Source: a virus. From it: a stretch of 64,000 bases of DNA. Each line of letters begins with the position of its first letter. The first letter of the stretch is position 1. The position numbers and the translations under genes were made by a program. The stretch is taken from the IMG/VR virus record IMGVR_UViG_3300008459_000012, positions 1 through 64,000 of that record, one strand, 5' to 3'. The notes under the pieces are model-generated. The model searched no databases. It saw only the letters and a list, made by a program, of their open reading frames with translations, and was not told where the DNA came from. Below are positions 1-64,000 of the stretch, one piece after another.

Positions 1-312
1 ACAACCACTTTCAGAATCATTATCTTCACCATTTTTGAATGCAAGTAAATGTCTTTCAAGTGAATCAATAACTGTTGACCATTTCATTCCAAGTCTCCAA
101 TTATTTGCTCCTGTTATTACTTGTACATTTTCACCTTCATGTGTTCCTTTCTTTGTTTCAATAATGTTACCATTATCATCAAGAAAATTAGTGTAGGTAT
201 ATTTATTAGCACCATAGGTTAATACATCACCAATACCTTCTGATGCATCAGTTGGAATTAATCCAAGTCTATTCTTATTTGTATTATATCTAAGTCCGTT
301 TCCTTTTTCCAT
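1..312 (-). CDS. dATP/dGTP diphosphohydrolase-like protein (DUF5664-type), 3' part cut by window edge
   Basis: The first 104 residues are visible and the rest runs off the left edge. The motifs GLRYNTNKNRLGLIP, DVLTYGANKY, NNWRLGMKWS and LERHLLAFKNGEDNDSESG follow the pattern of the phage family annotated as dATP/dGTP diphosphohydrolase N-terminal domain (DUF5664). Proteins of this kind are thought to remove dATP or dGTP from the nucleotide pool. The start is the ATG at 312, reached through a TAATATG stop-start junction with the gene upstream, so the two are probably translationally coupled. The family call is from memory of its motifs; the enzymatic role is inferred. It matters because a PurA/PurZ-like gene lies 5 kb away. 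Confidence 0.62.
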   Translation of the reverse strand, partial: MEKGNGLRYNTNKNRLGLIPTDASEGIGDVLTYGANKYTYTNFLDDNGNIIETKKGTHEGENVQVITGANNWRLGMKWSTVIDSLERHLLAFKNGEDNDSESGC

Positions 313-313
313 A

Positions 314-568
314 TTATTCAAAAAATCTATCATCACAAAAAATAGGTGTCATTTCTCCAACATAACCACTTGTTATGTTAAATCCAAAATGCTCTAATGC
401 ATCTTCATATTCCATACCTTCATTCATAAGTATTTCAAGTACTTTTTTTGTTGAATAAATAACACGATTTGTTGTTTCGCATATACCAATGATTGCATCA
501 TCAAGTCCATCTGCAAACATAAGTGTTTCATCTGAAATTCTTTCAATAATAATTTCTTTTCTATTCAT
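314..568 (-). CDS. small conserved phage protein of unknown function (84 aa)
   Basis: I do not know a function. The C-terminal part (EDALEHFGFNITSGYVGEMT, then PIFCDD) looks like a small acidic protein seen in several large phages, but I cannot name the family. The frame also has an ATG at 589; I prefer 568 because it sits one base after the stop of the AAA+ ATPase gene (TAA-T-ATG), an arrangement that recurs in this genome. It is in one operon with the ATPase upstream and the diphosphohydrolase-like gene downstream. Confidence 0.6.
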   Translation of the reverse strand: MNRKEIIIERISDETLMFADGLDDAIIGICETTNRVIYSTKKVLEILMNEGMEYEDALEHFGFNITSGYVGEMTPIFCDDRFFE

Positions 569-569
569 A

Positions 570-1652
570 TTAATTTGCTCCAAAACCAATTTTCCTTTCT
601 TTCTTTTCAGAGTTATCTTTCTGCTCTATATTATAGATTTCAGCAAGTGTCATTGCTTCATCAGTAGTATGGTTTTTACCAAGTTTTTCTAATAACTTGT
701 TAGCTTTTTCAACTGAAAGTTTTTCAAACTTATAATTGGTTGTGATTCTTCCTTTTCTTAAAAGTGCTTTATCAATCTTATCAATTGCTGTATTGAATGT
801 ACAAACAAATTTAAGTTCAAGGAAATCACCCATAAGACCATCAGTAAGATTAAGAAGATTACTGATACCTCTATTAGAAAGTGTTAATTCTCTTGATGTT
901 AGAATTTCTTCAGCATCTTCAATAACAATAATTGATTTCTTATGGTCTTTAAAGAAATGTAGGAAAGATGGGTCACTCAAGAAATGAATATGTTCATTTG
1001 GAAAATAGATTACTTTTTTCTTTTCCTTGCATAGTTCTGCAATTAGATATCTAATGTAGTGAGTTTTACCACATCCTGGGTCACCATGAAAAAGACAAAG
1101 ACTTGTACCACCTTCTTTTAAGGATTCAATAATTAATTTATTTTCCTCTTGAAAATTATCATTATAATTATCCTCAATTGAAATAAGATATTTATCAGGA
1201 ATTTCATTAAAGTGAAGATATGGTCCACCATTATTCATAAAGAGATTAAAACCGATTTTAGTTTTCTCTCTATATTCATATGGTTTGAATGCTTCAGTAC
1301 ATTCCTTTATGACATTATCAATAAAACTTGTTTTAATATCATAAAGTATTTCAAGCCTGACTTTATCAGTTGTTATATCAAATGATAAATATATTTTATC
1401 ATATAATTCATATATTCTAATTGCATAACCTGATTTATCATAAGTATGTTTGTTAGATAAAATTGAAGATTCATTAAATGATAGTTTATCAATGATATCC
1501 AAAATTTCACATACCTTATCTTCTTCAATTTCAATTGTAAATTCTTTTACAATTGTATTGGGTATAAGATTCCAATTTTGATTGTAATGTAGTCTTATTA
1601 CTGATTCATTTGTAACATCAGGTGAAAATATATCCATGAAGCGTCTTTCCAT
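570..1652 (-). CDS. AAA+ ATPase
   Basis: This is a 360-aa protein with one AAA+ module in its C-terminal half. Walker A is GDPGCGKT at residues 190-197, Walker B is IIVIEDAEE at about 241-249, a sensor-1-like Asn is in CTFNTAIDKID at about 284-294, and a probable arginine finger is in LLRKGR at about 297-302. The spacing resembles BCS1/FtsH-type AAA domains. The first 180 residues match nothing I know and may bind substrate. Its target is unknown; remodelling of a protein complex is inferred from the fold. A host-type TATATTTG element sits 4 bases before the ATG, so it may head its own transcript together with the two genes downstream. Confidence 0.85.
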   Translation of the reverse strand: MERRFMDIFSPDVTNESVIRLHYNQNWNLIPNTIVKEFTIEIEEDKVCEILDIIDKLSFNESSILSNKHTYDKSGYAIRIYELYDKIYLSFDITTDKVRLEILYDIKTSFIDNVIKECTEAFKPYEYREKTKIGFNLFMNNGGPYLHFNEIPDKYLISIEDNYNDNFQEENKLIIESLKEGGTSLCLFHGDPGCGKTHYIRYLIAELCKEKKKVIYFPNEHIHFLSDPSFLHFFKDHKKSIIVIEDAEEILTSRELTLSNRGISNLLNLTDGLMGDFLELKFVCTFNTAIDKIDKALLRKGRITTNYKFEKLSVEKANKLLEKLGKNHTTDEAMTLAEIYNIEQKDNSEKKERKIGFGAN

Positions 1653-1656
1653 ATTC

Positions 1657-1664
1657 CAAATATA
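1657..1664 (-). promoter_or_regulatory. host-type -7 element (TATATTTG) before the AAA+ ATPase
   Basis: On the minus strand TATATTTG matches the Bacteroidota TAnnTTTG promoter element and lies 4 bases before the ATG at 1652. No clear TTG -33 partner was seen. If used, the mRNA would be leaderless or nearly so. Confidence 0.4.
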
Positions 1665-1672
1665 CGATTTTC

Positions 1673-1909
1673 TTAAAAATTATTGGAAATTTTTATTATA
1701 AATTCTAAATGTTCTTCGGAAATATTTTGCCCTTCAGCCTGAAGAAATTGCTTTAGCACATTTTTCAATATTTGAATTTTAGCATTGTATTTTTCATTAA
1801 CATCCATATTATCAACACGTTGTGTTTCATCAAATGTTTTTAATACATTATCAAGGTCAATACCTGAAGCATTACAAAAGTGTTCTAATCTGTTTAATAT
1901 TTCAATCAT
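1673..1909 (-). CDS. hypothetical protein, helical (78 aa)
   Basis: No recognisable family. The sequence is acidic and mostly helical in character, with no Cys motif, signal peptide or membrane segment. It lies 20 bases upstream of the AAA+ ATPase and is transcribed the same way, so it may be an adaptor or simply a co-transcribed small early protein. The region 1910-1973 is the divergent spacer separating it from the 816-aa plus-strand gene. Confidence 0.5.
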   Translation of the reverse strand: MIEILNRLEHFCNASGIDLDNVLKTFDETQRVDNMDVNEKYNAKIQILKNVLKQFLQAEGQNISEEHLEFIIKISNNF

Positions 1910-1950
1910 GAATAAAAATACGATTTTTGTTTTTATTTTTTCAAAAATTA

Positions 1951-1957
1951 CTATTTA
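1951..1957 (+). promoter_or_regulatory. CTATTTA element upstream of the 816-aa gene
   Basis: CTATTTA followed by A-rich CAAATAAAAT, 16 bases before the ATG at 1974. One of 14 such elements placed 6-19 bases before operon-leading starts in this window; proposed phage late promoter core. Confidence 0.5.
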
Positions 1958-1973
1958 CAAATAAAATATAATC

Positions 1974-4424
1974 ATGCAAAAGGTACTATCCAAAAAACAA
2001 ATAGAAAACGATATTTTAAATGAAGGTTTATGGGATTCAGCAAAATATTTAGCTGCTAAATATTTACCAAAATATAAAGTTGGTGGCAAAATTTGGGGCT
2101 TTGGTCAAAACAAAGCCATGAAAGAAATGCAAGCACAAATTCTAAAAATTATTAATAGTGAAGCTAAAGGATATATAAAGAAATTACAACAAGATATTCA
2201 TGAAAAAAATCCTGAATTCCCAAATAATAAAGATAAAAAACAATTTTTAACTACAGTTTTAGAAATATCACAAGTATATGACACAATCAAGGCTGCTTAT
2301 GAAAATAAAGAAATCAATCAAACTGAAGCAGATACATATATTTCTAATTTAAGGGCATATGTTAAATATATTATGGACTATCAACTTCACGGAGATGTAT
2401 ATGGACCATTTAATGAAAATATTGAATTAGGTGAAGATAAATATTTAACAGAAGCAGATATGGTATTTGAAAAATTATTTGGTGAGGCAACTATTGCTAA
2501 TCCTGATGATATTAGTAGTAAATCCGTAAAAGGTGCATTAACTAAAGATATACTTGCTAGAGGAGGTGTTAAAGGTTATAATGAATATGAAACAAGTAGA
2601 ATTGCTACGCAAGAATCAAATAAATTACCATTAACATTGGGTGCAATTGGTGCTGTTTTAAGCGCAGCAGGATGGCTTGGTCAATCTCAATGGTTCATTG
2701 ATTATATTGAAGGATTAAAAGAGATGGATGTTAAATTTACTCAGGATATTATCCAAAGAAATATTAAAATTGACCCAAGAGGATTTTCTTATACACTTCA
2801 AAATAACTTACCTGCTAATCAAGCAATAAATCTTAATTTCAATCAACCTATTGAAAACCTTAGAAAAGCACTTGAATTTTATGGAAATGGTAATTTACAA
2901 AATGGTGTTAATGCGTCTTCTCTTTTTATTGACCCTAGCCAAAGAGCAGCATCGGTAACTAATCTATTAGAACAACTTAAAGACCCATCTAATAGAACAA
3001 TTGGTGATATATTTAATACAGGTGAAGGAACATATGGGAAAGTAGGAACTTTATTTTCACAATATGGTGGTGCTAAAGGTGTAATTGCAAAATACTTTGT
3101 AAATAGAATTAAAACAACTCTTATAAAATGGGGTACAGGTGCAGCAGTAGGTACTGCATTAATTGGTGCAGCACCAGCTTTACTAAGTCTTGGTATTGGT
3201 GCAATGGTTGCAGGTGCTTTAGTTAAACTTATGAGATTAAAAGGTTTAAAAAGTTCAAGAGTAGCAACCTTAAATTTACTTTTGCAAAGTTTAAGACCTG
3301 TTGGTAATCAAACTGAAGAAAAACCTCAAGGTGGTGAAGGGCAAGATAATGTTCAGCAAGATAGTAATAAAGAACAACCTGAAAACGATAAGGAACAAGA
3401 TAGTGGTGAGCAAGAACCTGAAACAATTAAAACTCAAGCACAATTAGGTGCAGGTGAAACACCTGAAACACAAAAACAATTAGGTGGTAAACCTAAACCA
3501 AGAGAATTGGGTGCAGGTGAAAGAAGTTTTTCTGATAGAATTGATGCTACAGATGTTGAAGCAGAACCTGTATCTGAACCTGAAAAACAGAAAGAATTAC
3601 CTAGTGGACAAAGTGCTGATGTTGACACACTTAAAAATAATCTAGCTGACTTCTTTAAAAATGTATTAACAATCAAGCCAAAGAAAAGAGAAGCTATTGC
3701 AGAAGCAAGAGAATTAGATAAATTAAACATATATAAAGAAGATAGTAAAAAACAAAAGCAAATAGAAGATTTTCAAAAGAATGGTGAACTTTTAAGTGTA
3801 TTAGCAAAAAATATAAATTTAGCTTTAAGAAATCCAAAAATTTCAACTGATAGTAAGTTAGAAAATCTTTTAAGAAAGCTTCAACAAAATGTGTATCATG
3901 GAACTATTGTTGATATTAAAACATTAATAAAACAAAATATTAAGAATAAAGATTTAATACTTAGATTTATTACAATATATCTTACAGCTATTAAACAAAC
4001 TAGATTTGGTAAAATCTTAAATTATGTACAACCTGATGAACAGAAAAAACCTGTTCAATTAAATGAAGTGGCTTTAAGAGGAGAAAAAAATATACAAAAG
4101 TTTTTAGTTAATTTTGATGTTCAATTCAGGGTTTATTTAACTGATTTGTATAAGTTACTTGTTTATTTGAATAAACCTGCTACTAAACCTACAACTAAAT
4201 CTACTGCTACACCTGATTATGAATATACTGGCGCACAATTAGAGGAAGGTAAAAAGAAGAAAAAGAAGTATTCTAAAAAAGCATCTGAGTTTATTGGGAA
4301 AGAAATCTCTCATCTTAAAAAGGATAAGGGATATCCTCAAGATAGAGCAGTTGCTGCTGCAATTAATGTAGCAAAAGAAAAGGGAATGAAAGTTGGTTCT
4401 AAAAAGAAAAGTCCTAAAGCATAA
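1974..4424 (+). CDS. probable virion or internal protein with hydrophobic segments and a basic tail (816 aa)
   Basis: No family assignment. Visible parts are: an N-terminal helical charged region; a hydrophobic stretch LPLTLGAIGAVLSAAGWL near residues 219-236; a long Ala/Gly-rich hydrophobic region near 386-420; a Gln/Glu-rich low-complexity linker at about 443-545 with repeated LGAGE motifs; and a Lys-rich C-terminus. The last 40 residues (SHLKKDKGYPQDRAVAAAIN) resemble a short basic motif found at the ends of phage head or DNA-binding proteins. It is the only plus-strand gene in the first 24 kb. It has a late-type CTATTTA element 16 bases before its ATG and a strong terminator after its stop. 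A membrane-active or injected internal virion protein is one reading (inference). Confidence 0.6.
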   Translation: MQKVLSKKQIENDILNEGLWDSAKYLAAKYLPKYKVGGKIWGFGQNKAMKEMQAQILKIINSEAKGYIKKLQQDIHEKNPEFPNNKDKKQFLTTVLEISQVYDTIKAAYENKEINQTEADTYISNLRAYVKYIMDYQLHGDVYGPFNENIELGEDKYLTEADMVFEKLFGEATIANPDDISSKSVKGALTKDILARGGVKGYNEYETSRIATQESNKLPLTLGAIGAVLSAAGWLGQSQWFIDYIEGLKEMDVKFTQDIIQRNIKIDPRGFSYTLQNNLPANQAINLNFNQPIENLRKALEFYGNGNLQNGVNASSLFIDPSQRAASVTNLLEQLKDPSNRTIGDIFNTGEGTYGKVGTLFSQYGGAKGVIAKYFVNRIKTTLIKWGTGAAVGTALIGAAPALLSLGIGAMVAGALVKLMRLKGLKSSRVATLNLLLQSLRPVGNQTEEKPQGGEGQDNVQQDSNKEQPENDKEQDSGEQEPETIKTQAQLGAGETPETQKQLGGKPKPRELGAGERSFSDRIDATDVEAEPVSEPEKQKELPSGQSADVDTLKNNLADFFKNVLTIKPKKREAIAEARELDKLNIYKEDSKKQKQIEDFQKNGELLSVLAKNINLALRNPKISTDSKLENLLRKLQQNVYHGTIVDIKTLIKQNIKNKDLILRFITIYLTAIKQTRFGKILNYVQPDEQKKPVQLNEVALRGEKNIQKFLVNFDVQFRVYLTDLYKLLVYLNKPATKPTTKSTATPDYEYTGAQLEEGKKKKKKYSKKASEFIGKEISHLKKDKGYPQDRAVAAAINVAKEKGMKVGSKKKSPKA

Positions 4425-4433
4425 CCAATAAAA

Positions 4434-4466
4434 AAAGAAACCCCGATTACAAGTCGGGGTTTTTTA
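4434..4466. terminator. bidirectional rho-independent terminator
   Basis: Stem CCCCGA (4441-4446) pairs with TCGGGG (4454-4459) around a 7-base loop. An A-rich run lies upstream and TTTTTT downstream, so both strands carry the hairpin plus a U-tract. It sits between the convergent stops of the 816-aa gene (4424, plus) and the 95-aa gene (4468, minus) and can end both transcripts. Confidence 0.85.
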
Positions 4467-4467
4467 T

Positions 4468-4755
4468 TTAAAGACCGTTTGATTTAAAGTAGTCAATAAT
4501 CTCTTTATTAAGATTATTATACTCTTTGATGTAATCTTTTAGTTCACCATCAAAATCAGAAAGTTGGTCTTTATTGATTTTTTCCAATGCTCTTTCTAGA
4601 GGCATTCCATAACCTAAGTTTTCTTGTTTGGTTGCCATTTCTCCTGTTGTTGGTGAATTGCGACCAAACCCTTCACGTTTTTCATAATCAACTTCTTTAT
4701 AGAGGTTGTAATGTGAACTTTCTTGTTCAATAAGATAATTTTTATACTTAATCAT
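4468..4755 (-). CDS. hypothetical protein, charged (95 aa)
   Basis: No known family. The protein is soluble, rich in Glu, Lys and Tyr, with a predicted helical C-terminal half. The start ATG overlaps the stop of the gene upstream (ATGA), so it is translationally coupled to the 160-aa protein and is the last gene of the purZ-like operon, ending at the bidirectional terminator. Co-transcription is the only hint of function. Confidence 0.6.
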   Translation of the reverse strand: MIKYKNYLIEQESSHYNLYKEVDYEKREGFGRNSPTTGEMATKQENLGYGMPLERALEKINKDQLSDFDGELKDYIKEYNNLNKEIIDYFKSNGL

Positions 4756-5234
4756 ATGACATTTATTTTAATCTTTATATCATGTGGTGCTACACTTGTA
4801 CCACCAAAATAAGGTTTTAATATTGTTTTAATTGGAAATAATTTTTCACCTCTTCTTGGAAGAATTATACTAGCATCTTTAAAAAGAAGATAAAAGTTAT
4901 TTGTAGAAACGATTATTCTTGCACCATAATAAGTATTATAGTCTAAAGTCATTTCTTTACTGATATTTTTAATCCCATTATCATATGTGTATAGACATAT
5001 TTGAAATTGCTCTTCATTAAGTCTTCTCCAACATAGTCTTGCTGATGATTGATGTGGATGCCAAGAATTTGATAAACCAAATAATTTATTCCAATCATAA
5101 TCATCTTCTGTATTAAATGTATAATGAGCAGATGAATCAATCATAAATTGAAACTTAATGCTTCTTCCAAATTTGAAGAATGGAAAGTTAACCCAATTTG
5201 AATAATGCTTTCCTTTTTTGATTATATATTCCAT
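4752..5234 (-). CDS. conserved hypothetical protein, aromatic-rich, probably beta-structured (160 aa)
   Basis: I do not know a function. Motifs such as KLFGLSNSWHPHQSSARLCW and the ending FGGTSVAPHDIKI recall an unnamed family found in Bacteroidota and large viruses, with the same His-His-Ser-Ala-Arg core and a Phe-Gly-Gly ... Ala-Pro-His-Asp-Ile end. This comes from memory and was not searched. Richness in aromatic and beta-branched residues suggests a small beta-sandwich. It starts one base after the stop of the purZ-like gene (TAATATG) and is coupled to it; a link to nucleotide metabolism is possible but unsupported by any motif. Confidence 0.6.
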   Translation of the reverse strand: MEYIIKKGKHYSNWVNFPFFKFGRSIKFQFMIDSSAHYTFNTEDDYDWNKLFGLSNSWHPHQSSARLCWRRLNEEQFQICLYTYDNGIKNISKEMTLDYNTYYGARIIVSTNNFYLLFKDASIILPRRGEKLFPIKTILKPYFGGTSVAPHDIKIKINVI

Positions 5235-5235
5235 A

Positions 5236-6243
5236 TTATATTTGATGTGGATTTCCTGAATAAATAATATTTATAAACTGCGGTATTTCACTCATCAAAG
5301 TATCATTGATGAAAAATTTCATTTCAATAAAGTTTTTAAATATTTTAATTTCTTTTTTATAAATCAATTTAAAAATATTTAATTCTTCAACTACATCAAC
5401 TTTATTAAAAATAATATCAGTTATTCCATTCATTTTAATTGCAGGAATTAATGTATCAAGATTTAAATAATTGCATTGTCTTAATCTTCCTGTGGTTGCA
5501 CCAATTTCTTGACCTACTTGTTGAAATCTTGGCAATTCAGTATTCTCCAAAGGTTGGAATTGTTTATTCCCAACATATGTCTCATATATCTTGGCAATAC
5601 CAAATACATTTCCAATCATGTGATGATTAATACCTGATGAAATAACACCTGCTATACCGCAATGTGATGATGTAACATATGGGTAATCTCCAAAGTCAAT
5701 ATCTAAACCCCATCCTTGCGCTCCTTCAAAAAGGAAGTTATTTTTTTGTTCATGAAATAATTCATAGGTATCAACACATAAAAATCCATAAATAGATTTT
5801 TCATATCTAATTCCCTTTCTTAAATACTTATCACCATAAGCATATGCAATACCTGATTTTGTTGAACCGATAGTAGAACCATCTGAATCTAATTCAATAT
5901 GTTTCTTTGTTATTATATGCGCTCTTTTATCAATTAAAATAAAATTACTAATATCCTTACCTAAGAATGCTGAAAGTTCATCAGTTTCTTTTTGGAGTTT
6001 TTCAATATCAACAACTGAGCAAGGACCAATGATAGAATATATATCAAAGAATACTCCAACAGGAATCTGATGAGTGACAAATTTACGACCTTTGTGATAA
6101 ATGGTATGACCTGCATTTGGACCACCGTTATATCTTACAACAAAATTATAATAGTTTTTGTTTTCTTGACAAATTGAATAAGCACATTTGGCTTTCGCTT
6201 CATCCCCATGTTGGAGACCAATGATAACATCTACTTTGTTCAT
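5236..6243 (-). CDS. adenylosuccinate synthetase-like enzyme (PurA/PurZ family)
   Basis: PurA joins aspartate to IMP; phage PurZ enzymes join it to dGMP on the way to 2-aminoadenine (Z). At 335 aa this is far shorter than bacterial PurA (about 430) and close to PurZ-type proteins. Conserved parts: P-loop GDEAKAK at 13-19 (bacterial GDEGKGK, both Gly now Ala), GGPNAGHT at 40-47 with the catalytic-type His46, FEGAQG at 172-177, DYPYVTSS at 186-193, GATTGRLR at 248-255, and NKVD at 280-283. The catalytic Asp (Asp14, E. coli Asp13), reported to be replaced in characterised S-2L-type PurZ, is retained. Hence substrate (IMP or dGMP) cannot be decided. It leads a three-gene operon from a host-type promoter 5 bases before its ATG. 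Confidence 0.85.
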   Translation of the reverse strand: MNKVDVIIGLQHGDEAKAKCAYSICQENKNYYNFVVRYNGGPNAGHTIYHKGRKFVTHQIPVGVFFDIYSIIGPCSVVDIEKLQKETDELSAFLGKDISNFILIDKRAHIITKKHIELDSDGSTIGSTKSGIAYAYGDKYLRKGIRYEKSIYGFLCVDTYELFHEQKNNFLFEGAQGWGLDIDFGDYPYVTSSHCGIAGVISSGINHHMIGNVFGIAKIYETYVGNKQFQPLENTELPRFQQVGQEIGATTGRLRQCNYLNLDTLIPAIKMNGITDIIFNKVDVVEELNIFKLIYKKEIKIFKNFIEMKFFINDTLMSEIPQFINIIYSGNPHQI

Positions 6244-6247
6244 GCTT

Positions 6248-6255
6248 CAAATATA
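6248..6255 (-). promoter_or_regulatory. host-type -7 element (TATATTTG) before the purZ-like gene
   Basis: TATATTTG on the minus strand, 5 bases upstream of the ATG at 6243 and just downstream of the parB-like gene's terminator. The expected start site falls at or beside the ATG, implying a leaderless mRNA. No good -33 TTG was seen in the terminator sequence. Confidence 0.5.
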
Positions 6256-6263
6256 CAATTTTT

Positions 6264-6290
6264 TTAAAAAAAAGGGAGGTTTCCCTCCCC
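6264..6290 (-). terminator. rho-independent terminator after the parB-like gene
   Basis: Read on the minus strand, GGGAGG, loop GAAA, CCTCCC is followed by eight Ts. It begins six bases after the parB-like stop codon. The GAAA loop and uninterrupted T-tract make it a strong intrinsic terminator isolating the parB-like gene from the purZ-like operon. Confidence 0.85.
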
Positions 6291-6295
6291 ATTTA

Positions 6296-7327
6296 TTACT
6301 CTTCATCAATAAAATAATCGCAAAGAGTATCTTTATCCATCAACCCATCTTGATAATCCATAATCGCTTTAAGGATTTCAATTTTGGAATGATTTACTTT
6401 TAAAACCTGTTGAACATTTTCATCCATAAGATAATCATAGATTTTCATTAGTGATGAAGATTTTGCTTTTGGTTCTGTTGTTTTTTCAGGTTTGAAACCC
6501 ATCATTTTCTTAACCTCATCATCAGAAAGAATTACATCTTCAATAGGTTTTTCAACAACAGGTTGTGAAGACTTTACTTCAACTTCATCATCTATATCAA
6601 ATGTGGGGAAGTTATCATAATCATCAACAATATTTTTTGCTTTGATATCTTTAGTGATATTCTTTTTAACACTTTTGATTTCTTCGTCATCACTTGTTGT
6701 GACTAATTCAACTATATCTCTTGAATACACTCTACCACCTTTATTTTCAATTGCTTGATTGATGATTTTCTCAAGAGTTTTTGCGCTTGATACTTGTTCC
6801 ATCAGTTTAATTGTTTCACTAAAGGAAATAAGTTCATCATCAATCTTAACTTGAAGTGATACAGGAATCTTTTCAAACTTCTTTAAGGTTGAGATATTTG
6901 CTTGAGTGATTTGCATCATATCAGCAATTTTCTTGTTATCATAACCAAAACTTTGAAGTCTTGTGATTGCCTTTGCTTTTTCAGAGGTTGTAAGTTGTTT
7001 ACCTGTTATACCAAGCATTAAGGCTTTCATTAGAAGTTCATCTTCACTCATCAGTTCAAAAACACGAACAGGAATTTGCCTTTTTGTGTTTTCTTCATTC
7101 TCAATGAGAGAAAGAGTTTTAAGTCTTCTATGTCCTTCAAAGAGTTTATAAATGGGTCTACCATCTTCTAAACTTTTGTTGGTTTCCATTACAAGAAGAG
7201 GTGTAAGGATATTTTGTTCTTTGATACTATGATAGAGATTTTCTACATCATAGTTCTCTTCTTTACGAGGATTGAATTTTTCAATCACTTCAATTTGGTC
7301 CGAAAGGACATAGCTAAACTGTTCCAT
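6296..7327 (-). CDS. ParB-like protein (ParB/Srx domain plus helix-turn-helix)
   Basis: At 343 aa this is the size of chromosomal ParB. The N-terminal ParB/Srx domain shows FNPRKEENYDVENLYHSIKE at about 18-37, the ILTPLLVM strand, and the box II-like GHRR at 65-68 (GERR in classical ParB). A helix-turn-helix follows at about 129-150 (YDNKKIADMMQITQANISTL). The C-terminal 140 residues are acidic and not recognised. In plasmids and prophages ParB binds parS DNA and hydrolyses CTP; in lytic phages such proteins may be regulators or DNA organisers. No parA gene is adjacent. It has its own promoter and terminator, so it is a single-gene unit. Confidence 0.8.
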   Translation of the reverse strand: MEQFSYVLSDQIEVIEKFNPRKEENYDVENLYHSIKEQNILTPLLVMETNKSLEDGRPIYKLFEGHRRLKTLSLIENEENTKRQIPVRVFELMSEDELLMKALMLGITGKQLTTSEKAKAITRLQSFGYDNKKIADMMQITQANISTLKKFEKIPVSLQVKIDDELISFSETIKLMEQVSSAKTLEKIINQAIENKGGRVYSRDIVELVTTSDDEEIKSVKKNITKDIKAKNIVDDYDNFPTFDIDDEVEVKSSQPVVEKPIEDVILSDDEVKKMMGFKPEKTTEPKAKSSSLMKIYDYLMDENVQQVLKVNHSKIEILKAIMDYQDGLMDKDTLCDYFIDEE

Positions 7328-7349
7328 ATGATTATTGTTAAAATTTTTA

Positions 7350-7380
7350 CAAAGATATAAGATTGGAAATTCCTGTGCAA
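7350..7380 (-). promoter_or_regulatory. host-type promoter of the parB-like gene
   Basis: On the minus strand, TTG (7380-7378), 20 bases, then TATCTTTG (7357-7350), matching the Bacteroidota TTG-N(19-21)-TAnnTTTG pattern. The ATG at 7327 is 22 bases further on. This is among the best two-box matches in the window. Confidence 0.65.
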
Positions 7381-7388
7381 TTTTTTTT

Positions 7389-8078
7389 TTAGATTCTGTC
7401 CAAAAAATATTTGTTCTCAGGTTTCCAAATTTTGGGAAGGAATTTTAAATCCATTGATTCATAGAAATGATACCGCCAAATTAAAACAAAAACTTTGACT
7501 GATAAAGTATCTATAAGATAACGATTGATATCAAAGTCAAAATTTTCATTTATCAACCCATCATACTTATCAAGTATTTTATTTATTTTATTTCCAATTT
7601 TTATGGGGTCATTTTTTTTATAATCTCTTTTATATTTGAGATTTCTTATTAAATGTATATCTCTAACCAATCTTCTATAATAGAGTGGTACAAAATCACT
7701 ATAAATTTTATCTCTCAGTTCTGTTGCTTTGTCTTCATATTCATTATGACAAGTTCTACACATAGTCAATAAGTCATGATGATTAAATTCTTTAAATTCA
7801 ACAGGAAGATAAGGAAAGTATTGTTGAGGAACAACATGATGTTTAGTTAGATTATCCTTTGTACCACAACATACGCAATAATCTTGATATGATTCTTTAA
7901 AGTTATTGTAATCAAGTATAAATTCCTTTTCTACAAAACATAATCTAATATTATCACTACCATCAATTATTTCAGCTAGATTTCTTTTTAAATACCAATT
8001 TGCTCTTTTCTTACTTGTGTGTGATAAGAACCGACCATCTTTGCTATGTACTTCTATTCTTTCCCGACTACCTGACAT
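7389..8078 (-). CDS. HNH endonuclease
   Basis: This 229-aa protein has a zinc-ribbon HNH domain: CVCC at 68-71, KHHVVPQQYF at 79-88 with the catalytic-type HH, then CRTCHNEY at 107-114 giving the second CxxC. Residues 14-50 (GRFLSHTSKKRANWYLKRNL then IRLCF) resemble the short module that precedes HNH domains in some phage nucleases and the PLMP motif of IscB-type proteins. Roles for free-standing phage HNH proteins include homing, host DNA degradation and packaging; which applies is unknown. It starts one base after the endolysin stop (TAATATG) and so is co-transcribed with it. Confidence 0.8.
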   Translation of the reverse strand: MSGSRERIEVHSKDGRFLSHTSKKRANWYLKRNLAEIIDGSDNIRLCFVEKEFILDYNNFKESYQDYCVCCGTKDNLTKHHVVPQQYFPYLPVEFKEFNHHDLLTMCRTCHNEYEDKATELRDKIYSDFVPLYYRRLVRDIHLIRNLKYKRDYKKNDPIKIGNKINKILDKYDGLINENFDFDINRYLIDTLSVKVFVLIWRYHFYESMDLKFLPKIWKPENKYFLDRI

Positions 8079-8079
8079 A

Positions 8080-8610
8080 TTAAATATTGTTTATTAATGC
8101 TAATTCAAATTGTCTTGCATCAATTAGACTTTTTGCTTTAATATAACGGTTATTCTTCCTATAATAAACATGTTTGTGTAAATCTTTATTTTTAACGGCT
8201 TTAACAACTTTGTTAAACCCTAAACAAAAACTTGCATGTGCATGAGCAAGTTTCCAATTGTATGAGCTATCTTTGAATTTATTATTTATTTCTGTTAACG
8301 CTTTATTGAAATCTTCTTTTAAAATTTCCATTGCTTTTGTTGTATCAACAGATTTAAATCTTTCTCCTTTCAATAATCTATGCCCATACCCAATAGTTTT
8401 AAAACCTGCTGGGCATCTATAAACTTTTGGCATAAACTTTTCTCTTTCTTTTAATTCATTTATACATTCATTATAAACATTCAAACTATCGTTTTCTTCA
8501 AATGTATGAGAAATGTTTTGTTTGTTTCTTTTGTGAAATTTATTGTTTTCAAATTTAAAGAACAATAAAACCATTAGTATGGTACATACTTTATTAAATG
8601 TTGTTTTCAT
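8080..8610 (-). CDS. endolysin, GH24 lysozyme with N-terminal membrane or signal segment
   Basis: GH24 enzymes cleave the MurNAc-GlcNAc bond of peptidoglycan at lysis. The core is KEREKFMPKVYRCPAGFKTI (54-73) followed by GYGH. By alignment with T4 lysozyme (Glu11-Asp20-Thr26) the triad is Glu57, Cys66, Thr72 with identical 9 and 6 residue spacing; the Cys-for-Asp change is also seen in other GH24 proteins. Residues 8-20 (VCTILMVLLFFKF) form a hydrophobic segment, so export by Sec or a signal-anchor-release design is likely, lowering dependence on a holin. At 176 aa it has the usual length. It heads a two-gene operon with the HNH gene from a good host-type promoter. Confidence 0.88.
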   Translation of the reverse strand: MKTTFNKVCTILMVLLFFKFENNKFHKRNKQNISHTFEENDSLNVYNECINELKEREKFMPKVYRCPAGFKTIGYGHRLLKGERFKSVDTTKAMEILKEDFNKALTEINNKFKDSSYNWKLAHAHASFCLGFNKVVKAVKNKDLHKHVYYRKNNRYIKAKSLIDARQFELALINNI

Positions 8611-8627
8611 ACGATTTTTTGTTTTTG

Positions 8628-8659
8628 CAAATATAAAAATAAAAATTTGTCTTTTCCAA
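8628..8659 (-). promoter_or_regulatory. host-type promoter of the endolysin operon
   Basis: Minus strand: TTG at 8659-8657, a 21-base spacer, then TATATTTG at 8635-8628, 17 bases before the ATG at 8610. It fits the Bacteroidota consensus at both boxes. Host-type rather than CTATTTA control of a lysis gene is unexpected. Confidence 0.6.
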
Positions 8660-8702
8660 AAAATGGAGAAGAAAATTTTAAAAAACTTAATTTTACTTTG
8701 TG

Positions 8703-11700
8703 TTATTTAACAAAAAAGTAAGCAGTTTTTGTTTTAACTGTCTGAGTACAACTTGTACATACTACATCTACTCTATACCATCTGTTTGAATAGGAAGGTA
8801 ATGGACTTGCAACTCTCAAAAATGTGCTTGAGTTAAGTTCAGATGTAGTAAAAGTGATATTACCATTACTTTGACCTGCGTTTCTAACAGAACCCCCTGT
8901 TGGTTGCCAAATAAGTTTTGAAGCCTGTGTTTGCGATAATGTACTATCACTTGCTAAAAATCCATTAGCTGAATTTCCATTATAGAATAAAACTTTATAA
9001 CCTGTACTTGAACAACTATTACTTAAATTAAAAGAGTAAGTAAAATTTGTTCTTCTTCTATCAATTGCTGTAATTGATGTTGTAGTACAAGCTGATGTTG
9101 GTACTGATGGGTTATAATTTACAATAACATTAATAGGTAATGAGATTGAATTATATATTCCATTCTTTAATACTCCTGTATAACTATATGTGCCATTTGC
9201 TTTGTTTGTGACTGATAGTGTTGTTGTAAATGAATTATTATTTGTTAATGGTGAAGATTTAACAATTGTACTTCCTTCTTTAATTTCATAAGATGTTGCA
9301 TTATGATTTGAAGGTGTATTAAATGTAATTATATAATTTTTATCTAAATTAACTAAAGTATCAGCAGTAACAGTTGGTACTGCTAAACTGATTACAGGAT
9401 TATAATTTACAGCTACAGCTACAGAATTTGATGTAGTATTGTTTGGTGTCTTAGACGAATTTAAAAGTTTAGCAGTATGTGTATATGTTCCGTTTGAAAT
9501 ACCCAATCTGCTAAGAGTTATTGTTATTGAATTATTATTAGCTAAATTACCTGAACCAATAACAGTAGTTCCTTGTAATATCTGATACGATGTTGCATTA
9601 TGGTTCTGTGGGATTGCAAAGGATAATACATAATTTGGGTCTTTATTTGATGTACTATCAACAGATAATGTTCCTGTTAAAATTGGGGTTACATTAAAAG
9701 ACACATTTACTGTAACAGGACTTGAGGTTTTAGTTTGACTTCCATTACTTAAATTAGCTGTGTGAGTATATGTTCCATTAGTTACATTTGTTCTAGCTGT
9801 TGTAATAGTTGTGGCATTGTTATTTGCTAAATTACCTGAAGCGATTACAGTTGTTCCTTGCAAAACTTGATATGATGTAGCGTTATGTGTTGATGGTATT
9901 GTTGTAGTTAGTGTATAGTTCTTATCTAAGTTATTTGCACTATCTACACTAATTGTTGGGGTTTTTAATGCTGTTGGTGAGTCTGTACCATCAACAGTAA
10001 TTGTATTAATAAAAAGATTATTGGATGGTATTGTTGTTAATTGTGTTGGTTTAAATACAAAAGCAAATTGAACATTTTTACATGTATCATAAGAAGATAA
10101 ATCAACTGTTTCAGTTCTCCAATCTGAAGATGTAATAGAAGCAGGTTTATATGGTGATGTTGATGTGTAAAGATTAGTAACAGTTCTTAAAGTAGTACCA
10201 CCCTTTTTATAGATTCTAACAGGTATTGTTTTACCACTAAAATATGCTAATATCTCTAAACTATCGTATCTTGGTGATGAACTAAGACCTAAAGCATGAG
10301 CAACTTTAAAATTAAGATTCAAGCTACTTAAATTATTATTTGTATAAACAGGAGAAAATGCTGTGTCTTGTAAAAATGCTGGGCTAGGATTATTAGTGCT
10401 TGTTATTGCAAATGTATGATAAAGCGCATTATATGTTGTTAATAAAAAAGACTTACTATTTTGCCAAAAACTTTGAACTAATGCACCATTATAGTTTGTG
10501 TTTAAATCTGATAATGATTGTGGACCTTTAAATTCCCAATTGGGATAATTTGCTGCTGTCCAAGTTGAAAATGTTTCTGTTTGTGGAATATTAAGTAATG
10601 GATTTACTCTTATTCTAATTTTAGCGGCATTTGATAAGCAACCAGTTTGTGTTGCTGTTACTGAATATAAACCTGAATTAGAACTTGTAAGAGAATTTAT
10701 ATTTGGACTTTGAGAACTTGATGTAAAACTATTTGGTCCTGTCCAACTATATGTTGCACCACCTACTGTTGTTGTTCTTAATGGTAATATTTCACCTGCT
10801 GAATAAAATCTTCTTGGTGTTGTTACTTTAATATATGGTATAGCGTTTCCAGGTAAACAAGATGAACCTGTTCTTATTTTGTCACCAGGTAATGGACCGA
10901 ATCCTTTCATTAAATCAACACCAGTAGATGCTGTATGACAATAACTCATTATTGTACCTTTTATAGGTTTTACTAATGTACCACAACCACCTTCTCCTGC
11001 ATAACAAGAGTCAATTCTACCTGTTCCACCACCTGCTTTAGGCCAACCGCACCAATGTGTATGTTTTGAACCAAAATTATGACCCATTTCGTGTGCTACA
11101 ACGTATACAGACCATGAATATGTATTTATATTATTATTAAAAGTATTATAAATATTGGAATAACCAAAACGGTTATTATAATATAAAGGATTACAAACAA
11201 CATCAATCCAAGCTATTCCACCTAAAAACCCAAAATTTGTTCCTAACAAATGTCCAAGTTTTTGTGTTATATTCTGTCTTCTTGTTGTAAAATTATTTAA
11301 AATTGCTAATGATGATATTGGACTTATTGATGCATATGGGTCAGGAGTTGTCCAAATATAAACTTGGTCAACATAAATTGATATACCTTCATTTTCATAA
11401 ATTTGTTTTACTAGATTAAATAATGATGTGACTTTTGCGGTTGTATTTGCAACAGATAACCCATTCTCTTGGTACATTCTATAATCACACTCAACATATA
11501 TACCTATTGTTTTACATCCTGAACCACCAACGGCCTCTCCTACTTCAGGTGTAGGTGTGTTACCAATTTGTGGTTGTACTTCTCTTAACCATTGATTCTC
11601 ATCCACATTTAAAGGTGGGTCAGGTGTAGTACAATCAAAACTAGGTTTAGAAGAACCCATTTCTGATTCAGGTAGTGCTACATATGTATCTTTTGCAGTT

Positions 11701-12152
11701 CTTAGTTTACCAATGTTAATATTGTCATTTCCATCTCCTTGTAATAAACCACCAATATCATCTTTAGTAACAGTTAAACCACCAAAGCTTCTTTCATTTT
11801 TTCTATCAAAAACTTTATAACTTACACCTGTAAAATCTTTTCCTGAAAATTCTCTACCATCAGATGTTGTAACTTTAAAAGTTGATGTTACAACCTGATG
11901 TTTTTTAAATACATAAGATTTTATTTTACCATTTGGTCTTGGTAAATCAAAAACAAATTCTTCAGGTTCACTTCTATATAAAGTTGATAATGTTGTTCTA
12001 TCTAAAGATAATTGTAAACCTTTTTGTTTAATCTTACTACTTTTAGGTGCATTGGGGAAGTTCCTCAAAAAATTAAATCTTTGAGGTTCTTCCTGTGCAT
12101 ATGATTTTAAAGTTAATAATGTTAATAATAAATACAGATATATTTTTTTCAT
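8703..12152 (-). CDS. secreted metzincin metalloprotease with Ig-like, adhesin-like and repeat domains (1149 aa)
   Basis: Order: signal peptide MKKIYLYLLLTLLTLKSYAQ (1-20); propeptide-like region (about 25-165); catalytic domain (about 212-430) with the complete metzincin site HEMGHNFGSKH at 354-364 (His354, Glu355, His358, His364) and Met-turn GTIMSYC at about 399-405; an Ig-like domain with YSWTGPNSF; a lectin/MAM-like region beginning near PNWEFKG; three repeats of about 95 aa starting V(D/T)(S/A)D-like (SVDSTSNKDPNYVLSF); and a C-terminal domain ending WYRVDVVCTSC ... FFVK. This resembles M12-type proteases secreted by Bacteroidota rather than any virion protein. It is the last gene of the secreted operon starting at 22060. 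A target on the host or competing cells' surface is inference. Confidence 0.85.
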   Translation of the reverse strand: MKKIYLYLLLTLLTLKSYAQEEPQRFNFLRNFPNAPKSSKIKQKGLQLSLDRTTLSTLYRSEPEEFVFDLPRPNGKIKSYVFKKHQVVTSTFKVTTSDGREFSGKDFTGVSYKVFDRKNERSFGGLTVTKDDIGGLLQGDGNDNINIGKLRTAKDTYVALPESEMGSSKPSFDCTTPDPPLNVDENQWLREVQPQIGNTPTPEVGEAVGGSGCKTIGIYVECDYRMYQENGLSVANTTAKVTSLFNLVKQIYENEGISIYVDQVYIWTTPDPYASISPISSLAILNNFTTRRQNITQKLGHLLGTNFGFLGGIAWIDVVCNPLYYNNRFGYSNIYNTFNNNINTYSWSVYVVAHEMGHNFGSKHTHWCGWPKAGGGTGRIDSCYAGEGGCGTLVKPIKGTIMSYCHTASTGVDLMKGFGPLPGDKIRTGSSCLPGNAIPYIKVTTPRRFYSAGEILPLRTTTVGGATYSWTGPNSFTSSSQSPNINSLTSSNSGLYSVTATQTGCLSNAAKIRIRVNPLLNIPQTETFSTWTAANYPNWEFKGPQSLSDLNTNYNGALVQSFWQNSKSFLLTTYNALYHTFAITSTNNPSPAFLQDTAFSPVYTNNNLSSLNLNFKVAHALGLSSSPRYDSLEILAYFSGKTIPVRIYKKGGTTLRTVTNLYTSTSPYKPASITSSDWRTETVDLSSYDTCKNVQFAFVFKPTQLTTIPSNNLFINTITVDGTDSPTALKTPTISVDSANNLDKNYTLTTTIPSTHNATSYQVLQGTTVIASGNLANNNATTITTARTNVTNGTYTHTANLSNGSQTKTSSPVTVNVSFNVTPILTGTLSVDSTSNKDPNYVLSFAIPQNHNATSYQILQGTTVIGSGNLANNNSITITLSRLGISNGTYTHTAKLLNSSKTPNNTTSNSVAVAVNYNPVISLAVPTVTADTLVNLDKNYIITFNTPSNHNATSYEIKEGSTIVKSSPLTNNNSFTTTLSVTNKANGTYSYTGVLKNGIYNSISLPINVIVNYNPSVPTSACTTTSITAIDRRRTNFTYSFNLSNSCSSTGYKVLFYNGNSANGFLASDSTLSQTQASKLIWQPTGGSVRNAGQSNGNITFTTSELNSSTFLRVASPLPSYSNRWYRVDVVCTSCTQTVKTKTAYFFVK
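8706..9100 (-). other. shared C-terminal domain of the secreted family, protease copy
   Basis: About 130 residues beginning ACTTTSITAIDRRRTNFTYS and ending WYRVDVVCTSC plus a short beta strand at the very C-terminus. Sister copies end the proteins at 12157, 14585, 22083 and 23344. Common pattern: C at the start, F-YRF/YSF, a Cys-Pro or Cys-Ser in the second strand, R--SP-P---WYR-D-VC--C. The four Cys may form disulphides. It does not show the usual type IX secretion C-terminal signature. Confidence 0.65.
9105..9960 (-). repeat. three tandem ~95-aa repeats in the metalloprotease
   Basis: Each unit opens with a V-D/A-D/S--N-D--Y pattern (SVDSANNLDKNYTL, SVDSTSNKDPNYVL, TADTLVNLDKNYII), has a conserved NHNATSYQ(I/V)-QGTTVI core in units 1 and 2, and closes near NGTY(T/S)(H/Y)T. 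Degenerate units occur in the 806, 418 and 372-aa proteins. An Ig-like beta sandwich is likely. Confidence 0.7.
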
Positions 12153-12156
12153 ATAA

Positions 12157-14577
12157 TTAATTTGTTACATAGAAATAAGCGACTCTCTTTTTGTTTGTTT
12201 GAGAACAAGTAGTACAAACTATTTCAACTTTATACCATCTATTTCCAAGAACAGGTAATGGACTTGCAACTCTGTTAAATACTTTAGAAGTAAGTTCAGC
12301 ATTTGTGAATTTTATATTTCCATTTGGAAATCCAACATTTCTAGGGCCACCACCTTCAGGTTTCCAAGTTAATCTATTTATTTGTGTTTGTGTTAGACTT
12401 GAATTGCTTGCTGAAACTCCTGTTACATTTTGTCCACTATAAAATAATGCTTTATAACTTGTTGTAGGACAATTTGGGTTTAAAGTAAATGAATATCTAA
12501 AACTACTTTTACTAGTATTTGGTGATGTAAGTGTACTAGTTGTACAAGCTTTAGCATCAACAACAGGTGCAGGAACATAAGTACTTGTAAAATTTATATT
12601 ACTTTTTACAATTTGTGTTGTCTTATTAAATACTCTAACAGAATATGTATATGTACCAGCTGTCTTGTTTTTAAATTTTAAACTAGTAGATGTTCTATTT
12701 TCTGGATTTAATAATCCCGAACCTATTAATCTACCATTTTCACTAACTTCATATTGTGTTGCTTTATGTCTAGTTGGTAACGGTATTGTTAATGTATATG
12801 TACCTGTAGATGGTGAAGGATTATTAATAACAGGATTAAAATCTGTTATTGGGGTTGTAAATGTATCAACTAATACAGGTAATGTATCTGTACTAACCAA
12901 ATTTAATCTGTTTTTATCAAAAATACTGAAAATACCATCTTGTGTATTACCTATTGATACTGTATGTTTATGAATACCATTGCTTGCTCTCCTTATAGTA
13001 TATTCAATCATTTTAAAACCGCCTACAATATCTGATATTACTAATTGTGTATCTGATTGTGATTCTAAAAAAATACTGTTTTTAATTAATTTTTTACCAT
13101 CATAAAATAATATTACATCACTATTATGGTCTGGTGGTAAAAATACTCTTAATTTATATGTCCTATCTTTATTTCTTGTTGAGTCAACATCAAGTCTTGG
13201 AACTCCTACAGGTGGATACGGAAAATCTGTGTACACCGTTACATTTTGATAACCATCTTTAATATATCCATTTTTTAAAAGTAATTTAACACCATAAATA
13301 ACTTTACCATTAAGTGTACTATCTCTCATTATAGTTACTGTTGTATCATTATATTCTATACGAGTAGGATTGTATGTTATACTATCATAAATAATACTAT
13401 CTAATTTTATCGTTTCTATAAGTATATCGGCAGATGATGTTTTTGCATATACAAATGCTAAAGATGAATTGTGATTATTTGGTATATTTACTGTTAAAGT
13501 ATGTGTTCTATCATAATTATGTACGCTATCAACTGTTATTGAAGGTGGGCTTTGAGGGTCTAAGGTGTCAATCATATAGTTAATAGCAAATTTATCTATT
13601 ATTGTCAGACTTGAGTTACTAACTCTATAATTTATCCCAGGAAAAGGCTTCAATATTATCATAACTTTTATCGTATTAGCTGTATCATATGGACTTAAAT
13701 CAAAACTAAACCTTTTCCAATCGTATGATTTATTTGATGTTGGGTAACGAAGTCTAGTTGTATCTAAATATTCACTAGTACTTAACTGTAACCCACCTCT
13801 TTTCCATAATTCAACAGGTGTTTGATTATTTCCAATTAAAGCTTTTACAATCAAAGTATCATACTCACTATCTGTAGAATCTGCTAAATAATGGACATAA
13901 TTAAAATGAAGAGTTAATTTTCTATCATTACTTGATGTGTCAGGTATTGAAAAAACATTAGATATTATACTATCAGGATATGAATATATTGATGTGTCAG
14001 GAGAGTGATAAACAGCATTGTATGGTAAACCACCATCAAGATAATATCTTAAACTATTCCAAAGACTTTTAATATTTTTACCTGCTAAAACAGAACTATC
14101 ACTAGGTCTATAAACACCTTTAAATTCCCAATTAGGATAGTTACCATTATGTTCCATTTCTTCAAAACTTTCATAAAATGGAACACTCAAACCTGATGTT
14201 ACTGTAATATGTATTGAATCAAGTGTTGTTGGGCAACCACTTTGTCTAAATCTAACATAATACCATCCTGAATCTGCTAATGTTAAATTATTTCTTACAG
14301 AAAAAGTATTTTCTTCAACACCAAAATCACCAGCAAAATCTTCTAATGATGTTGTATCTCCATTTGGATATATAAAGTTATAATACAAAAGATTTAGACC
14401 ATCGGTTGAACCTTCACTAACAAATCTAAATACTGATAATGTTAAATTAGAACCAACAGGGTATGAAGTTTGTGTTGTTACAATAGAAGGTTGAGAACAA
14501 AATGTCTCTAATTGTCCAAAAGATAAATTTGGTAACAAAAGTATTAAACTTGTGAGTATGTAAAGTATTTTTTTCAT
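12157..14577 (-). CDS. secreted adhesin-like protein, paralogue of the metalloprotease without the catalytic domain (806 aa)
   Basis: I start it at the ATG at 14577, which gives a clean signal peptide (MKKILYILTSLILLLPNLSF then GQ) 7 bases after the upstream stop; the longer frame from 14664 runs inside the previous gene. Then follow an Ig-like domain (YYVRFRQSGCP), a lectin/MAM-like region with NYPNWEFKGV, three repeats (SVHNYDRTHTL, STRNKDRTYKL, and a third with THKATQYEVS-like core), and a C-terminal domain ending WYKVEIVCTTC ... YFYVTN. Domain order matches the metalloprotease downstream. No enzymatic motif is visible. Probably binds or coats a surface; function unknown. Confidence 0.75.
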   Translation of the reverse strand: MKKILYILTSLILLLPNLSFGQLETFCSQPSIVTTQTSYPVGSNLTLSVFRFVSEGSTDGLNLLYYNFIYPNGDTTSLEDFAGDFGVEENTFSVRNNLTLADSGWYYVRFRQSGCPTTLDSIHITVTSGLSVPFYESFEEMEHNGNYPNWEFKGVYRPSDSSVLAGKNIKSLWNSLRYYLDGGLPYNAVYHSPDTSIYSYPDSIISNVFSIPDTSSNDRKLTLHFNYVHYLADSTDSEYDTLIVKALIGNNQTPVELWKRGGLQLSTSEYLDTTRLRYPTSNKSYDWKRFSFDLSPYDTANTIKVMIILKPFPGINYRVSNSSLTIIDKFAINYMIDTLDPQSPPSITVDSVHNYDRTHTLTVNIPNNHNSSLAFVYAKTSSADILIETIKLDSIIYDSITYNPTRIEYNDTTVTIMRDSTLNGKVIYGVKLLLKNGYIKDGYQNVTVYTDFPYPPVGVPRLDVDSTRNKDRTYKLRVFLPPDHNSDVILFYDGKKLIKNSIFLESQSDTQLVISDIVGGFKMIEYTIRRASNGIHKHTVSIGNTQDGIFSIFDKNRLNLVSTDTLPVLVDTFTTPITDFNPVINNPSPSTGTYTLTIPLPTRHKATQYEVSENGRLIGSGLLNPENRTSTSLKFKNKTAGTYTYSVRVFNKTTQIVKSNINFTSTYVPAPVVDAKACTTSTLTSPNTSKSSFRYSFTLNPNCPTTSYKALFYSGQNVTGVSASNSSLTQTQINRLTWKPEGGGPRNVGFPNGNIKFTNAELTSKVFNRVASPLPVLGNRWYKVEIVCTTCSQTNKKRVAYFYVTN

Positions 14578-14584
14578 AGTTTTA

Positions 14585-17500
14585 TTATTCATTAAAGTAG
14601 TAATATATTGATTTAATGTTTTGAGATGTAGAACCGCTAGGACAAGCTGTACAAATAACATCAATTCTATACCAATTATTTAAAGTCGTTGGTTTAGGGG
14701 TTAATCTACTGAACATTTTATTTAGTCGTTCTTGTTGTGTAAATCTTATTGTTCCATCAGGAATCTCATCATTTTGGAATCTTGCAATTGGTGTAGGGTT
14801 TACTGTTAATTTTTTAACATAGAAATCTTCAAGATATTCATTATTTGCATAAATTGTAGTTGCGACTTCATTACCATTACTATCAACACTAGTTGATGTT
14901 GAATTTTCTAATTTATATAATAAAACTCTATATTTCGTTAAAGGACAAGAGGATAATAAATCAAAATTTAAAATATCTGTAAATGGTTCTATATTAAAAT
15001 TATTAAGTGGAATACATGGTCTAGGATTTAATTTAACTTGTACAAAATTTGAATTTTGAAGAGGATATGAAACATTATTTGCAGCACTATATGCTCTTAA
15101 AATATATGAATACGCACCTGGGTTAGGTTTTTTATCTTTTATTGAATCAACCTGTAAAAAACAATTATATTGTTGTGTAATCTGTACTCTTTTCTTGAAA
15201 ACAAAAGGATTAGAAGTATTTGATTGATTTTTTTCATAAACATCCACGAAATCTATATTATTTAATTCATCAGGTTTAGGAGAATTAACTTCAATATATA
15301 AATTATAATTACCATAATTAAAATCAGATACATCACTTAATTGTGGTATTTGTCCGTTTGGTGTTAAAGAATCTGAATTTCTAACATATAATTTAATAAC
15401 TCCAAGAGGTACGGTACATGTTCTACAAATAGCTACACTAGTTGGTTCAGTAAATTCAACAGTAGGATTGTCAAGAATACTACTATATCTAAGACGATAT
15501 AAATGTAAACCATCTGGTATATTTGTAAGATTGAAATTATAAGAACATGTTACGTTATAATTATAAAATTTAACATTAGTTGGCATTGCAGGTGTACAAT
15601 TTGTATATGTTAAGGTTTGTCCTACATTTTGCCATGTAGTATCAGATTCTCCTGTAGGTGTTGTTACAATTGTACCTTTTTGTAATACGAAATTCTGAAT
15701 ATTTGACTTAGCAAAAAATGTAGTTTTTAATGAAAGATTACCATCAAAATTAAAAGCACTATCAGGAAAAAATATTGGTTTTCTTTTAGGTAACCTTTTT
15801 TGATATGTTGTAACACTTGTTGTTATTGTTTGTGGTTCTGTTTCATTAAAAATATTACCATTTATATTTGCTGTATTTAGATTTTCTAAAACAGCCTCTA
15901 AATTATATTGATTTCCAGGTGTTGTTTGAAAAGACCCTTCTGCAAGTATAGGACCTACAAATGTACCATCCGCTTTTTTAATTTCATTATCATCTATACT
16001 ATATGTTTGTTCTGTAATACCTGTCTTTAATAATTGTCTAGTATTATCTGGTCTAATTAAATTAATTGTATATCTATAAACATTATTTGGTATTGGTGAA
16101 GTTAATTTCCAATTACCTACTCTATCTTCAGGGTCAACATTTGGATTCAAAGGTATAGTATCATTTACAGCATTAGTAATTTCAAGTGTTGGGTCTCCTC
16201 CTTCACATAATTCTAATGGAATATTTCTTCCACTTAATATTTCCATAGAACCTAAAACTAATGAACTAGCATATAAACTAGAAGAAATATTTTTATAAAC
16301 AATATCAAATTGTAAACTTCTACAATCATCAAAATTTCTTATATCTAATTTTATATCAGACCAATCAACTGTATTTTTATAATATCTATTATTGATAGGA
16401 CTTCTTAAATATTCTGCCATAGGCTTATGGTATATTTTAATGGGTTCTATTTCTCCTGTGTATACATTTTTTGTATATCCAGGAAACCACGCTACTGTTC
16501 CTATTGGCATTGGTACGCTATCAAATTCAATAGGTGAGTTAAAATAATGGTTTAATACATAACCTGGTCTTATTAATCTTTGTGTATTAAAATAACCAGG
16601 TGTTAATTCACCATTATTAGTTAATGTATAATTACCACTACCAGTGCCTTCAAATTGTTCCGCAGGGTCACCAAATCTATGAAATTTAAAATGAGTTTTA
16701 TTTTTATATGATGACATATCTTTTAGATTTCCTTCAAAAACTAAACTTCTCCTTAATGTACCATTTTCAGTTACACCTCTTGCCCATATTTCTATCTTAT
16801 CTGCACCAAAATTTTGACCTGCTCTTATATTAGCACTCCATCTCATGCTCTGCGCTCCTGTTGGTGCATAATAATAAACAATACCTGTATCGGGTACAGT
16901 AAAATATGAATAACTTAATTTAAACCTTAAATAGTTATTTTGATTGTCATCATTAAAATATAAAGGTGAACGTGCTGTATCTGATGTACCTTTTCTAAAA
17001 TTTGTTAAACTAGCCCAATCAGGTAAGGATTTTAGATTTCCAAATTCATTATTAAGATAATCAGTAGCTTTATAATTACGCTTACGAGTTTCACCCCAAT
17101 AATCATCTCTTATAGCCTGTTCATTATCAAATTGTACATCATTTGTTCCCCATAAATAACTTAAAGTCCAAAAATCATAAGTTTTATCAATTCTAGTTAT
17201 TGGGTCATACCAATTAATATTAAAAGGAGGTGTTTGAATTATTGGTCTTAATCTATACCATTCACTACCTTCTGAAAAAATACCAGGAAAAACTCTATTT
17301 GCTCTAGTTCTATTTATCCATATATAATCTCTTTCATGAAACCAACTAGAAGAATGCGCCCATGCTTCTGGACCTTGTCCAAGCCATGTATTTGAAGCAT
17401 CGTTTTGCCATGTTTCATTATACCCATAAGTACTTCTAGCACCTAAATCAATAATTTTGTTAGTTGCAAATAATCTATCTCTACCATAAAAATATTTTAT

Positions 17501-20500
17501 TGGTGACTTAGCATTTGATGGTAATCTTCCACCACCTATATTTACAACACTAAATGTTTCATCATCATTATTTTCGTAAGTAATACCACTTGTAAAAACA
17601 TTTGGTCTATAATATTCATAAATATTAAATGCCCAATTTTTCCAAGGTTTTTCTCTATAAGCATAGGCTTTATACATAGGTCTGTGTTCGTTTTTGAAAA
17701 ATACACCACCACCATCATATGCCCCTAATCCATAATTATATGTTTTATCAAATCTTGGGTCAGCTAATGCAGGGTCACCTACTGTATATTGTTCTTTTGC
17801 TTTTTCAGAACTTCTTATTGGGAAATAAAATAATGTATTATAACTTGACCAATTATCTACATAAGTTGCATATTGGAATGGAGTATAATTAAAAAAATCA
17901 GGGCTAAATCCTTGTGCAAAACGAGAACTTACATATGCATTTCTGTGAAAAACTGGGTGTTCATTATTTGCCACTCTTCCTGAGTAAAATGGGTCTAATG
18001 ATGTTGATAAGTTACCCATACTCCATCCTGTATTACTAAAACGAGATGGTGACCAAGGTTTCATACCTCTATTATAATATCCTGCTGTATACGTTGATGC
18101 TTCATTAAAAGCATTGCCTTCACCTGTTGACCAAGGACCAATAAATTCCCAATTCTTCATTCCAAAGGCTCTATTACCATATAAATTTTTAGTATTTAAA
18201 TTAAATTGGTCATATTTAATTCGTGAAGTACCACCTTTTAATGTAAAAGCACCAACTGAAAAACCAAATGGTGTATATGGTGTAAATGAAGCACCACTAG
18301 ATGGACTAATTTTTTCTATAAAACTAAGCCTTACAGGTGTTTCTTTTCTAGGATATACTCTAATATATTTTATAGCAGTATTTGAAATACAACCACTAGT
18401 ATCTGTTAGTCTTAAAGATATTGGATAAATTCGCATTAAACTATCCTGATTACTATTATTAGGTATAAATATTCTAGCCCTAGATTTATTTCTAGCCCTA
18501 GGAATACCTGCTAATCCTGTAATTGGAAAATTTCCGTTTGCATTGGTTAAAGAAGCACTATTAAAACTCCATACATAACCAGTACTATCAAATCTAGAAC
18601 CGCCAGGTCTATCCAAAGCTTCATAGCGTGATTGGACTTTCATTTGTTTTCCATACCAATTATCAAGATTTGTAAAATTATCTGATTCGTTAATTTGTTC
18701 TTCTGTTGTTAGACTATTATTTTTTATAACCATTAATCCTTCATTTACAACATTATTTTCAATACCAGGATAATCGGCAGCTAAAACATTATTTCTTGCA
18801 AATATTGTATCACCTGCAAATTGATATTCAATGGCAGGTGATAATATATTTCTTTTATGCCATAAACTAACAGTTGCGTATGGATTAGGTCTTCCTCTAA
18901 TCAAACCATTACCTCTAACACAATTTGGGTCTGTTGTACAATTACAATTATTTATATTTGGTCCATGTCCACTAATTTCTTCGCCCATCAGATTTAATCT
19001 AATTAAATCACCTGTTTTTTTATCAAATCCTTTTGAAAATGATACTAAATCAACAGGACACATATTATCTATTAATTGTAAATTCCACATTGAATATCTT
19101 GCATCCCAGTTTTGCCAACCAATTTTTAAATCACCCTTTTTATCCCAATCATCTTCATCATAATTATTGTCTCCTGATGAATTTGTAGATTGTATATGTT
19201 TTCTATATATATAAGGCCATTGATAACCTACAACTGGTGGTACTAAATCTTCTCTACTCCAACCGAAAGATGAACCTTGTGTTACCATTGTTGCTGCAAT
19301 ATATACTGCTAAAACAACCCATGTAACTGTCATTGTTGTACCATTATGCCATAAGTTTTTATCATCGTCATTACCAAACCAATGTGCATAACCATTCCAC
19401 CACCAATTTTCACCATTACCTCTTACTGTATGTTTAGATGCAAATTTTATTCTAAGTGGAACAAAAATACCTGCTGTTATTAAGGCATTACCTAAATTAC
19501 CCCATACTAAATCCATAATATCAGTAGGTTCTGATACGCCAGTTGCAAAACTAGGATACAAATAAGTTTGATACCAATGTCTAAGCCATGACGTATTTCC
19601 AGGTACATTTTTTTCAGATGGCGCTCTTTCACTTATATGCGGTGTACCTTCAGGACCTGAATTAGGAGAATAAGTATAATTATCAGCATCATAATTATTA
19701 TTTCTTGCTAATGGTGCTAAAATTGTATTTCTATTTGTTGTTGTCGTAAAATATCTTGGACCTAATTTTATTGCAATGTGATGAACTAACATCCAAACAT
19801 TCCATTTGTCAATATTATATGCAAGATGATTTGAATTTCCAAATTGACCTGTTGTACCATAAAGTTCTTGAACATCTTGATAATTCCATTGTAAAACAGT
19901 ATCAGTAGCTATTTCATCACCATCATATATGATTTTATGCATAGGATATTGTTTGTAATTTATAGCATCACCATTTTTCCAATCTCCATTATTTGTTAAT
20001 ACATCAAAATATTTTGTATTGACATTTTCTAAATCATAGGTATAATACCACATATTACCTAACAATGGTATTATTCCAGTTCTATCAGGTATAGTTTCAA
20101 ATTTTGTATTATTAGGTAACCCATATATTTTAGTAGGATAAGAAATATATGGATGTGATACACCAATTGATTGTAGATGTGCGCCAACCTCATCAAATCC
20201 ATTTACTTTAATATTTTGATATGAAACAGGCATTTTTTTAGACAAATCATAATAATATACAAATGGGTCAATATTACCGAATAAAGTAGAATTATAACTT
20301 GATGGATTTGGTAAATTTAAAACATTATCATCTGATATATCTTTAGGTGCTACAAGCATTGGTAAATAATTGTTATGATTAAATGTGCCTGGAGGTATAT
20401 TATAATTTCCCCAACGCATGTTCATACTCCAACCAGTAAAATTATTTCCATTCCAATCATTGCTTTCGTTTGCAAAATTTTGACCACTATATTTTATTAT

Positions 20501-22060
20501 ATTTGCTCTTGCATTTTCATTCCTAATGAATTCTTTCCAACTCATAGCAGGATTTTCATTTGTCGTTGCAGGTGTAATATCACCAATATAAAACCAAAAA
20601 CCATCATAAAAATCACTTAAACTTTGACCATATGTTGGTCCATAAAGTCCAGGACCAATTTGTTGTCTTATTCTTATAAAAGGTGTTGTTGAAAAATAAT
20701 TAGCATTTGTTAGTTTTTCAAATGTTTTACCAGTCCATCTATCATTATATAATGTAAAAGCAGTATCATTGTCAGCGACTGATTTTATATAATCATTAAA
20801 AACATCAAAAAGTCCATGTAAACCCCAACGTACACCTGATGTATTTGTTCTACCACATGACCAAAGATTTATATTACTATAATTACCACCATTATAAAAG
20901 TCATTATCATCTTTTGGTATATCTTTAAAAGCACCATCATCCGCTTCACTATATGGTGATTGCCAACCTTTCCATTCTCTATTACCTCGTAAATATTGAT
21001 TTTTAAAATGTTTAATATCATAAACCACTTCACTAGTGGCATTATCTAAAGCACCTTGTTCGGGTGTAAAATCTTTTTGATAAGTTTCTAAAGGTTCTGT
21101 TTCAACAACTATTTTACCTAATTGAACATTAATTCCTTCATTTTTAAAAATATTTACTACTTGTGTAAAATAATTTGTTAATTTTTGTGTAACTTGAGTT
21201 ACCGCTGTTTGATTATAACTCTTTTTAATAGAACCTTCTTTTAATGTTAATTTTCCATTTTCAATAATAAATGTTGGTGTTTGCCATTTTAAATACATTT
21301 CATAACTTATCATGTAATTTACTAAAATTACTTGACATCTAGTATATACTAAAGGTTCACAATCATGATTACTTGGTGGTGGGGCTGGGGCAGGTGCTAA
21401 TAATTCATCATTTTTAAATTGTTTAAAAGTTTGTTGACTTTCTTTTTCGTTTTTAATATCAAAATCTTTTACTTCTTTCATTGCCGATATATCAGATTTT
21501 GTAAGTATTTTTTCATTTTTAATTTTATCAATCTTTGAAATAATATCTTTTATATTTTTAAAATCTTCTGTGCTTTTATCATTTATCTGATTTTTTGATA
21601 TGTGTGTAATTTTAGTATTAAATTCTTTTTCTATTTTAATTTCTTCACCATTAACTCGTAAATTAATATAAACATTATTTGGATATATTGTCATTGTACC
21701 CATATTAATATTATTAAAATCATTTATATTATATGAAAGACCATTATATAATTTTGTGGTAAAAAAATGTCCACTAGTTGTATAAGTCATTCCAAGATTA
21801 TCTTCTCCACGAATATCTAATCTTTCTAACTCAAACTTTTCGGTAGTGTTTAAATATGGAATTTCCATTTCAACAATAGCATTTTTAGGTTCTGAGCTAA
21901 AAATCTCCATTAAATTATCTTTATTAACAGTAAAATGTTTTTCAGGTGATTTCCTTTCAACAATTTTATAAGGTTTTCCTAATGAATTATTTATTGCACC
22001 TAAAGATTTGAATATTAATGTATTCAATAAAATTAGTGAGAAAAGTAATATTTTTTTCAT
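14585..22060 (-). CDS. giant secreted protein, probable catalytically dead metzincin paralogue (2491 aa)
   Basis: Signal peptide MKKILLFSLILLNTLIFKSL (1-20), then a propeptide-like region resembling that of the 1149-aa protease (SSEPKNAIVEMEIPYL against RSEPEEFVFDLPRPNG). NIFKNEGINVQLGKI at about 315 matches QIYENEGISIYVDQV of the protease. Where the protease has WSVYVVAHEMGHNFGSKH, this protein has WNVWMLVHHIAIKLGPRY (about 754-771): the first His stays but Glu and the other two zinc His are lost. A Met-turn-like DIMDLVW follows. Large Trp, Tyr and Asn-rich insertions, a lectin-like part with NWEFIGPWS, later beta repeats and a C-terminal domain ending WYRIDVICTAC complete it. A non-catalytic surface or decoy role is inference. 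It heads the three-gene secreted operon. Confidence 0.75.
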   Translation of the reverse strand: MKKILLFSLILLNTLIFKSLGAINNSLGKPYKIVERKSPEKHFTVNKDNLMEIFSSEPKNAIVEMEIPYLNTTEKFELERLDIRGEDNLGMTYTTSGHFFTTKLYNGLSYNINDFNNINMGTMTIYPNNVYINLRVNGEEIKIEKEFNTKITHISKNQINDKSTEDFKNIKDIISKIDKIKNEKILTKSDISAMKEVKDFDIKNEKESQQTFKQFKNDELLAPAPAPPPSNHDCEPLVYTRCQVILVNYMISYEMYLKWQTPTFIIENGKLTLKEGSIKKSYNQTAVTQVTQKLTNYFTQVVNIFKNEGINVQLGKIVVETEPLETYQKDFTPEQGALDNATSEVVYDIKHFKNQYLRGNREWKGWQSPYSEADDGAFKDIPKDDNDFYNGGNYSNINLWSCGRTNTSGVRWGLHGLFDVFNDYIKSVADNDTAFTLYNDRWTGKTFEKLTNANYFSTTPFIRIRQQIGPGLYGPTYGQSLSDFYDGFWFYIGDITPATTNENPAMSWKEFIRNENARANIIKYSGQNFANESNDWNGNNFTGWSMNMRWGNYNIPPGTFNHNNYLPMLVAPKDISDDNVLNLPNPSSYNSTLFGNIDPFVYYYDLSKKMPVSYQNIKVNGFDEVGAHLQSIGVSHPYISYPTKIYGLPNNTKFETIPDRTGIIPLLGNMWYYTYDLENVNTKYFDVLTNNGDWKNGDAINYKQYPMHKIIYDGDEIATDTVLQWNYQDVQELYGTTGQFGNSNHLAYNIDKWNVWMLVHHIAIKLGPRYFTTTTNRNTILAPLARNNNYDADNYTYSPNSGPEGTPHISERAPSEKNVPGNTSWLRHWYQTYLYPSFATGVSEPTDIMDLVWGNLGNALITAGIFVPLRIKFASKHTVRGNGENWWWNGYAHWFGNDDDKNLWHNGTTMTVTWVVLAVYIAATMVTQGSSFGWSREDLVPPVVGYQWPYIYRKHIQSTNSSGDNNYDEDDWDKKGDLKIGWQNWDARYSMWNLQLIDNMCPVDLVSFSKGFDKKTGDLIRLNLMGEEISGHGPNINNCNCTTDPNCVRGNGLIRGRPNPYATVSLWHKRNILSPAIEYQFAGDTIFARNNVLAADYPGIENNVVNEGLMVIKNNSLTTEEQINESDNFTNLDNWYGKQMKVQSRYEALDRPGGSRFDSTGYVWSFNSASLTNANGNFPITGLAGIPRARNKSRARIFIPNNSNQDSLMRIYPISLRLTDTSGCISNTAIKYIRVYPRKETPVRLSFIEKISPSSGASFTPYTPFGFSVGAFTLKGGTSRIKYDQFNLNTKNLYGNRAFGMKNWEFIGPWSTGEGNAFNEASTYTAGYYNRGMKPWSPSRFSNTGWSMGNLSTSLDPFYSGRVANNEHPVFHRNAYVSSRFAQGFSPDFFNYTPFQYATYVDNWSSYNTLFYFPIRSSEKAKEQYTVGDPALADPRFDKTYNYGLGAYDGGGVFFKNEHRPMYKAYAYREKPWKNWAFNIYEYYRPNVFTSGITYENNDDETFSVVNIGGGRLPSNAKSPIKYFYGRDRLFATNKIIDLGARSTYGYNETWQNDASNTWLGQGPEAWAHSSSWFHERDYIWINRTRANRVFPGIFSEGSEWYRLRPIIQTPPFNINWYDPITRIDKTYDFWTLSYLWGTNDVQFDNEQAIRDDYWGETRKRNYKATDYLNNEFGNLKSLPDWASLTNFRKGTSDTARSPLYFNDDNQNNYLRFKLSYSYFTVPDTGIVYYYAPTGAQSMRWSANIRAGQNFGADKIEIWARGVTENGTLRRSLVFEGNLKDMSSYKNKTHFKFHRFGDPAEQFEGTGSGNYTLTNNGELTPGYFNTQRLIRPGYVLNHYFNSPIEFDSVPMPIGTVAWFPGYTKNVYTGEIEPIKIYHKPMAEYLRSPINNRYYKNTVDWSDIKLDIRNFDDCRSLQFDIVYKNISSSLYASSLVLGSMEILSGRNIPLELCEGGDPTLEITNAVNDTIPLNPNVDPEDRVGNWKLTSPIPNNVYRYTINLIRPDNTRQLLKTGITEQTYSIDDNEIKKADGTFVGPILAEGSFQTTPGNQYNLEAVLENLNTANINGNIFNETEPQTITTSVTTYQKRLPKRKPIFFPDSAFNFDGNLSLKTTFFAKSNIQNFVLQKGTIVTTPTGESDTTWQNVGQTLTYTNCTPAMPTNVKFYNYNVTCSYNFNLTNIPDGLHLYRLRYSSILDNPTVEFTEPTSVAICRTCTVPLGVIKLYVRNSDSLTPNGQIPQLSDVSDFNYGNYNLYIEVNSPKPDELNNIDFVDVYEKNQSNTSNPFVFKKRVQITQQYNCFLQVDSIKDKKPNPGAYSYILRAYSAANNVSYPLQNSNFVQVKLNPRPCIPLNNFNIEPFTDILNFDLLSSCPLTKYRVLLYKLENSTSTSVDSNGNEVATTIYANNEYLEDFYVKKLTVNPTPIARFQNDEIPDGTIRFTQQERLNKMFSRLTPKPTTLNNWYRIDVICTACPSGSTSQNIKSIYYYFNE

Positions 22061-22073
22061 GTTTTTTTATTTT

Positions 22074-22080
22074 TAAATAG
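22074..22080 (-). promoter_or_regulatory. CTATTTA element upstream of the 2491-aa gene
   Basis: CTATTTA followed by AAAATAAAAAAA on the minus strand, 13 bases before the ATG at 22060. It overlaps the stop region of nothing and lies in the 22-base gap to the 418-aa gene's stop, so the giant gene probably starts a transcript covering 22060-8703. Confidence 0.5.
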
Positions 22081-22082
22081 GT

Positions 22083-23339
22083 TTAATTTGTTACATATGT
22101 ATAAATTGTTCTGATATTTGTTGGACTATTACATCCTGCACATACGATGTCTATTCTATACCAACAGTTACCATATGTTAACTTAGGAGTTGCTTTTCTC
22201 CTAAAAAATCCTTGACTTACTTCAGTTTGTGTTAGTAAAATTCTTGTGCTTGTTGTTGTTTCAATTTCTGCATTTTTATATTGAACCTTTGCTAACGGTA
22301 GCGTTCCAACTTGTACTTGTGACAATGAAGGATTTGATGCAAGTAATCCATTACCATCAATACATCTATAAAATCTTGCTTCCCAACCTGTTCTTGGACA
22401 GGATGTTAAGGTGTTAAATCTATATTCAAAATTTGCTTTTGTACTATTAATTACACTAAGTGCTGTTGTTGAGCATTGTTTTGCTGCAAATCTTACAGTT
22501 AATAAATCACTAAAATGTGTATTACAACTATCATATACTTCAACTGATTTAATTTTATAATATTTTATACCTGTTTGAGGTACAGTTACGGTTGGTCTTG
22601 CCCATAATTTATCATTTCCAAAGTTACCCATAGGACCAGGGGCAGTAAATATATTATTTTGGAAATAATTAAAAGTAGTAAAAGGATATAATAATTGACC
22701 ACTTGAAGTGCATTCCCATAATTCATACCTTCCAACATTATTTAATGATGATGCATATATTTGACCACTAGGTGGTGTAGGATTAAACCAATATGTAGAA
22801 TTTGGTTTCCATTCACTATGAATATTAATTCTTGCTACTTTATCATAATTTACAGCACTATCAGCAGTTATTTTCATTGGTAACATAAATGTAGAATTAT
22901 GTGATAATCCCAAAATATTATTTTCTGGTCCTTGCGGTGTAATTGCGTATTTATGATTTTGAAGTGTATCAACTACTAAAAAATAATAATATAATTTTAC
23001 ACTATGTAATTGATTAGTTCTATTAATTATAACTGTGTCTGCTGATGTTGTAGATGGTAAGATACCATATATGGGATAATCATAAAATAATGTATCATTT
23101 ATATTACCATCAGTACATAATTTAGTACCAATTAATACAATGTAGTAATATTTAAAACCGTGATTTTCTTTAAATATTGCTTTTAATTGATGCGTTCTAT
23201 CTTTATTTGATGTTGAATCAACTGTAAAAATTACATCTTCTGTAACATAAAATGGGTCAATTGTAGGAACTGCTTGTTGTGCAAATATTTTTACTGAAGT
23301 AAGTAAAAGTATTAGAAGTGTGTAAAGTATTTTTTTCAT
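22083..23339 (-). CDS. secreted repeat protein with the shared C-terminal domain (418 aa)
   Basis: Signal peptide MKKILYTLLILLLTSVKIFA with cleavage before Q-Q. Two repeats of the family follow (TVDSTSNKDRTHQLKAIFKE near 39; ADSAVNYDKVARINIHSEW near 158), then the C-terminal domain beginning CSTTALSVINSTKANFEYRF and ending CWYRIDIVCAGC ... YTYVTN. No catalytic motif. It is a short member of the five-protein family and forms a pair with the 372-aa gene 5 bases upstream, sharing its promoter. Confidence 0.75.
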   Translation of the reverse strand: MKKILYTLLILLLTSVKIFAQQAVPTIDPFYVTEDVIFTVDSTSNKDRTHQLKAIFKENHGFKYYYIVLIGTKLCTDGNINDTLFYDYPIYGILPSTTSADTVIINRTNQLHSVKLYYYFLVVDTLQNHKYAITPQGPENNILGLSHNSTFMLPMKITADSAVNYDKVARINIHSEWKPNSTYWFNPTPPSGQIYASSLNNVGRYELWECTSSGQLLYPFTTFNYFQNNIFTAPGPMGNFGNDKLWARPTVTVPQTGIKYYKIKSVEVYDSCNTHFSDLLTVRFAAKQCSTTALSVINSTKANFEYRFNTLTSCPRTGWEARFYRCIDGNGLLASNPSLSQVQVGTLPLAKVQYKNAEIETTTSTRILLTQTEVSQGFFRRKATPKLTYGNCWYRIDIVCAGCNSPTNIRTIYTYVTN

Positions 23340-23343
23340 AATT

Positions 23344-24462
23344 TTAAAGGTATATATAAACGTATTTACTTATTAATTTATTAGGATATGGGCAAGTTGC
23401 ACAAACGATATCTATTCTGTACCATCCATAATTTATTATTTTTGGTGATGCATCTCTTTCAAAATATCCTTGAATTATTTCTTGTTGTGTTAATGTTATC
23501 CTAGAACTTGTTAAAGTCTCAATATCTGTAACATTCTTATATTGAACATTAGCGGTTTTTAAATTTGGTAAAATTGATTGAGATAAGTTTAAATTTTGAG
23601 CATCGTAATTATCTGTATCTAATAATCTATAAAATCTTGCTTCATATGCTCTTGTCTGATTAGGACAATTTGAATTTAGAGTAAATCTATATCTAAATTT
23701 TGTTGTTTGGTCATTTAAAATACTTAAATTACTTGGGGCGCAAGATGGAACAACAGGTGGTGGATTAAATGTTACCGTAGTTACATTACTTAGAGCAAAT
23801 TCACAAGTATCAAGCGTTGGAAATAAAAATGCTCTTCTTCTTAAAAATGCTCTGTAATAGTATGTTCCTGGTGGTTTTGTTATATTAAAATCAACTGTAG
23901 TTGGTGGATTCGTAGTGTATGTTGGTGTTTGTAATATATTTGTAAAGGTTGAACTAGTTGCAGAGGTATATTCTCTTATAACTATTCTACCAACATTACT
24001 AACGGTTGGTAAGGTAACTCTTAATCTAGCTGTATTATTATTATTTATAACAGTATCAACAGATAAAAAACTATTATTTAAAGTTTTTATTGGTTTATTA
24101 TTTTGTTTTGTTATAATTTGTATTTGGTTTGCTGCATTATTTGTAGCAACTGCTATGTACAAATAAATACCATTACCAATTGTTGGCATAACATAAGAAA
24201 ATGTGTCTGCTGATGTTGTGTTTACTGTTGGTTGTTGTAATAAATTATAACCTTGTTGTTGGTATGTACAAAGATTTGCATATTGTCCAATAATATTAAA
24301 AGATGTAATTCCATGATTTGGTTTTAAAATAATCTTTATGGTATGTATTGTATCATAATTGATTGATGAATCTACCTGTATTGCCCAAGAAGAATTTGAT
24401 GATTGGCTAAATCCTAAGAATGGAAAAAGGGTTAGGGTTAAAAATATTAAAAATTTTTTCAT
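23344..24462 (-). CDS. secreted repeat protein with the shared C-terminal domain (372 aa)
   Basis: Signal peptide MKKFLIFLTLTLFPFLGFSQ at 1-20. Two repeats (QVDSSINYDTIHTIKIILKP near 30; SVDTVINNNNTARLRVTLP near 135) precede the C-terminal domain, which begins CAPSNLSILNDQTTKFRYRF and ends YGWYRIDIVCATC ... YVYIYL. It is most like its 418-aa neighbour in the C-terminal domain (both have ARFYR and SRI-LTQ-E--QG-F-R-A-PK). It leads the transcript from a CTATTTA element 9 bases before its ATG. Function unknown; secretion across the inner membrane is well supported by the signal peptide. Confidence 0.75.
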   Translation of the reverse strand: MKKFLIFLTLTLFPFLGFSQSSNSSWAIQVDSSINYDTIHTIKIILKPNHGITSFNIIGQYANLCTYQQQGYNLLQQPTVNTTSADTFSYVMPTIGNGIYLYIAVATNNAANQIQIITKQNNKPIKTLNNSFLSVDTVINNNNTARLRVTLPTVSNVGRIVIREYTSATSSTFTNILQTPTYTTNPPTTVDFNITKPPGTYYYRAFLRRRAFLFPTLDTCEFALSNVTTVTFNPPPVVPSCAPSNLSILNDQTTKFRYRFTLNSNCPNQTRAYEARFYRLLDTDNYDAQNLNLSQSILPNLKTANVQYKNVTDIETLTSSRITLTQQEIIQGYFERDASPKIINYGWYRIDIVCATCPYPNKLISKYVYIYL

Positions 24463-24471
24463 GTTTTTCTT

Positions 24472-24478
24472 TAAATAG
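24472..24478 (-). promoter_or_regulatory. CTATTTA element upstream of the 372-aa secreted gene
   Basis: CTATTTAAAGAAAAACAT, 9 bases (from the end of CTATTTA) before the ATG at 24462. The same 18-base string occurs in front of the virion-type gene at 31679, which supports a shared phage signal. Confidence 0.55.
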
Positions 24479-24490
24479 GAAAAAAACCAC

Positions 24491-24498
24491 TATATTTG
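24491..24498 (+). promoter_or_regulatory. host-type -7 element before the 63-aa membrane protein
   Basis: TATATTTG on the plus strand, 20 bases before the ATG at 24519. No exact TTG at -33. Together with the terminator downstream it frames a one-gene unit. Confidence 0.5.
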
Positions 24499-24518
24499 TA
24501 AAACAATTTGTAATTATT

Positions 24519-24710
24519 ATGACAAAAAATCAAATCTATGGACTAGTGGCGGTGGTAGTGCTTGCGCTAGGTGGTGGTGGTTATTATTTTATGACCCCAC
24601 AAAAAGAATGTTGCAAAAAAGAAGCTACATGTAATGCAATGACAGATAGTTCTGCAACTGTTAGCGATTCTGCAAAAGTAGATACCGCAGCAGTAAAAAC
24701 TACAAATTAA
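24519..24710 (+). CDS. small single-pass membrane protein with Cys-rich motif (63 aa)
   Basis: The start is the ATG at 24519, after the host-type promoter; the frame's earlier start lies inside the opposite gene. Residues 7-24 are a strong transmembrane segment (YGLVAVVVLALGGGGYYF). ECCKKEATC at 30-38 carries three Cys, and the tail is Ser/Thr/Asp/Ala-rich. The base composition (GTGGCGGTGGTAGTGCTTGC) is more GC-rich than the neighbours. It is a plus-strand gene between minus-strand blocks with its own promoter and terminator, the layout of a moron. It could be a lysis, exclusion or envelope protein; no family is recognised. Confidence 0.6.
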   Translation: MTKNQIYGLVAVVVLALGGGGYYFMTPQKECCKKEATCNAMTDSSATVSDSAKVDTAAVKTTN

Positions 24711-24733
24711 TCTAACTGAGAACTAGGTTATTT

Positions 24734-24760
24734 AACCCTTGAGAAATCAAGGGTTTTTTT
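24734..24760 (+). terminator. rho-independent terminator after the 63-aa gene
   Basis: Perfect 9-bp stem AACCCTTGA/TCAAGGGTT (24734-24742, 24747-24755) with a GAAA loop, followed by TTTTT (24756-24760). The upstream side lacks an A-tract, so it mainly serves the plus-strand gene. Confidence 0.88.
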
Positions 24761-24762
24761 AT

Positions 24763-25275
24763 TTAATTAAGACAGATATTATCTTCTGCTGTTAAGAGTT
24801 CAACTCTAAATTTTGAAACCATTTCCCCTTTAAGGAAAATATTATAATTTTTAAAGAAATGTTTCATTTTCATTTGACCATTATGTTCATTCATTATTGA
24901 TAATGAGTAATCTTTAATTTCCTCTAATATTTTATAATCAAAATCAAATAAGTCAAACTCTTTTGTTAGTTTAAAAAAATCATCATCCTCATTTGAGGAG
25001 AATAGAATTTCACTTATTAAGTTTTCCGATAATCTTGGGTTTATATCAATTTGTTCTGAGAATTGCCAAATCTCATGAAAAACATTTATTATAAACTGTT
25101 TATCAATAATATAATCATTATTTTCTAATGCTTCAAGATATTTATTATCAATATCATCTTCTTCTGATACTTTTGAATAGAATTCACCATAGAGAAATGA
25201 TTCAAACAAATGATATGTGTTTAAATTTCTATGGTATTTTCTTCTTATATAAATACTTTGTTCCATATGGACCAT
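24763..25275 (-). CDS. hypothetical acidic protein (170 aa)
   Basis: No known family. It is rich in Asp, Glu, Phe and Asn, soluble and probably helical. Two possible starts exist, ATG at 25275 (6 bases after the CTATTTA element) and ATG at 25266 (15 bases after it); the second fits the spacing of most other elements, and the difference is three residues. It is the last minus-strand gene before the terminator of the plus-strand 63-aa gene. Confidence 0.55.
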   Translation of the reverse strand: MVHMEQSIYIRRKYHRNLNTYHLFESFLYGEFYSKVSEEDDIDNKYLEALENNDYIIDKQFIINVFHEIWQFSEQIDINPRLSENLISEILFSSNEDDDFFKLTKEFDLFDFDYKILEEIKDYSLSIMNEHNGQMKMKHFFKNYNIFLKGEMVSKFRVELLTAEDNICLN

Positions 25276-25281
25276 TTTATT

Positions 25282-25288
25282 TAAATAG
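25282..25288 (-). promoter_or_regulatory. CTATTTA element upstream of the 170-aa gene
   Basis: CTATTTA followed by AATAAAAT on the minus strand, 6 bases before the ATG at 25275 or 15 before that at 25266. Confidence 0.45.
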
Positions 25289-25297
25289 AAAAATAAA

Positions 25298-25804
25298 TTA
25301 AACTATTCTTGTATGGAGTGCGTTTATAGCCACTAATTTATTATCCTTAACTGAGGATAATATTAAATCCTGAACCAATCCTAGATTTTCATTTAATTGT
25401 AATGTACCATTATATTCAATATCATAAACCATTAGTTGACCAAAATTATCTTTTTCTTCATCTGATAAATAACAAAGAGGTTCAACTTGTTCGTATTCAT
25501 TATCAGATAATTTATTTACATATGATGCTGAAGTAAAATCCCAAATGGTGACAAAATCGCCTTCATTTTTTTTATCAACATCTAACATCTTTTCATAGTT
25601 TTCCAATTTCTCCATAAAAAATTTTTGTGCTGAAATTGAATGCATGATTTGTCCTATTTTTGCTTTTTTTTCTTCTTCAACAAATTCCTTTAATGTTTCA
25701 AGGAATTTTTCCTTTGGAATTCTTTTCACAAAAATAGAAATTAATTGCTCTGTGTCCAAGAACAAGAGAAAAAAGTTTTTAAAGAAATTTTTAATGTATC
25801 TCAT
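25298..25804 (-). CDS. hypothetical protein (168 aa)
   Basis: No recognised family. The N-terminus (RYIKNFFKNFFLLFLDTEQL) is aromatic and basic and could touch the membrane, but is not a clear signal peptide. The middle is charged and helical (EKFLETLKEFVEEEKKAKIG) and the C-terminal part is beta-like. A host-type TATATTTG element lies 9 bases before the ATG and overlaps the stop of the GIY-YIG-like gene upstream, suggesting a separate early transcript. Confidence 0.55.
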   Translation of the reverse strand: MRYIKNFFKNFFLLFLDTEQLISIFVKRIPKEKFLETLKEFVEEEKKAKIGQIMHSISAQKFFMEKLENYEKMLDVDKKNEGDFVTIWDFTSASYVNKLSDNEYEQVEPLCYLSDEEKDNFGQLMVYDIEYNGTLQLNENLGLVQDLILSSVKDNKLVAINALHTRIV

Positions 25805-25810
25805 ATAATA

Positions 25811-26116
25811 TTACAAATATAATTTAAATGATTTTATTATTTTAAAATTTTCATCCATCTTTCTACAAGATTCAGGAAATTTTATCACATCCTCTTCAGA
25901 TAATTCAAACCATTCTCCATTAACTTTCAAAAAGTTATACTTATTGTGTAAAGCATTTTCAACCTGATTTGAATTTTCACAAATAATTTTATGAATTATT
26001 TTTAGAATTCTATCGTTACCTGTCTGTAATGTTTTTAATCTTTTTTCGGGATTATTGGATATGCCTATTTTATAAGTGTAATTATTAATATCAGATATCA
26101 AGTAGACATATTTCAT
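25811..26116 (-). CDS. GIY-YIG-like protein of the T5orf172/Mug113 type (101 aa)
   Basis: YVYLISD (3-9), YKIGISNNPEKRLKTLQTGN (15-34), and VENALHNKYNFLKVNGEWFE with the final Glu match the T5orf172/Mug113 branch of the GIY-YIG nuclease superfamily: the Tyr-Val-Tyr and Lys-Ile-Gly-Ile elements stand for GIY-YIG, with the conserved Arg in EKRL and the Glu in GEWFEL. At about 100 aa it is the bare domain. Members are common as free-standing phage nucleases; the substrate is unknown. Confidence 0.75.
   Translation of the reverse strand: MKYVYLISDINNYTYKIGISNNPEKRLKTLQTGNDRILKIIHKIICENSNQVENALHNKYNFLKVNGEWFELSEEDVIKFPESCRKMDENFKIIKSFKLYL
25814..25821 (-). promoter_or_regulatory. host-type -7 element before the 168-aa gene
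   Basis: TATATTTG on the minus strand, 9 bases before the ATG at 25804, placed over the last codons of the upstream gene. No clear -33 box. Confidence 0.35.
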
Positions 26117-26136
26117 AATCCACTTAAAATACGCTA

Positions 26137-26325
26137 TTAAAAATAATCTTCGTTAAATTCTGTTGGTGTTTGGTTGGGGTTTTTAGATGCATTAAATTCA
26201 TCCCTTCTTGCAAGTTCTTCCTTTAATTCCTTAATAAAAGAATTAATAGCACTCCTTGACAAGTTCTTTGCAACGTATTTAAAGTTCATAGAAACCATCT
26301 TCCTCTTTGTCTTAAAATCTTCCAT
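26137..26325 (-). CDS. hypothetical small basic protein (62 aa)
   Basis: No known family. A central amphipathic helix (NSFIKELKEELARRDEF) is flanked by a basic N-terminus and an acidic C-terminus. It is included because a CTATTTA element lies 19 bases before its ATG and it sits in a packed minus-strand series. Confidence 0.45.
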   Translation of the reverse strand: MEDFKTKRKMVSMNFKYVAKNLSRSAINSFIKELKEELARRDEFNASKNPNQTPTEFNEDYF

Positions 26326-26344
26326 ATATATTAATATTTATATT

Positions 26345-26351
26345 TAAATAG
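26345..26351 (-). promoter_or_regulatory. CTATTTA element upstream of the 62-aa gene
   Basis: CTATTTAAATATAAATATTA on the minus strand; CTATTTA ends 19 bases before the ATG at 26325, the longest spacing among the 14 elements. Confidence 0.4.
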
Positions 26352-26367
26352 AAGATTTATAACATAT

Positions 26368-26811
26368 TCAATAGTTTTTAACCAATTTTTCCTTCTTATC
26401 AAGCATTAATCTAGCACAATGCTTTTTATTTCTTGTATGTACTCTAAATTTTACATCATCACCATCTTTAAACAGCTCTTTCAATACATATTCCGCATTA
26501 CAATTTGGATTAACTAACTTAATAGTTTTACAAGCATCTTCCATATTAATTTCAATTGATTTTGGGTTTTTACTATACTTATCTTTAAGTGTTAAAAATA
26601 TTGATGTAGCAAACTCATCCATTCTCATTAATTTCTTATCAACACGCATTTTATCAAATGGGTTGTAGATAATTATCCATTTGTCATCTTGAATAGATAA
26701 TTTACCCCACATTGGATTATAAGTTTGTCTTCCAAAATAATTATCCTCATTTTGGTCTTTTACTTTAGATGCTTGGTCTAATAATTTATCAAATTCACTA
26801 TTATTTTCCAT
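26368..26811 (-). CDS. hypothetical protein (147 aa)
   Basis: No recognised family. The N-terminus is acidic and the C-terminus Lys-rich (NKKHCARLMLDKKEKLVKNY). Its start overlaps the stop of the helicase gene by 11 bases, so it is probably translated by coupling to the helicase and could work with it; there is no motif to confirm that. Confidence 0.55.
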   Translation of the reverse strand: MENNSEFDKLLDQASKVKDQNEDNYFGRQTYNPMWGKLSIQDDKWIIIYNPFDKMRVDKKLMRMDEFATSIFLTLKDKYSKNPKSIEINMEDACKTIKLVNPNCNAEYVLKELFKDGDDVKFRVHTRNKKHCARLMLDKKEKLVKNY

Positions 26812-28582
26812 ATTTATTTTTATATGTTTTAATCAATTCTTTTATAACATCAATTTTTACAGATTCATCAACATATTCTTTATTGTCAATGACTTTATCA
26901 ATTACTTTTTTCTTTTCTTTTAGAATTGCATTGACTCTTTCATCAATTGAATCACGAACAATTAGATTATATACCATTACATGACTTTCCTGACCAATCC
27001 TATGCGCTCTTGCATAACATTGCTCGTTTATTGATGGTACATAATTCTGAGTAATCATAAATATATTTGATGCTCTTGTTAGTGTTAAACCTGCATTACC
27101 TGTTTGAACGGTCAGTAAAAGATTCATTACATCGTCATCATTCCTTTGAAATTCATCAATATATTGTTGTCTTGTTTCAACATCTACATCTCCTGTAAAT
27201 AATCTTGAATTTTCAGGTGAATATTCATAAACCTTTTTTAAGGTTGATTTAAATTCATCAAATATGATGAGTTTTTGCCCTTCTTCATTATATGATTTAA
27301 TTATATCAGATAAATAATTGATTTTCAATGATGAAGTGTATTGTCTTAACTTTTGTAAGACAGTTAAGAAATGCATTTTATCACTTAGATTATCTGATAC
27401 TTCAAGTTTTGATAAATCCATTGTCTTTAATCCACTTTCAATATCATCATATTCATCAAATTGTTCATCTGACATATCAATGAAGACTTCATTAATAAGA
27501 AGAGATGGTAAATCTTTTAAAACATCAGTTTTCTTTACTCTAAACATTACTCCATCCATTTTATTGAATAGAATATCTAAACTAATGTCTTTATGTGATT
27601 CGTAACCAAATCTACCTTTTATCATTCCGCAGAAATTCTCATAATAGAATCTTTTACTCTTAATTTGATAGGGAGAAAGCAAATGAAGTTGTGTATAGAG
27701 TTCAGTTACCCTTGATGGCATTGGAGTGCCTGTAAGTAGGAAAATGAATGGAAAATCAATGGTTTTAATTGTGTAAAGAAGATTCTTTGTTTGGTTTGCC
27801 TTTTCATTCTTAATATTTTGAGATTCATCCAAAATAATTGCGTCAAAATTTGGAAAAGGTTTTTTAAATTTCCTTTCAAATGAATTTTTAAATACACCTG
27901 GTCTATCTCTAAAGAAATTATAATTTACAATAATATATTTTGCATCCTTAATTTCACAATCATTTTTTTTATATCCAACTATATGAACTTTTTTATGTTT
28001 TGTGAATTTTTTAATTTCATTTTGATAATTGAATTTAAGACTGTTGGGAACAACTACTAATACCTTTTTAATATCTTTTGACATTTCACAGGCAAGGATA
28101 CTTGTGATTGATTTACCACAGCCTTGTTCAAATCCAAGCATTGCCTTTTTTCTGAACAAAAGAAAATCAGCACCTATACATTGATAATTGAATGGATTGA
28201 TTCCTTCTTCTAAGAATTTTTTATAATTCTTTAAATCAACTTCTCTATCTAATTTTTTTATTTTCTTAGAATGGTCATCTAATTTTTCTTCATCAGATTT
28301 ATTTTTTTCTTTGTCTTTATTTTCTTCTAAGAGTTTATCTTTTACTTTGATAAAATCATTCCTATCCTCAAATGAATTAAATTTAAAGAATATATTTTTA
28401 TCACCTTTATAGGATTTAATAATATCAAATAAATCTAAACAATGAACTTCCCAAGAGTTATCTGATTTTTCAAACTTTGAGTGTTCATATTGTTTAATTC
28501 TTTGAATTAAATCAAGTAAATAAGGAAAAGATAGGGAGAAGAATCTTGACCTCCCTATCCTTTTTACTTTAATATTAATCAT
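26801..28582 (-). CDS. SNF2-family DNA helicase/ATPase
   Basis: This is an ATP-driven DNA translocase or remodelling enzyme. At 593 aa it carries both RecA-like lobes: motif I FEQGCGKSIT (151-160), Ia VVVPNSLKFN, motif II LDESQNIKN (251-259, a DEAH-box variant DESQ), motif III LLTGTP (282-287), motif V QTGNAGLTLT (493-502) and motif VI ARAHRIGQ (524-531), the SNF2 signature. The first 110 residues, with a charged KEKNKSDEEK linker, are unique to it. Phages use such enzymes in replication, recombination-dependent initiation and branch migration (UvsW and related roles). It is followed 3 bases after the 207-aa gene upstream. Confidence 0.88.
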   Translation of the reverse strand: MINIKVKRIGRSRFFSLSFPYLLDLIQRIKQYEHSKFEKSDNSWEVHCLDLFDIIKSYKGDKNIFFKFNSFEDRNDFIKVKDKLLEENKDKEKNKSDEEKLDDHSKKIKKLDREVDLKNYKKFLEEGINPFNYQCIGADFLLFRKKAMLGFEQGCGKSITSILACEMSKDIKKVLVVVPNSLKFNYQNEIKKFTKHKKVHIVGYKKNDCEIKDAKYIIVNYNFFRDRPGVFKNSFERKFKKPFPNFDAIILDESQNIKNEKANQTKNLLYTIKTIDFPFIFLLTGTPMPSRVTELYTQLHLLSPYQIKSKRFYYENFCGMIKGRFGYESHKDISLDILFNKMDGVMFRVKKTDVLKDLPSLLINEVFIDMSDEQFDEYDDIESGLKTMDLSKLEVSDNLSDKMHFLTVLQKLRQYTSSLKINYLSDIIKSYNEEGQKLIIFDEFKSTLKKVYEYSPENSRLFTGDVDVETRQQYIDEFQRNDDDVMNLLLTVQTGNAGLTLTRASNIFMITQNYVPSINEQCYARAHRIGQESHVMVYNLIVRDSIDERVNAILKEKKKVIDKVIDNKEYVDESVKIDVIKELIKTYKNKYGK

Positions 28583-28584
28583 TT

Positions 28585-29208
28585 TTAATTTCCTTGAGCC
28601 TTTTTCCTTTGAAGAGTCTCAAATAATATTTCTTTTGCTTTTTCTTTAATTACATCTCTAAAAACAGATTCCATCATAACTTTTAATCTATCTTTTGAAA
28701 AAATTTCTTTAAAAAGAATTTTTGTTACTTCTTCAGTAACCATTTGTCTAATATCTTTTTCGTTTAATGAAACAGATGATTGCGGTATATTTTCTTCTTT
28801 TTTATATTCCTTTGCTTCGTTAATAAAATCTTGATATTGTGTTTCAATTCTTTTATTTTCAATAATAGGCATTGCTTGTGGTCTATTTCCTGATAATAAA
28901 GACATAATTTCATCAGGAGATACTTGTCTTTTACTCATACCAATTTTATCTGCCTTTGTTTTTGCTAAAATTTCAGAAATTGGAACTTGTCTTTCTTTTT
29001 GCTCAACCATAGGTTGAGATTGTTTTTGTTGTTTTACAGGTGTAATTTTTTTTGCTTTAACAACACCATTATTTGTTTCCATTGAATCAGCAACTTCGTT
29101 GATTTTCTTAATCTTATTCAACCAAGCCTCTGATAATTGTGCAGTATTATCAGTTGGTCTTTCTACACCACCTAATACCTTTAGTGCTTTTAATCCTACT
29201 TGACTCAT
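28585..29208 (-). CDS. hypothetical protein with helical C-terminus (207 aa)
   Basis: No recognised family. A Gln/Lys-rich middle (PVKQQKQSQPMVEQKERQ) separates an N-terminal helical part from a charged helical C-terminus (VTEEVTKILFKEIFSKDRL), which could form a coiled coil. It lies between the helicase and structural-looking genes. A virion or scaffolding-type part is possible on composition alone. Confidence 0.5.
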   Translation of the reverse strand: MSQVGLKALKVLGGVERPTDNTAQLSEAWLNKIKKINEVADSMETNNGVVKAKKITPVKQQKQSQPMVEQKERQVPISEILAKTKADKIGMSKRQVSPDEIMSLLSGNRPQAMPIIENKRIETQYQDFINEAKEYKKEENIPQSSVSLNEKDIRQMVTEEVTKILFKEIFSKDRLKVMMESVFRDVIKEKAKEILFETLQRKKAQGN

Positions 29209-29227
29209 AATATTATAATACGTTTTT

Positions 29228-29740
29228 TTATTTCTTTTTATTTATAGTGAAAATGGTTGTAACATCGGTCAATGCCTTGTTAAACAGTTTGTTTAGTTTT
29301 GGTCTATTAGCAGCAATAAAAGCATCACTTGTATCAATATTTTGAATAGTATATTTAAAATCACTAATACCATCTAAACGAAACATTCTCCATCTAACTT
29401 TATCGTGTGGAGTTGCATCAATTGCATTTAATGTTTTTGATGTTATATTTTTTAACCAACCATAAATTACTCTATTTCCCCATTTATTTGTACCAAGAGC
29501 AAAAATTTCAACATCTCTATAACCTTTAACACCACCACTAGGGTCATCAGGTGCTTCATAATTAAATTTGCACACAGGAATACCCTTCCTTCTTCTGTTG
29601 AATTTCATAGCATTTATTATTTTTCCCTCAATGTCTGAACCTGATGGTTTTTCTGTATCTAACCTAGTGTCTTGTTCGGTAATGAGTTTTTTTAATAATA
29701 AATGCTCTAAGTATAATAATTTACTTTTGGTACTAAGCAT
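29228..29740 (-). CDS. conserved hypothetical protein, WYL-like pattern (170 aa)
   Basis: I start it at the ATG at 29740, overlapping the upstream stop (TAATG), rather than the in-frame ATG at 29752. A beta-rich centre with VEIFALGTNKWGNRVIYGWL and WRMFRLDGISDFK resembles the strand order of WYL domains, which sense ligands, but key residues were not confirmed. The N-terminal 40 residues are helical (KLLYLEHLLLKKLI). Location beside small tail-like genes leaves a structural role equally possible. Confidence 0.5.
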   Translation of the reverse strand: MLSTKSKLLYLEHLLLKKLITEQDTRLDTEKPSGSDIEGKIINAMKFNRRRKGIPVCKFNYEAPDDPSGGVKGYRDVEIFALGTNKWGNRVIYGWLKNITSKTLNAIDATPHDKVRWRMFRLDGISDFKYTIQNIDTSDAFIAANRPKLNKLFNKALTDVTTIFTINKKK

Positions 29741-30084
29741 TAGGAATTCCAAGTAACATTATATTCATTTCCTGGTCTGTACTTATTTTGTGCAAGTGTA
29801 CCTGGTGAGTCAGAACCTATTCTTGCTCTTATATCATCTTTTCCACCAACATTGAAAATTGCATCTTGGTAGGATGCAGGTGGTTGTGCAGGTTCTTTAC
29901 CATGATTATCACCATTTATACCTTCTGAGTATACATATGGGTGATTTTTAGTGTATGGGTTATTGATATTAATTTTATCATACCCAATTGGTGCAATTTG
30001 TTGAAGTTCAACTCTTCTTACATTACCAATTGTTTTTATTGGACTATTTGATGGTTGAATTGGGGTTGGGGTTGGGGTTGCCAT
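29740..30084 (-). CDS. hypothetical protein, Pro/Thr-rich N-terminus (114 aa)
   Basis: No known family. It opens with a Thr-Pro repeat (MATPTPTPIQPSNSPIK) and has many Asn, Gly and Tyr, ending YRPGNEYNVTW. Low-complexity, mostly disordered composition of this kind is common in small phage virion or accessory parts. It is coupled by TAATG to the WYL-like gene downstream. Confidence 0.5.
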   Translation of the reverse strand: MATPTPTPIQPSNSPIKTIGNVRRVELQQIAPIGYDKININNPYTKNHPYVYSEGINGDNHGKEPAQPPASYQDAIFNVGGKDDIRARIGSDSPGTLAQNKYRPGNEYNVTWNS

Positions 30085-30101
30085 ATTAATTTAATTTAAT
30101 T

Positions 30102-30305
30102 TTATTCTCCGATTTGATTTTCTAATTTGTTAAGTTCATCATCAAGTAGATTTTTAACATAACCAACTGTATTATCTTTTATTGTTTCATTCATTGTTTT
30201 TTTGTTTTCGCTAAAAGTACGGTTTTTCTGACCTTTGAAATTCAAAAGATAATCAAGTCTTTTTGCATTATAATCTGTGGAATTATATGATTTAAACTTT
30301 TTCAT
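30102..30305 (-). CDS. hypothetical small basic protein (67 aa)
   Basis: No recognised family. Lys and Asn-rich N-terminus, amphipathic acidic C-terminal helix (VKNLLDDELNKLENQIGE). It heads the minus-strand series 30305-28585 from a CTATTTA element 13 bases before the ATG and is divergent from the virion genes beginning at 30352. Confidence 0.5.
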   Translation of the reverse strand: MKKFKSYNSTDYNAKRLDYLLNFKGQKNRTFSENKKTMNETIKDNTVGYVKNLLDDELNKLENQIGE

Positions 30306-30318
30306 AGTTATTTTATTA

Positions 30319-30325
30319 TAAATAG
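30319..30325 (-). promoter_or_regulatory. CTATTTA element upstream of the 67-aa gene
   Basis: CTATTTATAATAAAATAACT on the minus strand, CTATTTA ending 13 bases before the ATG at 30305; back to back with the plus-strand element at 30338. Confidence 0.5.
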
Positions 30326-30337
30326 ATACTTTTAAAA

Positions 30338-30344
30338 CTATTTA
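30338..30344 (+). promoter_or_regulatory. CTATTTA element upstream of the gp15-like gene
   Basis: CTATTTACAATAAAATG on the plus strand, 7 bases before the ATG at 30352. It shares AAACTATTTACAA(A)TAAAA with the element before the 816-aa gene. Confidence 0.5.
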
Positions 30345-30351
30345 CAATAAA

Positions 30352-31137
30352 ATGATTCCAAAAGGTGCTAAATATGGTAATAAAGTTTTTATAGGTAAAT
30401 CAGGAGAAGAAAGAGTTAGAGAACTTTTAGATGATACTGATGCAAAAACTGTTTTTTTACCTGAATCAATTTCTATAATTGATTTAGATGCGGAAATTGT
30501 TAATGTACTTAATTATGGTGCATTATCTGTAACATCTGATTCAAGAAAAGAAAGAGTTCCTGCTTTTTTATTTGGTGCTGAAAAATGGAGTGAGTTTTCT
30601 AAAACTTGGCAATATACTGATGATGATAAAAATCTAATATTTCCAATTATTACTATTCGTAAGACAGAAACTAAGTTTGGTTCTAGATTAGGTGAAAATA
30701 GACACTTTATTTCTAATCAAAAAACTTATGAATATACAAGAGTTCCTGTAAGAGATGCTAATAATGGTGTTGTTGGATATGAAATATATAAAATACCAAA
30801 TCCAACACCAATTGATATTACATATGAAATAAGAATGTTTAGTGATTTCTCAAGAGATATGAATAAATTTGATGAGAAATTTATGCGTCAATTTCAAGAC
30901 AGACAATTTTATATCAATGTTAAAGGTCATTATATGCCTGTATTTTTAGTATCAAGTTCTGATGAATCAGAAACGGATATTGAAAAAGCAAATTACTTAA
31001 TAAAAATACATAATATAAATCTAAGAGGTTTTATTCTTGATGAGAATGATTTTGAAATTGTTCGTGCTAATCAAAGAATAGTAAAAATTACGGAAATAAA
31101 CGGTAAGGAAGTAGGTAGAGATAATTATCAATTATAA
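30352..31137 (+). CDS. possible tail sheath stabiliser / neck protein (T4 gp15-like, tentative)
   Basis: This is 261 aa, near T4 gp15 (272 aa). The central run (IPNPTPIDITYEIRMFSDFS, RDMNKFDEKFMRQF) recalls gp15's pattern of Asn-Pro-x-Pro followed by a Tyr-Glu-Leu-x-Ile-Phe-Thr strand and the helix that says DMxQIVEQILPYF. An early PAFLFGAEKWSEFSKTWQYT and IFPIITIRKTETK also parallel the sheath stabiliser layout. Similarity is by eye and remote. It starts a three-gene plus-strand virion series; the next gene follows by TAATATG coupling. Being a component of the contractile tail end would mean the phage is a myovirus. Confidence 0.45.
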   Translation: MIPKGAKYGNKVFIGKSGEERVRELLDDTDAKTVFLPESISIIDLDAEIVNVLNYGALSVTSDSRKERVPAFLFGAEKWSEFSKTWQYTDDDKNLIFPIITIRKTETKFGSRLGENRHFISNQKTYEYTRVPVRDANNGVVGYEIYKIPNPTPIDITYEIRMFSDFSRDMNKFDEKFMRQFQDRQFYINVKGHYMPVFLVSSSDESETDIEKANYLIKIHNINLRGFILDENDFEIVRANQRIVKITEINGKEVGRDNYQL

Positions 31138-31138
31138 T

Positions 31139-31657
31139 ATGAATACTTATTATTTAGATATCTTTTTAAAAAAAACCTATAAAAATTTAGGTCTATTTGA
31201 TATTGCTGACCCAAATGCAACTATAAATGGTACACTAAGTGCATCAACAGTTATAGTACCAACATCTCCAACAATACCAATAATACAACCAAGAAATGTT
31301 TATGTAACAGGCACAACAAAGAGTAGATTAAACGAAGTTAAATCATACGATAAAATTAATCCTTATAAAGTTGGTGTTAAAGGTGTGACAGGTGTAACAT
31401 CAGAATATGTAGAATATATAATTGATGATATTTATTATAAAACATTTTTATCAGGTGAATCAACTTATTTTGAATTTAGAAAAATGAGTGACACATTAGA
31501 CCAAAAAATTATTATTGCTAACGAAAATTTAGTATCAATTGATATCAAAAAAACTTTAAATGCAATGGTTATTGATAGAAGTAATATGTCAATTTATGAT
31601 TACTTTAGTAAAATAAATAATTGCAGTAGTCTTGATGATATAATGGAAATTTTTTAA
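31139..31657 (+). CDS. hypothetical virion-associated protein (172 aa)
   Basis: No recognised family. The first 70 residues include a Thr/Pro/Ile-rich stretch (SASTVIVPTSPTIPIIQPRN), the rest is beta-rich then helical (IKKTLNAMVIDRSNMSIYDY). It is translationally coupled to the gp15-like gene (TAATATG), so a neck or tail part is the simplest idea. Confidence 0.55.
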   Translation: MNTYYLDIFLKKTYKNLGLFDIADPNATINGTLSASTVIVPTSPTIPIIQPRNVYVTGTTKSRLNEVKSYDKINPYKVGVKGVTGVTSEYVEYIIDDIYYKTFLSGESTYFEFRKMSDTLDQKIIIANENLVSIDIKKTLNAMVIDRSNMSIYDYFSKINNCSSLDDIMEIF

Positions 31658-31658
31658 T

Positions 31659-31665
31659 CTATTTA
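31659..31665 (+). promoter_or_regulatory. CTATTTA element upstream of the 301-aa gene
   Basis: CTATTTAAAGAAAAACAT, 13 bases before the ATG at 31679. Identical over 18 bases to the element before the minus-strand secreted gene at 24462. Confidence 0.55.
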
Positions 31666-31678
31666 AAGAAAAACATAA

Positions 31679-32584
31679 ATGGCATTAGGTGTTGCAAATA
31701 TTATAAAACCAGCAACTGTTGATTTAGCAGATGTTGAAGTATTATATTCATTTACCCCAGATAGGATAACTAAACCAACTAACTTTACAAAAGTTCCAAT
31801 AACTAATGATATTCTTGAACCAAGATATATTAATAGTAACTCAGATGTACCTTTACAAGGTATGTATTTATTAAAACTTAATAGTACTGTTTTTACTTCA
31901 GTTGGTTTTTATACAATTATTATTAGACCAAAACAAATTACAGTCACAATTTTAGATTGTGGTGTATTATCTCAATTACCCGACCAAAAAGGTATTGTTC
32001 TTGATACAAATGAACAAGCAATCTCTGAATTGGGTTCAAAATTAGTACCAGGTGGATTATCAGGTTATAGAATAGAATATCTTGATGATAATGGTTTATT
32101 GGTAAATAACCTTTTTACAACTGTTTCTTTCTCAAATCGTTGTGAACCTATTAGTCAAGCATCACAATCAACAACTCAAAAATCAATAGTTTATAGGTTA
32201 AATGATGTAGGTAGTCTTTTATATCTTTCAGTTACACCTGCAACTAGCCCATCAATAAAACCAAATGCATTTCCTTATATTGGTATTGCAGGTCAAAAAA
32301 TAATTATGTCAAATACTTATTTTGACCAACAAGTAATTGATATTGAATTAAGTGAATATGATTTAAAGAAAATTGCTCTTCTTGTTAATGGTGAGAGAAC
32401 ACTTAATGTTGAAACAGGTATTGAAAATATTTATGATGATAGTAAAAATATTTTAGCACAATCAACTTTATATGATATTAAGGATGAATTTCAAAATCCT
32501 TTATATAAAGTTAAGCAAAATAATACTGATATTAATCAAAGTGAAACTTGGACTAGTATTACTGATGGTGTTGTGAATCAATAG
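31679..32584 (+). CDS. hypothetical virion protein (301 aa)
   Basis: No named family. It is beta-rich with repeated short strands (YLLKLNSTVFTSVGFYTIII, RPKQITVTILDCGVLSQLP) and a helical C-terminus, typical of tail or baseplate accessory proteins. Its last 26 bases overlap, in antisense, the end of the Nudix fusion gene; both frames are read to their natural stops. Confidence 0.6.
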   Translation: MALGVANIIKPATVDLADVEVLYSFTPDRITKPTNFTKVPITNDILEPRYINSNSDVPLQGMYLLKLNSTVFTSVGFYTIIIRPKQITVTILDCGVLSQLPDQKGIVLDTNEQAISELGSKLVPGGLSGYRIEYLDDNGLLVNNLFTTVSFSNRCEPISQASQSTTQKSIVYRLNDVGSLLYLSVTPATSPSIKPNAFPYIGIAGQKIIMSNTYFDQQVIDIELSEYDLKKIALLVNGERTLNVETGIENIYDDSKNILAQSTLYDIKDEFQNPLYKVKQNNTDINQSETWTSITDGVVNQ

Positions 32585-33491
32585 ATTCTTGGTTAGCAAC
32601 CATTATATCATGAACCCTTTTTATCATCTCCATTAAATTTGGAACGGTATCGTAATTTTTTATTTCATCACTATTAACCCACATATAACCTGTGTGTTCG
32701 TCATTTAATTTAATCTTATCGCTATTCGTTACTTTTGAAACAAATACATATAAAAATGTACTATCTTCAATAGTTGAATATACAAGTTTTGGTTTCTTTA
32801 ATGTTAAATTTGTTTCTTCTTTTGCTTCTCTGATTATACACTCTTCAGGAATTTCATTTTCTTCAACACCACCACCAATTAAAGCAAACTTACCTGCCAT
32901 CCAATTATCGTTTTCTGACCTTCTTACCAATAATAATTTATTCTCTTCGTTAAATACAATACATACACAAGCAAATTTTAATTTAATTGGTAAATTTAAA
33001 TCTAGGTTTTCACTTTCCATAATTGCTCTTGGTTTTAAATCTTTAATCATGTTTTTAACTTTTGGCATTTCAGGGGCTTTTACAAAATCTTTTGTATGTG
33101 TTTTTCTAAACTGATTTGAAAAACCACCAAACTTAGTTTTTACTTTTTTACTTCTTTGAATTGGATTTCTTAAACTTTTTAATTGGTTTTCAACCCAAAT
33201 TTTCATTTTATCCCCACCTAAAAACATTAAATCATTTTTCTTTTGTTGTCTTTGTAATTCTCTTTCCTCTGCTTTTAAATCAACATCCGTTTCTTCAGCA
33301 CTATCAAATATACCTTTAATTCTTTTTAAATTTTCATAAGATAAAAATTTGGTTCTCACAATATTCTTCCCCTTTTGTTTTGTTGATGCAGGAGTATTTT
33401 TATTTTTAATTAAACGGAAATTAATCTCATCAATAACATGTTGAGGAACTTTGTAATAGGTATTTTTACCGCTTAATTTTGAATTAGCCAT
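32559..33491 (-). CDS. Nudix hydrolase fused to an N-terminal unknown domain (310 aa)
   Basis: Residues about 170-300 are a Nudix hydrolase, a family that cleaves nucleoside diphosphates linked to another group. The box is complete: Gly207, Glu213, then REAKEE at 221-226 (G-x5-E-x7-REUxEE), preceded by KLLLVRRSENDNWMAGKF. The first 160 residues are basic and helical (YYKVPQHVIDEINFRLIKNK; ERELQRQQKKND) and do not belong to the Nudix fold; they look like a structural or DNA/RNA-contacting region. The gene sits inside the virion cluster, so the enzyme may be packaged or may act late. Substrate unknown. It is coupled to the gene upstream (TAATG). Confidence 0.85.
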   Translation of the reverse strand: MANSKLSGKNTYYKVPQHVIDEINFRLIKNKNTPASTKQKGKNIVRTKFLSYENLKRIKGIFDSAEETDVDLKAEERELQRQQKKNDLMFLGGDKMKIWVENQLKSLRNPIQRSKKVKTKFGGFSNQFRKTHTKDFVKAPEMPKVKNMIKDLKPRAIMESENLDLNLPIKLKFACVCIVFNEENKLLLVRRSENDNWMAGKFALIGGGVEENEIPEECIIREAKEETNLTLKKPKLVYSTIEDSTFLYVFVSKVTNSDKIKLNDEHTGYMWVNSDEIKNYDTVPNLMEMIKRVHDIMVANQESIDSQHHQ

Positions 33492-34009
33492 TAAAAACTA
33501 TCAATTAGTCTACTATTTTTATTCATTATTTTTTTACACAATTTGTGTTTAGCCTCTTGTGGTAATTCTTCAATATTTATATTTTTAATTAATTCAGAAA
33601 ATAAATTAAATATTGCTTTTAATTTACTCGGTTCTTCAGGAATTAATTTTACTATATTTTCAATAGAAGATACTAAATCATCATTTTCAAAATGTGTGTC
33701 ATCAACTAAATCACCGTTTAAATCATCATCTTTTGAAAGAATTGAATCTTCTGATACAATACCTAAGAATAATCCTGGAGGTGCTAAAATAGATGACCTT
33801 TGCGTTGCATTTGCCATTTGTCTAGCAACTCTATCTGAAGTGTTAACAACATATATTTCAGCATTACCCATAGGTGAATCACCAATTTCAGGAATAGTAT
33901 ATGTATCATCTAAAATACCTTCTTCAATTTCTTTTTTTGGTTTTTTATCTTTTGATTCAACCGTTTTATTTGCTAACTCAGCTATTTTTTTTAACTTATC
34001 CTCTTTCAT
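33491..34009 (-). CDS. hypothetical acidic protein (172 aa)
   Basis: No recognised family. Sections: basic N-terminal helix, a short beta part (SPMGNAEIYVVNTSDRVARQ), an Asp-rich loop (SKDDDLNGDLVDDTHFENDD) and a helical C-terminus. It starts the two-gene unit with the Nudix fusion, from a CTATTTA element lying in a perfect inverted repeat. Confidence 0.55.
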   Translation of the reverse strand: MKEDKLKKIAELANKTVESKDKKPKKEIEEGILDDTYTIPEIGDSPMGNAEIYVVNTSDRVARQMANATQRSSILAPPGLFLGIVSEDSILSKDDDLNGDLVDDTHFENDDLVSSIENIVKLIPEEPSKLKAIFNLFSELIKNINIEELPQEAKHKLCKKIMNKNSRLIDSF

Positions 34010-34013
34010 TAGA

Positions 34014-34036
34014 TAACTATTTTATATAAATAGTTA
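34014..34036 (-). promoter_or_regulatory. CTATTTA element within a 9-bp inverted repeat
   Basis: TAACTATTT (34014-34022), 5-base spacer, AAATAGTTA (34028-34036). The minus-strand CTATTTA core is 34033-34027, 17 bases before the ATG at 34009. The symmetry could be an operator or a two-way promoter. Confidence 0.5.
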
Positions 34037-34043
34037 TTTTGTT

Positions 34044-35036
34044 TTAAATGTAAGGTTCATAAGGTGGATATGGTCTTCTCCATCTATTTAAAGGTCCAAG
34101 TTTTAAATTTAATTTAGCAAGACCAGCTCCAGCATCTGGTGTATTCTCTGTTGTTGTATATGCATATTTTGTTGTTAATTTTGGATATGTTAAATTTATT
34201 GTGCTTGATGAACTATTTCCACCAAATTTTTGATACATTGGTATATAAAACAATATATCAGATTGATTAATATTAGGTGTATCAGTTTCTCCTTCAAATA
34301 AATGCCAATAATTATCATATTTATACATTTTTTGTGCAAATAATTCAAATTCAGTAGGTGTCATAGTTGTTTTTGCCATACCAAAATTATGTACATTCAT
34401 ATTCATACCCATAGCTTGAATAGCACCACCGAACCCACCTTTATAAAGAAATTTAATATTATTTAAATATATAAACGGTAAGCCGTATACGGCACTTGGA
34501 TGAACTTTCTTATAATTATTCATATATGTTGTAAATGCACTTATTTGATTAAAATTTTTACTAGGTTCTTTATAAACCAATAAATTAAAACTACTTATAC
34601 CTGTGCTTGCGGTTGATGGAACTATCCTAACATTACTTTCTGTAACCCCTGGAATTAAATCTCTATAAGGTATTGAAGACCATGAACTACCACCTAAATT
34701 TAATGACATATATGGTGGTTGTATACCCGATGCTTCAAAAGTGACTGTAAAAGATGATTGAGTTATACTATAATAAGAAAGTCCATCTGTTGTAAAAAAA
34801 TAACCTGCATTTAAATTAGTACCACCTGTACTAAGATTTAAAATATTAAATCTTGCCCAAAAAATAAAACCTTCTGTTTCAAGAATTTTTTCATTATTAA
34901 AACCATTTAAAAATATAGCGCATCTATCTATAACATTTGCTCCGCTTATAGCATAAACACTACCAAAACCGTTTTTATAACCTACACCTTCTTGTGTTGC
35001 TCCTGAATTGTATAATAATCCTACAAAATTTTCCAT
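34044..35036 (-). CDS. tail or surface protein with lectin-like fold, paralogue of its neighbour (330 aa)
   Basis: No enzyme motif. It shares with the 348-aa gene upstream the GYKNGFGS start motif (KSGFGS there), a FARF/MNFNFQ-type beta sandwich and the same C-terminal tag RRPYPPYEPYI (KKPYPPYDPYI in the neighbour). Composition (Ser, Thr, Asn, Tyr, Gly) and position in the fibre cluster support an adhesion or decoration protein with a concanavalin-type fold. The shared tail may be an attachment peptide. Confidence 0.6.
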   Translation of the reverse strand: MENFVGLLYNSGATQEGVGYKNGFGSVYAISGANVIDRCAIFLNGFNNEKILETEGFIFWARFNILNLSTGGTNLNAGYFFTTDGLSYYSITQSSFTVTFEASGIQPPYMSLNLGGSSWSSIPYRDLIPGVTESNVRIVPSTASTGISSFNLLVYKEPSKNFNQISAFTTYMNNYKKVHPSAVYGLPFIYLNNIKFLYKGGFGGAIQAMGMNMNVHNFGMAKTTMTPTEFELFAQKMYKYDNYWHLFEGETDTPNINQSDILFYIPMYQKFGGNSSSSTINLTYPKLTTKYAYTTTENTPDAGAGLAKLNLKLGPLNRWRRPYPPYEPYI

Positions 35037-35047
35037 AATATTAATTT

Positions 35048-36094
35048 TTAAATGTAAGGGTCATAAGGTGGATATGGTTTTTTCCATATGTTATATGGAC
35101 CTTTATATACTGAAGCAGATTGTGTTGGTTGATTTGCTTGATAATTTGTTGTACCTGTTGATACAAAATCTGCTATAGGTGATTGTAAATTTGCTGCGGA
35201 TACATTACCTAAAACTAGTTCAATATAAAATTTTTTACTAGGATTATAATAATCTCTAATATCTTTTCCCTCTTTTAAATATAATGGAAAATAATAAACT
35301 GCATTAGTTGGATTAACACTATATGCTGTTGGTAATAAATGTATATAATTATCAACTCTATGTAATTCAGTAACTAAATTATCAATATATGTTGTTGTTA
35401 ATCCTGTGTCAAGTTTAAAAACAGAATTATTAAATACATACATTGGTACTGTTCTACTAAAAGGAAACGCAGTGCCAAAACTTCCACCAAAATAAATATC
35501 ATTAAATGTAACTGATGATAATTGATTTAATGGTATTCTAGCAGTATTTCCATCATAAATAACACTTCCAGCATTTGTAAGTGTTTTAAGTTCACCATTC
35601 ATATAAAATCTATATGAGGATGCTGCTGTAAAAGGACCTTCATTTTTATATAATGTAAAATTATATACTTTATTTCTATATATTTGATTAGTTGGAACTA
35701 TAGCATTATAAGCTAGAATTATACCGCCCTGTCCTCCTTCATTAGCAATAAAGTTAAAATAAACATATCTTCCATTTTGAAAATTAAAGTTCATATGGAG
35801 TATATTTGTGATTGGTCCATCACCTCTATAAACTACAGTAGGTGCATTAGTAACTCCACCATATATATCAGAACCAGTTACAGCTTCAGGTAATATTCTA
35901 TATGTCCATATAAAAGGTTCATTTGCTAAAATTGTTTTACTTATACCACTAATTCTTGGTGTACGATTTTGATAAAATGTTTTTGCTGTATATGCACTAT
36001 CTCCACCAACCCCTGCGAAAAGAAAACTTATACTTCCAACTCTTAAAGCACTTCCAAAACCACTTTTATATTGTAATCCTAAATTATTTGGCAT
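35048..36094 (-). CDS. tail or surface protein with lectin-like fold, paralogue of its neighbour (348 aa)
   Basis: Sister of the 330-aa protein downstream, 11 bases apart. Same N-terminal LGLQYKSGFGSALRV and C-terminal YPPYDPYI, with a longer beta-rich centre and a hexa-Gly-free loop. Likely arose by duplication. It starts one base after the stop of the 351-aa gene (TAATATG), so it belongs to that operon. No catalytic residues visible. Confidence 0.6.
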   Translation of the reverse strand: MPNNLGLQYKSGFGSALRVGSISFLFAGVGGDSAYTAKTFYQNRTPRISGISKTILANEPFIWTYRILPEAVTGSDIYGGVTNAPTVVYRGDGPITNILHMNFNFQNGRYVYFNFIANEGGQGGIILAYNAIVPTNQIYRNKVYNFTLYKNEGPFTAASSYRFYMNGELKTLTNAGSVIYDGNTARIPLNQLSSVTFNDIYFGGSFGTAFPFSRTVPMYVFNNSVFKLDTGLTTTYIDNLVTELHRVDNYIHLLPTAYSVNPTNAVYYFPLYLKEGKDIRDYYNPSKKFYIELVLGNVSAANLQSPIADFVSTGTTNYQANQPTQSASVYKGPYNIWKKPYPPYDPYI

Positions 36095-36095
36095 A

Positions 36096-37151
36096 TTAAT
36101 TTAATATCTCAATTGTTGTATTTGTAATACCAATTGTACTACCTGGATTGGTAGTAATTCCTGATAATTGTATATAATATTGTTTTGTTGTATCTAAAGT
36201 TATAGTTGCCCCTGTTGCTAAATCTTGATACCCACCATTATTCATTAAATAACCATGTACATTTATTAAACCACTAGTTCCAATATCTCTACAAACAAAA
36301 TCAATTTCAGTTGAGAATGTCTTAGTTGCTGTTCCTGATGCTTGAATTGTTGATGAAAAAATTACTGTGGATGTGTTTGCGGTATCTATTAATCTTAAAC
36401 CTAATGTAATAGCTTCTGAACTTGGTACTAGATTATATCCCTTTGCTTTAAATCTGACAGTCTTACCTTTAACTAAAAAATTAGGAGGTAAAGTTCTTGT
36501 TCCAATAAATGTTGTATATGAACTATATTCAGGTAATAAGTTTCTAGAAGTGCTTGATGCTGTGAAACTTGATATAATTGAATAAATACTAGCCGAATTT
36601 ATTTCATCAATTCCATTATGTGGATTTTTATATTGTTGTTGTTGATTATCATATGGAAATACCATAGGTACAGCATATGTGTTACCTAATGTACTTGTTG
36701 CGTTTCCTACAACAGTATATGCTGAAATTTGTTGAAATTTTGCAAAAGTAACAGAATTATCTTCATAGCAATTTGTTCGTGTTTGACTCCAAACAAGTGT
36801 TGAACCACTTCTATTTAAAACTGTGTCTAATACAGTTGCTTGAAATGAACCAGTAAGACCTGATGTTGATTGTGGTCTACCAATAACTGATGTTGATAAG
36901 CCTGTTATTATTGCTGCTGAACCTCCTGATACATTATTTACTACAGTTGCAGGTTGTCCTGAAATAACAAAAACATCACCTTGTTTATAAACTGTAGTTG
37001 AACCAGCACCTGTAATATTATTAAAGAAAAATTCTGTTGTTGATGCTGAAATATAATTATTTATACCATTACCAATAAACTGAATACCCCCAATAGAACC
37101 TCCTCCTCCACTACCTTTTATATTTTGTAATTGATGTCCTGCTACTGCCAT
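36096..37151 (-). CDS. fibre-type protein with the cluster's shared C-terminal domain (351 aa)
   Basis: N-terminus has a Gly-rich tip (NIKGSGGGGSIGGIQF); the middle is Ser/Thr/Val beta structure; the last 120 residues (GKTVRFKAKGYNLVPSSEAI to the end IGITNTTIEILN) match the C-terminal domain of the 470-aa and 453-aa genes upstream (GRKYRFNARG ... INESTLEILN). Probably a trimeric fibre tip or adaptor. It has its own CTATTTA element. Confidence 0.6.
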   Translation of the reverse strand: MAVAGHQLQNIKGSGGGGSIGGIQFIGNGINNYISASTTEFFFNNITGAGSTTVYKQGDVFVISGQPATVVNNVSGGSAAIITGLSTSVIGRPQSTSGLTGSFQATVLDTVLNRSGSTLVWSQTRTNCYEDNSVTFAKFQQISAYTVVGNATSTLGNTYAVPMVFPYDNQQQQYKNPHNGIDEINSASIYSIISSFTASSTSRNLLPEYSSYTTFIGTRTLPPNFLVKGKTVRFKAKGYNLVPSSEAITLGLRLIDTANTSTVIFSSTIQASGTATKTFSTEIDFVCRDIGTSGLINVHGYLMNNGGYQDLATGATITLDTTKQYYIQLSGITTNPGSTIGITNTTIEILN

Positions 37152-37166
37152 TTATATATTTTTATA

Positions 37167-37173
37167 TAAATAG
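37167..37173 (-). promoter_or_regulatory. CTATTTA element upstream of the 351-aa gene
   Basis: CTATTTATATAAAAATATAT on the minus strand, ending 15 bases before the ATG at 37151. Confidence 0.5.
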
Positions 37174-37175
37174 TC

Positions 37176-37622
37176 TTAATCTAAAATTGACAAAAGATGA
37201 TTTGGTTTGGTTTTCCACCATTCCTTTTCATTCATAATAAACCCGATTGATTGAAAACAATTAACACTTAACTTATTATGATTTATATCTAATAAATACT
37301 TTAAATATCTTGCATTATAGTTTGCTCCTAATAACTTATTAAATCTTTCTTTTACACCAATAGTGACTTTAAATCTTTTAACTAATAACTTTCTTTGAAG
37401 AGTTTGTTGTTCTTCAATAAACTTATCAACTGTTTTTGAAACAATGAATCCTGAAGCTATAGCTTCGCAAACAAATAATTTACCATTAAAATCTCTTATT
37501 AAAAGACAATGATTGTATTTTGATTTTAAAAAAAATCTTATTAAAAAGTAAAAGATTTTATTAAAGATTGAAATACCTTTTTCATTTCTAACAAATACAA
37601 TATCCCAATCTTTAAACTGCAT
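37176..37622 (-). CDS. permuted papain-fold (NlpC/P60-like) cysteine hydrolase (148 aa)
   Basis: Enzymes of this group (YiiX/YebB-type, NlpC/P60 superfamily) cut peptide or acyl-ester bonds. DWDIVFVRN opens the domain, KSKYNHCLLIRD carries the catalytic-type His (NH), KLFVCEAIASGFIVSK the acidic strand, and LSVNCFQSIGFI the probable nucleophile Cys, in the permuted order His before Cys. It lies inside the tail gene cluster, so a virion-borne cell-wall enzyme that helps entry is a fair inference. It is linked to the gene upstream by TAAAATG. Confidence 0.6.
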   Translation of the reverse strand: MQFKDWDIVFVRNEKGISIFNKIFYFLIRFFLKSKYNHCLLIRDFNGKLFVCEAIASGFIVSKTVDKFIEEQQTLQRKLLVKRFKVTIGVKERFNKLLGANYNARYLKYLLDINHNKLSVNCFQSIGFIMNEKEWWKTKPNHLLSILD

Positions 37623-37623
37623 T

Positions 37624-38034
37624 TTAAATCCATGTTACAATTTGTGCAATATTATAATCGTTAAATCTTTGATATGAATCTGCTCTTGATATCATTTGTT
37701 CCGATAAATCATCAATTGCAATAGGATTTGCAGCAATAACATTGATAAAATAATTAGCTTCTCCAATAGCATTTGGAAATGATGAATCAACATAATCCCC
37801 TGTTGCAGGGTCAACCCATGTTGAATTATCTGCCCTTAATTTAAAAATATAATCAGGAATTAAAGAGTATGGTTCATCAATACCATTTTCTTCCTTATAA
37901 TGCTTTACTAAAACTCTAAAATCAACATAAACTAAACTAGGATGATTGTATTCATCTGTTATAATATTTGCCCTTTTTGCTTTTCTTTTTATTGTGTTGT
38001 CTAGTGGGTGATTTGTTATATTTATTAAGTCCAT
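37624..38034 (-). CDS. hypothetical protein (136 aa)
   Basis: No named family. Motifs DEYNHPSLVYVDFRVLVKHY, WVDPATGDYVD and a C-terminal helix-strand (YNIAQIVTWI) suggest a compact mixed fold. Leads the two-gene unit with the papain-fold enzyme from a CTATTTA element 10 bases before its ATG; it may attach that enzyme to the tail. Confidence 0.5.
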   Translation of the reverse strand: MDLINITNHPLDNTIKRKAKRANIITDEYNHPSLVYVDFRVLVKHYKEENGIDEPYSLIPDYIFKLRADNSTWVDPATGDYVDSSFPNAIGEANYFINVIAANPIAIDDLSEQMISRADSYQRFNDYNIAQIVTWI

Positions 38035-38044
38035 AATTTTATTA

Positions 38045-38051
38045 TAAATAG
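38045..38051 (-). promoter_or_regulatory. CTATTTA element upstream of the 136-aa gene
   Basis: CTATTTATAATAAAATTATG on the minus strand, CTATTTA ending 10 bases before the ATG at 38034. Confidence 0.5.
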
Positions 38052-38054
38052 TAT

Positions 38055-39029
38055 TTATGAATAATTACCATTATATACAATTGGTTCATTAGGTTTATTA
38101 CGAAAATTATATTTATGTAAAAAATAATTATGCATTCTTCTAACACCATTAAGGTCTAATGCTTCACCATCACTAAGAATAACTTCATTTAATTCAGATT
38201 GAAAACCTGACCCAGAAGCTTGAGACCCACCAAATCCATAAAACGTATATCCTAGCATACTTGCTGACCTAAATATTGGTAATGTAACACCTGACATTGC
38301 AGTATTTGTATTATTTCCACTAGTTATTAAATTATCATTTATGTAACAAAAAAAGTTCCTATTATTATCTAATACAAATGTTGCTGAAAAATATCTACCG
38401 CTATTTTTAGTATTTAAACCATCTACATCTATATTTATAATTTGTAGACCACCAACATATACATTAATATTAACAACAGGAAGATAACCTGATTCCAAAC
38501 CACCTGTCACACCTAAACCATTATCAGGTGTAGTTATGAATGAAAATCTAGCTGCCGTTAATACTGTAGTACCAAAATTTGCAATATTTGATTTAGTACC
38601 AGTGCTAGTAAGTCTAAAAAAGGCACTAAATGTAAAAGCTGTTTTATTTGTACTTTGATAACCTGAAAGAGTTCTTAGAGCAGCTTGTGCTTGTGCTGTA
38701 TTACCAGCATTACATACATGTGAATTTTTATTTGTATTTATTGTATTGGCAGAAAAAAAACTAGAATTATTAATAGTAGCACTTGTTGGGTTAACTGGAT
38801 TTCTTAGGTCATATAGTGGGTAATTTTGCACTTTATTCCTCACATATCTAATAACATCACCATTATTAATAGGTATTGTGCCACCACTATCACTATATAA
38901 TGTACTTCTATCATTAAAATCCCACCAAATAGTTAATCCACTTTGAAATAATTGTTGAGGTGTATAAATAGGTGATATAAAATTATTGGATATCATTGTA
39001 TATGAATTTCCTGAAATATCTGTTAACAT
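38055..39029 (-). CDS. tail protein with LamG/concanavalin-like domain (324 aa)
   Basis: The centre has the strand pattern of a LamG-type lectin: TIWWDFNDRSTLYSDSGG, TFSAFFRLTSTGTKSNIANF, FSATFVLDNNRNFFCYINDN, FQSELNEVILSDGEALDLNG and the closing NYFLHKYNF. These domains bind sugars or act as spacers on fibres and baseplates. It follows the 470-aa gene by 3 bases and is the last gene of that unit. Confidence 0.65.
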   Translation of the reverse strand: MLTDISGNSYTMISNNFISPIYTPQQLFQSGLTIWWDFNDRSTLYSDSGGTIPINNGDVIRYVRNKVQNYPLYDLRNPVNPTSATINNSSFFSANTINTNKNSHVCNAGNTAQAQAALRTLSGYQSTNKTAFTFSAFFRLTSTGTKSNIANFGTTVLTAARFSFITTPDNGLGVTGGLESGYLPVVNINVYVGGLQIINIDVDGLNTKNSGRYFSATFVLDNNRNFFCYINDNLITSGNNTNTAMSGVTLPIFRSASMLGYTFYGFGGSQASGSGFQSELNEVILSDGEALDLNGVRRMHNYFLHKYNFRNKPNEPIVYNGNYS

Positions 39030-39032
39030 ATT

Positions 39033-40445
39033 TTAATTTAAAATTTCTAAAGTTGATTCATTAATTATTATTGAACTGCCTGAATCGGCTACATCAAATT
39101 GTACAGTACAATCAAATACTTGATTTGTTGTTGTTGTTATTGTTTGATTTTGAGAATATATACCAAATATAACAGGGTCTCCACCAATTGTTGATGGTGG
39201 GGCTGTGGGGAATACTATTTTTCCACTACCAAAAATTAATCCTGAATTTCTTACCGTAAAAGTAGAATCAATCTCAATATCCCCATCATAAGGATTTATT
39301 GACCCAAAAAAACTAATAGTTGATGAACTAGAAATTATCGTTGAACCAAGTTTTATTCTAACAATTAGCGTAGTATCAACATTTTGTATAGATATTGTAC
39401 CTCTAGCATTAAATCTATATTTTCTACCTATTGCTAATTCAGGATTATAAGAATTATTTGATGCAAGTAATGTTGTAGTTCCTGTTAAAACTGAGGATAT
39501 AATTGATGTTTGTGTTGTTGTATTTGAAATTGTTAAAGATGATAAAGCATTAAATATACCAAATGAATTTATATATCTTGGTTTATTAATACTACTATCA
39601 TTAATTGATAATGTTCCACCGCTATCTACAAAAATTATTTTAGATGGACTGCCTGATTCACCTGTAAATGAGTTGTTATTATAACTAAATAAAAATTCAG
39701 TAGTTGTACCACCACGTTGCATTTTTAATTCATTTGAATTTGTATACCATATAGAACCATCTGATGGAGATATTGGTTCTGTTGGTGATGGTGCAAATTT
39801 TATCGTTGTAAGACCTGTTGTTGATGGTGCAAGAAAGGCAAGTCTTGTATTGGTAACCTGACTTGAAGCTGCTAAATTTAAAGTGCCAATTGTTGTGTTA
39901 ATATTTCCTGATGCTCCACCACCAAAAATTGTAAGTCTACCTGATGCTGTTGTGTACATTAAATTTATTGAAGTATTTGTAGGTGCTAATCTAACAAGCG
40001 TATTTGCTGTTATTGCCGATGTTGTGCCTATACCTGCTGAGTTAAATAATGCAGATGTAAAACCATTTGCTCCTGATATAGTTCTTGAGAAAAGTGTTGT
40101 TCCTGTTATTCCTGTATAAACTTTAGCACCACCACCTTGATTTGAAACTGTATTTACAACTGTTCTGCCTCTAACAACTACTATTTCACCATCATCATTT
40201 ATAGATATACCAACTTCATTTCCACCTGATAAATTATAAAATGCTAATGTATCATTTGATGATACTGTTGTTGTTAAACCGCAAAAAACTCCTGTTCCTG
40301 TTCCAACATTCCTACCGCTTATAATTATACCACTACCACCTCCTGATGAAGTTGCTGATATTGCATAACTATTTCCTGAAGGATAAATAGTGATATTTGG
40401 TCCTGCTGTAAATAAATTCCCTAATTGTCTATAACTTAATGGCAT
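39033..40445 (-). CDS. tail fibre-type protein, paralogue of the 453-aa gene (470 aa)
   Basis: The first 35 residues (MPLSYRQLGNLFTAGPNITI, YPSGNSYAIS) are nearly the same as those of the 453-aa protein (MPISFRQAGNLFVAGPNIVI), and both share the C-terminal domain GRKYRFNARG ... INE(S/A)TLE. The middle parts differ and are Ser/Thr/Gly beta structure, as in trimeric fibres. A shared head and tail with variable centre suggest domain shuffling for receptor range. It has its own CTATTTA element inside a palindrome. Confidence 0.65.
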   Translation of the reverse strand: MPLSYRQLGNLFTAGPNITIYPSGNSYAISATSSGGGSGIIISGRNVGTGTGVFCGLTTTVSSNDTLAFYNLSGGNEVGISINDDGEIVVVRGRTVVNTVSNQGGGAKVYTGITGTTLFSRTISGANGFTSALFNSAGIGTTSAITANTLVRLAPTNTSINLMYTTASGRLTIFGGGASGNINTTIGTLNLAASSQVTNTRLAFLAPSTTGLTTIKFAPSPTEPISPSDGSIWYTNSNELKMQRGGTTTEFLFSYNNNSFTGESGSPSKIIFVDSGGTLSINDSSINKPRYINSFGIFNALSSLTISNTTTQTSIISSVLTGTTTLLASNNSYNPELAIGRKYRFNARGTISIQNVDTTLIVRIKLGSTIISSSSTISFFGSINPYDGDIEIDSTFTVRNSGLIFGSGKIVFPTAPPSTIGGDPVIFGIYSQNQTITTTTNQVFDCTVQFDVADSGSSIIINESTLEILN

Positions 40446-40446
40446 C

Positions 40447-40464
40447 TTAACTATAAATAGTTAA
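40447..40464 (-). promoter_or_regulatory. CTATTTA element within an 8-bp palindrome
   Basis: TTAACTAT (40447-40454), AA, ATAGTTAA (40457-40464). The minus-strand CTATTTA core is 40460-40454, 8 bases before the ATG at 40445. Confidence 0.5.
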
Positions 40465-41822
40465 TTTAAATACTCTAGCGTTGCTTCATTAATAAGTATA
40501 TTATTTCCTGAGTTGTCAAATTGCAATGTAAGGTCAAATATTTTATCTGTTGTTGTATCTATTGTTACTTCACCCAGTGAAGTTATTGGTGCAATTGGTG
40601 AGGTAGATAAAGTTAAAAATGCTGCATCTGTTAACATTTTACCACTACCAATAGCCTTTCCTGATGCACCTTGGGTTCTAATTGTGAATGTACAATCAAT
40701 TTCAAAAAAACTACCATTTATATTAGTTTGTAATGCCGTTGTTGCACTTGCAATTAGAACAGAACCTAATTTTAATTTAGATGTTAAATTACCTGCACTA
40801 GCATCTGAGTTTATATTACCTCTAGCATTAAATCTATATTTTTTACCTGTTAGTAATTGTGGTGTTGAAACATGTAATGAACTATTTAATATATTTGTAC
40901 CTATTAAAACAGTAGTACCTGTATTAATTACACTCAATTCAGATGTTCCTGATATCGTTGTTGATGTAATTGAATTAAATATACCTAAAGGTGTGAAAAA
41001 AACATTTTGAGTATTTATAGTACCAGCTGAATCCGCAATTAATACTCTGTTATTTGTTAATCCTGTAAATATGGCATTATTATTTCTAAATAAAAATGGT
41101 GTAAGTGTATTAACCCCATTAAAATTTGTACTACCTTTATAAAACCATAATGTATTACCTGTTGATACATATTGTATATCACCATTCCTAACACTACCAA
41201 AACCTATTGTTGTTGATAATGGAATAGTTAATGGTGTAACAGCAGATGTTGCAGGTGCTAGTAAAAGTCTTGTATCTGTTATTGTTTGTGGTGTTGAAAA
41301 ACCAATAGCCATACTTCCTGTTGTTGTATCAACTTGAAAAAAATCACTTGTACTTAAAGCACCGCCTGTTCCTGCAATAACAACTCTATCTGCCGTTAAA
41401 GTTGATGAGGGTCTTACAAGAACTAAGTTTCCTGATTCAACAGCTTCAATACCATTAGCACCTGATATTGTTCTTGATAATAAAGCACCTGCTGTAACTG
41501 CTGATGCAACTGCTATACCTGCACCTAAGTTTGTTACTGCACTTACACCATTAATAGAACCTGTTGTTGCTGAAAAAACAATATCATTTCCTGATAAGTA
41601 AACACCTGTATTTGCACCTGCTTTTATGGTTCTAAAAACTAAATTACTGCTTGAAACAGAAGAAAAGACACCAACCCCTGTTCCAACATTTGTTCCGCTT
41701 ATAATTGAACCAGTTCCACCACTTGATGAACCTGAAATAGCATATGTATCTCCTGAAGGATAAATAACAATATTTGGTCCTGCTACAAATAAATTTCCTG
41801 CTTGTCTAAAACTTATTGGCAT
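40461..41822 (-). CDS. tail fibre-type protein, paralogue of the 470-aa gene (453 aa)
   Basis: Paralogue of the 470-aa gene downstream, with the same N-terminal 35-residue module and C-terminal domain (GKKYRFNARG, INEATLEYLN) and a different middle (SGANGIEAVESGNLVLVRPS). Start overlaps the stop of the 1479-aa fibre (TAATG) and is thus coupled to it. No enzymatic motif. Confidence 0.65.
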   Translation of the reverse strand: MPISFRQAGNLFVAGPNIVIYPSGDTYAISGSSSGGTGSIISGTNVGTGVGVFSSVSSSNLVFRTIKAGANTGVYLSGNDIVFSATTGSINGVSAVTNLGAGIAVASAVTAGALLSRTISGANGIEAVESGNLVLVRPSSTLTADRVVIAGTGGALSTSDFFQVDTTTGSMAIGFSTPQTITDTRLLLAPATSAVTPLTIPLSTTIGFGSVRNGDIQYVSTGNTLWFYKGSTNFNGVNTLTPFLFRNNNAIFTGLTNNRVLIADSAGTINTQNVFFTPLGIFNSITSTTISGTSELSVINTGTTVLIGTNILNSSLHVSTPQLLTGKKYRFNARGNINSDASAGNLTSKLKLGSVLIASATTALQTNINGSFFEIDCTFTIRTQGASGKAIGSGKMLTDAAFLTLSTSPIAPITSLGEVTIDTTTDKIFDLTLQFDNSGNNILINEATLEYLN

Positions 41823-44800
41823 TAGATATAATTGTTTATATTTGTTTGAAAATACTTTTGAATGTCATTGTTATATGTGAATGTAATACTATCATATGTT
41901 GAACCACTAATTACAGCATCTAGTCCACCTTCAGTTTTTAATGTTGCGCTATTTTGAAATGTTACTGTTACACCTGTATTTGCAAAAAACTTAATTGATG
42001 GTGTATATGCACTTATACTTACATCTGAAGTAATTGAAGTTACAGTTACTGATGCAGTCGCTGAAGTTATAGTTATTTTATCATATAAATAAAAACCATC
42101 AACTTGTGCAACTTGAGATGTTACAGGAATATTTCTAGTTAATAATGTTTTACTTAATACTTCATTTATACTACTATTTGTCCAAGAAGAATAGGTTACA
42201 CCATCATATCTTAAAATATTGTAATCACTTACACCTGTAAGTCTTACATTATGTAATTCATCAAGTTCATATCCATTATCAACTTTAACATAGATTTTTC
42301 CGTTATTAGCATGTGCATATTCAACATAACCAATAATAACCGTATGATTTGGTGCTTGTGGTTTAATATTGGTTATTTGTCCTGCTGTTGTTGGTGATAA
42401 ATATAGAACATCACCATCATTCCAAGTTTCTCCTTGCAAAGAGCCTGTTGTATTAATTTTTTGTAATAAACCAACAGTAATAATAAATCCTTCTTGGTTT
42501 GTTGCTATATCTTCAGCAACAAGACCTAAAGTACCTGCTGAGTTAGCATCATTATCACCTTTTGCTAATTTAACTGATAATCTTTGTCCTGCTGCTCCTC
42601 CAATAACTACGGCATGATAACTTGAGCCTGATAAATCTATGAGTGGTGTTGTTTTATTTACTACTCTAGTAATTAATCCTTGATTTAATTTACTTTTAAC
42701 AACACCTCCTTTTAATCCCAATTCTAATGTACCATCAGTATCATTCCAATTTAATCTAGCTATTTGTGATGTAACAGTTGCACCTGTATTAAAATCAATA
42801 TAATCAGTATATAAACTTGTTGATGAAATTGATGTTGCTGATAATGTGTTTGTTAAGATTGTGTCTGATGTGATTGATGTTGCGGAAATTTCATTTACTA
42901 AGATTGTGGTTGCTGATATACCACTTAAAAAGACTGTTTCACCTGATACAGTACCACCACTTACTGAAAGATAAGGTAAAGATTCTTTACTGATAAAATC
43001 AAATCCTGTTGTACCATTTCCAACCATTAATTGGTCAAGGCCAGTAGAAACATAACCAACAGGGATTTGACTATTACCATTTGGTGGTATTAAGGTAACT
43101 TTAGCATTATTCCCTGACCCAACATTGGTATGAACAGGTATAATATCTATTGTGGCATTTGCCCATGTCGGATTATTATCTTCAAATGTTATTGATGCTG
43201 CTGTCCATAAACTACCTGCACTATTACCACTATTAATAATTGTTAAAGATTTATCTTGTTGAATAGTTAAATCACCTGTTAATGTTCCACCGCTTATTGG
43301 TAAATAATCACCTGATAAGGTACTTCCTGTTCCACCTGTTGCAGTACTAACAAATACTAATGTACCATTACTTTCAGTAATTTGCATTCCTGTTCCTGCG
43401 GATAGTGTTCTATAAACTAAATTATTATTAGTTACAGAAGAAATAACTGAATAATCACCAGTTCCTGCTGAAACAATATCCGTAATACCTGTAAATGATG
43501 TTGAACCTGTTCCACCGCTACCTGTGCTATTAATAATTAAATAACCAGGTGATGTTGTATCATCTATTGTAATATTTGTACCTTCAAGTAATGCTTTAAA
43601 TGTTACCGTTCTACCTGTTGTTGATGCTGAACTAATATCTTCAATAAGTGATTGTCCACCAAAAGTTGTATCTACACTAATAATATCGGTAATTGTGGTT
43701 GTGGTTAAAGCACTTAATGCTTTAAAGGTATTAATATTTTCTTGATAAAATACAGTACCTGCTTTGCTTCTTTTTTGATATGTAATTATCTCATCATAGT
43801 TACCATCTATTGGATGTGTATCTTCTAATTCATTTCTAATAGTTGAACTATGAACAAAATTAAATAAATAACCTGCTAAAGGTTTAAAAGTTAATTTATA
43901 AGTTTGATTATAATTTTGTATAGCATTTATTGAAAATGTTGAAGTTGCTGCTGAAATATTAAATACACCAAAATGATTATAATTTGTTAAATCTAAAGTA
44001 TTACTTGGTACATTTAAATTTGTTTCAAGTTGATTTACATCAGATGTAACTAATTTACTATTGAAACTATAATTTGCTAATGTCCTATTAACTAATCCAA
44101 AATCAGTTGATATATCACAATTTCTAAATTGTGTATTTGTAAATGTAGCTGCTGAAATTAAGACATTATTTCTAATGTTTGTATTATCAAGTATAAAGTT
44201 TGTATCATCAAAAGATGAAACAAGTCTTGCATTATTATCAAATGTATTTCCTGAAATAATACCTCTAAAGTTCATTATCTCAGCAACTGAGTTATTTATA
44301 ACTCTATTATTTAATACTTGATTTTTTCTACCCCAAGGAAATACATCAATTGCTGATTTACCTTCTACAGTATTACCAACTGAATCTACTCTTTTTGTGA
44401 TTGTATCACTTGTAAAGTCATATTCAATATAATCATTAACTGTAATATAACCATATCTTTGAGTAAAGTCTCTTGATAATAAAGATAAATTTGTTAATGT
44501 ATTATTAAAAGTTGTATTTGCTGTTACTTTATAGTGATTATTATTATAAATTGCAGTTTCATTAGTTACCAAACTTTGACCACTATATGCAATACCTGAA
44601 CTACCTAAAGGCGTAGCTGATACATCTGTATAGTCACCAATATCATAATAATCTGGATTTAAAGTAATTAATGTGCCATTTTTTGATATTTTATTTGTAT
44701 CAATTGCATTTACAATAACATATCCAAATGTTCCTGCACCTTCATTAATCCTACCTGAAACAATTCTATATTGTTTACCAATCTGAAGAGTTGAACCTGT

Positions 44801-46261
44801 TATTTTATCTGTTAATTGGGAGTATGTAACATCTTCATATAATGTAACTATTGTTGCAGATGATGATGATGCACTAAATATTATTAAATCACCTGATTCA
44901 ATAATAGAAAGATTTGTAGGTGTAGCAGAAGATAATCTTCTAAATTGTAATTCATTTACTGATTTAGTATAAAAAACACCTGCACCACCTGCGCCAACAT
45001 TTGCTCCTGTTGTTGAACCTGATGTATCACTATAAACAGTTAATTTACCATCAACTAAAGTAACACTTGTACCGCCAGCACCTTGAATTGGGTATAAAAA
45101 ATATGTTGTTCCTGTTTTCCCACTAATAAGACTTGTACCACCTGTAAGTGATACTATGTCTGTAATTACACTTGTTCCTGAAAAATCTAAACCTATTGTA
45201 ATTAAACCATCAGTTTCAGTTATTGTAATGCCTGTACTACCTGTTAATGCCTTTACAAGCAAACTATTACTTGTGATTGATGAAATAAAGTTTGTTCCAC
45301 CTGTAAATAATGTTAAACCTGTAATTATTTCAAATTGAGGTTTAAATTTAGTACCATCAAATTTTAATATTTGTCCACTACCTGTTGTTCCTGTTGTTTC
45401 AATTTCAACATTTGTAACAAATAATCGTTTATTTGCATATGTATCACCTGCATTAGTTACATTAAAAGCATTTGCTCTATTTAAATCATCTGCTCCATAA
45501 CCAACAATAAAATAATCTGTTAAGTTATCAACATTGTATTTTCCAACAACAGTTTGAGCATATCCTGATGCTATTGTATCATAACCAAAAGCATTTGAGT
45601 TATACCCATATGCTCTTGAATTTACGCCTGTTGCAAATGAAAAATCACCTGCACCTGCTGAATTTGCACCACCTGCTGCTCTTTGAATACCTGTACCTGC
45701 CCCATTATTATAATAGACAAAAACAGTTTCAGCAGTTGTTTGTATAGTTGTAGAACCTGTTCCACCTGTAAAATTTACAGGAACAGATATAATACCAACT
45801 TCAAGTTCACCATTTAATAAATTTGGTACTGTTGGGTTTGTTGTTGTAACACCTTCTCTAATAAATACAGTTGGGCTACCTGCTGTAATATAAACTAAAT
45901 CAAATCTACTTCCACCTGTTTGTCCTGAATTAATGGTTATATATTCAAAATTATGTGTATATATCGTACCATTTACATTATATGAACCTGCACCTACACT
46001 ATATGTTAAACCTGATACATATGATAATAAAAATCCATTAGAAATAACTGAACCTGAGAATGAACCAGGTAAACCAGGTCTAAATTTATTATTAGCATCA
46101 TCATATAACAAAGCAGAACCAATTACAGCACCATCGGTATCAATTTCAATTGATTTTACATAGAATGCCTGAAGGATATTTGTTGTACCCGAAAATATTG
46201 CTGATGTACCTGAGTATTGTTTGAGTTGTCTTGAATAATCAGGTCTAGTAAAGTATGCCAT
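41822..46261 (-). CDS. large tail fibre / adhesin (1479 aa)
   Basis: N-terminus MAYFTRPDYSRQLKQYSGTS. A short YadA-like head repeat lies near residues 205-245 (GVNSRAYGYNSNAFGYDTIA). A Cys-poor parallel beta-helix region with NNRVINNSVAEIMNFRGIIS and ISGNTFDNNARL is near 650-720. The C-terminal third (LGLVAEDIATNQEGFIITVG, YLSPTTAGQIT, IYVKVDNGYELDELHNV) is a module widely seen at the end of phage fibres. It would bind a host receptor. Head of an operon with the 453-aa protein, no CTATTTA element directly before it; the 149-aa gene 3 bases upstream has one. Confidence 0.75.
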   Translation of the reverse strand: MAYFTRPDYSRQLKQYSGTSAIFSGTTNILQAFYVKSIEIDTDGAVIGSALLYDDANNKFRPGLPGSFSGSVISNGFLLSYVSGLTYSVGAGSYNVNGTIYTHNFEYITINSGQTGGSRFDLVYITAGSPTVFIREGVTTTNPTVPNLLNGELEVGIISVPVNFTGGTGSTTIQTTAETVFVYYNNGAGTGIQRAAGGANSAGAGDFSFATGVNSRAYGYNSNAFGYDTIASGYAQTVVGKYNVDNLTDYFIVGYGADDLNRANAFNVTNAGDTYANKRLFVTNVEIETTGTTGSGQILKFDGTKFKPQFEIITGLTLFTGGTNFISSITSNSLLVKALTGSTGITITETDGLITIGLDFSGTSVITDIVSLTGGTSLISGKTGTTYFLYPIQGAGGTSVTLVDGKLTVYSDTSGSTTGANVGAGGAGVFYTKSVNELQFRRLSSATPTNLSIIESGDLIIFSASSSSATIVTLYEDVTYSQLTDKITGSTLQIGKQYRIVSGRINEGAGTFGYVIVNAIDTNKISKNGTLITLNPDYYDIGDYTDVSATPLGSSGIAYSGQSLVTNETAIYNNNHYKVTANTTFNNTLTNLSLLSRDFTQRYGYITVNDYIEYDFTSDTITKRVDSVGNTVEGKSAIDVFPWGRKNQVLNNRVINNSVAEIMNFRGIISGNTFDNNARLVSSFDDTNFILDNTNIRNNVLISAATFTNTQFRNCDISTDFGLVNRTLANYSFNSKLVTSDVNQLETNLNVPSNTLDLTNYNHFGVFNISAATSTFSINAIQNYNQTYKLTFKPLAGYLFNFVHSSTIRNELEDTHPIDGNYDEIITYQKRSKAGTVFYQENINTFKALSALTTTTITDIISVDTTFGGQSLIEDISSASTTGRTVTFKALLEGTNITIDDTTSPGYLIINSTGSGGTGSTSFTGITDIVSAGTGDYSVISSVTNNNLVYRTLSAGTGMQITESNGTLVFVSTATGGTGSTLSGDYLPISGGTLTGDLTIQQDKSLTIINSGNSAGSLWTAASITFEDNNPTWANATIDIIPVHTNVGSGNNAKVTLIPPNGNSQIPVGYVSTGLDQLMVGNGTTGFDFISKESLPYLSVSGGTVSGETVFLSGISATTILVNEISATSITSDTILTNTLSATSISSTSLYTDYIDFNTGATVTSQIARLNWNDTDGTLELGLKGGVVKSKLNQGLITRVVNKTTPLIDLSGSSYHAVVIGGAAGQRLSVKLAKGDNDANSAGTLGLVAEDIATNQEGFIITVGLLQKINTTGSLQGETWNDGDVLYLSPTTAGQITNIKPQAPNHTVIIGYVEYAHANNGKIYVKVDNGYELDELHNVRLTGVSDYNILRYDGVTYSSWTNSSINEVLSKTLLTRNIPVTSQVAQVDGFYLYDKITITSATASVTVTSITSDVSISAYTPSIKFFANTGVTVTFQNSATLKTEGGLDAVISGSTYDSITFTYNNDIQKYFQTNINNYI

Positions 46262-46264
46262 ATA

Positions 46265-46714
46265 TTAACAATTTGTAGTTGGTGTAATAAGTATATTTAG
46301 TTTATTGTTAATAGGTACAATTAATGTTTTTTCTTCACCATCTTTTGTAAAAATAATCTTAAATTCACCAACATAAAATCCTGCTTTTGTTGTATGTTTC
46401 TTTTTAAATTTATATTGGATTGTAAAATCCATTAATTCTCTACAATTATCCTCTTGATTTACAATTCTATTACTTAATGTATCTAAATTTACTAATGCTT
46501 CATCATTTAAAATAATATACTTATTATTTAAATCAAACATTGAAAATGTAACTGAACAATTTTGAATTAATTCCAATAATTGATAATAATTTTCTGTTCT
46601 TATTGGTTTAATTTCCAATATAGGTAAATCGGTATTTTGTTTTATAACAAAATCTCTGTTTTTATCTGTTGTAAAATCAAAATAAGAAGAATTATCTAAT
46701 TCAAAATCAAACAT
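46265..46714 (-). CDS. BppU-like baseplate/fibre adaptor, paralogue of the 176-aa gene (149 aa)
   Basis: The pattern IKQNTDLPILEIKPIRTENY, TFSMFDLNNKYIIL, QYKFKKKHTTKAGFYVGEFK, IIFTKDGEEKTLIVPINN follows the N-terminal domain of baseplate upper proteins (BppU type), an Ig-like sandwich where two-strand loops bind partners. The same lines recur in the 176-aa gene (51507-52037), so the two are paralogues, each placed next to a large fibre gene. A linker joining fibres to the baseplate is the likely role. A CTATTTA element lies 12 bases before the ATG. Confidence 0.65.
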   Translation of the reverse strand: MFDFELDNSSYFDFTTDKNRDFVIKQNTDLPILEIKPIRTENYYQLLELIQNCSVTFSMFDLNNKYIILNDEALVNLDTLSNRIVNQEDNCRELMDFTIQYKFKKKHTTKAGFYVGEFKIIFTKDGEEKTLIVPINNKLNILITPTTNC

Positions 46715-46726
46715 TATACTTTAATA

Positions 46727-46733
46727 TAAATAG
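46727..46733 (-). promoter_or_regulatory. CTATTTA element upstream of the 149-aa gene
   Basis: CTATTTATATTAAAGTATA on the minus strand, ending 12 bases before the ATG at 46714. Confidence 0.5.
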
Positions 46734-46736
46734 GAA

Positions 46737-46934
46737 TTAAGAAGCTTTATTTTTCCAAGCGTTAGTGTATTGTAAAAGGTCTTGCCTATTATATGTTTTA
46801 AGTAATTCATCCATAGCCTCAATTACTTCTTTTTGTGTAAATTCACATGCATCTTTAATATCATCAACCCAAGTGTTATTTTCAAGTGATGAAAGATATT
46901 TTTTATCGGATTTTCTCTGTATTTTCTTTACCAT
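46737..46934 (-). CDS. hypothetical small protein (65 aa)
   Basis: No known family. Basic N-terminus (VKKIQRKSDKKYLSSL) and helical, partly acidic remainder ending NAWKNKAS. It sits just downstream of the terminator-like hairpin that follows the SHAEG fibre. A variant element CTACTTA lies 22 bases before its ATG, but it is not an exact match. Confidence 0.45.
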   Translation of the reverse strand: MVKKIQRKSDKKYLSSLENNTWVDDIKDACEFTQKEVIEAMDELLKTYNRQDLLQYTNAWKNKAS

Positions 46935-46969
46935 GATTGTAATTATTTATTTACTATAAGTAGTTTATA

Positions 46970-47008
46970 AATAATAAACCCATCCAAATTTTTAATATTC
47001 GGATGGGT
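46970..47008 (-). terminator. terminator-like hairpin after the SHAEG-repeat fibre
   Basis: On the minus strand, ACCCATCC, a 15-base loop, GGATGGGT (47008-47001 pairing with 46985-46978), then TTTATTATTTAT. It lies 22 bases past the stop of the 1384-aa gene. The loop is long and the T-tract interrupted, so efficiency is uncertain. Confidence 0.6.
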
Positions 47009-47029
47009 CATTATATATGTTAAAATAGT

Positions 47030-50000
47030 TTAGTCGTTTGGTATGAATGTTATTTGATTAACTTCATGGTATACTACACCTGCTCTATTTATTGCATATG
47101 CTCTAGCATATATATAATTACCAAGTTCATTATTAAAATCAACATTATATGTACCACTACCTATTATATTACCAAATATATTACCAAAATTTAGTTTATT
47201 ATCAGCAATTGTTGGATTTGGTGTCAATGACCAAACAATACCAAACTCTGTAACTGTTGAACTACCTGAACTTGCTAATGTAACATCAAAATCAACTGTA
47301 CCATTTCCATTTACCGTATAATCATCTAAATAGACAGTTGGTTTAAATCCAACATAACTTTTTATTTCTATTGTTGTATTAAATAATAAACCATCATAAT
47401 TATAATTATTTGCCCCATCATATGCACTAGCCGAAAGATAAACAAAATCATCAATTTTACTTTCTGAATAAATAGCTGAAAAAAGTGATAGAGATACAAA
47501 CGGATAAAAATCATAAGGTGTTAATTGTGAAGTAACAATAGATGTTTTTTCTCTTGGGAATGTTTGATTTCCACCACTAAAATATGCACCATATGCACCT
47601 TCTCCACCAAATGGATTAAGTACCCAAACAATTTCATCATCAAAACTATTTTCTAAAACATTAACTACTAGCGTTGGTGCTTCTACTGTTAATAAAGAAC
47701 CGTTTGACCAATTTGTTGGATATCTTCCTGTTGCTACAAATTGTTCTTCTGTTTGATTATTGGTTGCTCCAATATTTAAGAAATCATCACCTGCTACATA
47801 AGAAAGTATTTTGTATGTTTCTCCAACAATTAATCCTTGATATGGTAAAGATGTTATGTTTTGTGGTGGTATGTGTGTTAATAATGCTCTATATGTTCTA
47901 TAACCATTATCAAATCTACCTTCTACATTTACACTATTTTCGTTAATGTAGAAAATATCGCTTTTATTTTCATATGTACCATTACCAACAACCATTAATG
48001 AATCAGTATTTCCTGATTTATTAAATTTACCTGATGCATGTTGATAATCCTTTGTTGTTATTGTTCCCAAACCTTCAGCATGTGAATAATTACCTAATGT
48101 TAGTGTACCACTACCTTCTGTGTGCGAACCTGTACCAAGAGCCTGTGTTGCTATACCTTCAGCATGTGATGCATCACCAATTGAGTAAGTAGCACCTCTT
48201 GGATTAATATTGTATGGCAAATAAATATAAGAAGAACCATTCAATGTTAAATTATCAAATACTACGGTTGTATATCCTGACTCAAATGTTGATGCTGATA
48301 TTGTAGCTATAACTCCACCATAAGTATTACTATCCTGTCTATCATCAAATATGATTGGACTACTAGCTACGAAAACATCTGTTAAGTCTTGCGTTTCATT
48401 TTCATTTAATACTGCAATACCATTTACTACATTTGTACTTCTATATCCTCTAGCACCTGCTAAATTCATTATACCTTCTGTATGTGATGCCATACCAGCT
48501 GCAATTGCACCACCCATGCCTGTAGAACCTTCAGCATGGGAATAATCACCAATTGATTGTGTATTATAACCTTCTGAATGTGACCCTGTACCAATTGCTC
48601 CTGTACTATCGCCTTCAGCATGTGAATTTGAACCAAATGTTGTTGTTCTATATCCTTCTGCATGTGAATTTGAACCAAATGTTTGTGTTTCACTACCTTC
48701 AGCATGTGATGCAAATCCAAATCTTTCATAATTATTTCCATCGGGCCATGTTTGCTCATTTTCTATTCTAGAAAATCTTGGATTATAAATATAAATATCT
48801 TCACCAATTAAATATGATGAAAATGCTGAACCTGCTGTTATAAATGTATTAGTACCATCAAAACCTAGTGTTGTTGACCCTAAATTATTATATTCAATAG
48901 TTGTTTGAGTTTTATAATAGTATTTTAAATCACCAGGATTAAGATTGTAAAAAGATATTGAATTTGTTAAATCACCAAAACCACTATCTAATCTTAAAGT
49001 TGTTGCATCAACTACATTCGCAGGAATTGCATTTATACCTGCTTTTGTATTTTCACCTTCAGCATGTGAATTATCATGATTAGCTTGTGTTTCAGAACCT
49101 TCAGCATGTGATGCAGTACCTGCTGCTTGTGTTATTACACCTTCAGCATGTGAATGATTACCTAATGCAGCAGTTTTTCTACCTTCTGAATGTGAATTAT
49201 TACCAATTGCAACAGTAAAAGAACCTTCTGAATGACTGTAATAATAATTATCAGAATCTAATCTAAAAAGTACACCAATATCGTTTAAATTACCATTTAA
49301 ACCACAAAATACATTACTACTAATATTTGATGCACTTCCTAATGTCATTGTTTTAGCAGTATAATCTATGGATTTAATATATGTTCTTGTCAATTGATTA
49401 TAATTTCCACCTGCACTTCTAACATAAGCAACAAGATTACCTACATTAAAGTTTGCAGTATTTGTAACTGTGATAGTTTCAGTATTTCCATCAACTGCTG
49501 TTATATAAGTATAGTAAGTTGGTGTAAATGTTGCACTACCTTCAGCATGTGAACCTTCACCTAAAGCAAATGTTTCATAACCTTCGGCATGTGAATATAC
49601 ACCATGTGCCTCTGAATAATATCCTTCAGCATGTGATGCATAATTATATGCTTTTGTGTTACTACCTTCGGAATGTGATGCAAATCCATCTGAAAATGTT
49701 GAATCACCTTCAGCATGTGAAAATCCTCCTATTGCCATCGTTCCTATACCTTCAGGATGTGAACCTTCACCTAAAGCTATTGTAAATGCACCTTCAGAAT
49801 GTGAACTCTCACCTCCTGCAATAGTAAAGTATCCTTCAGAATGTTGATTATTAGTGAATGGAATTATATGAGTTGATTCAAGTGAAGCGCAAGCAATTAA
49901 TGCTTCAGTTGTATTTATACTAGTATTTTGAAGATATATTGTATATGTCTGTGCTGATGGAATATATGTTGTTGATGAGATTGAAAAATAAGAACGACCA

Positions 50001-51184
50001 TATTCATCATCATAAGCTGAATCATCTAATATAATATATTCTCTATTATCTTTTTCTATAATTATAAAATCATTTTGTTGATTTGAATCAATATTTTCTA
50101 TGGTGATTGCACCATTAATAATACTTGAACTATAAAATGCTCTTAAACCTGTTTGAGTATATCCACCTTCAGCATGTGAATAATCACTAAGTGCATTTAC
50201 ACTTACACCTTCAGCAGTAGAATATGTACCTACTGTGCTTGAACCAAAACCTTCAGTAAAATAATAAGTTGTTTCTAAAGATGTTGAAAAAACAAGTATT
50301 GATTTATCGTTATCAATATCATAAATTATATCCGTTATGGTTGGTAAATCATAATAGTATTTATTTAAGCTAAAAGAATCAGGTCCATTTGAAATATAAA
50401 AACTAGTTGTTTGAATTGGTAATTCAGGTATTAAACTTGAAAAATCACCATTTAATGTAAATGCTGATGTTGTAGATGAAAATAAACTTGGTGTTATAAA
50501 CTGATTATTATATGAAGAATCTGTATAACTAAATTCAAAATAATTAATAGAACCTGAACCTATAATATTTACTGCTGTACCTGTATAAACTGCAAAGTCA
50601 GAAGCTTGATTAAAACCACTACCACTTATAGTACCTCCACTTGAAGGTCCAAATGACCAATTAAGATAATGTCTTTCATAAACAGGTAATGTTTGTCCTG
50701 ATGGTGGTCCTGCAATAACTTTACCATTAATTTGCCAAGCATTACCAATACCAAACATTTCAGAAATCTGAATTGTTGCACTATTTGATGCATTACCTGC
50801 ATATGTTATTTGTAATAAAGCATTTTTAGGGGATTGTTGTAATGCAGCCCACCAAGTATTTCTACTTGTAGATGATGTATCACCGTTATTTACTTTAATT
50901 TTTAATAAATTATTTGGATTTAATGTATTACTAGTTAATCCTGAAAATAATTCAATATTAAAATACATATCACTTGGAGTAGGTTTATTACCAGGTGTTA
51001 TTGGTTCACCTAATAACCAAATATATCCTTGATTTGAACTTGTTCCTCCACTACTTATTACTGTTGTTTCGCCAACATAAATTGTTGTTGCACAAAGTAC
51101 ACCAACAAATTTTACATCACTATTAATTTCTAAACTTGTATCAGGAGTTGCTGTTTGTATTGAATTTACCTTTAGTACGCTCAT
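47030..51184 (-). CDS. trimeric fibre with SHAEG head repeats (1384 aa)
   Basis: Start MSVLKVNSIQTATPDTSLEI is a phage-fibre type. From about residue 332 to 1055 lie some 23 SH(A/S/T/P)EG motifs at 14-residue spacing (GxxSHAEGxxTxAxG), grouped in four blocks with loop insertions between. This is the YadA/Hep-Hag head-repeat pattern that forms left-handed beta rolls in trimers. The last 100 residues are a fibronectin-like domain (FGIVWSLTPNPTIADNKLNF, YIYARAYAINRAGVVYHEVN) typical of Bacteroidota secreted proteins. Receptor-binding or length-determining fibre. The element before its start is only a variant (CTAATTA). Followed by a hairpin. Confidence 0.78.
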   Translation of the reverse strand: MSVLKVNSIQTATPDTSLEINSDVKFVGVLCATTIYVGETTVISSGGTSSNQGYIWLLGEPITPGNKPTPSDMYFNIELFSGLTSNTLNPNNLLKIKVNNGDTSSTSRNTWWAALQQSPKNALLQITYAGNASNSATIQISEMFGIGNAWQINGKVIAGPPSGQTLPVYERHYLNWSFGPSSGGTISGSGFNQASDFAVYTGTAVNIIGSGSINYFEFSYTDSSYNNQFITPSLFSSTTSAFTLNGDFSSLIPELPIQTTSFYISNGPDSFSLNKYYYDLPTITDIIYDIDNDKSILVFSTSLETTYYFTEGFGSSTVGTYSTAEGVSVNALSDYSHAEGGYTQTGLRAFYSSSIINGAITIENIDSNQQNDFIIIEKDNREYIILDDSAYDDEYGRSYFSISSTTYIPSAQTYTIYLQNTSINTTEALIACASLESTHIIPFTNNQHSEGYFTIAGGESSHSEGAFTIALGEGSHPEGIGTMAIGGFSHAEGDSTFSDGFASHSEGSNTKAYNYASHAEGYYSEAHGVYSHAEGYETFALGEGSHAEGSATFTPTYYTYITAVDGNTETITVTNTANFNVGNLVAYVRSAGGNYNQLTRTYIKSIDYTAKTMTLGSASNISSNVFCGLNGNLNDIGVLFRLDSDNYYYSHSEGSFTVAIGNNSHSEGRKTAALGNHSHAEGVITQAAGTASHAEGSETQANHDNSHAEGENTKAGINAIPANVVDATTLRLDSGFGDLTNSISFYNLNPGDLKYYYKTQTTIEYNNLGSTTLGFDGTNTFITAGSAFSSYLIGEDIYIYNPRFSRIENEQTWPDGNNYERFGFASHAEGSETQTFGSNSHAEGYRTTTFGSNSHAEGDSTGAIGTGSHSEGYNTQSIGDYSHAEGSTGMGGAIAAGMASHTEGIMNLAGARGYRSTNVVNGIAVLNENETQDLTDVFVASSPIIFDDRQDSNTYGGVIATISASTFESGYTTVVFDNLTLNGSSYIYLPYNINPRGATYSIGDASHAEGIATQALGTGSHTEGSGTLTLGNYSHAEGLGTITTKDYQHASGKFNKSGNTDSLMVVGNGTYENKSDIFYINENSVNVEGRFDNGYRTYRALLTHIPPQNITSLPYQGLIVGETYKILSYVAGDDFLNIGATNNQTEEQFVATGRYPTNWSNGSLLTVEAPTLVVNVLENSFDDEIVWVLNPFGGEGAYGAYFSGGNQTFPREKTSIVTSQLTPYDFYPFVSLSLFSAIYSESKIDDFVYLSASAYDGANNYNYDGLLFNTTIEIKSYVGFKPTVYLDDYTVNGNGTVDFDVTLASSGSSTVTEFGIVWSLTPNPTIADNKLNFGNIFGNIIGSGTYNVDFNNELGNYIYARAYAINRAGVVYHEVNQITFIPND
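48025..50190 (-). repeat. SHAEG repeat region (about 23 in-frame units)
   Basis: DNA form is a CCTTCAGCATGTGA-like 14-mer on the plus strand, mostly every 42 bases. Units are coding and in frame with the fibre gene; they vary in SHAEG, SHSEG, SHTEG and SHPEG and are separated by three inserted non-repeat segments. Confidence 0.85.
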
Positions 51185-51202
51185 CTTTTTTTCTTTAATT
51201 AG

Positions 51203-51505
51203 TTATAATATTGTTAAAACTGAATTTTGAGGTACACTTATTGTTACCCCTGACGCTAATGTTATTGTTGGTCCAATTATCAAAGCATTTGAATTTTGAG
51301 GTATTTGAATACTTTCTGTATAAACCTGTGGATTACTATAAAAATTGGCTGAAACATTCATAAATGGTTCAGCAGTTGCTAAAGTATTGGCTAAATTATC
51401 AACTGTGACATTATAAGTTGAATTACCTTCTTGTGCAGGTAACGCAGTATTTAATGTTGGTGTAATTAAATTGGGTAATTGGGTAATTGTTTTTCCTGTT
51501 ATCAT
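51203..51505 (-). CDS. fibre attachment-type protein (100 aa)
   Basis: TGKTITQLPNLITPTLNTAL then PAQEGNSTYNVTVDNLANTL matches the short ITxLP ... LPVxxxGxTxKVTxxDL module at the N-termini of many phage fibres, here as a separate gene, followed by a small beta-rich end. It lies between the BppU-like and SHAEG genes and may help trimerise or dock the fibre. Confidence 0.55.
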   Translation of the reverse strand: MITGKTITQLPNLITPTLNTALPAQEGNSTYNVTVDNLANTLATAEPFMNVSANFYSNPQVYTESIQIPQNSNALIIGPTITLASGVTISVPQNSVLTIL

Positions 51506-51506
51506 T

Positions 51507-52037
51507 TTATGTAAATTTTAAGTATTGATTTTCACCAACTTTTATATACTCATTACCAATCCCTGTTAAGATTGCATCATATATATCCACTTCAATCGGT
51601 GGAGGTTGTGGAGGTTGTGGTGCATTTGTTTGTGTAATTGTTGATGTTTTTGTAAATGATGGTAAAACTTCAATATCAAGCTGATAACTCAATGGTATAA
51701 CTATTGTCTTTTGCTCACCATATTTTTCAAAAATAATTTTAAACTCACCCTTATATTTACCTGGTTTTGAAGTATCCTTTTTGGTAAATTTATATTGAAT
51801 TGTAAAGTCAATAATTTCTCTGCAAGTATCTTCTTGATTTAATTGTGTATTAGTTTTTGTTTCAACATTTACAATAGCACTTTTATCATGTACCTTATAA
51901 CATCCTCTATTATCAACCATTGAAAATAAAACAGTAGCATTCTGAATTATATCCACTAATTCATAAAAATTCCTACCTTTATAAGGTTTTAATTCCAATA
52001 TTGGTAGTTCGCTATTTTGTTTTATTGAAAAATCCAT
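51507..52037 (-). CDS. BppU-like baseplate/fibre adaptor, paralogue of the 149-aa gene (176 aa)
   Basis: IKQNSELPILELKPYKGRNF, VLFSMVDNRGCYKVHDKSAI and YKFTKKDTSKPGKYKGEFKI mirror the 149-aa protein at 46265-46714 almost line by line. It carries an extra C-terminal 40 residues with a Pro-rich hinge (TNAPQPPQPPPIEVDIYDAI). The 2149-aa adhesin ends directly before it, suggesting this is its adaptor. Confidence 0.65.
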   Translation of the reverse strand: MDFSIKQNSELPILELKPYKGRNFYELVDIIQNATVLFSMVDNRGCYKVHDKSAIVNVETKTNTQLNQEDTCREIIDFTIQYKFTKKDTSKPGKYKGEFKIIFEKYGEQKTIVIPLSYQLDIEVLPSFTKTSTITQTNAPQPPQPPPIEVDIYDAILTGIGNEYIKVGENQYLKFT

Positions 52038-55000
52038 TTATTTAAGTTTTCTAAAGCCGTATCTATCAGAGAAGTAATTATAGTTCTTTTTAATTTCAGG
52101 GAATGGTAAATCAATATCATACATTCTAAGTCTTTGTATCTTTCCATAGAATGAACCATCAAAATTCTCTTCAATAACAGATTTAATTCCTCTATTGTAT
52201 AATATTTCAGTACTGATAGTATAAGAAGTTGTTCCTGTAAGGTCAACTACATCATATTCACGGAATGAAATATCATCAAAGTAAAAGTTATAGTAAGATG
52301 TTATTGCTGTTGAATTTTCAAACTTAATAATAGGTGTATAAGATGTATATGCATTTATTTCGCTTGGTGTTACAAAATCAATTGATAAATAAGTCCATGT
52401 ATTTGCAGAACTAATTGTATTATAAGTTGTAGTTGTTAATACCTCAATTTCAGAATCTAATGGATTAGTAAAATCAAAATAAATACCCTTTTCTTCATTT
52501 GGTAAAAATCCATTATCATCATAAAAATAACCACTTAATATATATCTCTTTTTAGGTTTTATTTCTAAAGGATTTTCAAATATTAATAAATTATTTGTTA
52601 ATGAAGTAAATGTGGTTGCTGTTGATGATGTAATAGAATCAGGTATTAAATTATACTCACTAAAAGTATAGTTATCAATAAAGAATTTATAACTTTCTGT
52701 TATTGCTGTAATATTACCTACTTTTATAACAGGAGTATAAATTGTAAATGATGATAATACTTCAGGTGTTGTAAACTCAACACTTAAATCAACCCAAGCA
52801 TTTGATAAAACACTATCATTATATGTGATTGATGTTAAGATAATATTTTCACCTGATAATGTAGGTTCAAAATCAAAATAAATATTCTTTGATTCTCCAC
52901 TTAAATAACTATTATTATCGTAGAATTTAGTTGAAACTGTATATTTTTTAGCAGGATTAATATTTATATCTTCAAATTTAAAGATATTATCCGTTAAGGA
53001 TGAATATGTTAAGCCTGTAACAATATCTTGTTCATATAATTTAAAATCATCAAACTTAAATCCATAAATTGATGGGAAGCAATCACCAAAATCAACATTT
53101 ACACCTAATGTATAAGAAGTTGCTCCTGTGATTATTGATGGTGTTTTAATTTCTGTTCTAAGTGTATACCAAGTATTGAAAGAATCTGAATTTGTGTATG
53201 CTGTTTTTCCAAGAAGTTCATGTTCTGAATCTAAATTCAAGAAATCTATATCAACATACTTGTATGTACTTGTAAAACTAAAGAAATCATTAAATCTTGT
53301 TTCAAGAATATATACTTTACTTGGATTTATTGGTTTTTGGTCAGTAAAAGTAAAGATTGTATTAGATGGTGAATTAAATGTATTACCTGTAAGGTCGGTA
53401 TTTCTTACATTTAAAATAAATGCAGATGGATTACCAACTTCACTAAATGGTAGTGTTTCTAATGTTCCATCAACTAAATCAATTGTAATACCTGATGTAA
53501 TTCCAACTGTATGTCCACTATCTTCAAATTCACCAAAATTAGCATCATTTAATGTTAATGTGTTTGATGTATATTGAGTTATAACAAGTGGTGGTAATGC
53601 AAGTTTAAGTGAACTATTTCCTGAGAAATATTGCTCTGTTGATACTTCTAGTATTGAATTTATTGTTTCGCTTGATACATTTTCAGTTGAGGATTCAAAT
53701 GTTTTACTATAGCCTGTATTATAAACATAACTAAATCCTGTTAATGAAAGCACAGGTAATAAATTATATTCTTCAGTATAAATATCATCAAAATAAAACT
53801 TATAACTTTGATTTATACCTGATGGATTATCAACAAATACATATGGTGTATATGATGTGTTACCTGTTATTTGTGTTGGTGTATTAAATTCAATTTTTAA
53901 ATCATTCCAAACACCTGAAGTTGTTGATGTTGTGTAAGTTAAGGATGAAACAAATATATGTTCAGAATCTAATGGTGGTAAGAATCCTATATAAACACCT
54001 TTTGTTTCTCCTGTATTGTAACTATTATCATCAAAAAATTTAGCACTAACAGCATATTTTTTATTAATTTCAGGTGTAAAACTTGATAATGTCAATAATG
54101 AATTTGTTATTGAACTAAATGTAAAAGATGTAAATCCACTTAAAGGATAATTTGTAATTGTAAAATTATCAAAATAAAATTTATAATTTGAACTTATTCC
54201 ACTCTTATTATATAATTTTGCAACAGGAGTATATGTTGTAGAGCCTGTTAAAGCACTAGGAGTTATAAACTCCAATGATAAATCAACCCAAGTTTGAGAA
54301 GAAGTTGTAGTAGTATATGTTAAAGATGATATAATTATATTCTCAGAGTCTAATCCGTTAAGAATTTCTAGTATTACACCCTTTTCTTCATTTGGTAAAT
54401 AACTATTGTCATCATAAAATTGAGTATTTAGGGAATATTTTGTATCGCTTGTTATTGTAAACGAACTAAAATTAACTAAAATATCTGTTGTTGATGACAA
54501 TGTAAATGAAGTATAAGTATCAATCGTTTCATATGATAAATAATAGTTATCAAAGAAAAAATTATAACCTTGATTATTAATAGTTAAAGATGTAACAGTC
54601 TCACCGCTTGTTCCACCTGTAAAAATTAAAGTTGTTGATGATGGTTCAGCTAATTCATTTTCATAATCAATACTTGTTGAAAATTTATAAATACTATTAC
54701 CAGTCATTATTGGTGGTGTTTTAAACACATATCTTAATTTTGTCCAAGTATTTGCTGATGTTGTAGATGTATATGTTTCAGCGGATAAAATAAGAATTTC
54801 AGGGTCTAATGTAGGAATCGTATCTAAATAAATACTTTTATTTGAACCTGTCCAAGTTTGTGCAATATTTTGTGTATATGCTGAATAATTAATTACATCT
54901 CCACTAGCATTTGTTCCTGTATAAGCAGTTACAAATACAGTTTGACCTGTAGCCGTATAGTCATATGTGTAACCTTCATAATAATAATATGCGTTTGGTA

Positions 55001-58000
55001 ATAATGTAATATTATTTACAAAATAAAATAAGTTTTTATCAATACTAAAGAATGGAGCATAGCTATCTTGTTGTGGATATGGTGCAACTCTAAGACTTAC
55101 TGAACCACTTAATACAGGATATACTTCATAAAAATATGCTGCCGTATTATTTGTGTTAATTCCATTGGATAAAAATTCAAATGTACCACTATTACCATTT
55201 GTAATAACATTACCTGTGTAGACAGTAAGACCTGTAGTTACTGTGATACCTGAAGCATCACCAAATAATTTCAATGATGTTGAACTTGTAAAATATTGAT
55301 TTGAAAATTGTTCTGTGCTTGATGTTAAAGTTGCTGCACTTATTTCTGTTGTAAATCCACTTATACTACCTTCAAAATCATATAATATTGTACCTGCTGA
55401 AACATATTCATATATTGTTTTAGTGGATGATGATGAGGCAGATAAAATTAATGAACTCAATCCTGAAAAAGTTTGAGCAGTTGTTGATGTAATTACGACA
55501 TCTAAGACATCTGTAGTTACACCGCTAATACTAGTTTCAAAATCAATTGTATATGAAGAGTTAAAAAAATATGTATAACTTGTTGCATAACCAGTTAAAT
55601 AGGTTATTGATGTAATTGGGTCAAGAGGTTTTAATTTTAAAGAATAATTACCTGAATGTGTAAGTGCTGTGCTTGAGTCTATTATAATATCAATAACATC
55701 ACTTGTAATACCTGTTATATTATTTTCAAAAGTTCCATTATCACCATTTAAGAAATAATTTGTATTTCCTGATACATTGTATTGTTCAAATACAAAATCA
55801 TCAAAAATAAATTTATAATCAATTGAAATACCTGTTGGATTTACAAATTTAATTACAGGTAAATAACTTGTATTTCCTGTTATTACGGATGGACTTAGAA
55901 AGTCTAATTGTAAATCAGTCCAAGTTTGACTTGGTGTTGTTGTCGTATATGTTAAAGAAGATATAACTATATTTTCAGAATCTAATCCACCTGAGAATGT
56001 TAAATAAACACCTTTAGTTTCTCCTGAATTATAACTATTGTCATCGTAAAATTTACCTTTGTAAACGTATTTCCTATCAGGAATAATATTTACAGGATTA
56101 AATATCAATAAGTTATCACCTGTTGCGCTAAATGTAAGTCCTGATGTTGAAATAACAGTTTCTAAAATGCTAGGTGAATATTCAATTACTGAGATTTCAT
56201 CAAAATAAAATTTATAATCATTAACTAAATCAAATATAAAACCAACTTCAATAGATGGTAGATAATTTGTAATACCTGTAATTGCTGATGGAGTTGTAAA
56301 TTCTAATTTTAAATCAACCCATTTTCTTTTTTCAACAGTATTGTCATATGTTACTGCTGTTAATACTGTATTTTCAGGGTCTAATCCACCTTGAAAACTT
56401 AAAAATACTGATTTGTTATTACCTGTAAAACTATTATCATCATAAAACTTAGCAGTATAAATATATCTAGAATTTGGATTAACTGTTATACCTGTTGTAC
56501 CAAACATTGGTGTTGGTAAAGTATTAATTAATAACAAATTATTAGTATCCGATGTGTATGATAATGTAGATGCGCTAGAATTACTTAATTTAAGTGTTGT
56601 TTCACATTGATATGGATGGTCAGCACTTATTTCAAGTAATCCATTATAGACTTCAGTAATTACATTTCCAGCTTGATAAATATCATTTATTAAATTTGTA
56701 CTTGCACTAATGGTTGTTGAACTAACTACTGTGGTTGGATTTACATTCATTAATAAGACAGAATTATCTTGAGATAAAACCGTACTAAATAAATTATATA
56801 AAACATCGGTAGTTGCACCTGTTGTCGCAGCACTAAGAGTATTTGTATCGCCATATTCTATTTGACTCGTACCACCTGTTATTTGCACATCGTATTCATC
56901 AAATGTAAAACTATCAAAATATAATTCATAAAATCTTGTTCCTGCCGTTAAATCTTCAATTTTTACAGCAGGTGTATATGCCGTTAAACCTGTAATAACT
57001 TGTGGAGTTTGAAATTCAAAAATTATATTAGACCAGGTATTTGGTAAGTCCTCAGTTGTTAAATATGTATGTGATGTGATTACGGTTATTTCTGAATCTA
57101 AATTTTCAATAAACCCAAGAGATATTTCATTTATATAACAATTAAAGCTATCATGGTCATATAAATTAGCTGCATAAATATATCTTTTATTAGGATTTAT
57201 TGAAATTGGTTGTGTGAATCTTAATAGATTATCTGTTATTGAACTAAATGTAGATGCTGTATAGTCATTATAAGTTAATAATAATGAACCACTTCCTGAA
57301 TAAACTTGAGTTGAACTGCTTAATAATAAACTATTTACTAAATCTGTACTTACATTATTAATTGCGGTTTCAAATGTACCAAAATCACCATCATTAAATA
57401 AAGTTTGACCTGTTACTAATGTGTAAGAGTAGCCACTTAAATTTTCAATACTGTAACCACTTTGATAAATAAAATCTCTACCTGTAATAATATTTTCAGT
57501 TACAGTTGCTGATGAGAATGCATCAACATATGAATGTTTTAATCCCCAAGTACCCCCACCCCAATTTATTGTATATGGAATTCCAATTTGTCTATCAGCA
57601 TCAATGCTTAATGGTCTTAACCAAAAGAATTCTTCTGTGTTATCAACTTCATGAAATAATTTACCATTTACATAAATCTTAAAGAATCCATCTCTTCTTG
57701 AAACACAATCAATTAAATTATCACCTTCAAAATCTTTAATTTTTTTACAATATCTAAAGGTGGTAACAATATTTGTCCAACCTGTAGTTAATATTGGATT
57801 ATCACTTTTATATTCAGTTACAAAGCCTGATGTTACTAAATATCTTAATGATATTGTTTTATCATCGTTGAATTTTAAACCTGCTGCATTATATTCAATA
57901 TCAGGTAAATAACTATTTGTATCATATGTTATTTTTGATGTATCATCATTTGCCCCTGAAAATGCAATATTGAATTTATTTTCAGATTTAGCACCTAAAT

Positions 58001-58487
58001 ATAAAAAGAAACCATCTGTAAATGAATTAATATTATCAAAAGTATCTTGGTCAATATATAACCAAGTATCTATTGTAAACCCATTTTCTGTTCTATATTT
58101 TCCAAGTTGAAAATATTTATCATGTAATTTAAAATAAGTGCTTAAATAACCTCCTGATAATTCAAATGAATTACCTTCATTACCTGAATTTGTTGTTATT
58201 TGTGGGAATGTAGTATTTCCCTCACCATCGTTATATCCTAATCTTTGAAAGATTAAATTTCTATCTCTTCTTGTAAAAGTTTTTGTTTGTGTTAAAGATG
58301 TTGCAAGACCAAAATCGTACATTGTTTGACCATATCCTGTTAAAGTAAGGTCGGACAAAATATAATTTTCCCAAAATGTTAAACTAGTTACAGAAAATCC
58401 TGCATTATTGTCAAACGACTTTATATTTGAAATGTCAAAATCAAATATAATGTTATCTTTGGTAAGTCCTGTATTATTGAATATCAT
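52038..58487 (-). CDS. giant repeat protein, LamG-like ends and about nine CBM-like repeats (2149 aa)
   Basis: Residues about 125-330 form a LamG-like domain (ENGFTIDTWLYIDQDTFDNI; GFFKIYVNGKLFHEVDN). From about 400 to 2080 a domain of roughly 150-200 aa recurs about nine times: strand Y(I/V)(Y/L)(S/T)-KFYDDNSY--GE-KGVYL-F, then SEN-(I/V)-(S/T)-TYT---S--W--L--EF-TP--ITG-T-Y-P, then YKFYFDD. This is carbohydrate-binding-module-like. The end (RGIKSVIEENFDGSFYGKIQ RLRMYDIDL) closes a second LamG-like fold. A very long multivalent adhesin or tail fibre is inferred. CTATTTA element 13 bases before its ATG. Confidence 0.72.
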   Translation of the reverse strand: MIFNNTGLTKDNIIFDFDISNIKSFDNNAGFSVTSLTFWENYILSDLTLTGYGQTMYDFGLATSLTQTKTFTRRDRNLIFQRLGYNDGEGNTTFPQITTNSGNEGNSFELSGGYLSTYFKLHDKYFQLGKYRTENGFTIDTWLYIDQDTFDNINSFTDGFFLYLGAKSENKFNIAFSGANDDTSKITYDTNSYLPDIEYNAAGLKFNDDKTISLRYLVTSGFVTEYKSDNPILTTGWTNIVTTFRYCKKIKDFEGDNLIDCVSRRDGFFKIYVNGKLFHEVDNTEEFFWLRPLSIDADRQIGIPYTINWGGGTWGLKHSYVDAFSSATVTENIITGRDFIYQSGYSIENLSGYSYTLVTGQTLFNDGDFGTFETAINNVSTDLVNSLLLSSSTQVYSGSGSLLLTYNDYTASTFSSITDNLLRFTQPISINPNKRYIYAANLYDHDSFNCYINEISLGFIENLDSEITVITSHTYLTTEDLPNTWSNIIFEFQTPQVITGLTAYTPAVKIEDLTAGTRFYELYFDSFTFDEYDVQITGGTSQIEYGDTNTLSAATTGATTDVLYNLFSTVLSQDNSVLLMNVNPTTVVSSTTISASTNLINDIYQAGNVITEVYNGLLEISADHPYQCETTLKLSNSSASTLSYTSDTNNLLLINTLPTPMFGTTGITVNPNSRYIYTAKFYDDNSFTGNNKSVFLSFQGGLDPENTVLTAVTYDNTVEKRKWVDLKLEFTTPSAITGITNYLPSIEVGFIFDLVNDYKFYFDEISVIEYSPSILETVISTSGLTFSATGDNLLIFNPVNIIPDRKYVYKGKFYDDNSYNSGETKGVYLTFSGGLDSENIVISSLTYTTTTPSQTWTDLQLDFLSPSVITGNTSYLPVIKFVNPTGISIDYKFIFDDFVFEQYNVSGNTNYFLNGDNGTFENNITGITSDVIDIIIDSSTALTHSGNYSLKLKPLDPITSITYLTGYATSYTYFFNSSYTIDFETSISGVTTDVLDVVITSTTAQTFSGLSSLILSASSSSTKTIYEYVSAGTILYDFEGSISGFTTEISAATLTSSTEQFSNQYFTSSTSLKLFGDASGITVTTGLTVYTGNVITNGNSGTFEFLSNGINTNNTAAYFYEVYPVLSGSVSLRVAPYPQQDSYAPFFSIDKNLFYFVNNITLLPNAYYYYEGYTYDYTATGQTVFVTAYTGTNASGDVINYSAYTQNIAQTWTGSNKSIYLDTIPTLDPEILILSAETYTSTTSANTWTKLRYVFKTPPIMTGNSIYKFSTSIDYENELAEPSSTTLIFTGGTSGETVTSLTINNQGYNFFFDNYYLSYETIDTYTSFTLSSTTDILVNFSSFTITSDTKYSLNTQFYDDNSYLPNEEKGVILEILNGLDSENIIISSLTYTTTTSSQTWVDLSLEFITPSALTGSTTYTPVAKLYNKSGISSNYKFYFDNFTITNYPLSGFTSFTFSSITNSLLTLSSFTPEINKKYAVSAKFFDDNSYNTGETKGVYIGFLPPLDSEHIFVSSLTYTTSTTSGVWNDLKIEFNTPTQITGNTSYTPYVFVDNPSGINQSYKFYFDDIYTEEYNLLPVLSLTGFSYVYNTGYSKTFESSTENVSSETINSILEVSTEQYFSGNSSLKLALPPLVITQYTSNTLTLNDANFGEFEDSGHTVGITSGITIDLVDGTLETLPFSEVGNPSAFILNVRNTDLTGNTFNSPSNTIFTFTDQKPINPSKVYILETRFNDFFSFTSTYKYVDIDFLNLDSEHELLGKTAYTNSDSFNTWYTLRTEIKTPSIITGATSYTLGVNVDFGDCFPSIYGFKFDDFKLYEQDIVTGLTYSSLTDNIFKFEDININPAKKYTVSTKFYDNNSYLSGESKNIYFDFEPTLSGENIILTSITYNDSVLSNAWVDLSVEFTTPEVLSSFTIYTPVIKVGNITAITESYKFFIDNYTFSEYNLIPDSITSSTATTFTSLTNNLLIFENPLEIKPKKRYILSGYFYDDNGFLPNEEKGIYFDFTNPLDSEIEVLTTTTYNTISSANTWTYLSIDFVTPSEINAYTSYTPIIKFENSTAITSYYNFYFDDISFREYDVVDLTGTTSYTISTEILYNRGIKSVIEENFDGSFYGKIQRLRMYDIDLPFPEIKKNYNYFSDRYGFRKLK
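52230..57250 (-). repeat. about nine divergent CBM-like repeats in the 2149-aa protein
   Basis: Recognisable by the motif FYDDNSY (variants LYDHDSF, FFDDNSY, FNDFFSF, FYDNNSY, FYDDNGF) followed by a GE-KG-Y strand. Copies 4 and 7 are the most degenerate. Units are in-frame, not identical at DNA level. Confidence 0.65.
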
Positions 58488-58509
58488 TCTATTTTATATA
58501 TAAATAGAA
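58487..58509 (-). promoter_or_regulatory. CTATTTA element within an 8-bp inverted repeat
   Basis: TTCTATTT (58487-58494), 7-base AT spacer, AAATAGAA (58502-58509). Minus-strand CTATTTA core is 58507-58501, 13 bases before the ATG at 58487. Confidence 0.5.
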
Positions 58510-58540
58510 AAATATTCAAAAAATGACGTAAGTATTTGAT

Positions 58541-61111
58541 TTAATTTTGTAATTCTATAAAAGAATTTCCATTCTCATCTTTATCAACCATAATAAGGTA
58601 ATCAGGATTGATTATATCGCCATATGCATGTTCAATAATTAAAATTTTATCAATATCTTGTTTAACTTTATTCATAAGATTTATAAAGTTAATTGCGTTT
58701 CTTTCAGAGAGTTTTCCAAATAGTTCATCAAGAAGAAGAATATTTGGTCTTGACCTATTATTCATAAATCTTAATGCAAGTCTAAGACAAATACAAGCAA
58801 ATACTCTTTCCATTCCTGAACCTGAAATAACATTTTGAATAATTTCAGGAGTGTCTTTCTTTGACATTTGAAAAAAGAGTTCACTATCAAAGAAAACATT
58901 AAAGTCAATATCTTCTGTATATCCTTGAAGATACATATTTACTTTTGGAATTAATTTCTTTAATAATGTACTTGGAATGCCTTCTCTGTGAATGCAGTTT
59001 TGATATTCTTCTCTGATTAATTCTTGTCTTTGCTGTTCTAAATACTTTGTAATTGTATCTTTATAGTTTTTAATTTCATTTTCAGCAAATTCAATCTTAT
59101 ATTTAAAATCATTTACTTCTTTTTTCAATGATTCTTTATCATTTTTAAATTCATTGACTTTTGATTTATATGTATCAATTTTTGATTGAATTTTATTATT
59201 CTCTTGAATATAAACTATATTAATATCATATCTTTTTAGAATATCATTTTTTTGAAAGATTTTTAAGTCAATATTTTCAATATGCATTGGAATATTATCA
59301 TATTCCTGTTTGAATTTATTTCTTTTTTCAATCTCTTTAATAATTAATTCAATCTTTGTAATCTTTTCTTTTACCTTAGTGATTGCTACACTTTCTTTTT
59401 TAATCTCATCCTCAAAACCTTTTATTAATGACCTTTTACTTTCAGTCATTAATTCTTTATCTTTAATTTCTTCTTTATATTTATCAATATTTTTATTGAT
59501 TGCTTTTAAATCTAGTTCATATTTCTTTTTATATGACTCTTTTTTAATCTCACCTTTGAATTTTTCAATATTAGATTTTAGTTTATCAACTTTTACTTTG
59601 ATTGATTCAATTGCATCCTCATCTTTTAAACGATTACAACTAGGACAAACTTTACTATCTTCTAATGAGGAAATTTCCCTTTCAATTAAATCAATTTGTC
59701 TTTCTAAACCAAGTCTATCATTATCAATTTGAGAATCAACTTTTGTTATTGCAAGATTTTCTTTATGGATATATCCATTTATTACTGCAATATCATTTGT
59801 AATGGTATTAATTTCTTTATTTAAGTCTTTTATTTGGTCATTCTTAGAAATTAACCAACCATTGAATGAATTTGATTTTTCCTTTAATGAATTATAAAGT
59901 TCTTCATCTAAAACAAACTTATTAAGTTCCTCAATTTGTTTTAAAAGGTCTTTTTGTGACCTTTTCTTTTCTTCTTTATCATTAATAAGTTTATTAATCT
60001 CATCTTTAATTTGATTAATATTTAGATTCGTTAATTTGGAATCAATTGGTTTTAATGTCTTAATTGTATTCTCAACATGAAGTTCACCATTTGAAATCCT
60101 TTCATTTAGAGTATTAATTTTATCTTCCCTATCTTCTATTTGAGTTTTATAATCCTCAATATAAACTTTTGCATCATCAATAAGTTGATTATACCTATCA
60201 ACAGATATATTTAAAAGACTTTCTTTTTTATATTCATTTTTCTTATAGGCTTTGAATACTTCAAGTTTCTTTTCAAATATATCAAGACCAGTATCTCTAA
60301 GAATTGAATCTAAGAATTTAGCATGGTCGGTTGTAAGAATATCATTTAAAGTATCAGCATTAATTAAGGATTTTGTGATAAATTCATCAAAATCCCCAAT
60401 TGAATGTTCAATTAACTTTTGAGTATTAGTTTTATCCTGTTCTGAAAGATTATTTTCATCAATTATCTCACCATTTGAGTCTAATTTATTGAAATAGGTC
60501 TTTGTTGAGCATGAGGTAATCTCTGTATGTGTTTTATCCCATTTTCTTTCAGTTCTTCTTCTAATGGCATAATCTTCACCATTGATTTCAACGATTAACT
60601 GAACTTCTGAATAATCTTTTTTGTTATTGTTGTTGATAAATTTATTATCTCTGTTCTTCTCTTTTTTGAGAGTATCAAAGGTAGTACCATAAAGACCATA
60701 TGTAATAGAGTTTAAAATGTTTGAGTTATGAACTGCAATGTTATTGGCATAATATTCACCAATACCTTCAACTTGAATATCTACTAAGTCAATAGTGGTT
60801 TGTGGGCATGTTGAAATTCTAAAAATATTTTCAATTCCATCTTTAGTTTTGACTTTAATGAAAGACCATTCATTTTTAATTTCATCAAATGATTTAAAAA
60901 GACCTAAATCTGTTCTAATAAGATGGTCTTTTGAAACGGATAATCTTTTTCCTTTTTCCGTTTCTAATGTCCAATATTGGGAATCTTTTGAAGTGACATC
61001 ATAGGCAAGAATTTTTGAATACCCACATGGGGTTTCAACCTCAATGTTTAATTCAAGAAGTAAGTCTTTTAATATTCTAAGATTTTCAATCTTTATCTGT
61101 TTCTCTGTCAT
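58541..61111 (-). CDS. gp46/SbcC-type recombination ATPase, C-terminal part, preceded by an intein C-fragment (856 aa)
   Basis: I start at the ATG at 61111; an earlier start would need TTG at 61135. Residues 1-129 are intein: PCGYSKI, block-B-like SVSKDHL (58-64) and block-F-like VEGIGEYYANNIAVHN ending His128-Asn129, followed by Ser130. The exteins continue with SNILNSITYGLYG, exactly where gp46/Rad50 has K-S/T of Walker A. The rest is SMC-type: long coiled coils, zinc hook CPSC in EDSKVCPSCNRLK, signature SGSGMERVFACI, Walker B NILLLDELFG. The N-extein with Walker A start and the first intein Cys are not in this ORF, so a partner gene is required. gp46 works with gp47 nuclease in DNA end processing. 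Confidence 0.88.
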   Translation of the reverse strand: MTEKQIKIENLRILKDLLLELNIEVETPCGYSKILAYDVTSKDSQYWTLETEKGKRLSVSKDHLIRTDLGLFKSFDEIKNEWSFIKVKTKDGIENIFRISTCPQTTIDLVDIQVEGIGEYYANNIAVHNSNILNSITYGLYGTTFDTLKKEKNRDNKFINNNNKKDYSEVQLIVEINGEDYAIRRRTERKWDKTHTEITSCSTKTYFNKLDSNGEIIDENNLSEQDKTNTQKLIEHSIGDFDEFITKSLINADTLNDILTTDHAKFLDSILRDTGLDIFEKKLEVFKAYKKNEYKKESLLNISVDRYNQLIDDAKVYIEDYKTQIEDREDKINTLNERISNGELHVENTIKTLKPIDSKLTNLNINQIKDEINKLINDKEEKKRSQKDLLKQIEELNKFVLDEELYNSLKEKSNSFNGWLISKNDQIKDLNKEINTITNDIAVINGYIHKENLAITKVDSQIDNDRLGLERQIDLIEREISSLEDSKVCPSCNRLKDEDAIESIKVKVDKLKSNIEKFKGEIKKESYKKKYELDLKAINKNIDKYKEEIKDKELMTESKRSLIKGFEDEIKKESVAITKVKEKITKIELIIKEIEKRNKFKQEYDNIPMHIENIDLKIFQKNDILKRYDINIVYIQENNKIQSKIDTYKSKVNEFKNDKESLKKEVNDFKYKIEFAENEIKNYKDTITKYLEQQRQELIREEYQNCIHREGIPSTLLKKLIPKVNMYLQGYTEDIDFNVFFDSELFFQMSKKDTPEIIQNVISGSGMERVFACICLRLALRFMNNRSRPNILLLDELFGKLSERNAINFINLMNKVKQDIDKILIIEHAYGDIINPDYLIMVDKDENGNSFIELQN
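60725..61111 (-). other. intein C-terminal fragment, atypical split near the N-terminus (Int-C)
   Basis: 129 codons at the head of the gp46-like gene. It includes nearly the whole intein fold (TPCGYSKI to VHN) but lacks the block A Cys, so only about 20-30 residues would be missing, as in AceL-TerL type S1-split inteins whose Int-N is about 25 aa. No homing endonuclease domain. Splice junction Asn129/Ser130 at 60725/60724. Confidence 0.75.
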
Positions 61112-61661
61112 TTTCAAGTAATGGAAAAATTTCAATAATATTATTTACCCTATTGTTATGATTCTCATACTTCTTTTCAGGGTCAAATAAAATAATTTTT
61201 GTATTATCAAAAGATAATTCTGATAGTTTAGGATTTGCAGTTAGTATATAATCAAAATCATCATCAATGTAGTCTACAAATCTATTGTAGAATCTAATTT
61301 CATCAAAATAAAATCCTGCTGAAAAGTTTGATATATAGAAAGCAGTTAAGTTTCTAAATTTATGTCCTTCTCTTGATATCATTACTATCTTATACCCATT
61401 TTCGGATAGTTCAGGATAAATTTGATTTAACTGTGCAATCAATTCTTTTGATGGTAATGTTGATTTAGCAAACAATTCATAGGAATATTGATACAAGAAT
61501 TCTTCTAACTCATTACCTTCAAAATTAAATGAAAGTAATGGATTGAATGGGTCAATTGGATAACCTACTGACCTATCAGCAAACTCAATTTGATAGTATT
61601 GTTGAAATTTTTTGATAAAATCCCTTAAAATTCCGTTTACTTCTATTGCAAAAGTTTTCAT
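61086..61661 (-). CDS. hypothetical protein with degenerate HAD-like pattern (191 aa)
   Basis: No firm family. AIEVNGILRDF near residue 5, KIVMISREGHKFRNLTAFYI near 90-110 and DYILTANPKL then TKIILFDPEKKYENHNNR suggest a HAD-type fold in which the nucleophile Asp and the acid/base Asp are changed (EVNG instead of DxDG). The gene leads the operon with the intein-bearing gp46 gene, whose ATG overlaps its last 26 bases, and has a host-type element 4 bases before its ATG. Confidence 0.55.
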   Translation of the reverse strand: MKTFAIEVNGILRDFIKKFQQYYQIEFADRSVGYPIDPFNPLLSFNFEGNELEEFLYQYSYELFAKSTLPSKELIAQLNQIYPELSENGYKIVMISREGHKFRNLTAFYISNFSAGFYFDEIRFYNRFVDYIDDDFDYILTANPKLSELSFDNTKIILFDPEKKYENHNNRVNNIIEIFPLLENDRETDKD

Positions 61662-61665
61662 ATGA

Positions 61666-61700
61666 CAAATATAAAAAAAATTATCGTATTATATTATCAA
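61666..61700 (-). promoter_or_regulatory. host-type promoter of the gp46 operon
   Basis: TATATTTG (61673-61666) on the minus strand, 4 bases before the ATG at 61661; a TTG lies at 61700-61698, 24 bases upstream, slightly farther than the usual 19-21. Divergent from the glycosyltransferase gene at 61714, for which no clear promoter element was seen. Confidence 0.45.
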
Positions 61701-61713
61701 ATTCAATAAAAAA

Positions 61714-62787
61714 ATGGATAAATTAGAAAAATTAAACCAATTATTTAGTGATATTGAAAATAAAAATTTCAATATTTACTTGTATGTTCCTTCTATTCCT
61801 GAGAATGTATACTCAATGGCGGTTGAAGAAATATATAACATTTGTTATCTCTTAAAAAGGAATAACTATAATGCTTTTCTTATTACAGGTGAAGATGAAA
61901 AAGAGCCTGAATATAAGATTCCTTTATATCTATCTGAAGAACTAAGGTCTTTACCGCATCTCTCACCAAAAAAAGACAATATCAGCGTTTCTCCAAGCGA
62001 TGTAATGATTGTACCTGAGTTTTTTGTAAATGTAATGCATCAAATTTCAGAAGCAAAGATTCAATGTGAAAAGATTGTTCTTTGTCAATCACAAACATAT
62101 ATGCTTGATTCTCTTCCACCAAATCATACTTGGGCGGCATGGGGATTCAATACAATTATTACAACTTCTGAACAGTTAAAGGAATTTATTCAAAGAAATT
62201 CAAGAGTAAATTATAATATTGAATCATATACTATTGGTATTCCTGATTATTTTAAACCTAAAAAAATCAAAAAACCAATTATTATGTATTTTTCAAGAGA
62301 GGATAGTGTAATTAAAAGATTATCAAAGATTTTCTTTATGAAATATCCTGAACTTTCTTGGGTATTGTTTGAAAGAGTTCAAGGTGGTGAACCATTTATC
62401 ACAAGAGAAAAACTTGCTGAAAAAATGGGTGAAATTCCTGTTCTTCTTTGGCTTGATAAGGATGCAGGTTTTGGTACACTTCCACTTGAAGCAATGAAAA
62501 GTGGTGCTGTAGTTGTAGGTATGATTCCTGAACTTGAAAAGGATTATACTAAAGCTGATGATACAGCAGTTTGGTCAAATTCACTTGAAGTGCTTGCTGA
62601 ACAACTTGGTGTTATTATTAAAGAATGGATGGTTGATAATATCCCAACTAATGTTTATGAAAATATGCAAAAAGTTTCAAATCAGTTTACAACTGAAAAT
62701 CATGAAAAAACACTAATTCAAGCTTTTTCAAACATCGTTGAAAATAGAAAAAATTTAATTAATCAAGCAATAGAAAATGAAAAATAA
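61714..62787 (+). CDS. glycosyltransferase, GT-B fold (family 4-like)
   Basis: At 357 aa it contains the GT4-type E-x7-E region DAGFGTLPLEAMKSGAVVVG in the C-terminal domain, after VLLWLD and a Rossmann strand KPIIMYFSREDSVIKRLSK that would hold the nucleotide sugar. The N-terminal domain is more divergent (FNIYLYVPSIPENVYSMAVE, KIVLCQSQTYMLDSLPPNHT). It would transfer a sugar to protein, DNA base or envelope glycan; the acceptor is unknown. The next gene overlaps its end by 11 bases, so the two transferases are coupled. Confidence 0.72.
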   Translation: MDKLEKLNQLFSDIENKNFNIYLYVPSIPENVYSMAVEEIYNICYLLKRNNYNAFLITGEDEKEPEYKIPLYLSEELRSLPHLSPKKDNISVSPSDVMIVPEFFVNVMHQISEAKIQCEKIVLCQSQTYMLDSLPPNHTWAAWGFNTIITTSEQLKEFIQRNSRVNYNIESYTIGIPDYFKPKKIKKPIIMYFSREDSVIKRLSKIFFMKYPELSWVLFERVQGGEPFITREKLAEKMGEIPVLLWLDKDAGFGTLPLEAMKSGAVVVGMIPELEKDYTKADDTAVWSNSLEVLAEQLGVIIKEWMVDNIPTNVYENMQKVSNQFTTENHEKTLIQAFSNIVENRKNLINQAIENEK

Positions 62788-63583
62788 TACCTTAGAAAAT
62801 TTAACAGTAATTATTCCACTTAATAAGTTGGAGAATGAATTGGATACTCAATTGTTTAATGTAGCGATTGAATCTATCTTTACACAAAAGAGTGATATCG
62901 TTCCAAGCGAAGTAATTATTATTACAAACAAAGAAACTAAAGAACAAATTAAAACAGATAGACCTGTTAGTTTTGTTTTGAATGATGAAACTTCTAATAA
63001 TTATCAAAGTCAAATTAACAAAGCTGTAAAAGAAGTTAAAACTTCATTTTTTATGATTTTGGATGGTGATGATGAATTTACACCAATTTATTTTGAAAAT
63101 GTATCAGACCATATGGAAGAAATGTCAAATGTTGATATGTTCCTACCAATTGTTGCAGATGTTACATTAGATAAAAAGATTCATCGCTATATTAATGAAA
63201 TCAATTGGGCAAAAGATGTAACAAATGATAAACATGGTTATCTTACAATGGAAACATTGATGAATTACAATCTTGTTTCAATTAATGGTGCTGTAATTAG
63301 AAAAGAAAAATTTGAAGAAGCAGGTGGTTTGAAAGAATCAATGAAGCTTACTTTTGTTTATGAATTCTTAATGAGATTTACTAACATTGATGGTATTACA
63401 TATACTATACCTAAGATTGGTTATCTAAGAAAAATAAACAGAGAAAATTGTTATTTAGCTGAAATGTCAAAAATGGATGGTGATGAAGTTAATTTTTGGT
63501 GGGGTTTGGCTAAAAAAGAATATGTTTGGCCTCATGATAGAAATAAAACCTATGTAAAGAAAGAAGAAACACCTGTTATTTAA
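62777..63583 (+). CDS. glycosyltransferase, GT-A fold (family 2-like)
   Basis: This 268-aa protein shows the GT2 layout: NLTVIIPLNKLENELDTQLF, IESIFTQKSDIVPSEVIIIT, then FMILDGDDEF with the metal-binding DxD (DGDD), and later GAVIRKEKFEEAGGLKESMK, the acceptor-side segment common in GT2. It works with the GT-B protein upstream, probably adding a second sugar to the same acceptor (inference). The downstream sigma-like gene starts 2 bases after the stop. Confidence 0.78.
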   Translation: MKNNTLENLTVIIPLNKLENELDTQLFNVAIESIFTQKSDIVPSEVIIITNKETKEQIKTDRPVSFVLNDETSNNYQSQINKAVKEVKTSFFMILDGDDEFTPIYFENVSDHMEEMSNVDMFLPIVADVTLDKKIHRYINEINWAKDVTNDKHGYLTMETLMNYNLVSINGAVIRKEKFEEAGGLKESMKLTFVYEFLMRFTNIDGITYTIPKIGYLRKINRENCYLAEMSKMDGDEVNFWWGLAKKEYVWPHDRNKTYVKKEETPVI

Positions 63584-63585
63584 TA

Positions 63586-64000
63586 ATGACTGAAAATAAA
63601 AAGGGTAGACGTGGTAGAAAAGCTAAACCAGGGTCTATAAAAGAGTATTTTACTGACGATACAGAAAAGGCTATTATTAAATATAATAGCCCTGACTGTT
63701 CGTTAGAAGAAAAAAATGAGATTTATGAGAAACAAATTCATAAGGCTCTAAAAAAACTTGCTTATTTTACCGCTAAATCATACTTCCTTTATTTTTCAAA
63801 GCGTTATACGATAGAAGATATGGAAAATGACCTTCTGATTTTTGCCTTCAATAATCTTCATATGTTTAATCCTGAAAAGATTAATAAACATGGTGTAAAA
63901 TCAAAGGCATTTTCCTATTTCTCTACAATTTGTAAAAACGAAGCAAAACACATATCTGAAAGAAACTTTAATCAAGATAAATCTAGTGATGATGTTGTAG
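63586..64000 (+). CDS. late sigma factor, T4 gp55-like (cut by window edge)
   Basis: The first 138 residues are visible. A basic N-terminus (GRRGRKAKPG) is followed by a region 2-like core: YFLYFSKRYTIEDMENDLLI, FAFNNLHMFNPEKINKHGVK, AFSYFSTICKNEAKH. This resembles gp55-type phage sigma factors, where the Asn-x-x-x-Phe-x-Pro-Glu-Lys helix and the Phe-Ser-Tyr-Phe strand contact polymerase and the late promoter. gp55 directs host RNA polymerase to late promoters together with the sliding clamp in T4. It is co-transcribed with the two transferases. It is the best candidate to read CTATTTA here. Confidence 0.7.
   Translation, partial: MTENKKGRRGRKAKPGSIKEYFTDDTEKAIIKYNSPDCSLEEKNEIYEKQIHKALKKLAYFTAKSYFLYFSKRYTIEDMENDLLIFAFNNLHMFNPEKINKHGVKSKAFSYFSTICKNEAKHISERNFNQDKSSDDVV

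Follow-up and report, generated by a model that had tools for sequence, protein, structure and literature searches.

A compact PurA-like adenylosuccinate synthetase of uncultivated phages and its putative role in guanine-to-adenine conversion

We identified a gene for a compact adenylosuccinate synthetase in a 64,000-base stretch of viral DNA (the window), which comprises bases 1-64000 of a 91,136-base IMG/VR virus record that is itself a fragment. The enzyme is probably a working compact variant of PurA that, together with a GMP-reductase-like partner, shifts purines from guanine to adenine. This reading draws on the family, fold and residue conservation of the enzyme, on purifying selection and on the co-occurrence of a GMP-reductase-like gene in relatives and sister phages. 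Hundreds of contigs from uncultivated phages carry a member of the compact clade, and we see no indication of a modified base in the DNA of the phage.

A compact member of the adenylosuccinate synthetase family

The gene is an intact ORF with an ATG start that encodes a 335-aa adenylosuccinate synthetase homologue (Table 1). Its product belongs to the superfamily by its match to Adenylsucc_synt (Pfam accession PF00709, 233.9 bits, E 3.7e-69, cut-off 27), and every one of its 27 PDB sequence matches is a PurA or a PurZ. The ORF and the Pfam match bear out a preliminary description of this DNA, which had noted a PurA/PurZ-like enzyme of this length with the P-loop GDEAKAK. The enzyme scores below the PurA equivalog models NF002223 (221.3 bits against 402) and TIGR00184 (217.0 against 395.55), which are 425-430 positions long, and we therefore call it a compact PurA variant within PF00709. 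Relative to bacterial PurA, it has a deletion at approximately Pfam profile positions 147-205. The label 'PurZ-sized' in the same description is true of the length and is not diagnostic, since the archaeal PurA 5k7x (340 aa) is likewise short.

Table 1. Features of the window, in window coordinates.
Feature	Position	Strand	Basis
DUF5664 (dATP/dGTP diphosphohydrolase N-terminal; PF18909 dGTP_diPhyd_N), partial, 112 aa	1..336	-	61.5 bits, cut-off 27
160-aa gene without Pfam/PHROG match, directly downstream of purA	4752..5234	-	ORF; pair kept in G003 (76% identity)
purA-like gene, compact adenylosuccinate synthetase	5236..6243	-	ORF, Pfam, structure model
NKVD, residues 280-283, guanine-nucleotide motif (E. 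coli Lys331/Asp333)	5395..5406	-	alignment
TTGRLRQ, residues 250-256, L-Asp loop	5476..5496	-	alignment
TYVGNKQFQP, residues 222-231, in place of PurA motif TRVGxGPFPT	5551..5580	-	alignment
Codon of His46 (E. coli His41), in NAGHT	6106..6108	-	alignment
P-loop GDEAKAK, residues 13-19; Asp14 is E. coli Asp13, Lys17 is Lys16	6187..6207	-	alignment
ParB-like gene, directly upstream of purA	6296..7327	-	Pfam/PHROG; kept in G003 (74%)

We aligned the window enzyme and 80 viral relatives (the best 80 of 481; together 81 phage rows) with 36 compact Patescibacteria-type enzymes, four PurZ0, three PurZ, E. coli PurA, 46 rows with a cellular label (three PurA from phage-collection records, the other 43 being genome loci that are mostly bacterial), 19 long-type archaeal PurA (one partial), one archaeal short PurA and one huge-phage PurA. 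Asp13, Lys16, Asn38, His41, Thr129, Arg143, Gln224, Thr239, Arg303, Arg305, Lys331 and Asp333 (E. coli positions) are identical to E. coli PurA in 81/81 phage rows, so that the 335-aa enzyme retains 12/12 of the listed catalytic and substrate positions; for those other than Asp13 and Arg303, these roles are our assumption. The catalytic Asp and His that the preliminary description saw as kept are indeed present, as Asp14 and His46. The L-Asp loop retains Arg253 (Arg303) and Arg255 (Arg305) and carries a clade-specific Gln256. Both P-loop glycines (Gly15 and Gly17) are Ala in the window copy.

The canonical PurA loop TRVGxGPFPTE, whose altered sites are otherwise near-invariant in PurA, reads TYVGNKQFQP in the window. 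Arg272 is replaced by Tyr in 117/117 phage and Patescibacteria rows and is Arg in 65/65 cellular and archaeal rows of the alignment. Gly276 is Lys or Arg in the same 117/117 rows, and Arg306 is Gln in 116/117, including 81/81 phage rows. In window numbering, Tyr223 and Phe229 are invariant across the viral clade, and residue 227 is Lys in 78 and Arg in 3 of 81. We take the altered loop to sit beside the ribose and aspartate sites of PurA structures, and its clade-specific changes suggest that substrate preference may have been tuned, conceivably towards a deoxynucleotide.

Comparison with the nearest relative (G003) indicates purifying selection (dN 0.12, dS 0.56, dN/dS ~0.21). An AlphaFold2 model computed with 50 clade rows has a mean pLDDT of 90.0 and a pTM of 0.89, with residues 187-192 below 50 pLDDT. 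PurA structures rank first against this model in VIA-align (1iwe_A, Z 36.7, rmsd 2.1, 322 residues aligned), followed by Pyrococcus 5k7x (Z 33.2), PurZ0 7vf6 (30.8) and PurZ (at most 28.9). Foldseek likewise places bacterial PurA at the top of the family and PurZ/PurZ0 at the bottom.

Distribution in phages and Patescibacteria

A scan of IMG/VR with three clade members gave 513 pattern matches and 481 relatives. The best 80 of these 481 (44-81% identity) are all of one compact type of 325-343 aa, apart from one 301-aa protein that ends at a contig edge. Among 50,697 named phage records, we found no close match. The best hit, at 36.7% identity to the window enzyme and 42.8% to the clade member L059, is in both cases a 399-aa PurA of bacterial type encoded by the 735-kb huge phage LR756501. 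Among large phages without a cultivated isolate the compact clade is widespread; the named phage genomes contain nothing that matches it closely, and the literature searched, which excluded most subscription papers and preprints, held no printed account of it. Phages that are only distant relatives have apparently exchanged the gene, because just 6/80 ORFs of the 91-kb record are matched in G001 and 2/80 in G002, yet the PurA proteins are 58% identical.

By their bit scores with the clade profile, the relatives in bacterial and archaeal genomes (best 80 of 244) fall into two clearly separate groups, 37 at 441-549 bits and 43 at 226-303. The 37 are titled Patescibacteria/CPR (nearly all Patescibacteria) or carry the unspecific title 'bacterium'. 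The compact form is the sole adenylosuccinate synthetase model match in the two Patescibacteria genomes searched (one a complete chromosome), and at Patescibacteria loci L196-L233 compact purA recurs beside cellular genes resembling UvrD, KsgA and ComM (named by eye). Gracilibacteria, Peregrinibacteria and a Microgenomatus have the ordinary long PurA. Separately, the PurA-like genes at L407 and L422, which adjoin GMP-reductase-like genes, have intermediate clade-profile scores (365-367 bits) and may represent a further subclass.

The viral and Patescibacteria enzymes form a clade with support 100/100 in an IQ-TREE phylogeny of 84 of the 191 rows, in which the Patescibacteria receive 100/97 and PurZ together with PurZ0 100/97. 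Among 200 bootstrap trees, the share that unites the phage rows is 0%, and the Patescibacteria therefore appear nested among phages. Phages as one clade are not rejected by the AU test (p 0.204), and the direction of transfer is not settled. Should the Patescibacteria enzyme prove to be of phage origin, bacteria with reduced genomes would clearly have obtained a gene of core metabolism from a virus.

A GMP-reductase-like partner and the proposed purine shunt

The commonest neighbour within 6 kb of clade purA is an IMPDH/GMP-reductase-family gene, found at 32/81 loci (the best 80 relatives and the window) and at 15/44 loci with full flanks. This family (Pfam accession PF00478) was matched in 19/34 clade-purA records tested, which were picked mainly for length among the best 80 relatives, and in 13/14 of those of at least 150 kb. 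The PF00478 gene lies within 17 kb of purA in 18/19 of these records, and G001 and G002 carry one too. The only background figure is an IMPDH-family match in 73/50,697 named phage records, some of which resemble bacterial contigs; the set retrieved with a RecA-like query (below) consists of sister phages, not of large contigs without purA. Searched in reverse, clade purA occurs at 2/80 loci nearest the G002-type GMP reductase and at 14/80 loci nearest the common type, most stretches being short in both sets; for the common type, it occurs at 4/10 loci with 10 kb on both sides. The link from purA to the GMP-reductase-like gene is strong, and the reverse link is looser.

We aligned 29 of the 32 neighbours, leaving out one truncated gene and two near-copies. 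All 29, as well as the copies in the sister phages G102 and G104, lack the flap segment that E. coli GuaB has and GuaC does not, a segment that we presume distinguishes IMPDH from GMP reductase. The catalytic loop is GGGS in 27/29, not GPGS. With the NCBI model for GMP reductase, NF003966, the G002 copy scores above the cut-off (409 bits against 344), and the five other neighbours scanned singly fall below every NCBI equivalog cut-off. Most neighbours are slightly closer to E. coli GuaB (~35-42% identity) than to GuaC (30-35%). We judge them to be GMP-reductase-like rather than IMPDH because of the short flap, although identity does not exclude IMPDH.

PF00478 has no match in the 91-kb record, which is a fragment. 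A RecA-like protein encoded beyond the window retrieved sister contigs at 81-96% identity, including G102 (170 kb, RecA-like identity 92%) and G104 (129 kb, 82%), which share much of the core at ~75-95%. Both carry a GMP-reductase-like gene. The G102 gene directly adjoins a family-B DNA polymerase gene (L352, 6013-10739) and scores 105 bits with the GMP reductase model and 86 with the IMPDH model, both far below cut-off. G102 also encodes ThyX and both RNR subunits and has a weak MazG match. Because these sister contigs stop before the purA region, purA and the GMP-reductase-like gene were not found together on any one record of the window lineage.

G003, which was retrieved by purA (81%), is largely collinear with the window, including purA with the 160-aa gene downstream and the ParB-like gene upstream. 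It lacks a ~16-kb block of the window (8.7-24.7 kb) that contains a gene for a 1149-aa M12B reprolysin-like metalloprotease (8703-12152, minus strand, 72.6 bits) whose signal peptide resembles those of Bacteroidota. Beyond the window, several small ORFs in a row that resemble glycosyltransferases and methyltransferases, named by eye (L005 3397-12383; 67.4-76.4 kb of the record), are mostly poorly conserved in sister phages.

The GMP-reductase-like partner suggests a guanine-to-adenine shunt. We infer that the compact PurA would join IMP and aspartate, using GTP, to form adenylosuccinate, which host PurB would convert to AMP. In clade-bearing phages, the GMP-reductase-like enzyme would usually supply the IMP from GMP. 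The resulting shift from guanine to adenine during infection would yield adenine nucleotides and, by way of ribonucleotide reductase, also dATP, a presumable benefit to an AT-rich phage (27.7% GC for the 91-kb record). AT-richness alone does not explain the gene, because clade loci reach 49% GC (loci of 40-49% also carry it).

Alternative readings and comparison with known systems

The preliminary description read the enzyme, together with a dATP/dGTP hydrolase, as a possible sign of modified purines. In such a scheme, a PurZ-like synthetase would condense aspartate with dGMP, 2-aminoadenine would replace A, and the DUF5664 protein would remove dATP. We regard this as very improbable. The Asp13 site is Asp in the window and in 81/81 phage clade rows, as that description had observed for the window, and Ser in 7/7 PurZ/PurZ0 references, for which Ser or Gly at this site is a mark; according to passages of Poubanne et al. 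2026 (PMC12884076), it is Ser in 147/147 PurZ sequences from phages, and 99% of PurA have Asp. The Arg303 site is Arg in 81/81 clade rows and, by sequence only, Lys in 4/4 PurZ0 and Lys, Arg and Leu once each in PurZ. According to a passage of PMC8342488, Arg303 of PurA contacts O2' of IMP, and in PurZ this residue is altered or displaced, far from C2'. The Lys331/Asp333 sites are K/D in 81/81 clade rows, F/N in 3/3 PurZ and M/D in 4/4 PurZ0. The NCBI PurZ model NF038379 gives 125.1 bits, below its cut-off of 300. For these reasons, the residues and the model score, we do not class the enzyme as PurZ. Pro42 (GPNAGHT) is common to PurZ and PurZ0, but also to some cellular PurA. In the PurA/PurZ tree that had been proposed as a check, bootstrap support sets the clade apart from PurZ, and a grouping of the two as one clade is not rejected by the AU test (p 0.258), so that the case against PurZ rests on residues and not on the tree.

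Of the companions of Z-DNA (DatZ, MazZ/DUF550, DutZ, DmtZ and DpoZ), the search covered DatZ and a PolA-type polymerase. No DatZ-like (PF12917) or PolA (PF00476) match was found by profile search in the four records covered (the 91-kb fragment, G001, G002 and LR756501), in line with the earlier remark that no DatZ or Z-specific polymerase is visible, and the polymerase beside the partner gene in the sister phage is of family B. The DUF5664-type protein reported at the left edge of the window is confirmed, as a gene cut by the record end 5 kb from purA. Its family was matched in the 91-kb record, not in G001 or G002 (1/3), and in 0/42 further records (34 with clade purA and 8 sister contigs) by the same search that detected the window copy. 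With 1/45 records, we rejected DUF5664 as a purA partner; it is probably an occasional neighbour rather than part of a fixed module, and alone it fits ordinary dNTP-pool control. DUF5664 relatives occur in phages with canonical DNA, according to a passage of PMC12884076. With the marker residues in the PurA state, the low PurZ model score and no match to the companions searched for in these records, we rejected the Z-DNA reading, and the hedge of the preliminary description, ordinary AMP supply, holds up. Discussion of phage PurA homologues has mainly been tied to Z-DNA, and in PHROG 1211 they go by the name '2-aminooxy adenylosuccinate synthetase', which would mislead for the compact clade.

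The clade could instead have shifted its preference to a deoxynucleotide that lacks a 2-amino group, such that dGMP from host DNA is converted to dIMP by the partner and onward through succinyl-dAMP to dAMP. The replacements of Arg272, Gly276 and Arg306, each in 81/81 phage rows, and the GGGS loop of the partner are consistent with this reading, which we nevertheless consider unlikely: the O2'-contacting Arg303 is kept throughout the phage rows, and RNR is encoded in a sister phage, so that supply at the ribonucleotide level would suffice. A fuller version, in which the clade is a third viral class beside PurZ and PurZ0 that acts with its partner from dGMP through dIMP to dAMP, and whose gene was captured by Patescibacteria as their PurA, seems slightly more doubtful still; if true, degraded host guanine DNA would be turned straight into phage adenine. 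A further reading, in which the gene supports the energy supply of the host or the ATP pool at large and not the making of DNA precursors, draws on the same enzyme evidence and on the loci of 40-49% GC, for which AT-richness is an insufficient explanation. Nothing speaks directly against it, as only the purpose differs from that of the shunt, and we hold it to be improbable. An inactive or moonlighting remnant of host PurA is hardly credible: the P-loop alanines and the internal deletion would fit one, but the gene is under purifying selection, the listed residues are all kept in 81/81 phage rows and the compact form appears to be all that the two Patescibacteria genomes have.

We thus favour the guanine-to-adenine shunt, and the enzymes proposed for it can be compared with characterized systems. 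The phage partner resembles GuaC in its short flap, which leaves no room for CBS domains, and one copy exceeds the GMP reductase equivalog cut-off; it differs in that most scanned copies pass no such cut-off and in its GGGS loop. The PurZ/PurZ0 enzymes of Z-DNA phages (7odx, 6fm1, 7vf6) share the superfamily and the short length with the window enzyme, but have Ser for Asp13, a lost or displaced Arg303 and a changed nucleotide-donor site (alignment; passages of PMC8342488 and PMC12884076). Archaeal short PurA (5k7x, 2d7u; L283) is alike in length and overall fold, whereas its identity is lower (24%) and it groups with PurZ and PurZ0 (96/96). E. coli PurA (b4177; PF00709) has the same fold, Asp13/His41, Arg303, NKxD GTP site and dimer Arg143; the window enzyme is ~100 residues shorter, with TRVGxGPFPTE changed to TYVGxKxF[QE]P and Arg306 to Gln. 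The short PurA of Patescibacteria (Kaiserbacteria, Paceibacterota, Parcubacteria) belongs to the same clade at 44-50% identity and has the same loop signature, but unlike the phage enzyme it stands in a recurring cellular context and has a P-loop that is mostly GDCGKGK or GDSGKGK.

Follow-up and report, generated by a model that had tools for sequence, protein, structure and literature searches.

A large tailed phage of predicted Bacteroidota hosts was found to carry five neighbouring genes whose products all have a signal peptide at the N-terminus and a shared, homologous C-terminal domain (CTD) at the other end, and comparison with bacterial relatives suggests that this CTD is a localisation module occupying the position of their type IX secretion system (T9SS) sorting tag. 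We judge the chances to be about even that these genes form an accessory operon for secreted, non-virion proteins in which the CTD replaces the T9SS tag at the cell surface.

The window analysed, the first 64 kb of the IMG/VR record IMGVR_UViG_3300008459_000012, belongs to a linear sequence of 91,136 bp. The record has a RecA-like gene that is related, at 34% identity, to the one in the Flavobacterium myovirus immuto, and that is 81-96% identical to copies in sister contigs. On the longest of these, which measures 170 kb, genes for TerL, portal, major head protein, tail sheath and baseplate wedge were recognised; they mark the phage as tailed and contractile, with Bacteroidota as its putative hosts. 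Since the 170-kb sister shares the record only from about 58.5 kb onward and extends past its other end, the full genome is probably larger than 200 kb. Elsewhere in the record, an SbcD/SbcC-like (gp47/gp46) gene looks, by eye, to be split by a split intein within its Walker A motif, the two ORFs lying on the minus strand at record positions 66042-67379 (L009:2042-3379) and 58541-61135, the latter within the window; the N part reads GENQVGK-CVHPETKI..., the C part opens with an intein-like stretch that ends ...YANNIAVHN-S, and sister contigs have retained the two ORFs. Very long repetitive proteins with HAEG/HSEG-type or fibre-like repeats are encoded at window positions 47030-51184 and 52038-58487 (minus strand), and an island of glycosyltransferase/methyltransferase-like genes at record positions 67397-74638 is mostly without sister-contig counterparts. 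A short adenylosuccinate synthetase-like gene (window 5236-6243, minus strand) scores best as PurA and lower as PurZ, both below the curated cut-offs, and 2-aminoadenine DNA is not supported by it. An Rfam scan of the window gave no match.

The cassette consists of five co-directional genes separated by gaps of only 4-22 bp (Table 1). A sequence-only reading of this DNA had described five adjacent genes covering about a quarter of the window; all five ORFs were located on the minus strand, together spanning about 16 kb, or 24.6% of the window. The start of gene 2 was placed at about 14577 rather than at the TTG at 14664. At all five N-termini a clear Sec-type signal was assigned, by reading the sequence rather than by a predictor, and an A/G/S-Q cleavage site follows in most of them, in agreement with the signal peptides claimed earlier. 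No match to the cassette proteins was returned by a PHROG search, and PADLOC assigned none of them to the anti-phage defence proteins.

Table 1. Features of the cassette and its flanks, in window coordinates
Feature	Position	Strand	Content or evidence
Gene 1	8703-12152	-	1149 aa: signal peptide, prodomain, M12B protease, Ig-like domain, PNWEF segment, three VDS repeats, CTD
M12B/reprolysin catalytic domain of gene 1	10851-11513	-	Pfam PF13688
Three tandem VDS-type repeats of gene 1	9111-9965	-	
CTD of gene 1	8706-9113	-	AlphaFold pLDDT 81, pTM 0.75
Gene 2	12157-14577	-	806 aa: signal peptide, PNWEF segment as in gene 1 (by eye), VDS repeats, CTD; protease absent
CTD of gene 2	12160-12573	-	
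Gene 3	14585-22060	-	2491 aa: signal peptide, degenerate reprolysin, long region without assignment, gene 1-like segments, CTD
Reprolysin prodomain and first half of protease in gene 3	21062-22060	-	hhalign E 6e-9; hmmsearch
CTD of gene 3	14588-15016	-	
Gene 4	22083-23339	-	418 aa: signal peptide, VDS-type repeat, CTD
CTD of gene 4	22086-22493	-	
Gene 5	23344-24462	-	372 aa: signal peptide, a pair of weak VDS-type repeats, CTD; 37% identity with gene 4
CTD of gene 5	23347-23766	-	E 3e-38 against a model that includes gene 5
Endolysin (phage lysozyme)	8080-8610	-	Pfam E 1.8e-9; PHROG endolysin
Upstream boundary	24463-24762	.	divergent small ORF and terminator-like inverted repeat; homologous to the L052 empty site
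Downstream boundary	8611-8702	.	L052 homology resumes ahead of the lysozyme start

All five proteins end in one homologous domain of about 120-140 aa. When the CTD of gene 4 was used as the query against the 91-kb record, it retrieved exactly the other four, with E-values of 1e-33, 1e-22, 5e-21 and 2.5e-9, far beyond chance, and the conserved core was confirmed as WY(R/K)(V/I)(D/E)(V/I)(V/I)CxxC; the related domain and its WY...C--C ending had both been noticed before. Searches of the CTD against Pfam, PHROG, NCBIfam and the PDB matched no family, and no PDB sequence was hit. In a tree of the CTDs, the five copies of the window group together in a single clade, apart from the twelve others (support 100/98), and therefore go back to duplication within this phage lineage, so that the block, as far as sequences can tell, grew inside the lineage from one protease gene.

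The accessory nature of the cassette was revealed by a sister contig, L052, which the first reading had overlooked. On either side of the site, the gene order of the window is preserved in L052, comprising a helicase (86% identical), small genes, the lysozyme, a ParB-like gene and a PurA-like gene, and between the small divergent ORF and the lysozyme L052 has only about 80 bp and no cassette. Because this site is empty, the cassette is an accessory insertion, a phage accessory block of the moron type as defined against one sister contig. A chimeric assembly was considered and ruled out, with both flanks syntenic with L052 and a base composition that fits the record. The eight sister contigs found via RecA do not span the cassette site, which makes the absence of the CTD from them uninformative, and a PurA-based search for more sisters recovered unrelated phages only. 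At the upstream edge, the divergent small ORF (window 24519-24710, plus strand), which has a hydrophobic N-terminus, a Cys-containing tail and a TAnnTTTG box ahead of it, has its counterpart in L052. On the other side, an HNH-like gene adjoining the lysozyme (window 7389-8078, minus strand) is also missing in L052; as a possibly mobile gene, it may be connected with the acquisition of the block.

Gene 1 encodes the one intact metalloprotease that had been reported, an M12B/reprolysin enzyme with the zinc motif HEMGHNFGSKH (11061-11093) and an IMSYC Met-turn, matching Pfam PF13688 at E 6.7e-20 (72.6 bits against a cut-off of 27); its Ig-like domain resembles repeats of the Aureispira grappling-hook protein. 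Gene 3 opens with a degenerate copy of the same protease, overlooked in the first reading, in which the homologous region continues to about aa 1024 as a marginal match. It is classed, from its sequence, as a predicted pseudoprotease, because the prodomain and N-terminal half are homologous and yet no HExxH occurs across its 2491 aa, so that it falls outside the zinc-motif definition of M12B. By eye, HHIAIKLG was tried as an equivalent of the catalytic site; it is without statistical support, and the claim is limited to the loss of HExxH. Compared with annotated phages, genes 3 and 1 gave no match beyond one marginal Thermus phage at 5% coverage. Genes 2, 4 and 5 have no protease. VDS/NxD repeats, said to occur in most of the genes, are indeed present in four: gene 1 has three, gene 2 has two to three, a single one was detected in gene 4, and two were seen by eye in gene 5; none was found in gene 3.

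The same CTD is thus common to active, inactivated and protease-free proteins, a distribution that would be expected of an address or anchor module rather than of part of an enzyme. The C-terminal tags on the protease family point the same way. Among the 37 bacterial homologues scanned, which include one that bears the CTD (L057), 33 carry the T9SS type A domain TIGR04183, and searches with NCBIfam and Pfam sorting domains found none in the five window proteins or in the further CTD proteins tested, consistent with the earlier remark that the domain lacks the usual type IX sorting features. In the protease tree, all 13 CTD-bearing proteases fall within a set of 15 (SH-aLRT 99), a mostly viral clade apart from the T9SS-bearing enzymes, and the two members without a CTD are the phage proteases L054 and L140, both with a lipobox. 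A further phage protease outside that clade, L139, has a lipobox and neither the CTD nor a T9SS tag, and no recognisable lipobox occurs among the 17 CTD proteins. The T9SS tag, the CTD and the lipid anchor therefore appear to behave as alternatives in these protease sequences, the lipobox part coming from two independent groups, and the occurrence of one tag type per protease is what chiefly speaks for a localisation role of the CTD. As a natural experiment, the same protease with a T9SS tag, a CTD or a lipoprotein anchor makes that role directly testable. Two viral-contig reprolysins, L142:9815-11974 and L149:9872-11677, carry a canonical T9SS type A domain above the cut-off.

The CTD family extends beyond this phage, comprising 17 proteins from seven virus records and three bacterial genomes, with L143 as a weak member; in all 17, which share the signal peptide, the CTD stands strictly at the extreme C-terminus. 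Among the phage records, G010 has three tandem genes, all reprolysins, G011 has two that are scattered, and L055, L137, L138 and, weakly, L143 also carry the domain. These phages are clearly different, with a tail-tube gene beside the G010 block, a terminase and an amidase endolysin in L055, and an integrase in L138. Scans of viral collections were seeded with short peptide patterns, which distant members escape; a profile applied to viral contigs through one degenerate pattern confirmed none of 44 pattern matches. In bacteria, a genome search with a loose first filter, whose counts are all lower bounds, found the CTD in 1 of 395 genomes sampled from the whole phylum, in 4 of 291 from a single order and, within a small family, in 4 of 11; none of 296 genomes from the order of an Aquimarina genome gave a match. 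Genes of an ordinary chromosomal kind, for example frr/pyrH-like or mnmA-like ones, lie on the contigs concerned, and the three readable bacterial CTD reprolysins (full-length in L057, L167 and L168) have the order signal peptide, protease, VDS repeat and CTD, as in gene 1. The profile search suggested by the sequence-only reading thus placed the domain in other phages and also on a handful of reprolysins encoded in the chromosomes of a single small family of bacteria. Its proposal of a new targeting or anchoring module is strengthened by the lack of any known sorting domain, by the occurrence in different phages and by the T9SS-tag position (33 of 37), and its word "new" is qualified by the chromosomal reprolysins.

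AlphaFold models of the CTD (pLDDT 81 and 88) predict an Ig/FN3-like beta-sandwich, for which Foldseek searches of the PDB and of viral models found nothing at E <= 1e-3 and generic Ig/FN3-type folds only. The modelling proposed earlier therefore yielded a fold that fits a binding domain and a sorting signal alike. FN3/Ig-like domains are common binding modules, and other domains of the cassette proteins are also Ig/FN3-like, so the CTD could be an ordinary ligand-binding sandwich for surface glycan, capsule or peptidoglycan, the proteins leaking or escaping at lysis and binding their substrate. This we hold to be rather unlikely: the domain stands at the extreme C-terminus in 17 of 17 proteins, is retained after enzyme loss and takes the place of the T9SS tag, behaviour that one would sooner look for in a localisation element. 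T9SS sorting domains are likewise Ig-like, and the fold by itself decides nothing.

The surroundings of the cassette bear on two further explanations. The lysozyme lies directly downstream, 92 bp past the last gene, and the GC3 of the cassette (0.10-0.115) is near that of fibre-type genes rather than replication genes (about 0.16-0.22); in the whole record, fibre-type and cassette genes lie at about 0.07-0.12, and replication and lysis genes at about 0.15-0.22. This position and composition suggest late expression. The lysozyme has its own TAnnTTTG promoter-like box 17 bp before its ATG, so that cassette and lysozyme may or may not share a transcript. The proteins could act as periplasmic lysis accessories, exported late by Sec and weakening the envelope together with the lysozyme, as might be read from this adjacency, from the L055 and L137 proteases two genes ahead of an amidase endolysin, and from a phage-derived secreted metzincin that sensitises Listeria to phage lysins (PMC8235301). 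Such a role seems improbable, since the G010 genes adjoin a tail-tube gene, the G011 genes are scattered, and the large multi-repeat proteins and the T9SS-tag replacement indicate a location beyond the outer membrane; L052 has the lysozyme without the cassette, which is therefore dispensable for lysis in general. Virion structural or host-adhesion fibres with misleading hydrophobic N-termini would account for the large beta-rich repeat proteins, the fibre-like GC3 and the adjacent tail-tube gene in G010. Against them speak five signal peptides that recur on chromosomal homologues, an intact metalloprotease with its prodomain and the absence of the cassette from sister L052, and the head, sheath and baseplate genes of the lineage lie elsewhere, on a sister contig; we consider this reading highly improbable.

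On the favoured reading of a secreted, surface-directed accessory operon, an ancestor phage would have gained a Bacteroidota-type reprolysin gene with signal peptide, prodomain, M12B domain, VDS repeat and CTD; the direction, from bacteria-type gene to phage, is one that we infer. The gene would then have been duplicated and diversified into one active-looking protease, one dead copy and three other beta-rich proteins, with signal peptide and CTD retained on all five. The products, presumably made late, would be exported by Sec to the periplasm and folded with CTD disulfides, after which the CTD would carry them to, or hold them at, the outer surface, doing the job of a T9SS sorting domain through an unrecognised class of T9SS signal or another envelope partner. 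The protease might trim surface proteins or matrix while other members bind or shield, and the likeliest benefit would be progeny release or spread; superinfection exclusion or effects on competitors are other possible benefits. A broader proposal is more tentative, and we think it possible but on the unlikely side: the CTD would be an unrecognised class of outer-membrane export or surface-attachment signal, spread mainly via Bacteroidota phages, for the display or release of phage proteins, proteases and pseudoproteases among them, from infected cells. Its study could uncover a new surface-display signal in Bacteroidota. Phages are usually held to affect the host exterior only through the virion or lysis, and about 16 kb of commonly tagged secreted proteins would, if the reading is true, mean that the phage actively controls the surface or the surroundings of the cell while it is infected.

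Among known systems, T9SS type A cargo (TIGR04183/Por_Secre_tail), especially the reprolysins of Bacteroidota, is a close parallel, sharing signal peptide, prodomain, M12B domain, further domains and an extreme C-terminal domain, with about 30-40% identity to the window protease; the window CTD differs from the type A domain in being longer, in its conserved Cys including CxxC, and in having no detected sequence similarity to it. Cryophage encodes T9SS cargo (PMC7468147), likewise as variable accessory phage genes for secreted, C-terminally tagged proteins, so that a phage with secreted accessory proteins is in itself no novelty; its cargo has the canonical T9SS type A domain on unrelated enzymes, whereas the window has a different tag on five related tandem copies. 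The Listeria metzincin/TIMP-like pair (PMC8235301), likened to the window genes by description only, also includes a secreted metzincin of phage origin affecting the envelope and phage lysis, but it belongs to a Gram-positive host and has an inhibitor-like partner. The flavobacterial phage Molly has a zinc metallopeptidase with an export signal, proposed to degrade extracellular matrix (PMC8776804), and has in common with the window a phage-borne metallopeptidase with such a signal. Within the libraries and literature searched, what is new beside these systems is the CTD family, the replacement of the T9SS tag, the expansion to five paralogues within a phage, including a predicted pseudoprotease, and the empty site.
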